Below, one piece after another: positions 1 to 33,383 of a stretch of 33,383 nucleotides of DNA. A program made the position numbers and the translations under genes. Numbering within the stretch: the first letter of the stretch is position 1; the number at the start of each line of letters is the position of its first letter. The stretch is from Anaerolineae bacterium (lineage in GTDB: Bacteria; Chloroflexota; Anaerolineae; Anaerolineales; Anaerolineaceae): assembly GCA_021287005.1 (NCBI GenBank), contig JAJTBH010000003.1, positions 1 through 33,383 of the forward strand. The letters run 5' to 3'. A model generated the notes under the pieces. It did no database searches and was not told the origin of the DNA. It worked only from the letters and a program-made list of their open reading frames with translations.

Positions 1-954
1 CTGTTTAAAATAACCCCCGACTACGACCTGAACCTGATGAAACCCGATCAGAGCCTGGCGCAGATTACCGCCGCCATCATCAGCGGCCTCGACCCGGTCA
101 TGCAGAGCGTTAAACCCGACTGGATTCTGGTGCAGGGTGACACAACCACCGTGATGGGCGCTGCCCTGGTGGGCTTTTATCACCGCGTAAAAATCGGGCA
201 TGTTGAAGCTGGCCTGCGTACCGGCGACAAATACCAACCCTTCCCCGAAGAAGCCAACCGCCGGCTGACCGACGTGCTCAGCGACCTCTATTTTGCCCCC
301 ACCGAACCTTCCCGCCAGAACCTGCTCAGAGAAGGCGTGCCCGATGCCTTAATCCGGGTCACCGGCAACACCTCGATTGATGCACTCAAACAGGTGGCTG
401 CCCTGCCCTACGACTGGGCCGCCGGCCCCCTGGCGGCCATTGACCCCGACCGGCGATTGATCCTGGTCACCGCTCACCGCCGTGAAAACTTCGGTGAGCC
501 CTTCCTGAACCTGTGCCAGGCCATTCGCGAACTGGCTTTGCAGCACCCGGACATCAACTTCGTTTACCCGGTACACCTCAACCCGCATGTACAACAACCC
601 GTGCATGCCATTCTGGAAGGCATTAATAACATACATCTCATTGCCCCGCTCGACTACCTGCCCATGGTGCACCTGATGGCCAAAAGCAGTCTGGTATTAA
701 CCGATTCAGGCGGCATTCAGGAAGAAGCGCCCAGCCTGGGCAAACCGGTGCTGGTGATGCGCGAAACGACCGAACGGCCCGAAGCCGTGGCCGCCGGAGT
801 GGCGCGGCTGGTGGGTACCAACCGCGATTTCATCATTCAAAATGTCAACCGGTTATTAAATGACGCCGAAGCCTACCGGCGCATGGCGCAAGCGGCCAAT
901 CCTTTTGGCGACGGTACGGCTGCGCAAAAGATTGTGGACAGCCTCTTAAGTTAA
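1..954 (+). CDS. wecB: UDP-N-acetylglucosamine 2-epimerase (non-hydrolysing), 5' end cut by window
   Basis: The enzyme interconverts UDP-GlcNAc and UDP-ManNAc in the cytoplasm, feeding surface polysaccharide or teichoic-type polymer synthesis. The reading frame is open from base 1, before the first ATG at 37, and the residues there (F-K-I-T-P-D-Y-D-L) fit the family, so the gene begins to the left of the window. Family signatures seen are VQGDTTTVMGAAL, GHVEAGLRTGD, PFPEEANRRLTD, TAHRRENFGEP, YPVHLNP and LTDSGGIQEEAPSLGKPVL, which together form the UDP-binding and catalytic site of the GT-B-like fold. About 317 residues are visible out of a usual 360-390, and the C-terminus is intact. It converges on a PilZ gene with only 20 bp between stop codons. 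The family call is firm; the polymer it serves cannot be read here. Confidence 0.95.
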   Translation: MFKITPDYDLNLMKPDQSLAQITAAIISGLDPVMQSVKPDWILVQGDTTTVMGAALVGFYHRVKIGHVEAGLRTGDKYQPFPEEANRRLTDVLSDLYFAPTEPSRQNLLREGVPDALIRVTGNTSIDALKQVAALPYDWAAGPLAAIDPDRRLILVTAHRRENFGEPFLNLCQAIRELALQHPDINFVYPVHLNPHVQQPVHAILEGINNIHLIAPLDYLPMVHLMAKSSLVLTDSGGIQEEAPSLGKPVLVMRETTERPEAVAAGVARLVGTNRDFIIQNVNRLLNDAEAYRRMAQAANPFGDGTAAQKIVDSLLS

Positions 955-974
955 ACTTTCCAATACAAGGGAAA

Positions 975-1838
975 TTATCGCCGGCCGCCCTGTAAATCAC
1001 TCAGCAGGGCGTTATATTCCGTACGGATTTCATTAATGATTTCAGCCTGGCGAATGGTGATGAACTGGTTAATCATCGTTCGCGTGGCCTCGTTAGGGGC
1101 AAATTTCATTCCCAGGCGGTAACGGCGCTGAGCCTGGTCGCGCGTGGCTTTAACGATAATCCCGCGCACTTCCAATGCGCCGTCCTGGTTAAGTTGGTAG
1201 GAAGCCGATGAAACCGAGGTCAGCGGGCGTGTAACCCCCGCAAACATATCAATCCGGGATTGTTGCGCGTCAAAACGTTCGTCGCGCGTGGGATCACTGT
1301 ATTTCACAGTGGTGCGAGCCGCCATTTTGCCCGACGTAGGCAGGCTGATCATGACCGTTATTTCGGCACCGGGGTGATAGACATTGGGTAAAAACAGGCG
1401 TTCTTCAATATAAATACCCATGCCGCCCTGCGATATGTCGGCCAATTCTCCGCGAAAAGGAATGCGCATCTCTTTAACTTTAATATTCCCTGAAATCGGG
1501 TTATCGGGTTCCACGCGAATTTGAGAGCGATTGTTAAAGCTGCTTTTGGGAATCTCATAATACGACAACATCGCTTCAACTTTTACCAAATCCAGTTGGC
1601 TGACATAAGCCCGGATGGTTTCGGGAAAAAACTCACCCTGCACAAAGGTGTCATGGTCGCGATACATACAAACAATTTGTGAACGATCCGTCTTTAAAGT
1701 TACATTGTCACCGGAAAGTGTTACAACGCTGGCCGGGAAGGATATAGGCAGCCCCTTATAACTGTTGATCAGTTTAAGTTCTTTTTTGTTTTGCATGCTT
1801 AAATGAAAAGCTTTAAGAATGTCGCTGTTCGTCATCAT
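975..1838 (-). CDS. PilZ-domain protein, probable c-di-GMP receptor
   Basis: About 287 residues. The N-terminal 100 residues look like a YcgR-type or flagellar-brake-like beta domain preceding PilZ. The PilZ signature is present: R-S-Q-I-R at residues 104-108 (RxxxR) and D-I-S-Q-G-G at 134-139 (DxSxxG), the two motifs that bind cyclic di-GMP. A longer frame starts at 1895 and would overlap the upstream gene by 26 bp; I prefer the ATG at 1838 (a second ATG lies at 1835) because GGAG sits 11 bases upstream of it. No transmembrane segment is visible, so a cytoplasmic effector is likely. It lies downstream of a small membrane-anchored protein on the same strand, with about 31 bp between them, and may be co-transcribed with it. 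No GGDEF or EAL enzyme is in the window, so its signal source and target are unknown. Confidence 0.8.
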   Translation of the reverse strand: MMTNSDILKAFHLSMQNKKELKLINSYKGLPISFPASVVTLSGDNVTLKTDRSQIVCMYRDHDTFVQGEFFPETIRAYVSQLDLVKVEAMLSYYEIPKSSFNNRSQIRVEPDNPISGNIKVKEMRIPFRGELADISQGGMGIYIEERLFLPNVYHPGAEITVMISLPTSGKMAARTTVKYSDPTRDERFDAQQSRIDMFAGVTRPLTSVSSASYQLNQDGALEVRGIIVKATRDQAQRRYRLGMKFAPNEATRTMINQFITIRQAEIINEIRTEYNALLSDLQGGRR

Positions 1839-1869
1839 TCCGGGCGAATCTCCAAAAGAATAAAATCGG

Positions 1870-2394
1870 TTATGGAATAGCCGTAACCTGATCAACAGTG
1901 ATCGTGCAGGATCTGCCGGAACATTTTTCCACCAGGCCCGTCACACTGACATGATACCAGCCAAATTGATCGGTGCGAGTCATTTTTAAATGATTGCCGT
2001 AATGATCGTAGAGATCTCCCTGCGGGGTAATTGAGTCGGCGCCATCGCCGACATGAATTTTAACTTCGTGCAGTCCCAGGCCATCTGCCAAGGGGTCATT
2101 ATCCAACCAGACATTACAGGTCGACCAACCCAACATACCGCAGATATTGTCGGTATCGTTGGTGATAATCACATACCCTTTGGTCTGTACCCGTGAGTTT
2201 AAATAACGGTACACATCAGTATATGAAACGGAAATAATCGGCATGGATCTCACGTCTTGAATCCGGCCTAAACTGGGCAGGCCATTTTGAGCCAGGTAAT
2301 TAATGGAGAACAACAAGAGCGCACCGGCGATCACTCCGATAACGAACAACATGATCAGGCGAGATGTGGTTATTTGTATGGGCTGTCTGTTCAT
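1870..2394 (-). CDS. Membrane-anchored extracytoplasmic protein of unknown function
   Basis: A 174-residue protein that I do not recognise. It has a short basic N-terminus (MNRQPIQITTSR), one hydrophobic segment at about residues 12-33 and then a soluble domain of about 140 residues, so it is probably anchored in the membrane with the domain outside. Four cysteines (85, 93, 158 and 163) could form two disulphides. The alternating strand-like pattern (KGYVIITND, NVWLDND, VKIHVGDG, WYHVSVTGLVEKC) is suggestive of a small OB-like beta barrel, but that is a guess from pattern only. The ATG at 2394 is chosen over a TTG at 2400 because an AGG-type ribosome site is correctly spaced. It is divergent from the sensor kinase gene across an AT-rich spacer and upstream of the PilZ gene. 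Confidence 0.7.
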   Translation of the reverse strand: MNRQPIQITTSRLIMLFVIGVIAGALLLFSINYLAQNGLPSLGRIQDVRSMPIISVSYTDVYRYLNSRVQTKGYVIITNDTDNICGMLGWSTCNVWLDNDPLADGLGLHEVKIHVGDGADSITPQGDLYDHYGNHLKMTRTDQFGWYHVSVTGLVEKCSGRSCTITVDQVTAIP

Positions 2395-2400
2395 AAACAA

Positions 2401-2632
2401 CCTGTTCCTTTCCGCGCAAAAACTCGTCTTTCATTTACTAAATGTGTAAAATCATTATAAGCTATTTTAAATCAATAAGATAATAAAAACATAAATTATA
2501 CACAAACGAACGATAAATAAAAGTGGAAAATGTCCAATCTTAATGGGAATTTCAGTAACGGATATCCATTTGACTTTCGATGCGGAAATTTTCCAGGAAT
2601 CACAATTTAATCTGCGGCAGGAGAATTTTTTT
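2401..2632. promoter_or_regulatory. AT-rich divergent intergenic region
   Basis: About 230 bases separate the start of the membrane-anchored protein gene (minus) from the start of the sensor kinase gene (plus). The core at about 2440-2520 is very AT-rich and must hold promoters for both directions, but I see no pair of -35 and -10 boxes good enough to place either one. The kinase start at 2633 is fixed by AGGAG nine bases upstream. Confidence 0.4.
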
Positions 2633-3808
2633 ATGGACTTATCAAAAATCGATCCATTAACCCTGCAAAAAGCTTTTCCGGGGATGCAAGACGACGAAAT
2701 CCATCAGATGATTTCCATCGGTATATTAAAGGAATATCCTCCACAAACAACCCTCTGTCATGAGGGTCAGATTGAGGATGTATTTTACATCATTATTGAC
2801 GGCAAAGTGCAGGTAAGCAAACATATTAATGAAAGTCAACTGCGGCTGCTTAAATATCTTGGCAATGGCGATTTTTTTGGAGAAATGGGCATCATCCACG
2901 AGGTGCCGCGCGGTGCATCGGTTACCACGTTAGTTCCGACCCGTGTGATTGAAATTAATAAGGACGATTTTAAGGTTTTCCTGGAAGGACACAGCAGCAT
3001 GTCCCTGGCAATGGTGCGCGAGGTCAGCCGCAGACTGCGCGAAAACGATGAAATGGCCATTGACGACTTGCGCCAGAAAGCGCATGAATTGGAAGAAGCT
3101 TACCGCCAACTGGCTGATATGGAAAAAGCCCGCAGTCGTTTTCTGGCAACAATTGCCCATGAACTGCGCACCCCACTGACGGCCTCAAACGGTTTTGTAC
3201 AGATGATTCAGAGCGGCCAATTAAGCGGTGAAGCGCTTGACTCGGCACTGGAAATTGTTTCGCGAAATTTGCAGGAGATTATCACCCTCACCAACGATAT
3301 TTTATTTTTGCAGGAAATGGAGTTAATCCTGCCCAAATTTATTCCCGTCGATATCGGCGCCATTGTGGTGGCTTCGGTGGAAAAACAGCGCAAAAACGCC
3401 GTGCGCAACCAGGTTTCGCTCGCGCTTAATATCGCCGCCGACCTGCCCACCATCCATGCGGCGCCGCGCAGTCTCGAACGCGCTTTCACAGCCATTCTGG
3501 ATAACGCCATTAAATTCAGCCCGGATGGCGGTGAAGTGACCATAGATGTTAAAGCGGGACCCGATTTAATGAGCGTCAGAATCGCCGACCAGGGCATCGG
3601 CATTACGGAGGATGTGCTGCCACATATTTTTGAACGGTTTTACCATGTGGATGAAGACAGCCAACACCTCTTTCGCGGCGTAGGTCTGGGTTTATCCATT
3701 GCGCGGCATGTCATCGAGCAGCACCAGGGTGCAATTGAAGTAACAAGCACACCCGGCAAGGGCAGCGTTTTTACCATCACCCTCAAACGTTTGTCTGAGA
3801 CTCCTTAA
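2633..3808 (+). CDS. Cyclic-nucleotide-binding-domain sensor histidine kinase, soluble, orphan
   Basis: A 391-residue predicted cytoplasmic kinase. Residues about 30-140 form a Crp-like cNMP-binding domain with FGEMGIIHEVPRGASVTT at 82-99, the usual phosphate-binding cassette position. A short linker helix (about 143-168) leads to a HisKA dimerisation domain with the phospho-acceptor His176 in ATIAHELRTPL, then a HATPase_c domain with N-box DNAIKF (290-295), G1 box DQGIGI (319-324) and G2 box GVGLGLSIARH (349-359). No transmembrane segment and no receiver domain are present, and no adjacent response regulator, so it is an orphan. An ATG at 2543 would add 30 residues, but AGGAG sits nine bases before the ATG at 2633 and the cNMP domain starts soon after it. 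The family predicts autophosphorylation controlled by a bound small molecule; which nucleotide, if any, cannot be told. Confidence 0.92.
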   Translation: MDLSKIDPLTLQKAFPGMQDDEIHQMISIGILKEYPPQTTLCHEGQIEDVFYIIIDGKVQVSKHINESQLRLLKYLGNGDFFGEMGIIHEVPRGASVTTLVPTRVIEINKDDFKVFLEGHSSMSLAMVREVSRRLRENDEMAIDDLRQKAHELEEAYRQLADMEKARSRFLATIAHELRTPLTASNGFVQMIQSGQLSGEALDSALEIVSRNLQEIITLTNDILFLQEMELILPKFIPVDIGAIVVASVEKQRKNAVRNQVSLALNIAADLPTIHAAPRSLERAFTAILDNAIKFSPDGGEVTIDVKAGPDLMSVRIADQGIGITEDVLPHIFERFYHVDEDSQHLFRGVGLGLSIARHVIEQHQGAIEVTSTPGKGSVFTITLKRLSETP

Positions 3809-3861
3809 AACCGGCTTTTTTCTATTTTTAATCAACTACTTTCCTTAATTCCCCTTTAATT

Positions 3862-3889
3862 AACCGTCCATCTGAACGGTTTGTTTTTG
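3862..3889 (+). terminator. Candidate rho-independent terminator after the sensor kinase
   Basis: A 6-bp stem, AACCGT (3862-3867) paired with ACGGTT (3876-3881), with an 8-base loop is followed by TGTTTTT. It is short but well placed, 54 bases past the kinase stop and upstream of the mraZ promoter. Confidence 0.5.
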
Positions 3890-3967
3890 GTTGATATTTT
3901 TTAAACTCATGCCCAAAAAATCAATGGTTAACATCTTCATCAAAAGTTAATAATGGAAAATAACCGC

Positions 3968-3996
3968 TTGCAATTTTAATTTTTTTAGTTTATACT
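3968..3996 (+). promoter_or_regulatory. Promoter of the mraZ-led dcw cluster
   Basis: A -35 box TTGCAA (3968-3973) and a -10 box TATACT (3991-3996) are separated by exactly 17 bases. The predicted start is near 4003, giving a leader of about 75 nt before the mraZ ATG. The boxes differ from consensus at two and one positions. The MraZ repeat array begins directly after the -10 box. Confidence 0.75.
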
Positions 3997-4030
3997 GTGG
4001 AAGAAAGTGGTTAAAAGTGGGTCAAAGTGG
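3997..4030 (+). promoter_or_regulatory. MraZ operator: four GTGG direct repeats at 10-bp period
   Basis: GTGG occurs at 3997-4000, 4007-4010, 4017-4020 and 4027-4030. Spacing is exactly 10 bp each time, and copies two to four share AAGTGG. Known MraZ proteins bind tandem TGG-containing direct repeats with this helical spacing upstream of their own gene, and here the array covers the predicted transcription start just before mraZ. The assignment to MraZ is by analogy of motif, spacing and place; the effect is expected to be repression of the whole cluster. Confidence 0.85.
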
Positions 4031-4056
4031 AGCGCCGGGTCAAACCGGCGTTCCAC
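4027..4056 (+). promoter_or_regulatory. Hairpin in the mraZ 5' leader
   Basis: GTGGAGCGCCGG (4027-4038) pairs with CCGGCGTTCCAC (4045-4056) around the loop GTCAAA, giving a 12-bp stem with one G-U wobble. The wobble forms only in plus-strand RNA (it would be a C-A mismatch on the other strand), so the structure fits the mraZ transcript. No U-tract follows, so it is not a simple terminator. The ribosome site GAGG (about 4066) lies ten bases past it. It also contains the fourth GTGG repeat. Confidence 0.6.
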
Positions 4057-4077
4057 ATATTTCACGAGGTAGAACTT

Positions 4078-4512
4078 ATGTTCTTGGGTCAGTACGAACA
4101 CAGCATTGATGAAAAAGGACGCGTCACCATTCCGGCTCGCTATCGCGACCTGCTGGAAGACGGTGCTTACATCACGCTGGGTTTTGACCAGAATCTCATT
4201 GTAATGACTCCCGCCATTTTTGAAAAGATGTCGTTACGTCTCAGTCAGATGAATATGGCTGACCCCACAGCGCGCCAGTTAAAACGGTTAATCTTTTCTA
4301 ACGCAGAAAAAGTTGAGGTGGATAAAGCAGGACGCATCCTGATTCCGGCATTTTTACGCCAGCCGGTGCAACTGGAAGTTTCCGCAATGGTCGTGGGCAC
4401 CGGCAGTTATTTTGAAATCTGGTCGCCCGAACTCTGGAAGAAACAAAGCGAACCGCTGGCGGACGCCGAATCTAACCAGCAGCGATTTGCGCTCTTAGAT
4501 TTATCCATATAG
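4078..4512 (+). CDS. mraZ: Transcriptional regulator MraZ
   Basis: 144 residues, the usual family length. It has two SpoVT/AbrB-like halves marked by HSIDEKGRVTIPARYR near the N-terminus and VEVDKAGRILIPAFLR in the middle. MraZ forms ring-shaped oligomers that bind tandem repeats in its own promoter and control the dcw cluster. An upstream in-frame GTG at 4027 would add 17 residues, but it lies inside the operator repeat and hairpin; the ATG at 4078 is preceded by GAGGT at correct spacing, and MFLGQYEHSIDEKGR matches the conserved MraZ start. It is the first gene of the cluster, 8 bp before rsmH, as in most bacteria. Confidence 0.97.
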   Translation: MFLGQYEHSIDEKGRVTIPARYRDLLEDGAYITLGFDQNLIVMTPAIFEKMSLRLSQMNMADPTARQLKRLIFSNAEKVEVDKAGRILIPAFLRQPVQLEVSAMVVGTGSYFEIWSPELWKKQSEPLADAESNQQRFALLDLSI

Positions 4513-4520
4513 GTGAGGAC

Positions 4521-5459
4521 GTGTGGCCAGCCGAATATCAAGCTTATCCTCACTTACCTGTTCTTTACCAAGAGATCATGGATGCTTTGCATCCCCACAG
4601 CCCGGGAAAATATGTTGACGGGACTGTAGGGGCAGGGGGACACGCGTGGGGTATTCTTGAAAGAAGTGCACCTGATGGCGGCCTGTTGGGTCTGGATGTT
4701 GACCCTCAGGCGCTTTCTATCAGTGCACAACGCTTAAGTTCTTTCGCAGGACGGTTTACCCTGGTGCGCGCTTCCTACACTGCCTTGCGTGATGAAATTA
4801 ACCGCGCCGGGTGGGCAGCCGTGGACGGCATATTGCTCGATTTGGGTGTGTCATCAATGCAAATCGATACGCCTGAACGCGGGTTTTCATTTATATCCGA
4901 AGGCCCGTTGGATATGCGCCTCAACCCGGCCCAGCCCACGACCGCTGCAGACCTGTTAAACACGCTGGACGAAACGGAGCTGGCGCGCATCATTTACGAA
5001 TACGGAGAAGAGCCGCTTTCTCGCCGGTATGCACGCGCCATCGTTCAGGCCAGGCCCCTCGTCACCACCCGCCAACTGGCCGACGTGATTTTGCGGGCTT
5101 CCGCATCAAAGCGCGGCCGCATTCATCCGGCCACACGTACCTTTCAGGCCGTTCGCATCGCCCTGAACGGCGAATTAAACAGCCTGAGCCAGACCTTACC
5201 ACTGGCAGTGGCAAGCCTGGTCAAAGAAGGTCGACTGGCCGTCATATCGTTTCATTCGTTGGAAGATCGAATTGTTAAACATTTCTTCCAGCGTGAAAGT
5301 CGTGATTGCATTTGCCCTCCGGAACAGCCGGTATGCACGTGTAATCACCATGCATCGATTAAGTTAATTACCCGCCATCCAATCGAGGCGGGCGAAGAAG
5401 AATTAAGTGTCAACCCGCGTGCGCGCAGCGCACGATTAAGGGTTATCGAAAAACTGTAA
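4521..5459 (+). CDS. rsmH: 16S rRNA (cytosine1402-N4)-methyltransferase RsmH
   Basis: 312 residues, full length, formerly MraW. It transfers a methyl group from S-adenosylmethionine to N4 of C1402 in the decoding centre of 16S rRNA. Seen are the SAM-binding YVDGTVGAGGHAWGIL (31-46), LGLDVDPQAL, GILLDLGVSSMQID, ATRTFQAVRIALNGEL, AVISFHSLEDRIVKHFF and the C-terminal RARSARLRVIEK. A CxC/CxxxxxC-type cysteine group (DCICPPEQPVCTC) lies near the C-terminus, as in other family members. The start is GTG at 4521, eight bases after mraZ, with AGGTGAGG just upstream. Confidence 0.97.
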   Translation: MWPAEYQAYPHLPVLYQEIMDALHPHSPGKYVDGTVGAGGHAWGILERSAPDGGLLGLDVDPQALSISAQRLSSFAGRFTLVRASYTALRDEINRAGWAAVDGILLDLGVSSMQIDTPERGFSFISEGPLDMRLNPAQPTTAADLLNTLDETELARIIYEYGEEPLSRRYARAIVQARPLVTTRQLADVILRASASKRGRIHPATRTFQAVRIALNGELNSLSQTLPLAVASLVKEGRLAVISFHSLEDRIVKHFFQRESRDCICPPEQPVCTCNHHASIKLITRHPIEAGEEELSVNPRARSARLRVIEKL

Positions 5460-5468
5460 GGAGTGGTA

Positions 5469-5492
5469 TGATTCTTGCAATGAGGCCTTAAA
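5469..5492 (+). CDS. Possible 7-codon leader ORF upstream of ftsL
   Basis: ATG at 5469 opens a frame coding MILAMRP and closing at TAA. AAGGAG, a perfect ribosome site that overlaps the rsmH stop, lies four to five bases before it. The following ftsL-like gene, 24 bp downstream, has a poor ribosome site, so ribosomes terminating here could re-initiate there. A near-duplicated AGGCCTTA sequence covers its end. It may simply be chance; no peptide function is implied. Confidence 0.3.
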
Positions 5493-5516
5493 GGCCTTAA
5501 ATGGGACCAAGACGTT

Positions 5517-5993
5517 ATGGCTCAAGGATTTTTTCAAGCCTTTCAACAGGCTCCCTGGCGTGTTCAGATACAGAGACTGGGACTAATTTTATTAGGCCTG
5601 GTCATTTTTGGTTCTACTGCGGGGATTTATCTCAGCATTTCGGCCAATGCTTATGCCACCGGTGTTCAGGTGCAGGAGTATGACATCAAACGTGATGAAT
5701 ATCAGCGTGAGATTGCCGATTTGCAAACGCAGAAAGCCATCTTTATCTCATCCAGCAACATGGAAAAACGCGCCGGCGAGCTTGGTTTTGTGACTCCCGC
5801 TCAAGAGGAACTGGTTTATTTGATCGTGCCCGGTTATACCGGCAGGCAGTTGGATATTAAAACCTCACCTCCCACGCAAGAAATCAAACCTTCACTGATT
5901 AAACCGGCTTTCAGCCAATCTTTATGGGAATACCTGGTTCAAAGCGTCCTGCTCATGGGCAACGATCCGTCATCCGGAGGTGCATTGCCATGA
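5517..5993 (+). CDS. ftsL: FtsL/DivIC-like division protein
   Basis: 158 residues: a short amphipathic N-terminus, one membrane segment at about 20-42 and an extracytoplasmic coiled-coil-like stretch at about 52-75 (EYDIKRDEYQREIADLQTQK), then MEKRAGELGF at 82-91 and a hydrophobic EELVYLIVPGY strand. This type II bitopic layout, with the M-x-x-x-A-x-x-L-G-F element after a short coil, is that of septum-formation-initiator (FtsL/DivIC) proteins, which link FtsQ and FtsI/FtsW at the division site. Sequence conservation in the family is low, so the call rests on architecture and position between rsmH and ftsI. The ATG at 5517 lacks a strong ribosome site. Its stop overlaps the ftsI start by 4 bp (ATGA), implying coupled translation. 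Confidence 0.8.
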   Translation: MAQGFFQAFQQAPWRVQIQRLGLILLGLVIFGSTAGIYLSISANAYATGVQVQEYDIKRDEYQREIADLQTQKAIFISSSNMEKRAGELGFVTPAQEELVYLIVPGYTGRQLDIKTSPPTQEIKPSLIKPAFSQSLWEYLVQSVLLMGNDPSSGGALP

Positions 5994-7768
5994 AAAATTT
6001 AGGACGATTGAATATTCTTGGAATTGTTTTAACAACCATGACCGGTTTAATTTTTATGCGCATGATTTATGTGCAGTTCAGCAACGGCGGCCAGGAACTG
6101 CTCAAAGAAGCCGAAGCCAATTATCGTTACGAACATGAAGAAATTGTGCCTGCGCGCGGCAGCATTTACGACCGCTGGGGCAACCTGCTGGCCGGCAATA
6201 GGACCGTGTACGAACTGGGCATCAACCTGGCCAACACGGAACGCAACCCGCGTACCATTGCCAAACATCTTTCCAGTCTGTTGGGCATGGATTATAACGA
6301 TGTTTATAACCTGGCCAGCACCCCGTTGAAAGCCGGGCAGCAGTATATTGTTCTTAAAGATTTTGTCGATGGTGATACCATCAACCAGATTCAGGAAATT
6401 AAAGGCAAACTGAGCAAGAATCCCGATCCGGCGCTGGAAGGTGAAGCTTCCGGAACGCTGGAAGGCATTGAATGGCAGCCGCACCTCAAACGCGAATACC
6501 CCGAAAATTCGCTGGCGTCGAATGTGCTCGGTTTTTACGCTTTTCTTGACCGCAAGGAAGGCGATGCCCATTATGGCGTTGAAGAGGAATATAACAAACT
6601 GCTGGCCGGAAATTCCATGCAGGTCGATATTCCCATTGAGCCGCGCGAAGCCGCGGAAATTCCCACCGTGCCGCCGGGCGACAGCCTGGTATTAACCATT
6701 GACCGCCGTATTCAGCAGTCGGTTGAAGAAATTTTGGACCGCGCCGTCGAGAAAAATCAGGCCATTTCCGGCACCATCATCGTCATGGATCCTGAAACCG
6801 GCGAAATTCTGGCCATGGCAACCAATCCGCGCATCAATCCCAATGAATACTGGCAGTCCAACATGGTGGTTGAAACCAAAAGTTATAACCGCGCCATCGA
6901 CATCACTTACGAACCCGGATCGGTTTTTAAAGTGTTAACTATGGCAGCCGCTATGGATGCCGGGGTTGTTAACGCCGATACGCCTTTTAACGACACCGGC
7001 TCGGTCGAACTGGGTGGTTACACCATTTATAACTGGGACCGTTCCGCCTGGGGCCAGCAAACCATGTTGGGGTGTATGCAGCATTCGCTTAACGTCTGCC
7101 TTACCTGGGTGGCCATGCAGTTGGGCTCCGGACATTTTTATGATTACATGCGCGCCTTTGGCATCGGTCAATATACCAATATCGATCTGGCCGGTGAAAA
7201 GGTGTTCCCCTTATCCTTCCCCGGTGATTCCAACTGGGCGGATATCAACCTTGGCACCAATTCATTTGGTCAGGGTCTGGCCGTCACCCCGCTGCAAATG
7301 GTTCAAGCGGTCGGCGCCATTGCCAACGACGGCAAAATGATGTCGCCGCACATTTTAAAATCGATTATCAAAAACGGTGAAAAAACTGATTTTCCCGCAC
7401 GTCAGGTCGGTCAGCCCATTACGGCCAAAACCGCGCATGAATTGACCGATATGCTGACAATTTCGTTGGAAGAAGAAGCTTCATCTGCCCTGGTGGATAA
7501 TTATCGCGTCGCCGGAAAAACCGGCACGGCTGAAATCCCCAGTCCCGAAGGTTATATCAGCAACGTAACCAACGCCTCTTTTGTGGGTTGGGGACCGGCT
7601 GATGATCCAAAATTTATTGTGTATGTCTGGCTTGAAAAACCGAAGAGTTCCATCTGGGGCTCGGTGGTGGCTTCGCCCGTGTTTTCAAGCGTCGTGCAAA
7701 AACTGGTGGTTTTAATGGATATTCCCCCTGATTCAACCCGCCAGCAATTATTAATGACTCGTAATTAA
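5990..7768 (+). CDS. ftsI: Septal peptidoglycan transpeptidase FtsI (class B penicillin-binding protein)
   Basis: 592 residues. An N-terminal membrane anchor (about 8-29) is followed by the PBP dimerisation region (EEIVPARGSIYDRWGNLLA, about 51-69) and a transpeptidase domain with all three active-site motifs: S311-V-F-K314, S366-L-N368 and K510-T-G512. It cross-links septal peptidoglycan outside the membrane, working with FtsW. No PASTA repeats follow the catalytic domain. The frame extends upstream to 5924, but the ATG at 5990 has GGAGG nine bases before it and overlaps the ftsL stop as ATGA, and MKNLGRLNILG leads straight to the anchor. Its position after ftsL argues for the septal enzyme rather than an elongation PBP2. 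Confidence 0.95.
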   Translation: MKNLGRLNILGIVLTTMTGLIFMRMIYVQFSNGGQELLKEAEANYRYEHEEIVPARGSIYDRWGNLLAGNRTVYELGINLANTERNPRTIAKHLSSLLGMDYNDVYNLASTPLKAGQQYIVLKDFVDGDTINQIQEIKGKLSKNPDPALEGEASGTLEGIEWQPHLKREYPENSLASNVLGFYAFLDRKEGDAHYGVEEEYNKLLAGNSMQVDIPIEPREAAEIPTVPPGDSLVLTIDRRIQQSVEEILDRAVEKNQAISGTIIVMDPETGEILAMATNPRINPNEYWQSNMVVETKSYNRAIDITYEPGSVFKVLTMAAAMDAGVVNADTPFNDTGSVELGGYTIYNWDRSAWGQQTMLGCMQHSLNVCLTWVAMQLGSGHFYDYMRAFGIGQYTNIDLAGEKVFPLSFPGDSNWADINLGTNSFGQGLAVTPLQMVQAVGAIANDGKMMSPHILKSIIKNGEKTDFPARQVGQPITAKTAHELTDMLTISLEEEASSALVDNYRVAGKTGTAEIPSPEGYISNVTNASFVGWGPADDPKFIVYVWLEKPKSSIWGSVVASPVFSSVVQKLVVLMDIPPDSTRQQLLMTRN

Positions 7769-7782
7769 CAGGTAGGTGCGTC

Positions 7783-9195
7783 GTGTTTTTTCTGGCCGAT
7801 GTAATTGAGGCTCTCACAAATATTCGCCCTGCAGGGGCTTCGCTGGCAATCAGCGAAGCCGCCATTGATTCCAGGCAAATCATACCTTCCGCCTTGTTCG
7901 TCGCCCTGGTGGGCGAACGCGTGGACGGGCATGATTATATTGGAGAGGCTTTTAAACGCGGCGCATGCCTGGCTCTCGTGCAGCACCCGGTTGAAGGATA
8001 CCCCCTGGTTGATTTACGATCCGCCTTACCGGCCGATTTCAGCCTGCCTCAAGCGCCCTTCTGTCTGTTGGTAGAAGATACTCTCAAAGCGCTGCAAGTC
8101 ATCGCCGCTTTCTGGCGCGGAAAATTACCCAAGCTGGAAGTAATCGGCATTACCGGCAGCGTGGGTAAATCGACCACCAAGGAACTGATCTACGATGTCT
8201 TAAGCCAGCAGTTCCGCACCTTAAAAAGCCCCGGCAACATGAATAATGAAATCGGCCTGCCGCTTTCACTTTTGCGCCTGGGGCGCGGTCACCAGCGCGC
8301 CGTTTTGGAAATGGGTTTTTATGTACCCGGCGAAATCGCCTTTTTGTGCGATCTGGCCAAACCGCGCATTGGTGTGATCACCAATATCGGCACCGTGCAT
8401 GCCGAACGCGCCGGTTCACAGGAAGCCATCGCCAGAGGTAAATCCGAGCTGGTGCAGGCGCTGCCTGAAGACGGCGTTGCCATCCTAAATTATGATGATC
8501 CCTGGGTGCGCCCCATGGCTGAAAAAACCCGAGCACGCGTTTTTTATTACGGTCTCGACGAAAACGCCGACCTGTGGGCTGATCACATTGAAGGGCAGGG
8601 TCTGGAAGGGATTAAATTCCGCCTGCATTACCAGAAAGAAATTTTGCATTTACGCGCGCCGCTCATCGGACGTCATTCAGTGCATACCATTTTACGCGCC
8701 ACGGCCGTGGGCCTGATGCAAAACATGACCTGGCAGGATATCATTTCGGGTCTACAGCAGGGGCGCAATCAATTGCGTCTGGTTGCCGTACATACCCAGA
8801 GCGGAGCCCTGCTGCTGGATGACACGTATAATGCTTCGCCGGAATCAACCCTGGCAGCCCTTAACCTGCTGGAAGAGTTGGAGGGGCGCAAGGTTGCCGT
8901 TCTGGGCGATATGCTTGAACTGGGTCCCTATGAAAAACAGGGGCATCGTTTGGTGGGCGCTCGTGTAGCCGAGGTGTGTAACCAACTGGTGGCAGTCGGC
9001 CCACGCAGCAAAACCACCGTTCAGGCCGCACAACAGGCCGGAATGCCGGCTTCAGCCATCACCTGGTTTGAGCAGGCGCCGGATGCAATTGTTTTCCTGA
9101 AAGAACAATTACAAAAAGGCGATACGGCCCTGGTTAAAGGTTCACTGGGAATGGGCATGGCGCGCATTGTGAATGCATTGGAGATCGAATCATGA
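7783..9195 (+). CDS. murF: UDP-N-acetylmuramoyl-tripeptide--D-alanyl-D-alanine ligase MurF
   Basis: 470 residues, full length. It adds the D-Ala-D-Ala dipeptide to UDP-MurNAc-tripeptide, the last cytoplasmic amino-acid step. The Mur ligase layout is seen: N-terminal substrate domain (IDSRQIIPSALFVALVGERVDGHDY, shown here in part), ATP loop GITGSVGKSTTKE at about 122-134, the NMNNEIGLPLSL and LEMGFYVPGEI substrate elements, NIGTVHAERAGS, and the C-terminal LLDDTYNASPEST and LGDMLELG. NNEIG and DDTYNASP separate it from MurE and MurC. The start is GTG at 7783 after AGGTAGGTG. The stop overlaps the mraY start by 4 bp. There is no murE before it, unlike the commonest dcw order. Confidence 0.95.
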   Translation: MFFLADVIEALTNIRPAGASLAISEAAIDSRQIIPSALFVALVGERVDGHDYIGEAFKRGACLALVQHPVEGYPLVDLRSALPADFSLPQAPFCLLVEDTLKALQVIAAFWRGKLPKLEVIGITGSVGKSTTKELIYDVLSQQFRTLKSPGNMNNEIGLPLSLLRLGRGHQRAVLEMGFYVPGEIAFLCDLAKPRIGVITNIGTVHAERAGSQEAIARGKSELVQALPEDGVAILNYDDPWVRPMAEKTRARVFYYGLDENADLWADHIEGQGLEGIKFRLHYQKEILHLRAPLIGRHSVHTILRATAVGLMQNMTWQDIISGLQQGRNQLRLVAVHTQSGALLLDDTYNASPESTLAALNLLEELEGRKVAVLGDMLELGPYEKQGHRLVGARVAEVCNQLVAVGPRSKTTVQAAQQAGMPASAITWFEQAPDAIVFLKEQLQKGDTALVKGSLGMGMARIVNALEIES

Positions 9196-10184
9196 AAGAA
9201 ACCGCTTTAGCTCTGGCTTTAAGCATCTTATGTTTTATGATGGCCGTAATCTGGGGCGGGCCGCTTATTCGTATTTTCAGGCACTTTAAGATCGGCAAAC
9301 TGATCCGCGTGGAAGGGCCGGAAAGTCATATCACCAAGATGGGCACCCCCACCATGGGCGGTCTGATGTTCATTGTTCCGGTTGTTTTATTAACCATCTT
9401 GTTTAACTTTGCCTCCTTTATGGGCAAGGAAGTAACCAACAAGTCGGTTTTATTGTTGATTGCCGTTATGCTCAGTTTTGCCATTCTGGGTGTTATTGAT
9501 GATTGGGAAGGCATTCGCGGCCCCCGCAAAGGCCTGGGGATGCGCGCCCGCACCAAGTTCCTTATTCAGACCATCCTGGCGTTGATCATTGCCTTTTTAC
9601 TCAAAAATGTATTCATCGCTCCCGAGCTTTTCTGGCCGGGGGTTAACATGATCGTCTCCCTGGGTTATTTTTATATTCCGCTGGCCGCGTTTATCATTGT
9701 GGCAGCTTCAAATGCGATTAATTTCACCGATGGGCTCGACGGTCTGGCCGGCCTGATTGCCGCCACAGCTTTTACCGCCTATGGCAGCATCGCTTTTCTG
9801 CAAAACCAGGTCGAGATCGGTCGGTTCTGTTTCACCGTGGTGGGGGCTCTTTTTGGCTTTTTGTGGTTTAACGTGCATCCCGCCGAGTTATTCATGGGCG
9901 ACACCGGGTCGCTCTCATTGGGCGCCACGCTGGCCACCGTGTCTTTAATGACCGGCCGCTGGTGGTTGTTGCCCATCATTATCATCATCCCGGTCAGCGA
10001 AGTGGTCAGTGTGATGTTGCAGGTGGCCTACTTCCGTATGACCAAGGGAAAACGTCTCTTTAAAATGGCACCCATCCATCACCATTTTGAGTTGCTGGGA
10101 TGGAGCGAAACGCAGGTTGTACAGCGCTTCTGGCTGGTCAGCCTGTTATGTGCCATGTTAGGTATTGCGCTGGCGCTGGTATAA
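9192..10184 (+). CDS. mraY: Phospho-N-acetylmuramoyl-pentapeptide transferase MraY
   Basis: 330 residues with about ten membrane segments. It joins phospho-MurNAc-pentapeptide to undecaprenyl phosphate, giving lipid I on the inner face of the membrane. Signatures are TKMGTPTMGGLM, the first aspartate motif VIDDWEGI with RGPRKGLGMRARTKF, NAINFTDGLDGLAG, MGDTGSLSLGA, and the His-rich MAPIHHHFELLGW with SETQVVQRFW at the C-terminus, which marks MraY against WecA-type relatives. The ATG overlaps the murF stop (ATGA). murD follows after 3 bp. Confidence 0.97.
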   Translation: MKETALALALSILCFMMAVIWGGPLIRIFRHFKIGKLIRVEGPESHITKMGTPTMGGLMFIVPVVLLTILFNFASFMGKEVTNKSVLLLIAVMLSFAILGVIDDWEGIRGPRKGLGMRARTKFLIQTILALIIAFLLKNVFIAPELFWPGVNMIVSLGYFYIPLAAFIIVAASNAINFTDGLDGLAGLIAATAFTAYGSIAFLQNQVEIGRFCFTVVGALFGFLWFNVHPAELFMGDTGSLSLGATLATVSLMTGRWWLLPIIIIIPVSEVVSVMLQVAYFRMTKGKRLFKMAPIHHHFELLGWSETQVVQRFWLVSLLCAMLGIALALV

Positions 10185-10187
10185 ACG

Positions 10188-11576
10188 ATGACAGAAATCT
10201 GGTCCGGCAAACACGTTCTCATCATTGGCGCAGCCCGTCAGGGTCTGGCTCTGGCACGCTATTTAATTCGGCGCGGCGCTTTTGTGACGCTTAACGACAA
10301 ACGCGATGCCGCCGACCTGAAAAGCGCCTTTGAAAGCATGCAGGGGTACGAAAGATTGAGTTGGGCGCTGGGCAACCACGACAGCGTTTTGCTGGACGGG
10401 AAAGACTTGCTGTGTCTGTCCGGCGGTGTATCGATTGACCTGCCGGTTGTGTTGGAAGCCCGCCGCCGGGGTCTGCCGGTATCAAACGATACCCAGATCT
10501 TCATGGACGAAGTGTGCGCCGATGTCACCGGAATTACCGGGTCGGCCGGAAAAACCACCACCACCACCCTGGTTGGCAAAATGCTAAAAACGGCCACTCA
10601 AGCTCCGCATAATGCCTGGATTGGCGGGAATATCGGCCAGCCATTGATTGAATTTGTTGACCAGATTGCCCCTGACGATAAAGTTTTACTGGAACTTTCC
10701 AGTTTTCAGCTTGAATTAATGCATGCGTCGCCGCATATCGGCGCTGTTTTAAACATCACCCCCAATCATCTTGACCGGCACGGCACGCTTGAAGCCTATA
10801 CGGCTGCCAAAGCACACATCCTGAGCCGGCAAAAAACCGGCGATGTAGCCGTATTAAACCGCGAAGATCCCGGTTCTTGGAATTTGCGCAGCCTGGTAAA
10901 AGGGCGTTTAATCAGTTTTGGCATGCACCCTGTCCCGGCCGGCGAAGAAGGCAGTTACTGCCGGGATGGTCAAATTTTCCTGAAATTGCAGGATTCCGAA
11001 ACGACAGTTTTGCCGCTCAGCCTCATTAAATTGCGCGGCGACCATAATATTTACAATGTGCTGGCCGCCGTCGCCATTGCAGGCGCGTTGAATATTTCAG
11101 GCGATATTATGCGCAGCGTTGTTGAACGTTTCAGCGGCGTGCCGCACCGGCTTGAATTTGTCCGTGAATTCCGCGGCAGCCAGTGGTACAACGACTCAAT
11201 TGCCACCGCTCCCGAACGCACCATGGCCGCGCTGCATTCTTTTGATGAGCCGCTCATTTTATTGTTAGGCGGGCGCGACAAAAACCTGCCCTGGGCCGAG
11301 TTGGCTGCCCTGGTGCATAAACGCGTGAAACACGTGTTGGTTTTTGGCGAATCTGCGCCCAAAATACTGGCCGCCCTGGGCGGGGTGCAGACCGGTGAGA
11401 TTCTGCAAGGCATTCACCCCTGCGATACCCTGCCGGATGCGGTCAACAAGGCCGCTTCTCTGGTGCAAACCGGAGATGTGGTATTGCTCTCACCGGGCGG
11501 CACCAGTTTTGACGCTTTTAAGGATTTTGAAGAGAGAGGAGAACAATTTAGATTATGGGTGAACACTCTTTCATGA
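10188..11576 (+). CDS. murD: UDP-N-acetylmuramoylalanine--D-glutamate ligase MurD
   Basis: 462 residues. It adds D-glutamate to UDP-MurNAc-L-Ala. The N-terminal Rossmann-like domain has LIIGAARQGLALARYL (11-26); the ATP loop is GITGSAGKTTTTT (115-127); LLELSSFQLELM, ITPNHLDRHGTLEAYTAAK, the C-terminal YNDSIATAPERTMAAL and LLLGGRDKNLPW complete the MurD set. The ND(S)IATxPE element is typical of MurD, where MurC has DDYGHHP. The start lies 3 bp after mraY with little ribosome site of its own, which suggests coupled translation. Its last 22 bp overlap ftsW. Confidence 0.96.
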   Translation: MTEIWSGKHVLIIGAARQGLALARYLIRRGAFVTLNDKRDAADLKSAFESMQGYERLSWALGNHDSVLLDGKDLLCLSGGVSIDLPVVLEARRRGLPVSNDTQIFMDEVCADVTGITGSAGKTTTTTLVGKMLKTATQAPHNAWIGGNIGQPLIEFVDQIAPDDKVLLELSSFQLELMHASPHIGAVLNITPNHLDRHGTLEAYTAAKAHILSRQKTGDVAVLNREDPGSWNLRSLVKGRLISFGMHPVPAGEEGSYCRDGQIFLKLQDSETTVLPLSLIKLRGDHNIYNVLAAVAIAGALNISGDIMRSVVERFSGVPHRLEFVREFRGSQWYNDSIATAPERTMAALHSFDEPLILLLGGRDKNLPWAELAALVHKRVKHVLVFGESAPKILAALGGVQTGEILQGIHPCDTLPDAVNKAASLVQTGDVVLLSPGGTSFDAFKDFEERGEQFRLWVNTLS

Positions 11577-12832
11577 ACCAAAATCCGGCATCGGTTGACC
11601 CCAACCAGAAACTGCGTAATATGCGCCAGACCGGCAGTACCGGTCACGCCTTTTTTACGGAGTTGGACCTCGTATTATTGTTAATTGTGGCTATATTACT
11701 GGTGATCGGTTTGTTAATGGTTTATTCGTCGAGCTGGAACTTTGGTGTGATCAATGGTTTTGATCCCGCATACATTCTTAACCGTCAGGTTATGTGGGTC
11801 GGATTGGGCATCGTGGCGTCTCTGGTTTTGAGCCGTATTGATTACCATAAATACCAGCGTCTGGCCGTTCCGATGATTTTGGTCACTCTTCTTTTGCTCC
11901 TGGTGGTTCTGATTGTCGGCAACCTGCGTTTTAACGCCACACGTACCCTGGTGAACGGTTCCGTGCAGCCTTCGGAACTGGCAAAAATGGCCGCCATCAT
12001 TTACCTCTCCTTCTGGTTGTATTCCAAGCAGGAGCACATTAATGACGTGTCGCTGGGCTTGCTGCCAATGGCCATCATCCTGGGTTTGATCAGCGGTTTC
12101 ATCTTCCTGCAGCCCGATTTAAGCGCCGGTTTAACCATCATCCTGTTGGGAGGCATTTTGTTTTACGTGGCGGACGGCGACTTTAAGCAAATTTTGCTGG
12201 TTGTGATTATGGTTGCCATCATGGCCTGGATTTTAATTGCAGTCAGTTCCACCGGCCGCACCCGCCTGGCAGATTATCTTTCGGGTCTGCAAAACCCCGA
12301 ACAGGCTTCTTACCACGTGCGCCGTTCGATTGAAGCTGTGGTGCGTGGCGGTTGGTTTGGCGTAGGCATCGGCAACAGCGCCACCAAATTTACCGGTTTG
12401 CCGGTTCCGTGGACAGACAGTATCTTTGCCGTAATCGCCGAAGAAACCGGTTTGTTCGGCGCAACTTTTGTCATCATCCTTTATGCAGCTTTTCTGTGGC
12501 GCGGTTTGTTAATTGCCAACCATGCGCCCGATATGTTGGGAAAACTTCTGGCCAGCGGTGTCACCATCTGGATCACCATTGAGGCCATTATTAATATGGG
12601 CGTGTTGGTCAACCTGTTCCCGTTCGCCGGAAACGCGTTGCCGCTCGTCAGCGCCGGGGGTTCCAACCTGGTAACCACTATGGTTGGTATTGGTATTTTG
12701 TTAAACGTATCAAGGCAGGGCAACAAAATTGCCCAGGATGCCGGGAGGGTTAACAGTGCGGTTGTTGATATGCGCTGGAGGAACGGGGGGGGGCGTGTAT
12801 CCCGCCCTCGCCGTTCTGAAAGCAATCACTAA
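11555..12832 (+). CDS. ftsW: Septal peptidoglycan polymerase FtsW (SEDS family)
   Basis: 425 residues, about ten membrane segments. SEDS proteins polymerise lipid II into glycan strands together with a class B PBP, here FtsI. Seen are MVYSSSWNFG, VQPSELAKMA, FLQPDLSAGLTI, GIGNSATKFTGLPVPWTDS with the conserved aspartate, FAVIAEETGLFGA and GNALPLVSAGGSNLVTTMVGIGILLN. ATG 11555 is preferred (AGGAG 13 bases upstream); ATG 11573 overlapping the murD stop is an alternative, six residues shorter. The last 26 codons overlap murG, so the basic tail RWRNGGGRVSRPRR is read from DNA that also codes the MurG glycine loop. A run of nine G (12785-12793) lies in that overlap. Confidence 0.95.
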   Translation: MGEHSFMNQNPASVDPNQKLRNMRQTGSTGHAFFTELDLVLLLIVAILLVIGLLMVYSSSWNFGVINGFDPAYILNRQVMWVGLGIVASLVLSRIDYHKYQRLAVPMILVTLLLLLVVLIVGNLRFNATRTLVNGSVQPSELAKMAAIIYLSFWLYSKQEHINDVSLGLLPMAIILGLISGFIFLQPDLSAGLTIILLGGILFYVADGDFKQILLVVIMVAIMAWILIAVSSTGRTRLADYLSGLQNPEQASYHVRRSIEAVVRGGWFGVGIGNSATKFTGLPVPWTDSIFAVIAEETGLFGATFVIILYAAFLWRGLLIANHAPDMLGKLLASGVTIWITIEAIINMGVLVNLFPFAGNALPLVSAGGSNLVTTMVGIGILLNVSRQGNKIAQDAGRVNSAVVDMRWRNGGGRVSRPRRSESNH

Positions 12833-13862
12833 AGATGCGGAAGCCATCCTCTGGGTTGGCGGCAAAAGAGGCATTGAAGCGGGGTTGATCCAGCGCGAAG
12901 GCCTGCCTTTTGAAGCCATCCCTGCGGCGGGGATTCATGGTGTTGGGCTGCGTGCCCTGCCCGGCAATTTATTGCGCCTCGGGCAAGGTTTGCTGGCTTC
13001 ACGTCGATTATTAAAGGATTTTAAACCCGACGTGCTCTTTTTCACCGGCGGTTATGTGGCTTTTCCCATGGCGCTGGCCGGTTGGAATATTCCCAGCGTG
13101 TTGTATGTGCCCGATATTGAACCCGGTTTGGCGCTCAAATCGCTCTCGCGTTTTAGCCGTGCCATTGCTCTGACAACCGCCGATTCGCAGGCCTATTTTC
13201 CGGCCAACAAACAAATGACGGTCACCGGTTATCCCATCCGGCCTGAATTGGCGCATTGGACGCGTGAAAACGCCCGGCAAACGCTTAACTTACAGGCCGA
13301 TTTGCCCACCCTGTTGGTATTTGGCGGCAGCCTGGGGGCCCGCTCCATCAATCGCGCCCTGCTGCACCATGTCGGTGATTTATTACAGCAGGTTCAAATT
13401 GTGCATATCACCGGCAATCTTGATTGGGAAGAAGTGCAGGCAGCGCGGAAAGCCCTGCCCAGTGCGCTGATGGAACGTTATCACACTTACGCTTATCTGC
13501 ATGAGGAAATGGGCGCCGCTCTGGCCGCCGCTGATCTGGTTATTTCTCGCGCGGGAGCATCCATTTTGGGTGAGTTTCCTTATTTCGGACTGCCGGCCAT
13601 TCTGGTGCCTTACCCGCATGCCTGGCGTTACCAGAAAATCAACGCCGAATATCTGCAAAAACACGGCGCGGCCATACTGGTGAAAGATGAAGAATTATCC
13701 GACCATATTTACGGTCTGGTGAACGACTTGATCTCGCAGCCCGAAAAGCTGCAAACCATGAAAGACAAAATGCTGGCGCTGAGTCATCCCGATGCCGCCA
13801 GGCGGATTGCCGAGATCATCCTTAACACTGCCGGAAGCGGAGGTAAACATGGTCGGGCTTAA
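12756..13862 (+). CDS. murG: MurG-type UDP-GlcNAc:lipid I glycosyltransferase, divergent acceptor domain
   Basis: 368 residues. MurG adds GlcNAc to lipid I to make lipid II at the inner membrane face. The GT-B fold is seen: N-terminal MRLLICAGGTGGGVYPALAV, KPDVLFFTGGYVAFPMALAG, FGGSLGARSINRALL, and the donor-site SRAGASILGEFPYFGLPAILVPYPHA with QKINAEYLQKHGAA. Two elements differ from classical MurG: the glycine loop reads GGTGGG where GGTGGH is usual, and the HEQN-type motif is replaced by VPDIEPG. GTG 12756 is chosen because GGAGGG lies six bases upstream and MRLLICAGGTGG is where the family begins; a longer frame from 12729 has no such support. It overlaps ftsW by 77 bp. Position in the cluster and lack of another candidate support MurG. 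Confidence 0.88.
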   Translation: MRLLICAGGTGGGVYPALAVLKAITKDAEAILWVGGKRGIEAGLIQREGLPFEAIPAAGIHGVGLRALPGNLLRLGQGLLASRRLLKDFKPDVLFFTGGYVAFPMALAGWNIPSVLYVPDIEPGLALKSLSRFSRAIALTTADSQAYFPANKQMTVTGYPIRPELAHWTRENARQTLNLQADLPTLLVFGGSLGARSINRALLHHVGDLLQQVQIVHITGNLDWEEVQAARKALPSALMERYHTYAYLHEEMGAALAAADLVISRAGASILGEFPYFGLPAILVPYPHAWRYQKINAEYLQKHGAAILVKDEELSDHIYGLVNDLISQPEKLQTMKDKMLALSHPDAARRIAEIILNTAGSGGKHGRA

Positions 13863-14388
13863 TGTGCTGCTCTGGGTATTTATTGCTTTGTTTGGCATCA
13901 TCGGTTATGCGCGCGGTTATAAACGCGAACTGCTGGTAACCTCATCGGTGATTTTAACCCTGTATTTAATCACCATTCTTGAGGCTTATATACCCTTCAT
14001 CCGCGACACACTCGTGCCCAACCCGCAGGGTTCCATTTTCTGGATGCGCCTGGCAATCTTTGGTTTTCTGGTTTTTTTCGGTTACCAGACTCCCACCATT
14101 CCGCGCGTCAACCAGAACGAACGTTTTCACATTCGCAATCCGCAGGATTCAATCGTCGGACTGGTGGTAGGCGCTGTGAACGGTTATTTATTATTTGGCA
14201 CTTTCTGGTATTACCTGGATGTTTCGGGATATCCCATCCCGTTTATCTCTTCGCCCGAATTAATTGCCGTGGCAGGAGAATCGTTTAAACAAATCATCAA
14301 CTTAATGCCACCTGCCGTTCTGGCAGCCCCCGCCATTTATTTTGTGGTGGCATTGGCATTAACCATGGTACTGGTCGTATTTATTTAA
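13849..14388 (+). CDS. CvpA-like integral membrane protein
   Basis: 179 residues with about four hydrophobic segments: near 3-22, 26-46, 60-78 and 155-178, plus a weaker one at about 103-123. GIIGYARGYKRELLVTSSV near the N-terminus and DSIVGLVVGAVNGYLLFG in the middle resemble the RGF-x-RE and G-x-x-x-G helices of CvpA family proteins, whose function is still poorly defined (colicin V production, envelope integrity). The loop between (PTIPRVNQNERFHIRNPQ) is polar. The start at 13849 is fixed by GGAGG a few bases upstream and overlaps the murG stop by 14 bp; the frame extends upstream to 13792 without support. Its place between murG and murC implies an envelope role. The CvpA link is tentative. 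Confidence 0.7.
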   Translation: MVGLNVLLWVFIALFGIIGYARGYKRELLVTSSVILTLYLITILEAYIPFIRDTLVPNPQGSIFWMRLAIFGFLVFFGYQTPTIPRVNQNERFHIRNPQDSIVGLVVGAVNGYLLFGTFWYYLDVSGYPIPFISSPELIAVAGESFKQIINLMPPAVLAAPAIYFVVALALTMVLVVFI

Positions 14389-14390
14389 TT

Positions 14391-15767
14391 ATGGAACATA
14401 TACACTTAATTGGAATCGGTGGTACAGGTCTCTCGGCCATTGCCCGCTTGCTGCTCGAAAGAGGATACCGGGTAAGCGGTTCTGACCGCGCCGCCTCAAC
14501 CTTTACGGACGCATTAATCGAATCCGGCGCCACTGTTTATATCGGTCACAAAGCCGAAAATATATCGGGGGCTGATGTTGTGGTGCGCTCCTCAGCGGTC
14601 ACTGAAGATAATCCCGAAGTTGTCGCAGCACGGGCTGCTTCAATCCCTGTGTATAAACGTTCCGAATTTTTAGGCAAACTCCTGGCCGGGTTTACCAGCA
14701 TGGCAGTCGCCGGTACACATGGCAAAACTACCACCACGGCCATGTTGGCCTGGGCCCTGGAAGGCGCCGGTGTATCGCCTTCTTACATCATCGGCGGCAT
14801 TTCCAAAAACCTGGGCAACAATGCGCGCGCCGGCAAAGGTTTTTATTTTGTCATCGAAGCCGACGAATACGATGGCATGTTCCTGGGATTAAACCCCGAT
14901 TGGGCCATTGTCACCAATATGGAACATGATCACCCCGATTGTTACCCGACTCCCGAAGAGTATACGCACGCTTTTAGCGCTTTTGTCGCTCGAGTAAAAC
15001 CCAATGGTGGGCTTTTTATCTGCGGCGATGAAAGCAGTCTCAGTGTTTTGCCCGCTTACCTGCCGGCTGCGGCCAAAGCCTTTACTTATGGCTTAAACAG
15101 CGGCAACACATACCAGGCAGGCGCTATTAAACTGGATGACAACGGCAATTGTCATTTCAGTCTGCTTTACAAAGGTGAAGCCCTGGTAAACATCAGTTTA
15201 CCCGTGCCGGGCGAACATAATATTCGGAATGCCCTGGCGGTTCTGGGCGTGTGCCACCAATCCGGCATGGATTTAAATCGGGTCGCCGCTGCGCTGGCCG
15301 GGTTTAGCGGAACGGGGCGCCGGTTTGATATTGCCGGGACCGTGGGCGGCATCACCCTGATTGACGATTACGGTCACCACCCCACCGAGATTAAAGCCAC
15401 CTTGCAGGCAGCCCGCAGTCGTTACGGCAGTCGTCGAATCTGGGCCGTCTGGCAGCCACATACCTATTCGCGTACGCAAACCCTCTTTAAAAACTTTATC
15501 GAAGCATTTTCCGATGCCGATCGGGTTGTGGTCACAGAAATTTATGCTGCGCGCGAAGCTTCCACCGGTTTTTCGGCCAACCAACTGGTTAATGCCATGT
15601 CACATACCGGAAAACATTTTGTACCCGATCTCGCTTCGGCAGAAGCCTATTTGCAGGAAAACCTGCAAAGCGGCGACGTTGTATTGGTTCTTTCAGCCGG
15701 GGATGCCAACCTGATCTCCGCGCATTTACTGGAACATTTTAAACAAAAGGAGCAGCAACATGTCTAA
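14391..15767 (+). CDS. murC: UDP-N-acetylmuramate--L-alanine ligase MurC
   Basis: 458 residues, full length. It adds L-alanine to UDP-MurNAc, the first peptide step. Seen are the N-terminal nucleotide-type loop IHLIGIGGTGLSAIARLL (4-21), the ATP loop AGTHGKTTTTAML (107-119), EADEYDGMFLGLNPDWAIVTNMEHDHPDCY (shown here in part: the DEYD and MEHDHPD elements), SGTGRRFDI, and the MurC-specific DDYGHHPTEI with WAVWQPHTYSRT. The start lies 2 bp after the CvpA-like stop with no clear ribosome site, so coupled translation is likely. Its 3' end carries AAGGAG, the ribosome site of the following small ORF, which overlaps it by 8 bp. Confidence 0.97.
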   Translation: MEHIHLIGIGGTGLSAIARLLLERGYRVSGSDRAASTFTDALIESGATVYIGHKAENISGADVVVRSSAVTEDNPEVVAARAASIPVYKRSEFLGKLLAGFTSMAVAGTHGKTTTTAMLAWALEGAGVSPSYIIGGISKNLGNNARAGKGFYFVIEADEYDGMFLGLNPDWAIVTNMEHDHPDCYPTPEEYTHAFSAFVARVKPNGGLFICGDESSLSVLPAYLPAAAKAFTYGLNSGNTYQAGAIKLDDNGNCHFSLLYKGEALVNISLPVPGEHNIRNALAVLGVCHQSGMDLNRVAAALAGFSGTGRRFDIAGTVGGITLIDDYGHHPTEIKATLQAARSRYGSRRIWAVWQPHTYSRTQTLFKNFIEAFSDADRVVVTEIYAAREASTGFSANQLVNAMSHTGKHFVPDLASAEAYLQENLQSGDVVLVLSAGDANLISAHLLEHFKQKEQQHV

Positions 15768-15903
15768 TTCCGGCGGTCAAACCATTTCCCAGACCGGGAA
15801 ACAACACAAGCCGCTCATTAAAAGCGGCAAGAACACAAAAAATGCAGCCATCAACAAGAGCACGATTAAGGCTCTGATTAAGTATTTTGAAAACAAGGCA
15901 TAA
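15760..15903 (+). CDS. Small basic protein (47 aa) between murC and murB, function unknown
   Basis: A 47-codon frame starts with ATG at 15760, overlaps the murC stop by 8 bp and ends 5 bp before murB, filling the gap between them. AAGGAG lies seven bases upstream of the ATG, among the best ribosome sites in the cluster. The product is strongly basic: nine lysines and one histidine against a single glutamate. The first half (MSNSGGQTISQTGKQHKP) looks disordered; the second (NKSTIKALIKYFENKA) could form one amphipathic helix. No membrane segment or signal peptide is visible and I recognise no family. Position, spacing and ribosome site support a real, co-translated gene; a nucleic-acid- or membrane-surface-binding role would be guesswork. 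Confidence 0.7.
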   Translation: MSNSGGQTISQTGKQHKPLIKSGKNTKNAAINKSTIKALIKYFENKA

Positions 15904-15908
15904 AGAAG

Positions 15909-16847
15909 ATGACTGACGTTAACGGCACCTCAAACATTCCCATGCAGACCCTGCGCGACATTTTTGGCGACGCGTTAAAAGAAAACGTTGCCATGGCGGG
16001 TTATACCACCGCGCGAGTTGGCGGCAAAGCGGATGCTTTGGTGGTGCTTCGTAACGCCCATGAGCTGGAGAGCGCCGTTAAACGATTGTGGGCTGAAAAT
16101 ATCGCCTTCCATCTGATTGGAAGCGGCGCCAATGTTTTAGTGTCAGACAACGGTTTGCGCGGTGTGGTGCTGATTAACCGCGCCAATGCCATTCAAATAA
16201 ATGCGGATGGCAACCCGCCCACGGTGCGGGCTGAATCAGGCGCGATTTTCAGTTCGGTTGCCCGCCAGGCCGCCCTGCACGGTTTAAGCGGCCTCGAATG
16301 GGCCTGTGCCGTTCCGGGCACCGTCGGTGGGGCCGTTTATGGTAATGCCGGCGCTTTTGGCGGAGATGTTAACGGCAGCCTGCTAATGGCAGAAATCTTG
16401 CAACAATCAGGTAAAATTGTCTGGTCGTGCGAAGAAATGTCATACAGCTATCGCTCCAGCCGGCTTAAAAGATCCCACGAACCGGCCATTATTCTGGCCG
16501 CTACAATGAACCTGAAACAGAGCGATACCGCCACGGTTCAGGCACAAATGGATACCTATAGTGACAGGCGTCGTTCCACCCAGCCTCCCGGGGCAAGCAT
16601 GGGGTCCATGTTTAAAAACCCGCCCGGTGATCACGCTGGAAGGCTGATTGAAGCCGCGGGATTAAAAGGAACCAGAATAGGCGGAGCAGAAGTGAGTAAG
16701 GTGCATGCCAATTTTTTCGTTAATAACGAGAATGCCACGGCATCCGACCTTTACCAACTGATCCGCCTCGTGCAGTCTAAGGTATTAAAAAACACCAACG
16801 TCTTGTTGGAATTAGAGGTAGAACTGCTGGGCGACTGGCAGGAATAA
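15909..16847 (+). CDS. murB: UDP-N-acetylenolpyruvoylglucosamine reductase MurB
   Basis: 312 residues. MurB uses FAD and NADPH to reduce UDP-GlcNAc-enolpyruvate to UDP-MurNAc. Seen are TTARVGGKADALVVL and LIGSGANVLVSDNGLRGVVL of the FAD-binding domain, GLSGLEWACAVPGTVGGAV and YGNAGAFGGD, YSYRSSRLK, and PPGASMGSMFKNP with the serine that protonates the substrate in this family, followed by AGRLIEAAGLKGTRIGGAEV and VHANFFVN. The start is ATG 15909, five bases after the small ORF; ATG 15942 is possible. The YSYRSS element with this C-terminal part resembles the type II (Gram-positive style) enzymes. Confidence 0.96.
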   Translation: MTDVNGTSNIPMQTLRDIFGDALKENVAMAGYTTARVGGKADALVVLRNAHELESAVKRLWAENIAFHLIGSGANVLVSDNGLRGVVLINRANAIQINADGNPPTVRAESGAIFSSVARQAALHGLSGLEWACAVPGTVGGAVYGNAGAFGGDVNGSLLMAEILQQSGKIVWSCEEMSYSYRSSRLKRSHEPAIILAATMNLKQSDTATVQAQMDTYSDRRRSTQPPGASMGSMFKNPPGDHAGRLIEAAGLKGTRIGGAEVSKVHANFFVNNENATASDLYQLIRLVQSKVLKNTNVLLELEVELLGDWQE

Positions 16848-16870
16848 AAAGAGAAATAACAGGTAAAGTT

Positions 16871-17935
16871 ATGTCGTTTCAAACACCACCCCCCAACCGC
16901 CGCCGCATGGCGACCCGCAAGCCCTCATCCCGGGCCGATGCGGTGCGCACGCGTCGTGGCAGTTTAACAACCGAGCGCACTGAAAAGAAGATTCAACAGG
17001 TTAAACAATCTTCCGCCAGCGTTCCGGTTGTTACCATGCGTTCAAGCGTGATGGGGACGCCGGTTATTCAAAGGACCAGTTCCCGCCCCAAGCTAAAGTT
17101 GAGCCTGCCGCTCAACAGCCGCGGCGGCGTGGAAATGCGTCTACCGGCCATTCCGGTGCTGCGCCCCTCATGGCGTATTTTATCGGGGGTCCTGGTGATT
17201 ATATTAACGGCAGTCATTATTTATCTGAGTACGGCCGATGAATTTTTAATCAAATCGCCGCAGATCAAGGGGCTAAATCGATTAAATGCCGCCGACCTCG
17301 AAGCCGCCATGCTTTTGGACGGCACCCGAATTTTTATGGTGGACCCGGTCGAAGTAAAAAGCCTGTTGGCTTCCTCCTTCCCGGAATTAAAAGATATTTC
17401 CGTCGACGTCAGTCTGCCGGCCAAAGTCAGTGTAACGGTGAAAGAACGCCAACCCGTGATCACCTGGAAATATCAGGATGTGGCCATGTGGATCGACAAT
17501 GAAGGTGTGGTATTTCCGGCGCGGGGTGAAGCGGAGACTCTGCTTAACATCACCTCGGATGCCGCCCCACCCATGATTGAAACGGACGTTAAACCGGTTT
17601 TGCTCGACCCTAAAAAGAGTGATTCGGAACAAACCGAGCAAAAAGCGGTGGAAACACCTGTCAAAAGTCTTTCGGTTGACCGCAGAGTTTTAAATATGGC
17701 CATTAACTTAAGTAAACACGTTCCGGCCAATACTACCCTGGTTTACAACACCACCAGCGGCCTGGGATGGCTGGATGCCAACGGCTGGAACGTTTATATC
17801 GGTTTTGATCTGGATCAACTGGATCAAAAGATGTTGGTTTATCAAAAAATAGTTGATACGCTGAACCAACAGGGGCTGCACCCTAAAGTCATCAGTGTTG
17901 AATACGTAAACGCACCTTATTATCGTCTGGAGTAG
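16871..17935 (+). CDS. ftsQ: FtsQ/DivIB-type cell division protein with POTRA domain
   Basis: 354 residues. A long basic, disordered cytoplasmic tail (1-100, rich in R, K, S and T) precedes one membrane segment at about 102-120, then a POTRA-like domain at about 127-195 (FLIKSPQIKGLNRLNAADLE, VDPVEVKSLLASSFPELKDISVDVSLPAKVSVTVKERQP, shown in parts) and a beta domain ending in VISVEYVNAPYYRLE. FtsQ/DivIB ties the early divisome to FtsL and FtsW/FtsI outside the membrane. An acidic, low-complexity insertion (about 238-266) separates two parts of the beta domain. Start ATG 16871 after AGGTAAAGTT. Position before ftsA-ftsZ supports the call. Confidence 0.92.
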   Translation: MSFQTPPPNRRRMATRKPSSRADAVRTRRGSLTTERTEKKIQQVKQSSASVPVVTMRSSVMGTPVIQRTSSRPKLKLSLPLNSRGGVEMRLPAIPVLRPSWRILSGVLVIILTAVIIYLSTADEFLIKSPQIKGLNRLNAADLEAAMLLDGTRIFMVDPVEVKSLLASSFPELKDISVDVSLPAKVSVTVKERQPVITWKYQDVAMWIDNEGVVFPARGEAETLLNITSDAAPPMIETDVKPVLLDPKKSDSEQTEQKAVETPVKSLSVDRRVLNMAINLSKHVPANTTLVYNTTSGLGWLDANGWNVYIGFDLDQLDQKMLVYQKIVDTLNQQGLHPKVISVEYVNAPYYRLE

Positions 17936-17938
17936 CAT

Positions 17939-19171
17939 ATGATGGACGAACCAATTGTTGTAGGAATTGATATCGGAACAACCAAAGTCTGCACTCTGGT
18001 AGCCAGAGTGGAATCAGACCGCGGGCTGCGTGTTCTGGGTGTGGGTATTGAACCCTCTCAGGGCATAAAAAAGGGAACCATTGTTGACCTTTCAGCCGCT
18101 TCGCAGGCCATTGCCCGTTCGATTGAAAAGGCTCAACGTACGTCGGGCCTCGAAATCACTTCGGCGATTGTCAGCCTGGCCGGGTCGCATGTTTCCTCCG
18201 TTAACAGCCGTGGTGTGGTGGGCATTTCAGGTCGCGTCATTGAACAAGACGATATCGCCCGTGCGTTGGAAGCAGCCCAGGCCATCGCCATCCCCCACAA
18301 TCGTGAAATCATCCATGTGATGCAGCGCGGTTTTGTGGTGGACGGACAGGATGGCATTCGCATGCCGCTGGGTATGCACGGGTACCGCCTTGAAGTGGAA
18401 GCCCACATCATTACTGCCGCCGCATCTGCGGTCGCCAATCTGCGCCAGTGTGTGCAGTCGGCCGGCGTGCAGGTATCACAATTTGTATTAAACCCGCTCG
18501 CCTCTGCCGAGGTGGTGCTTTCTGAAACCGAAAGGCAGATGGGCGCCATCGTTTGTGATATCGGCGGCGGCACCACCGACCTGGCCATTTATATTGACGG
18601 CGATGTCTGGCATACCATGGTACTGGCCGTCGGTGGAAATCATATCACTTCGGATATCGCCCACGGTTTGCGCCTTTCCATTGAACAGGCCGAACAGGTT
18701 AAAAAGACCCAGGGGCACGCCTCGGAAGACATGGTCAGCCCCAGCGATGCGTTCAGCATCCGCGCATTTGGCTCCGAAGGCCCTGCTCAAATTAACAGCC
18801 GTGAGTTATCGCACATCATTCAGGCTCGCGTTGAAGAAATTTTCGAACTGGTTCTGCAAGAGATCAAACGATCCGGCTACGACGGTTTGCTGCCGGCCGG
18901 CATGATCCTGACCGGCGGCACCAGCAATCTGCCGGGTATTCGTAATGTTGCCAGCAACATTATGGGCCTGCCGGTTCGCACCGGTAAACCCGAAAATCTG
19001 ATTGGTCTGGTCGACCAACTGCACTTCCCTGAATATTCGACCAGTGTCGGTTTATTGTATTGGACGTTGTTAATGAGTGAAGCGTCCGCAACCCAACCCA
19101 CGTCTTTCTTTAAAGGTGAAAAACGTGATTGGGGCACCGTGAAAAACTTCTTAAAGAGGTTGCTACCCTGA
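17939..19171 (+). CDS. ftsA: Cell division protein FtsA
   Basis: 410 residues, actin-like ATPase that tethers FtsZ to the membrane. Phosphate-1 loop VVGIDIGTTKVCTLVA (7-22), the 1C/SHS2 insertion domain (about 85-165), phosphate-2 VCDIGGGTTDLAIY (205-218), LAVGGNHITSDIAHGLRL and the adenosine loop TGGTSNLPGI are present. The last residues WGTVKNFLKRLLP form an amphipathic helix, the usual membrane-targeting sequence. ATG 17939 (or the adjacent ATG 17942) follows ftsQ by 3 bp with GGAG close upstream. Confidence 0.97.
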   Translation: MMDEPIVVGIDIGTTKVCTLVARVESDRGLRVLGVGIEPSQGIKKGTIVDLSAASQAIARSIEKAQRTSGLEITSAIVSLAGSHVSSVNSRGVVGISGRVIEQDDIARALEAAQAIAIPHNREIIHVMQRGFVVDGQDGIRMPLGMHGYRLEVEAHIITAAASAVANLRQCVQSAGVQVSQFVLNPLASAEVVLSETERQMGAIVCDIGGGTTDLAIYIDGDVWHTMVLAVGGNHITSDIAHGLRLSIEQAEQVKKTQGHASEDMVSPSDAFSIRAFGSEGPAQINSRELSHIIQARVEEIFELVLQEIKRSGYDGLLPAGMILTGGTSNLPGIRNVASNIMGLPVRTGKPENLIGLVDQLHFPEYSTSVGLLYWTLLMSEASATQPTSFFKGEKRDWGTVKNFLKRLLP

Positions 19172-19186
19172 TTGCCATTTCGTGTA

Positions 19187-19192
19187 TATAAT
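19187..19192 (+). promoter_or_regulatory. Possible internal promoter for ftsZ (-10 box only)
   Basis: A perfect TATAAT lies in the 78-bp ftsA-ftsZ gap, the widest gap in the second half of the cluster. No convincing -35 box stands 16-18 bases upstream. A perfect TTGACA at 19219-19224 has no -10 at the right distance. Extra ftsZ expression from here is plausible, since ftsZ often has its own promoter. Confidence 0.35.
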
Positions 19193-19249
19193 TAACTGGT
19201 GATCAGGTTATCGATGTTTTGACATTATTAAGTTGTAGAGGAGCGTAAG

Positions 19250-20437
19250 ATGGAACCATTGTATCAACCACAACCTGAATCCTTTGCCCGGATTAAAGTC
19301 GTTGGCGTTGGCGGTGGCGGCTGCAATGCAGTCAATCGCATGATCGCAGAGGGCCTGCAAGGCATTGAATTTGTTACTGTAAACACAGATGCCCAGGCTT
19401 TACTGCTTTCCAACGCCTCAACCCGCGTTCGCATTGGCGACAAAGTGACACGCGGTCTTGGAGCCGGGGGCAACCCCGAAATCGGCCAAAAAGCAGCCGA
19501 AGAATCTGCCGATGAACTATACGAAGTGATGAAGGGCACCGATATGGTCTTCGTCACGGCCGGTCTCGGCGGCGGCACCGGCACCGGCGCTGCACCCGTT
19601 GTAGCCCAGATTGCCAAAGAAGTTGGCGCTTTAACCATTGGCGTGGTCACCCGACCCTTCACCTTTGAAGGCTCGCGCCGTATGGGTTCGGCCGAAAGCG
19701 GCATTTCACGCCTTAAAGAACATGCCGACACCCTCATCGTGATTCCCAACGATCGCCTCTTGCAAATCGTCGATAAACGCTCCAGCCTGCAAGACGCTTT
19801 TCGTATTGCCGATGACGTTCTGCGCCAGGGTATTCAAGGTATTTCAGAATTGATCACCATTCCCGGTTTGATCAACCTCGACTTCGCCGATGTACGTGCC
19901 ATTATGTCCGAAGGCGGCGCCGCATTGATGGCGGTTGGCAAAGCTTCAGGTGAAGAACGCGCTCGCGTGGCCGCCGAAGCTGCCATATCCAGCCAACTGC
20001 TCGACATCACCATTGATGGCGCGCGCGGCATTCTCTTTAACGTTACCGGCGGTCCCGGCCTGACCCTATTTGAAGTCAACCAGGCTGCTGCCATCATCAA
20101 AGAAACCGCTCACCCCGATGTCAACCTCATCTTTGGTGCAGTCATTGATCCCAATATGGGTGAAGAACTGCGTGTTACCGTGATTGCCACCGGTTTTGAT
20201 CGTACCGGTACGGTCAACTCGGTCAACCGCGTACGGGTTGAACCGCGCCCTGAACCCCAGCGCGTGAAACAACCCCAGTATGAAGATGCAGTAATGCCGG
20301 CACGTCAACAACAGCGCACGGTGGAACGCCCCGAAACGCCAATGAACATGCCACAGCCTACACCTGTTGAATTTCAGCGGGTGGTTAACACCGAAGATCT
20401 GGATATCCCGGCCTTCCTGCGAAACCGCTCACGCTAA
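19250..20437 (+). CDS. ftsZ: Cell division GTPase FtsZ
   Basis: 395 residues. Tubulin-like GTPase that forms the division ring. Seen are [14 protein letters not shown] (19-32), NTDAQAL, the tubulin signature [11 protein letters not shown] (107-117), [16 protein letters not shown], and the T7 catalytic loop [11 protein letters not shown] (209-219). A variable proline/glutamine-rich linker (about 325-375) leads to the C-terminal tail [13 protein letters not shown], the peptide that docks FtsA and other partners. The ribosome site GAGGAG lies six bases before the ATG. It is the last gene of the cluster. Confidence 0.98.
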
Positions 20438-20593
20438 AAAAGGTTGTAGTACTGCATGGTACATTGGTTTTTACATGCGCCTGCCGACGGGCGAGATATT
20501 ACTTCGAAAAAAATCCATTTTCTCCGGGCAATAGAAAATTAGGAAGCTATTTTACTGCCGGCAGCCAATTTATCCTCTACTTGATTAAAAATC

Positions 20594-20617
20594 CAGGCGT
20601 CCCAATCGGGACGCCTG
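20594..20617. terminator. Bidirectional terminator-like hairpin after ftsZ
   Basis: CAGGCGTCCC pairs perfectly with GGGACGCCTG around AATC. Plus-strand RNA would continue ATCTGTTT, a weak U-tract; minus-strand RNA would continue GATTTTTAATC, a better one. It therefore suits both the ftsZ transcript (157 bases past the stop) and read-through from the opposing NYN gene. Confidence 0.6.
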
Positions 20618-20730
20618 ATCTGTTTAACCCAAAATAACATCTCCCCTGTTTTTAATGGCTTTGAAATACTTTTGCCGGCCGGAAAAATCCGTCTTTTGCT
20701 CACCTCACAAATGATCTTGGATTAAAAGTG

Positions 20731-20765
20731 TGCCGCCGCGCATGGAGGGGACATGCGCAGCGGCA
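20731..20765 (-). terminator. 14-bp hairpin, probably of the minus-strand transcript
   Basis: The arms 20731-20744 and 20752-20765 pair around a 7-base loop. The one imperfect pair (20737 with 20759) is C-A in plus-strand RNA but G-U in minus-strand RNA, so a full 14-bp stem forms only in the minus transcript. There it is followed by CACACTTTTAATCC. It may end or stabilise the 3' end of the NYN mRNA, whose stop is 149 bases upstream. Confidence 0.45.
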
Positions 20766-20913
20766 ATCAGGGAGGAAAATCACCAGTAAATGCATCCTGA
20801 TGACGACACCGAAAACCACTAAATTACTTCGATGTCTATAAGATAATATACATCATATTTATCAGAATTACATTAAAAATACCTAATAAAACTGTAAGGT
20901 TTGGCCGGATATT

Positions 20914-21393
20914 TTATTCTTTTTCGTCTTCAGAACCAAAAATATCCAACCATTCGTTAATGTTCCCCATCACCGCCGAATGATTGGCGCTCTGTTCAGC
21001 AGTATCAGCCTGAGATAATGCCTCTACCAGTGCGTTTGCAAAGTTATCGGAAGAAATAATTTCCACCTGCATATAATGCGCCTCGGCCTTAATCTGCCGG
21101 TCGGAAGTCACCAACACCACCCCACGCGCCGCTTTTTTCATTTTACGCAGCCGGTCGATGATTTCCTGGTCGGCCGTTCTGCCCTGGCGCACAAAATGAG
21201 CCGTCACCGTACCAAAATGCCGGGTTCCGGCAAAACCGGCCGCCGCGCGGTCAAAATAAACTTCAATGCTTAATCGTTTGATGCGGGCATAATCCTGCAG
21301 ATAATGCACCAATTTGATTTCATCATCCGCCATTGCCAGGTTCAAGCCTGGAATCTTAGGGATTAAATTATGCCCGTCAATGATATAAAACAA
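20914..21393 (-). CDS. NYN-domain (YacP-like) RNA-binding protein, probable nuclease
   Basis: 159 residues. The N-terminal FYIIDGHNLI, DDEIKLVHYLQDYARIK, RQGRTADQEIIDRL and VVLVTSDRQIKAEA with ISSDNFANAL follow the order of YacP-like NYN domains, PIN-fold nucleases that use a cluster of aspartates (here in IDGHN, TADQE and SDR) to bind Mg. Bacillus YacP (Rae1) cleaves mRNA on the ribosome; a similar role here is inference. The frame extends to an ATG at 21438, but a TTG at 21393 has AAGGAG six bases upstream and begins exactly at the domain, so I choose TTG. The acidic C-terminal tail (WLDIFGSEDEKE) is outside the domain. Confidence 0.8.
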   Translation of the reverse strand: MFYIIDGHNLIPKIPGLNLAMADDEIKLVHYLQDYARIKRLSIEVYFDRAAAGFAGTRHFGTVTAHFVRQGRTADQEIIDRLRKMKKAARGVVLVTSDRQIKAEAHYMQVEIISSDNFANALVEALSQADTAEQSANHSAVMGNINEWLDIFGSEDEKE

Positions 21394-21586
21394 AAGACTC
21401 TCCTTGTTAAACTTAGAACCTATTTTACCACCGCCCATTGGTGCTTGATTTAAGTGCCATCATAACCAGGCTTTTAAAACCCGGGCTGAAATTCAGATGG
21501 GGTAATTTATTTGAATTTAATAATGCATAAAAATCAACGGTCGCACGCTGCATTTTAGCCGGGAAATATGCTATCATTCTATAGGT

Positions 21587-22075
21587 ATGAAACGGGATAA
21601 TCGCCTTTTGTTTTACCTGGTCTTAAATGTGATCGTCTCCGCCGCCACCACCCTGAGCGTTTTATTAATCTGGGATTGGATTCAACAGGCGCGGATGCCG
21701 GCGCAGTATGTGCAGATGTCCACCACAACGCCGGGCGTGAATAATGAAACTTTGCCAGCCGCAGGCGAGCAGGTGTTGGTGATCGATAACGTGTTTGGCG
21801 TCGGACGATTACAGGATGAGGTAGTGCTCATCCGGCATACCGGTAATCATGAGCTTTCTCTGGCCGGTTGGAAACTGGTGGATGAAAACAACCTTGAATA
21901 TATTTTTCCGCGCATCACGCTTAACCAGGGAGAAATCAACATCTATACGCAAGCTGGCGTGGATACGGCCAAAGATTTACACTGGGGCCAGGCGCAGTCT
22001 GTTTGGAAATTTGGCGAAAAAGTGCGCATTTTGGACCCTTTGGGTAACCAAAGGGCCGAATATACCATTCCCTGA
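21587..22075 (+). CDS. Membrane-anchored lamin-tail-domain protein
   Basis: 162 residues. A membrane segment at about 8-29 is followed by a linker and a domain at about 63-160 with the lamin tail (LTD) pattern: EQVLVIDNVFGVGRLQDEVVLIRHTG, LSLAGWKLVDENN, FPRITLNQGEINIYT, DLHWGQAQSVWKFGEKVRILDPLGN (given in parts). Bacterial LTDs are small immunoglobulin-like folds found on exported proteins, often beside nucleases or adhesion modules; here it stands alone on a membrane anchor. The ATG at 21587 has a weak ribosome site; a TATCAT box at 21572-21577 could start a very short leader. It is 8 bp before the DUF1992 gene and probably leads the dnaX transcription unit. Confidence 0.75.
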   Translation: MKRDNRLLFYLVLNVIVSAATTLSVLLIWDWIQQARMPAQYVQMSTTTPGVNNETLPAAGEQVLVIDNVFGVGRLQDEVVLIRHTGNHELSLAGWKLVDENNLEYIFPRITLNQGEINIYTQAGVDTAKDLHWGQAQSVWKFGEKVRILDPLGNQRAEYTIP

Positions 22076-22083
22076 GTAAAGCC

Positions 22084-22506
22084 ATGTTGAATAATGCTTT
22101 TGACAAAATTGTTGAAGATAAAATCCAGGCTGCCATGCGCGCCGGTGAGTTTGACAATTTAAAAGGCCAGGGTAAACCTCTGGCGCTGGATGAAAACCCC
22201 TTTGAGCCGCTGGAAAGCCGCCTGGCCAACCATATGCTGCGTCAGAACGATTGTCTTTACCCCTGGATGCAAACCGCTCTGGATATTGAAGCCGAGCTTA
22301 CTCAGACCCGCAGTCGATTTTTACAAAGCCGGTTATCCGGCCATACACCTGCTGAAATACAGGCACTGCAAGCTGAATTTTTTGAGGCCGTTAAAATCAT
22401 TAATAAAAAAATTCTGGATTACAATTTACAGGTGCCATCCAGTGTTTTCTTAAAAATGACGCTGCACCCCGAGACCGAATGGGGTAAAATTCGGGAAAAT
22501 AAATAA
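22084..22506 (+). CDS. DUF1992 (DnaJ-homologue C28-like) protein
   Basis: 140 residues. The N-terminal part, FDKIVEDKIQAAMRAGEFDNLKGQGKPLALDENPF in order with LESRLANHML, is the DUF1992 signature, a small all-helical domain widespread in bacteria and also found in eukaryotic DNAJC28. The rest is a helical tail. The molecular function is not established. It sits 8 bp after the LTD gene and 13 bp before dnaX. No J-domain is present. Confidence 0.82.
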   Translation: MLNNAFDKIVEDKIQAAMRAGEFDNLKGQGKPLALDENPFEPLESRLANHMLRQNDCLYPWMQTALDIEAELTQTRSRFLQSRLSGHTPAEIQALQAEFFEAVKIINKKILDYNLQVPSSVFLKMTLHPETEWGKIRENK

Positions 22507-22519
22507 AACAGGAAATCGC

Positions 22520-24217
22520 ATGTCACAAGCTCTTTACCGCAAATGGCGGCCCGGTCTCTGGGATCAGGTCGTTGGTCAGGAACATATCATTCAAACCCTT
22601 CAAAATGCCATTCGCTCCAATCGCGTCGGGCATGCTTATTTATTCGCCGGGCCGCGCGGCACCGGCAAAACCACGACAGCCCGTCTGTTAGCCAAGGCGG
22701 TTAACTGCCTCGCCGAAGACCCCGCTCAGCGTCCCTGCAACCAGTGTACCAACTGTCTTTCGGTGAACCAGGGTAATTTTCTGGATTTAATTGAAATTGA
22801 CGCCGCATCCAATACCAGCGTCGATGATATTCGCGATTTACGCGACAAAATCAATTTTTCACCTTCCTTCGGAAAATTTAAGGTTTATATCATCGATGAA
22901 GTACACATGTTATCGACCGCGGCTTTTAATGCCCTGTTAAAAACGCTGGAAGAACCACCGGCGCACGCTATTTTCATTCTGGCAACCACCGAAGTGCATA
23001 AAATTCCGGCCACGGTGCTCTCCCGCTGCCAGCGGCACGAATTTCGGCGTATACCGGTCAACGATATTGTTAACTACCTGAACGAAATTATCAGCGGAGA
23101 GGGGCTGCAGGCCGACCCGGACGCGCTGGTTTTAATAGCCCGCCAATCCACAGGGTGTATGCGTGACGCCATCTCGCTTTTGGATCAACTCTCATCCACC
23201 GGTGAAAAGATCACTCTGTCGATCACACAAAGCGTTCTGGGGACGGCCACTCACCAGAGTGTCATTAATCTGACTGAATCCATTTTAAACGGCGATACGG
23301 CCGCCGGTTTAAACAGCATCCATCAAGCCATGGATGGCGGCACCGATCCGCGCCAGTTTGCCCGGCAGGTAGTCGAATATCTGCGCGGTTTATTGTTGAT
23401 TCAAATGGGCAGCGCCGATCAAATTGACGCCACCAGCGAACAACACGCTCAGATGTCGGTGCATGCCGGTCAGTTTGAACGCGCCCAATTGTTAAATGCC
23501 CTGCAATTGTTTAACAACGCCGTCATCGAAAACCGCGGCACCTGGCAGCCCGGTTTGCTTTTGGAACTGGCTCTGGCCGAATCGATTCAAAAACCGTTTT
23601 CAGCCGCTGTGGCCGGCTTCGAACGCCAGGTCGTTGCGACTGCCCTTCCCGAACGCCAGACGGTTGCAACTTCCCAGCAGGTGCAAACCGCACCGGCCCA
23701 GGGGATTGTTTCACCCGCGCGCTCCGCACCCGAAAAGGAGCCGACGGCTGTTTCACAGACGCCGCCGGTGGCAGCCGAACAGGCTGCGCCCCGTCAGGCG
23801 CCTCCGGCATCAGCCGCAATAACCTCTCCTCCGGCGCAAAACGCTTCTGCCAAAGGGGTTGAACTGGACGACATCCTGCGCGTCTGGGGGCAAATTCGAA
23901 CTGTCATCAAAAAACGCTCCCCTCAGACCGAGGCTTTATTAAATTCCTGCCATCCGCTGGCGCTTAAAGACGGTATGCTCGTTTTAGGTTTTGCCAGTGA
24001 TGTAGTTAAATCCAAAATGGAAAGTAATGAAAACAAAGACCTTACCAGTCAGGCCATTTTCCATATTCTGGGTGTTAATTTAAACATTCAGTGTACGGTG
24101 GGCAGCAAAGTGGTAACCGACACCAGCACACTGGGTATTGAAGGCGGCGGCCTGGTCAGCACGGCGCTTAACCTGGGTGGTAAGATAGTAACTAAAAAGA
24201 AATCATCGAATAGTTAA
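22520..24217 (+). CDS. dnaX: DNA polymerase III subunit gamma/tau
   Basis: 565 residues. It is the AAA+ motor of the clamp loader that puts the sliding clamp on primed DNA. Walker A GPRGTGKT at 44-51, zinc-binding cysteines 63, 73, 76 and 79, Walker B IIDEVHML (124-131), the sensor region FILATTEVHKIPATVLSRC with arginine finger SRC (168-170), and the helical collar follow in order. After about residue 370 comes a proline/alanine/glutamine-rich linker of about 80 residues, then a C-terminal domain typical of tau. I see no classical slippery heptamer in the coding frame, so a separate short gamma form is not predicted. Start ATG 22520 after AGGAAATCGC. Confidence 0.96.
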   Translation: MSQALYRKWRPGLWDQVVGQEHIIQTLQNAIRSNRVGHAYLFAGPRGTGKTTTARLLAKAVNCLAEDPAQRPCNQCTNCLSVNQGNFLDLIEIDAASNTSVDDIRDLRDKINFSPSFGKFKVYIIDEVHMLSTAAFNALLKTLEEPPAHAIFILATTEVHKIPATVLSRCQRHEFRRIPVNDIVNYLNEIISGEGLQADPDALVLIARQSTGCMRDAISLLDQLSSTGEKITLSITQSVLGTATHQSVINLTESILNGDTAAGLNSIHQAMDGGTDPRQFARQVVEYLRGLLLIQMGSADQIDATSEQHAQMSVHAGQFERAQLLNALQLFNNAVIENRGTWQPGLLLELALAESIQKPFSAAVAGFERQVVATALPERQTVATSQQVQTAPAQGIVSPARSAPEKEPTAVSQTPPVAAEQAAPRQAPPASAAITSPPAQNASAKGVELDDILRVWGQIRTVIKKRSPQTEALLNSCHPLALKDGMLVLGFASDVVKSKMESNENKDLTSQAIFHILGVNLNIQCTVGSKVVTDTSTLGIEGGGLVSTALNLGGKIVTKKKSSNS

Positions 24218-24228
24218 GGAGATCAGCT

Positions 24229-24573
24229 ATGGCAAAAGGATTCAATCGTGGTGGTATGATGGGCGGCGGCGGAGGCGGTAATATGCTCGGCCAGCTGCGA
24301 AAAATGCAGGAACAGATGGAAAGTATTCAGACCCAATTGGGGCAGGAAACCGTTACGGCCACTTCCGGCGGCGGAGCCGTTAAAGTAACCATGACAGGCG
24401 ACCAGCATTGTGCAAAAGTGGAAATCGACCCCGAACTGCTGAAAGACGCCGACGCTGAAATGCTGCAAGACCTGATTTTAAGCGCCGTCAACCTGGCATT
24501 GGACGATTCCCGCAAGCTGCAAGCCGACCGCATGGGCCCATTGGCCGGCGGCCTTTCGGGAATGGGTTTCTAA
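24229..24573 (+). CDS. YbaB/EbfC family nucleoid-associated protein
   Basis: 114 residues. A glycine-rich N-terminus (RGGMMGGGGGGNMLGQL) precedes the conserved helix MLGQLRKMQEQMESIQTQL and the strand-rich core ETVTATSGGGAVKVTMTGD, then helices ending in PLAGGLSGMGF. YbaB/EbfC dimers bind DNA as tweezers. AAGGAG lies seven bases before the ATG. It stands between dnaX and recR, the common bacterial order, and the three are surely one unit. Confidence 0.93.
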   Translation: MAKGFNRGGMMGGGGGGNMLGQLRKMQEQMESIQTQLGQETVTATSGGGAVKVTMTGDQHCAKVEIDPELLKDADAEMLQDLILSAVNLALDDSRKLQADRMGPLAGGLSGMGF

Positions 24574-24588
24574 AGTTCTTAAAAACAT

Positions 24589-25197
24589 ATGGCTGTTTTA
24601 CCCGAACCTGTTCAGAATTTAATTAACGCCTTTGAACGCCTGCCCGGCATCGGCCCGAAAAGCGCTTCACGCCTGGCCTTTTATTTACTGCGTTCACAGG
24701 ATGATATTTCACAAAAACTGGCCGAAGCCCTGCTGGCTTTAAAAAGCTCCACCAGCTTTTGCAGCGTCTGTTATAACATCACCCTCAGCAGCCGCAACGT
24801 CTGTGAAATTTGCTCTGACAGCGGCCGTGACGCCAGCAGCATCTGTGTGGTGGAAGAACCACTCGATGTACTGGTTTTAGAACGTACGGGCGGTTTTCAG
24901 GGCTTATATCACGTTTTACACGGCGTTTTATCACCCATTGAAGGCATTGGCCCGGCTGACCTAAAAATCGCCGCCCTGATGGAACGTATCAAAGACGGCA
25001 AGGTGCGTGAAGTGATCGTTGCCACCAACCCCAGTATGGAAGGGGATGCCACAGCCTTATATTTACGCCAACAGATTTTACCCCTCGGCATTCGTGTCAC
25101 CCGCCTGGCGCGCGGCTTGCCGGTGGGCAGTGACCTGGAATATGCCGATCAGAACACCCTTCTGAGGGCGCTGGCCGGAAGACAGGAACTTATCTGA
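24589..25197 (+). CDS. recR: Recombination mediator protein RecR
   Basis: 202 residues. With RecO and RecF it helps load RecA on gapped DNA. Seen are the helix-hairpin-helix LPGIGPKSASRLAFYLL (18-34), a four-cysteine zinc finger (C58, C61, C72, C75), the TOPRIM domain with ICVVEEPLDVLVLERTG and ATNPSMEGDATALYL, and the C-terminal TRLARGLPVGSDLEYAD. Its stop is followed at once by a strong terminator, marking the end of the unit. Confidence 0.97.
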   Translation: MAVLPEPVQNLINAFERLPGIGPKSASRLAFYLLRSQDDISQKLAEALLALKSSTSFCSVCYNITLSSRNVCEICSDSGRDASSICVVEEPLDVLVLERTGGFQGLYHVLHGVLSPIEGIGPADLKIAALMERIKDGKVREVIVATNPSMEGDATALYLRQQILPLGIRVTRLARGLPVGSDLEYADQNTLLRALAGRQELI

Positions 25198-25202
25198 CTC
25201 TT

Positions 25203-25239
25203 AAAAACATCCGTTCGTTTGCCGCGAACGGATGTTTTT
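25203..25239. terminator. Strong bidirectional terminator between recR and the HerA-like gene
   Basis: A perfect 15-bp stem (25203-25217 with 25225-25239) encloses the loop TTTGCCG. The GC-rich core ACATCCGTTCG is flanked by an A-tract on one side and TTTTTT on the other, so it works in both directions between two converging genes. Confidence 0.93.
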
Positions 25240-25274
25240 TAAATCTTTTTACGAGCAGAGATCGAAGCGGTTTT

Positions 25275-27785
25275 TTATTCAGCCGCGCAGGCCGGCGCTT
25301 CTTTAACCTGACCGTCCGGACAGCGGAAGAGATAATAAGGTGTCCAGGCTACGCCAAACCGTTCCACCAGGATATCCTTGCGGGCGGCGGTGACGCTAAC
25401 TTCGCTGGCATCGTTGACAATATCAGCCCATCGATCCTTAATTTTGTTGATATCGTCGGTTTTAGCCTGCATCAACTTGTTATATTCTTTTTCCAGATCC
25501 TGCAATTCGCGCTGTTCCTGTTCCAGGTCGGCTTTGGCCTGTTCGGTCAGGCGCATTTTGCTTAACGAAGAACTGATGCTCTTGCGGCGTTTTGAGAACA
25601 GGCTCAACACCAGTTCACCACCGGCGCCCAGTTGCTCCATTTTACGTTGATCCACTTCCGTCTTCTGTTCGGCGACTTCCATTTTTTGACGGTCAATTTT
25701 ACGCGCCAGGGCATCCACTTTACGCTCATAGGCGCTTTCGACCTTTTCCTGTTCCTCCGCATAAGCGCGTTGGGCGGCTTCGCTGCACAGGGTACGGAAA
25801 GCCGCGGGAGTGACATCCGGGGCGGCATAAACTTTTAAGGTCAGGTTGGCTTTCACCTTAATCACAGCGGACTGGTAAAGCCAGTCTTCAAAATCACTGC
25901 GCAGAGCCTTCAGGGTGCGTGCATCACTTAAAGCGGCCGGCAAACTGTCAAAACGAGCCTGCGGTAAGGGCGCTGTTTGTAGTTTTTTGGCTTCGTAAGC
26001 CTGCCAGGCATAGTTTTCCCAACGTGGATGGGGGTTGTTAACATCCGTCAGCATGACGGCCAGGCTTTGTTCATAGTTAAGATTATAAGTCCGCTGGAAA
26101 TAACGCAAACGCGCCTGTACGTATAAAGCCGGGTGATAAACGATACCCAGAGATTCCAGTTCCCCGCTCAGGTTTAAGGCGGCAGCTGCATCACTGATGC
26201 CGACATGATTGGGAATGAATATCTGTTCCACCCCACCCGGAATGGCGGGGGGCTGGGTCGAATAAACACCGGCGGACGGGCCGGCCGCTGCGGGTGAAAC
26301 CGCGGATTGTTTTTGAGAAGCCGCAGCCGCCACCGATGGCGCGGTTGTCGCCGGAGCCGCTGCCGGCTGGGGCACGTCTTTGCGAATGAGGCCCAGCAGC
26401 GGTTTAAGTTGGCTGCGCGTCATGGGGCCGGCCAGGTAATTTAACGTCCAGCGGGTCTGGAAAACTTTCGGGCCGGACACGTGAACGTTATTCACCAAAA
26501 AGGTACGTTTGGGCAATCCGGAGATCATACGTTCGATGTCGCCGCGATCGACATTGCCGCTGGCGCTCATCAGACCGTCCAACAGGCGGTTACGGTCTTG
26601 TTCGGTTTGCAGGCGGCCGATAAACCAGGTGCCGGCATTGGAAAGCGCCTTATAATCGACATCCACCGGGTTCTGCGTGGCCAGAACCAGCCCCAGGCCA
26701 AAGGCACGCGCCTGTTTTAACATACGCAGCAAAATGGTGCGCGAAGGCGGGTTTTCAACCGGGGGCAGATAACCCACGATTTCATCAAAATACATCAGGG
26801 CGCGCAGGCTGTTGGTGCCGCGCTGTGTGCGCATCCAGCTTTCGAGGGACGCAAACAAGAGAGTCACAAAAAACATCCGTTCCGCTTCACTCAAATGCGC
26901 CAGGTAAAAAATCGAATGGCGGGCTTTGCCGGATGAGTCATATAAAAAGGCTTGAATATCGCTGATACTCTGCCCCTCCTGCCAGGTCTGGAAGGAAGGC
27001 GAAGCCAGAAAATTGTTTAATAAAAAGGCCAGTTCAAAACGATCTTTTTCAGGGAAAAATTGCTCCACCGGAAAAGCACCCAAACGCTCAAAGGGCGGTT
27101 TTTGAATCTGCATGATAATATCCACCAGAGTCAGGCTGGTGTCTTTGCTCCAGGCGGTTTCCAAGAGGTTGGAAATTAGGATATGTTCACGTGAACGCAG
27201 CGGGTCAATATCCTTTAAACCGATCAAGGTTAACAGGGCGGTGACGCTGCTGGCGACGCGCTCACGCAAAGGCTCGCGGTAATCTTCCCAGGACAGGTCG
27301 GGTTTCTCAAACGAAGCCAGCAGGTTGACAGGGTTGGCACTGTTGGAACCGGGCGTAAAGAGGTTAAATTCAACCGAATCTTTTAAATTTAGTAGATCCT
27401 GGCGGCCCAATCCCCAGCCTTTTAAGCCCTCAGACCAGCTTTTTGCCGTACTTTCCGCCAGCGCGGCCAGCGTGCTGCCTGAACTGCGCGCAGCATCCGG
27501 GTTGACCCACGGCTCAAAATCGGCCGGCAGCAGATCGGGAAAATGTAATAAGAGGTTGGTTAAATCACCTTTGGGGTCGATGATGATCGCCGGAATACCT
27601 TTAAGTGCGGCTTCTTCCAACAAATCAACCCCCAGGCCGGTTTTACCCGAGCCGGTCATACCGGTAATAACGGCATGCGTGGTCAGATCATCCGGATCGT
27701 ACAGGAAAGACGTATCACTTTGTTTGTTTTGCTGTGCATCAAACAGACGCCCCAGAAAAAAAGATTTTGATCGTTCGTCGCTCAT
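25275..27785 (-). CDS. HerA/VirB4-like ATP-binding protein with C-terminal coiled coil
   Basis: 836 residues. Walker A GMTGSGKT (42-49) and IIIDPKGD (68-74) open a HerA-like domain; the second half has MYFDEIVGYLPP (331-342, Walker B) and ARAFGLGLVLATQNPVDVDY (shown as the sensor-type ATQNP), then GTWFIGRLQTEQDRNRLLDGL, all typical of FtsK-HerA superfamily ATPases of the DUF87/DUF853 kind. A proline/alanine-rich linker (about 470-515) leads to a second domain and a charged coiled coil (about 670-785). No membrane segment. The ATG at 27785 has AAGGAG and AGGT upstream; a start at 27842 lacks support. No NurA-type nuclease or antiphage partner is adjacent, so the DNA or protein substrate is unknown. 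Confidence 0.8.
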   Translation of the reverse strand: MSDERSKSFFLGRLFDAQQNKQSDTSFLYDPDDLTTHAVITGMTGSGKTGLGVDLLEEAALKGIPAIIIDPKGDLTNLLLHFPDLLPADFEPWVNPDAARSSGSTLAALAESTAKSWSEGLKGWGLGRQDLLNLKDSVEFNLFTPGSNSANPVNLLASFEKPDLSWEDYREPLRERVASSVTALLTLIGLKDIDPLRSREHILISNLLETAWSKDTSLTLVDIIMQIQKPPFERLGAFPVEQFFPEKDRFELAFLLNNFLASPSFQTWQEGQSISDIQAFLYDSSGKARHSIFYLAHLSEAERMFFVTLLFASLESWMRTQRGTNSLRALMYFDEIVGYLPPVENPPSRTILLRMLKQARAFGLGLVLATQNPVDVDYKALSNAGTWFIGRLQTEQDRNRLLDGLMSASGNVDRGDIERMISGLPKRTFLVNNVHVSGPKVFQTRWTLNYLAGPMTRSQLKPLLGLIRKDVPQPAAAPATTAPSVAAAASQKQSAVSPAAAGPSAGVYSTQPPAIPGGVEQIFIPNHVGISDAAAALNLSGELESLGIVYHPALYVQARLRYFQRTYNLNYEQSLAVMLTDVNNPHPRWENYAWQAYEAKKLQTAPLPQARFDSLPAALSDARTLKALRSDFEDWLYQSAVIKVKANLTLKVYAAPDVTPAAFRTLCSEAAQRAYAEEQEKVESAYERKVDALARKIDRQKMEVAEQKTEVDQRKMEQLGAGGELVLSLFSKRRKSISSSLSKMRLTEQAKADLEQEQRELQDLEKEYNKLMQAKTDDINKIKDRWADIVNDASEVSVTAARKDILVERFGVAWTPYYLFRCPDGQVKEAPACAAE

Positions 27786-27905
27786 AAATACCTGTCTCCT
27801 TGTTAATAAAAGAGATTTTAATAACACCCCCGGGGTAAACAAAAGGTGGGGTACACTAAAAAAGAAGCAGAAGGGTTCGATGAGAGCCCGGCTTGTTCCC
27901 GTTTA

Positions 27906-27911
27906 ATTATA
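27906..27911 (-). promoter_or_regulatory. Possible -10 box for the HerA-like gene
   Basis: A perfect TATAAT reads on the minus strand just past the propeller gene's stop, giving a leader of about 115 nt to the ATG at 27785. No good -35 box is at the right distance, so this is weak. Confidence 0.3.
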
Positions 27912-27928
27912 TCCCGACCCGCTAAATT

Positions 27929-29224
27929 TTATTCCTTCAACCACTGCCAGATACCGGCATCCGGGCCTTCCAGGGCAGCGATATAAACCTGGCCCTGTTT
28001 TGAAGCGCTGACGCGGCAGTCATATGTATCAATTTTTTCAACCCGCGTCATCTTTCCGGCCTGGTAACGGTAGATATTACCCTCACCACACAGCCAGGTC
28101 TGGCCTTGCGGGCCAAAACTGATATAAGATAACAACCAGGCATTCGGGTTTAAATCCTCAACCCACTGAGTGCCTTCCAGGTGGTAACGTACGGCTGCGC
28201 CCCACAGACTGGCGCCGCCGCCCAGGCCAACTTCAACCCAGGGGCGCTGTGCCGCATCCACGTCAATGCTGAATACGATCTGCTGGCGCTGAAAAGACGG
28301 CAAAGCAATTTTATTCCAGGCCTTACTGATGCCGTCGTAATGAAGCAGGGCGTCAAAGCCACCGACCCAGATGTCACCGCCGGGTGCGGCTTCCATATCC
28401 AGAACGCATTGACCCTGCGTCTCGGGGATCGAAAACCAGTTATTTCCATCATAAACCTGCACGGTCTGCCCGCGCATCAATTCACCCGAGCTGACGCAAC
28501 TGCTGACCCACAGGCGGCCTTCCCGATCAAGGGCCACATCGGTAATCAGGTTATTATCCATATCCAATTGAAAAGCCGGGGAAAGGCCGATTTGGTCCGA
28601 GCGCAAACTCGTCCACAGGTTCTGGCGTGTATCAAACCGGCGCAAATCGTCCTGACCGGTAGCCAGCCAGATATTCCCTTTTTTATCGGTCACCAGGCCG
28701 TCACCCACGCCGCGCAGATAAGGCATCATGGGCGCCAGAGGCGCCCAACCCTGATCGGGGCCATAAACGACGGGGCGCAGGGACTCGAAGGAGACAATGG
28801 CAGCACCGTCTTCAAGCAGCACCCACACACGTCCACCCTGGTCCATGCCCCAAATATGGTTGGCAGGCCGGTCCAACACTTGCTGCCAGGTTTGATTCTG
28901 CAAAATATACACCCCGCTGTCGGAGGTCACCCACAGGGTTTCATCGGCTGCCAGCCACATATCACGCAGTTTGCCGGCGGGCGCGTTATCTTTGCGCATC
29001 AAAGATTCAAAATCACCCAGGCGGCGCGGGGTGGGCAGGGCGGTGGGAGTATCCACCTGAGTGGGTAAACTGAGAGCCAACTCGGTTGCCAGGGCATCCT
29101 GGTCTTTTTGAACGGGGGATAAAAACGGCAACTGGCAGGCCAGGGCAGCGCCTTCCAAAACCAAAAACACCATCAAGGTCAAACTTAACTTGAAGTTCTT
29201 TTTTCCCGGCTTGATAAATTTCAT
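27929..29224 (-). CDS. Exported beta-propeller protein, possible lipoprotein
   Basis: 431 residues. A basic start (MKFIKPGKKNFK) and a hydrophobic stretch end in EGAALAC at residue 30, a signal peptide with an imperfect lipobox, so a membrane-attached outside location is likely. After a threonine/proline-rich linker come about eight repeats of the form D-x-x-x-x-G-x-x-W-V, for example AADETLWVTSDSGVYIL, DKKGNIWLATG, DREGRLWVSSC and APGGDIWVGGFDALLHYDG. These match two-component-regulator-propeller type blades, which form a closed ring. It starts 6 bp after the response-regulator stop on the same strand, so the two are one unit. The ligand is unknown. Four cysteines (30 excluded) may pair. Confidence 0.8.
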   Translation of the reverse strand: MKFIKPGKKNFKLSLTLMVFLVLEGAALACQLPFLSPVQKDQDALATELALSLPTQVDTPTALPTPRRLGDFESLMRKDNAPAGKLRDMWLAADETLWVTSDSGVYILQNQTWQQVLDRPANHIWGMDQGGRVWVLLEDGAAIVSFESLRPVVYGPDQGWAPLAPMMPYLRGVGDGLVTDKKGNIWLATGQDDLRRFDTRQNLWTSLRSDQIGLSPAFQLDMDNNLITDVALDREGRLWVSSCVSSGELMRGQTVQVYDGNNWFSIPETQGQCVLDMEAAPGGDIWVGGFDALLHYDGISKAWNKIALPSFQRQQIVFSIDVDAAQRPWVEVGLGGGASLWGAAVRYHLEGTQWVEDLNPNAWLLSYISFGPQGQTWLCGEGNIYRYQAGKMTRVEKIDTYDCRVSASKQGQVYIAALEGPDAGIWQWLKE

Positions 29225-29230
29225 TAAACT

Positions 29231-29944
29231 TTAAGATCCGCTTTTTTTGTTTTTGTGATTGTTAGTGATTGAATCGACATCCAGGCGATAACCCACGCCG
29301 CGAACGGTCTTAATATACTGCGGGTGGCGCGGGTCGTCTTCCATAGCCTGGCGCAGCCAACTGACATGCACATCCAGCGTGCGTGTGTCGCCAATGTAGG
29401 CCGTTTCCCAGACGGTGCGGAATAAATCTTCACGACCAACCACCTCGCCGGGGTGATCCATCAGGGATTTTAATAAAATCACCAGGCGGGGCGTCAGGCT
29501 GACCTGACGGTCGTCAATTTTTAAACGACGCTGTTCAACATCCAGCGTTAAGGGGCCCACTTTGAGGGCGTCTTTATCCTCAACCGGCAAATAAGGGCGC
29601 AAGCGGTTAAGCAGTTTTTGCAGGGTAAAGGGCAGGGTTAAGACCACATCGGCATCAAGCGTGTCAAACACTTCGCCGCCCGCTTCAACCACCAGAACCA
29701 CAGGTAGATTGGGATATTGTTTTCGAATCGACTGACAAATACGTTTGCCGCTGGTGCGCATGGAAGCGGCATTAACCAGCACCAGATGAGGTGTATTCGC
29801 AGACAGGTAGTCCAGTGCGGCACTGCCGTTGGCTACCGTATCGACCTGGAACCCTTTGCGTACCAGACCGAAACCAAAAGTTGGTTTATCTGCTCTTTTT
29901 CCTTCAATCAGCAGAATATTAAACTTTGAATATTTTACCGACAC
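29231..29944 (-). CDS. OmpR-type winged-helix regulator with degenerate receiver domain
   Basis: 237 residues. Residues 8-118 have the fold pattern of a receiver domain, but the key residues are gone: the acid pair is E14-G15, the phospho-acceptor position is N58 (VLVNAAS), the conserved Thr/Ser region reads VVLVVEAG and the Lys before the proline is Leu104 (LPF). The C-terminal OmpR/PhoB winged helix (about 127-222) is intact, with LTPRLVILLKSLMDHPGEVV, TLDVHVSWLRQAME and IKTVRGVGYRL. It should bind DNA without aspartate phosphorylation. The start is GTG 29944, with GAGG seven bases upstream. It precedes an exported propeller protein; no kinase partner is adjacent. Confidence 0.88.
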   Translation of the reverse strand: MSVKYSKFNILLIEGKRADKPTFGFGLVRKGFQVDTVANGSAALDYLSANTPHLVLVNAASMRTSGKRICQSIRKQYPNLPVVLVVEAGGEVFDTLDADVVLTLPFTLQKLLNRLRPYLPVEDKDALKVGPLTLDVEQRRLKIDDRQVSLTPRLVILLKSLMDHPGEVVGREDLFRTVWETAYIGDTRTLDVHVSWLRQAMEDDPRHPQYIKTVRGVGYRLDVDSITNNHKNKKSGS

Positions 29945-29987
29945 TCCGCTACCTCACTAAACAAATTTTTCAGTCTATAAACTAACT

Positions 29988-30004
29988 GGTTAATCTCTTT
30001 AACC
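29988..30004. promoter_or_regulatory. Dyad upstream of the OmpR-type regulator
   Basis: GGTTAA and TTAACC are separated by five bases, 44 bases upstream of the regulator GTG. The place and symmetry suit an operator, perhaps for the regulator itself; this is not shown by sequence alone. Confidence 0.4.
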
Positions 30005-30155
30005 ATTTTAATTAAAACTTCTTCGATTCAATCTCGCAAACGCCGGAAAATGGCTACGGAGAATAACACAGACACATACCAGACTTTGCCCCGCTCGCAG
30101 ATATGTTAAAGAAACCGTTAATAATTGACTTTTAAGATTCTATTCTTAAATCTTA

Positions 30156-30175
30156 AAAAATGCAAGTGCATTTTT
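30156..30175. repeat. 20-bp near-perfect palindrome
   Basis: AAAAATGCAAGTGCATTTTT has 9-base arms around AG. It adjoins a second inverted repeat (TTTTAAGATT 30130-30139 with AATCTTAAAA 30149-30158). It lies about 210 bases upstream of the regulator gene and could be an operator; with only four GC pairs it would be a poor terminator. Confidence 0.5.
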
Positions 30176-30399
30176 CTGCGGGGGAACCTATTATAACAAA
30201 TCACCCGGCGAATGACCCAAATTGAAAAATTTTAATTTTTATTGGGTTTATTCGTTTTCAAAAAACGAAACAAAACGAATAAAATTTTTAAAGAACAGTG
30301 TTGATTCAGAATCGAGAACGTTATTACACCAGGGCAGTCGTCTGGAAAATTGCGCCCCATTAACAGATGGATGGATCAACCCAAAACTGTTCGCAAAAC

Positions 30400-30467
30400 G
30401 GTGCGGTTTGTATTTTTTCCAACCGTATCGACCGGCTGTACTGCGCACAGCCCCTTAAACCGGCACC
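30400..30467. ncRNA. Possible structured RNA element
   Basis: GGTGC-GGTTT (30400-30409) pairs with AAACC-G-GCACC (30457-30467), ten pairs with one bulged G. Inside it GGCTGT (30434-30439) pairs with ACAGCC (30447-30452) around a 7-base loop. The element is more GC-rich than its surroundings. I match it to no known riboswitch or RNA family, and the strand is undecided. Confidence 0.25.
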
Positions 30468-30711
30468 CTGGCGGGGCTACAATACCATTCAGATAAGACT
30501 GATCCTTTCAAGGGTGGGTAATTACTTTTATAAATTGAACATATGATCTATTATAAAGAGTTTTTGAAAAAAGTTCAACCATTAATTTTTTAACCAACCG
30601 GCACCAGTGAGATTGGCGGCAAATAGGCAGGGGAAAAGTGACCTCAATCGAGGTAGAGATAACTCAATGAGGCTCGAAAAAAACGTATTGGCTTTTTTTG
30701 ATATAAAGGTT

Positions 30712-32652
30712 TTAATTTAAGTTTTCTTCTTTCAGGGTAATTAACCGGGCCGAATTGGCAATCACCGGGATTGAGGAAAGTTCATGCAGCAGCGCCCCGC
30801 TGACGGGACTCAGAAAACCCAAAACAGTCAAAAACACCGCCAGGGCCAGGACGCCCAATGAAAAGGCCAGATTTTGGCGGATGGCGCGCATGGCCAGGCG
30901 CGCCAGATAAATCAGATGCGGCAGGCGAGTCAGGTCGTCCGAAAGCAGGGATATTTCGGCAGTTTCAATCGCCAGGTCACTGCCGCCCAAGCCCATCGAT
31001 ATGCCCACGTCCGCCGAAGCCAGAGCCGGGCCATCGTTAATCCCATCCCCCACAAAAACCACCGATCGACCTTCAGATTGAAGCCTGCGCACCACCTCAA
31101 GTTTTTGCTGCGGCAGCACACCGGCGTAAAACTCGTCGATTCCCAGTTCGGCCGCCACGCGTTGTACCGTTTGAGAATGATCCCCACTGAGTAAAACTGT
31201 GGATAAACCCATTTTTTGCAGGCGCATTAAAACCGGTTTGCTTTCGGGGCGCAGACCGTCTTCAAACACCAACAAAGCCGCCGGACTCCGGTCTAAAAGC
31301 ATAATAATCACCATACGGCCTGCCGCGCTGAAGGCATCAACCCGATCACAAATTTCATCCGCAAGCGGCAAACCTGCCCCGCTCAACCAATCCAATTTAC
31401 CCAGCATCACATTTTTTGTACCAACCACGGCCCGCACGCCGGAGCCGGTTAAAACCTCAAAGTCCTCGGGATCGGGAACCTGCATAGATTTATTCAGCGC
31501 CGCGTTTAACACGGAACGTCCCAGGGGATGTTCGCTGACCTTTTCAGCTGCCGCCGCAATCAACAATAATTCATTTTCCGATAAATCGTTTAAGGTTATC
31601 AGGTCTACCAGTTGGGGGTTACCCAGCGTGAGCGTGCCGGTTTTATCAAAAATGACGGTGTTTACTTTGGCCAGAGCTTCAATGGTGGCGCCGCGTTTAA
31701 CCAGACTGCCGCGCATGGCCGCATTTCCAATCGAAGCCACCAGGGCGGTCGGTGTGGCCAACGCCATCACACACGGGCAAAAGACAATTAAAACGGTGAT
31801 GGCGCGCAGCACATCGCCGCTCCAGACCCATAAAACAAGCCCCAACAGGATGGCGGCCGGGGTGTAAAACCGGGCATAACGATCAAGGGTACGTTCGATG
31901 GGCGCTTTGTTGGCCTGCGCCTGGGCCACCAGGCGTCGAATCTGCCCCAGAGTTGTAAACTCTCCCACCTGAACAGTGCGCACTTCCAAGGCCCCATTTT
32001 CATTCAACGAACCGGCATAAACCCGATCGCCGACCTGTTTTTCAACCGCAATACTCTCCCCGGTAATTACCGCCTGGTTGATGGTGGCAGAACCGCTCAA
32101 TATTTCGCCGTCCACCGCCACACGTTCTCCGGGGCGCACCAGAATAATTTCACCCACCTGAAGTGACTGTAAGGACACAATCGCATCCCCGCCGGGGCGG
32201 CGGACCGTTACGCGGTCGGGCAGCAGCCCAGCCAGGTCTTCAAGCGCATGGCCGGCGCGCGCCGCCACAAATTCCTCCAACAAACCGCCCACCAACAGCA
32301 GTACGGCCACCACGGCTGCGGCTGCATACTGGCCGATTAAAATAGCCGCCAGAGTGGCCAGCGAAACCGGGATATCGGCGGTAAAATCACCCTCGCGTAT
32401 GCCCCGGACGGCCGACCACCAGATATAACCCGAACCCAACAGCGCGGCAGCCAGGTATAACCAATGCGCGGCATTTAATGGAGCCTTGTCTGAAATTACT
32501 TCCAACGGGTTTAACCCAATTGCCAGCAACAATAACAAGGCACTGCCCAGAGTAACCAGGGTGGCCGGATCCAACAGGAAAGCGCGGTAATAACGGGTGA
32601 AAGAACGTGCACCGCGCGCGCAGGTGACACAAAAGCTTTTAAAACGATTCAT
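30712..32652 (-). CDS. P1B-type heavy-metal-transporting ATPase
   Basis: 646 residues. Seen are the actuator TGES (198-201), the metal-site FCPCVMALATPTALVASIGNAA with CPC at 292-294, the phosphorylated D336 in DKTGT, the P1B-specific SEHPLG (HP 375-376) and hinge GDGINDGPALASADVGISMG (535 on). These define a metal efflux or uptake P-type ATPase. The N-terminus has no HMA domain, only C8-x-x-C11. The last transmembrane helix reads LLHELSSIPVIANSARL: HE replaces the aspartate of Zn/Cd (P1B-2) pumps, while SS is shared with Cu pumps, so the metal cannot be assigned with confidence. It follows an ArsR-type repressor by 14 bp and should be controlled by it, which suggests efflux. Confidence 0.92.
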   Translation of the reverse strand: MNRFKSFCVTCARGARSFTRYYRAFLLDPATLVTLGSALLLLLAIGLNPLEVISDKAPLNAAHWLYLAAALLGSGYIWWSAVRGIREGDFTADIPVSLATLAAILIGQYAAAAVVAVLLLVGGLLEEFVAARAGHALEDLAGLLPDRVTVRRPGGDAIVSLQSLQVGEIILVRPGERVAVDGEILSGSATINQAVITGESIAVEKQVGDRVYAGSLNENGALEVRTVQVGEFTTLGQIRRLVAQAQANKAPIERTLDRYARFYTPAAILLGLVLWVWSGDVLRAITVLIVFCPCVMALATPTALVASIGNAAMRGSLVKRGATIEALAKVNTVIFDKTGTLTLGNPQLVDLITLNDLSENELLLIAAAAEKVSEHPLGRSVLNAALNKSMQVPDPEDFEVLTGSGVRAVVGTKNVMLGKLDWLSGAGLPLADEICDRVDAFSAAGRMVIIMLLDRSPAALLVFEDGLRPESKPVLMRLQKMGLSTVLLSGDHSQTVQRVAAELGIDEFYAGVLPQQKLEVVRRLQSEGRSVVFVGDGINDGPALASADVGISMGLGGSDLAIETAEISLLSDDLTRLPHLIYLARLAMRAIRQNLAFSLGVLALAVFLTVLGFLSPVSGALLHELSSIPVIANSARLITLKEENLN

Positions 32653-32666
32653 GGATGTTTTTCCAA

Positions 32667-33044
32667 TCAGGGCAGCGGGTAAGGATGGTCGGGAATATGA
32701 TTGACCAGGTGATCGGCGGTATATTCGGCTTCACGGAAGAGGGCGGCCAGGTGATGCTGCGCCAGTGTATAAACAATATACGTTCCCTGACGCTGCGTGG
32801 AAACCAGCCGGCGATCTTTTAACATTCGCAGTTGATGCGATGTGGCCGATTCGCTGATACCGGCAATGGCCGCCAGGTCCCCCACGCACAATGACTGCTG
32901 CGAAAGGGCAAAAATAATGCGCGCCCGGGTCGGGTCGGCCAGAACGGCGAAGATATCAACCAGCATTTGCAACTGGTCGGACGAGGGCATTTTTTCCAGA
33001 ATGGCATGGACTGTTTCTAACGAAGGATTTTCGGGAGTCTTCAT
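32667..33044 (-). CDS. ArsR/SmtB-family metal-sensing repressor
   Basis: 125 residues. It has the family's winged helix-turn-helix: VLADPTRARIIFALSQQSLCVGDLAAIAG, ISESATSHQLRMLKDRRLV and a beta wing RQGTYIVYTL (given in order). C53 in the SLCVGDLA segment lies where thiol ligands occur in many members; the C-terminal helix and tail hold several histidines (97, 98, 112, 116, 120) that could bind zinc-like metals. Metal binding normally releases such repressors from DNA. The ATG at 33044 has AGAGG five bases upstream. It leads the operon with the P1B ATPase, and its promoter contains matching dyads. Confidence 0.93.
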   Translation of the reverse strand: MKTPENPSLETVHAILEKMPSSDQLQMLVDIFAVLADPTRARIIFALSQQSLCVGDLAAIAGISESATSHQLRMLKDRRLVSTQRQGTYIVYTLAQHHLAALFREAEYTADHLVNHIPDHPYPLP

Positions 33045-33055
33045 TTTTACCTCTG

Positions 33056-33089
33056 ATAATCTGCGTATTTGCGCAGATATGCAGATTAT
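33056..33089. promoter_or_regulatory. Nested operator dyads of the ArsR-type repressor
   Basis: The outer repeat ATAATCTGC (33056-33064) and GCAGATTAT (33081-33089) has 9-bp arms; the inner repeat ATCTGCG (33059-33065) and CGCAGAT (33072-33078) shares the left arm. Three copies of the half-site CTGC/GCAGAT thus cover the -10 box and the start region, the usual place for an ArsR-family operator. Confidence 0.85.
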
Positions 33090-33112
33090 AAGTTTAATTT
33101 ATGGTTTGTCAA
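33085..33112 (-). promoter_or_regulatory. Consensus promoter of the arsR-type/ATPase operon
   Basis: On the minus strand TTGACA (33112-33107) and TATAAT (33090-33085), both perfect, are 16 bases apart. The start is predicted near 33078, giving a leader of about 34 nt. Confidence 0.9.
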
Positions 33113-33176
33113 GCGGGACAGCTCGTTTTTTAAGACTTATGGAAAATATTCAGCCCGTTTGTTAAGCTTAGGCCCC

Positions 33177-33205
33177 TTGACTTAAGCTTTATACTGGCTT
33201 ACTAT
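33177..33205 (+). promoter_or_regulatory. Promoter for the right-edge small ORF
   Basis: TTGACT (33177-33182) and TACTAT (33200-33205) are separated by 17 bases. The predicted start is about 33212, 18 bases before the small ORF. Confidence 0.65.
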
Positions 33206-33229
33206 AACACCACTAATAAGAAAGGTCTT

Positions 33230-33322
33230 ATGGACGTTATACCTGAACAAGACAACGATGATCTAGGAAACAATCCCGCTGACTCTAGCAGCGAGAAGAC
33301 ATTGGAGTTTAAGTTCAATTAG
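33230..33322 (+). CDS. Small acidic ORF (30 aa), unknown
   Basis: ATG 33230 to TAG 33322, product beginning MDVIPEQDNDDLGNNP and ending LEFKFN. It has eight acidic residues (D/E) against two lysines, no cysteine, and no hydrophobic segment. A fair ribosome site (GAAAGG) lies four bases upstream and a good promoter is 25 bases upstream, which is more support than a random frame would have. I recognise no family. A hairpin at the window edge could be its terminator. The gene may be a short regulatory or precursor peptide, or only the leader of something beyond the window. Confidence 0.45.
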   Translation: MDVIPEQDNDDLGNNPADSSSEKTLEFKFN

Positions 33323-33357
33323 CCTGTTAAATAACAAGCGGCGCTGATGAATTTATT

Positions 33358-33382
33358 CCCCTGTGTCTTCTCGGCACAGGGG
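33358..33382 (+). terminator. Hairpin at the right edge, probable terminator
   Basis: CCCCTGTG (33358-33365) pairs with CACAGGGG (33375-33382) around a 9-base loop. The window ends one base later (T), so a U-tract cannot be checked. Confidence 0.5.
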
Positions 33383-33383
33383 T

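Follow-up and report, generated by a model that had tools for sequence, protein, structure and literature searches.

A putative MraZ operator array, a conserved leader stem-loop and a LexA-type palindrome on the mraZ start codon in Anaerolineales

In the 33,383-nucleotide stretch of Anaerolineaceae DNA analyzed here (the window), a promoter-like site before mraZ is followed by a GTGG array predicted to be an MraZ operator, by a leader stem-loop and by a palindrome that spans the mraZ start codon and matches the operator found before lexA. The array alone is ordinary, and a link between LexA and mraZ is not new in itself; as far as the literature was searched, what is new is the composite of the three elements in an order of Chloroflexota. 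The initial annotation, which described the promoter and the array, overlooked both the stem-loop and the palindrome.

The GTGG array and the division cluster

The hexamers of the mraZ promoter, TTGCAA (-35, 3968-3973) and TATACT (-10, 3991-3996), lie on the forward strand with a spacer of 17 bases, and from them transcription is predicted to start at about 4002-4004. The putative MraZ operator (3997-4030, forward strand), delimited by sequence and comparison, extends across this predicted start. Its four GTGG boxes begin at 3997, 4007, 4017 and 4027 with an exact 10-bp spacing, and their placement directly 3′ of TTGCAA-17-TATACT in the initial annotation agrees with the sequence positions. 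Box 1 starts on the base right after the -10 hexamer and lacks the AAA that precedes GTGG in boxes 2-4 (AAAGTGG at 4004, 4014 and 4024), because the hexamer occupies that place. The array ends 47 nt 5′ of the mraZ ATG, and 3961-4080 contains no GTGG besides the four boxes. The pattern GTGG-N6-GTGG-N6-GTGG has two overlapping matches in the window, both in this array, compared with a mean of 0.00 in 100 dinucleotide-preserving shuffles of the window; in the 4,150,650-base assembly (87% complete) the array is the sole place where the pattern occurs, and its backwards control gives 0 matches.

The gene behind the array (4078-4512, forward strand) starts with the ATG at 4078, as judged from reading frame and homology, and encodes 144 amino acids with two MraZ repeats (PF02381); Pfam and PDB sequence matches identify it clearly. 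A GAGG at 4066-4069 on the same strand is the probable ribosome-binding site. MraZ similarity places the genome with Anaerolineaceae, the best named records including Longilinea, with Levilinea, Pelolinea, Thermanaerothrix and Anaerolinea in the same list. According to its Pfam domains, the dcw cluster from mraZ to ftsZ covers 16.4 kb of the forward strand (4078-20437) in the order mraZ, mraW/rsmH, a small ORF, a PBP transpeptidase, a Mur ligase, an MraY-like gene, a murD-like gene, ftsW, murG, a Colicin_V-like gene (Pfam match below the cut-off), a murC-like gene, murB, ftsQ, ftsA and ftsZ. The small ORF, in the ftsL position, has no Pfam match, and the single Mur ligase and the gene names are presumptive assignments, made largely from position. 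At the level of sequence, this arrangement supports the earlier proposal of an autoregulatory MraZ operator before a division cluster of about 16 kb. Just 5′ of the cluster lies a gene for a histidine kinase with a cyclic-nucleotide-binding domain (2543-3808), and a terminator-like hairpin (3862-3881) stands between that gene and the mraZ promoter.

MraZ was found in 58 of 61 near-set genomes and in 232 of the 251 genomes of the Chloroflexota sample, the genome of the window being included in both counts. The order set combines 57 near-set mraZ upstreams (own included), 14 from the Chloroflexota sample and 80 named loci; these 151 leaders collapse to 123 distinct ones, and the window's own leader (L003) is counted inside the sets of 55, 57 and 123. 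A partial mraZ with no upstream sequence (G008) was left out, and two loci with no recognizable leader (L040 and L046) were kept in the sets of 57 and 123 and omitted from the 55-leader alignment and the covariance model. The set outside the order (n = 57) consists of 49 manually selected mraZ upstreams, between one and three for each family sampled among the matches listed, and of 8 further loci, three of which represent one genus.

The initial annotation had named absence of the repeats from mraZ of close relatives as grounds for refutation, and the repeats are kept: 117 of the 123 distinct order leaders have three or more of the four in-register TGG (5 of 2460 single-base shuffles), as do 52 of 57 mraZ upstreams outside the order (4 of 1140 shuffles). 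A period of 10 stands out against periods 7-15 in the relatives' mraZ leaders, and in 68 of the 117 order leaders with the array the first box directly follows the -10 hexamer. Fewer than three in-register boxes are found in 6 of the 123, and at L051 the leader is present and the array absent.

Four boxes had also been regarded as a longer array than that of E. coli, for which Eraso reportedly described three MraZ repeats in 2014. As a distinguishing feature this is not supported, since four in-register TGG occur in 63 of the 123 order leaders and the excerpted report on Burkholderia cenocepacia also gives four (PMC7761207). In that excerpt, four repeats of 7 nt, each separated from the next by 3 nt, lie 3′ of the -10 of the PmraBc promoter and cover the start site, and a fragment with the four repeats was gel-shifted by MraZ (PMC7761207). 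The copy number, the 10-bp period and the place after the -10 are the same as here, and the four-box array is accordingly not novel, although B. cenocepacia belongs to a different phylum and the excerpt makes no mention of a leader stem-loop or a LexA site. The MraZ site of Mollicutes, (AAAGTGKN3)3 (Fisunov 2016, as cited in excerpts of PMC5282649 and PMC8475190), shares the box AAAGTGG and the 10-bp unit with the present array, but has three repeats, whereas here there are four GTG cores, of which the first is fused to the -10 hexamer. Passages of PMC5138195, PMC5089854 and PMC11796246 add nothing on box number. Because the relatives, the Mollicutes box and the B. cenocepacia array agree, the array is very probably an MraZ operator of the known kind, in which four copies are common, and its binding by MraZ is predicted.

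The leader stem-loop

A stem-loop at 4027-4056 (forward strand), supported by folding and covariation, consists of a 12-bp stem, GTGGAGCGCCGG / CCGGCGTTCCAC, and the loop GTCAAA, and the fourth MraZ box lies within its 5′ arm. Its folding energy is -26.5 kcal/mol (folding z -7.9). Over 55 order leaders, double changes occur in 9 of the 12 pairs, with 37 such cells compared with 18.2 in shuffles, and 86.3% of the cells are paired compared with 38-50% in slid versions of the stem; further pair types are no more numerous than in shuffles (110 of 500; 55 leaders). G-U pairs are frequent, being found in 22 of the 55 leaders at one pair, which argues for an RNA structure over a DNA palindrome. The covariance model of the stem-loop has one match per genome in 13 of 151 phylum-sample genomes, all 13 of them within the order, and each match adjoins mraZ. 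In a cruder stem test, 118 of the 123 order leaders pass, compared with 331 of 2460 shuffles, and outside the order the test is passed by 13 of 57 upstreams and 177 of 1140 shuffles, so that there is little or no excess of stems there. Rfam has 0 matches in the window at the gathering threshold and, in the upstreams of 20 relatives, 7 matches up to E 0.5, all under gathering scores; no additional genomic copy of the leader is convincing, the next best having E 0.19. With this covariation, it is very likely that the conserved RNA stem-loop is real.

The bases 3′ of the stem are ATATTTCAC. There is no T-run and no terminator prediction at 4027-4056, and the element was therefore rejected as an intrinsic terminator or attenuator. 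Pairing of the 3′ arm with the GAAC before the start codon was also rejected, because GAAC is kept where the arm differs (L010, L051, L052 and L055). The role of the stem-loop is probably to protect or insulate the 5′ end of the mRNA.

The palindrome on the mraZ start codon

The palindrome AGAACTTATGTTCT (4071-4084, no strand assigned) spans the mraZ start codon (4078-4080) and is a candidate LexA (SOS) operator of the form GAACN4GTTC. The mere presence of its exact palindromic core, GAACTTATGTTC at 4072-4083, is little proof, since 0.64 such sites are expected by chance in the window. GAAC occupies positions -6 to -3 of mraZ in 50 of 57 leaders, compared with 4 of 1708 other ATGs in the same loci, where it also precedes 1 of 26 non-mraZ ATGTTY. 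The full palindrome is present in 87 of the 123 order leaders. ATG-TTY partly dictates the 3′ half of the palindrome. At codon 2 (Phe), 71 of 80 named loci have TTC, compared with 265 of 577 Phe codons elsewhere in these genes (p 5e-14), and from this excess the coding half, too, seems to be selected; outside the order, codon 2 is TTC in 21 of 52. A leader peptide with the TAG at -8 as its stop was rejected, because -8 is T in only 46 of 57 leaders.

The fixed box on the start codon is confined to the order, as compared with the sample outside it. There, 51 of the 57 mraZ upstreams have no exact box and 6 have exact palindromes, where 0.25 are expected and 11 control permutations total 3; these palindromes sit away from the mraZ start codon. 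Sixteen follow-up loci, which were chosen from two families with a box or near-box (f33 and f43) and are not an unbiased sample, yielded 3 more exact palindromes, all directly after the array. Among 15 loci of f33, 3 have an exact box, 6 a one-mismatch box and 6 no box; the exact boxes (L303, L307 and L308) and the one-mismatch boxes (L114, L116, L118, L299, L301 and L304) all follow the last MraZ box immediately and lie off the start codon. At the place of the GAAC of L303, its relative L301 carries GCAC. In f43, the box is absent from 5 of 6 loci.

GAACN4GTTC is a Gram-positive-type SOS box, for which reason lexA was examined in the relatives, and work on Dehalococcoides reportedly extends it to Chloroflexota. 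Among 30 order relatives, 29 have the box 5′ of lexA, the miss being L070. Outside the order, the exact box precedes lexA at 15 of 30 loci (29 genomes), those without an exact box including L174 and L196. The genome of the window has its own lexA at G000:C527, with AGAACGAATGTTCT upstream between TTGACA and TATATT. The operator before lexA of these Chloroflexota is a 4-4-4 palindrome with the flank AGAAC, the same as at mraZ, but the two differ in place: the box of the own lexA lies between the promoter hexamers, whereas that of mraZ lies about 75 bp downstream of the -10, across the start codon. When sites are scored on the lexA boxes, which were themselves chosen as exact palindromes, the score of the weakest lexA box is equalled or exceeded by 98 of the 123 mraZ start sites, compared with 2.7e-5 of background positions. 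Four of the 6 outside-order genomes with an exact mraZ palindrome have an exact lexA box, and the other 2 are one mismatch off. In G004, G018 and G045, which are 87-91% complete, GAAC is present at mraZ and a lexA match is absent; G069 and G112 (f33) have one-mismatch boxes at mraZ and none before lexA.

In the own genome there are 5 palindromes of the form RGAACN4GTTCY (4 for the backwards control). The stricter AGAACN4GTTCT has 3 sites, at lexA, at mraZ and after a promoter-like site before another ORF, and the other two of the five palindromes lie inside long ORFs. The third strict site, at G000:C264:4884-4897 (L285:1501-1514), is a 14-mer identical to AGAACTTATGTTCT and directly follows a promoter-like TTGACA-17-GATAAT; about 300 bp 3′ of it is an ORF whose end, on visual inspection, looks like a LuxR-type helix-turn-helix, and on sequence this ORF is possibly a further SOS gene.

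The LexA reading, its alternatives and a possible circuit

That the palindrome on the start codon is a LexA operator is the reading that we consider likely, with some reserve. The precedent is partial: in the excerpted PMC3998124, mraZ is among new SOS candidates of Gram-positive gut bacteria, a gel shift showed binding of B. subtilis LexA to the tested site, and the box at mraZ is, as here, of the Gram-positive type. The link was thus proposed earlier for gut bacteria, in an excerpt that gives neither the position of the site nor an MraZ array (PMC3998124), whereas here the phylum is Chloroflexota, and the box is on the start codon throughout one order and adjoins an MraZ array. The literature searched on LexA with mraZ or with Chloroflexi gave no report of such an arrangement in Chloroflexota, though one may exist.

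Several points count against the LexA reading. A box about 75 bp past the -10 is not in a classic repressor position. Induction of division genes by SOS would run contrary to the usual SOS arrest of division. In Corynebacterium glutamicum, mraZ mRNA fell rather than rose after ciprofloxacin (PMC5055667). In addition, GCAC replaces GAAC in 14 of the 123 leaders, namely in L060 and in 13 of the 15 distinct leaders of f12, a uniform near-miss in f12 that simple loss of a LexA site does not predict. These f12 leaders (e.g. L035 and L094-L097) have TAGCAC for TAGAAC at the mraZ start with TTC as codon 2 in all 13, a combination explained neither by an operator nor by an RNA element, and the consensus box is retained before lexA in the two f12 genomes read. 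The partly dictated 3′ half, the GTTT of 15 leaders with GAAC, the GAAC of G004, G018 and G045, the lack of an exact box at most mraZ and half of the lexA loci outside the order and at 5 of 6 f43 loci, and the near-boxes of G069 and G112 weigh on the same side.

The palindrome might instead act in RNA, with AGAAC pairing with GUUCU around the AUG and tuning initiation of mraZ translation, perhaps together with the stem-loop. The minimum-free-energy fold does contain a 5-bp hairpin at the start codon, the half-site is exactly on the start codon in 102 of the 123 order leaders, and the bias to TTC would also follow, G-C pairs being formed rather than G-U. However, on its own this small hairpin does not stand out from shuffles (z -0.91; 31 of 200 fold as well), GAAC is kept in the 15 leaders in which codon 2 is TTT and the combination is GAAC with GTTT, AAAC replaces GAAC in none of the 123 leaders, and the GCAC leaders break the pairing. 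The same palindrome also occurs off the start codon before mraZ in other families, and the identical 14-mer follows a promoter-like site elsewhere in the genome. An RNA element is for these reasons considered unlikely, and a LexA operator is favored over a translation element because of the selection for TTC and the exact palindromes off the start codon elsewhere.

It is about equally unlikely that mraZ is under plain MraZ autoregulation and that the stem-loop and palindrome serve unrelated housekeeping functions or persist as inherited relics. The sharing of the array alone across the sampled phylum (52 of 57 upstreams from outside the order) would fit this explanation, as would the confinement to one order of the fixed start-codon box and of the stem-loop (13 of 57 outside, compared with 177 of 1140 shuffles, in the crude test). 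On the other hand, GAAC carries 1.5-2.0 bits per base over 57 leaders, more than the 0.2-0.6 bits of the less conserved ribosome-binding region, and compensatory changes in the stem are many, so that both elements look selected. An activating rather than repressing role of MraZ at the array, as proposed in Mycoplasma, is improbable, for although the box form is that of Mollicutes and overexpression of MraZ in M. gallisepticum was accompanied by raised FtsZ (cited in an excerpt of PMC8475190), boxes over and after the predicted start site are in a repressor position, and in M. genitalium without MraZ the same excerpt gives mraW and ftsZ as raised (log2 3.02 and 2.34).

MraZ is widely conserved in bacteria, and the signal that it answers is unclear. 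If the palindrome is a LexA operator, its place beside the MraZ operator would give MraZ an input, DNA damage, and connect SOS directly to the division-gene operon in a bacterial order. MraZ subunits, aligned on one face of the helix, would contact one box per turn, and MraZ on the array would cover the transcription start and repress the promoter in the manner of the E. coli and Burkholderia operators, a role suggested by position and precedent. In undamaged cells, LexA on the start-codon palindrome would partly block elongation into the operon, and the RNA hairpin between the two sites would protect or insulate the 5′ end of the mRNA. Removal of LexA upon DNA damage would then raise mraZ, as the first gene, together with the rest of the dcw cluster, until newly made MraZ shut the promoter through the array; the resulting self-limiting pulse, which we regard as a tentative idea, would tie division-gene expression to the SOS response. 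It is equally speculative that the entire dcw operon of Anaerolineales, with FtsZ, forms an SOS operon in which LexA on the mraZ start codon and an MraZ-limited pulse after damage halt or reset division in place of SOS inhibitors of the SulA, YneA and DivS types, and that the pairing of array and LexA box arose, or was kept, in several other families of Chloroflexota. The same leader is found in cultured members of Longilinea, Levilinea, Pelolinea and Thermanaerothrix, which makes the LexA-mraZ idea directly testable.

Second, more divergent copies of mraZ were observed at G047:C1:2401586-2402008 (L058) and G293:C16:24916-25341; that of G047 has neither array nor leader upstream and was dropped from all leader counts.
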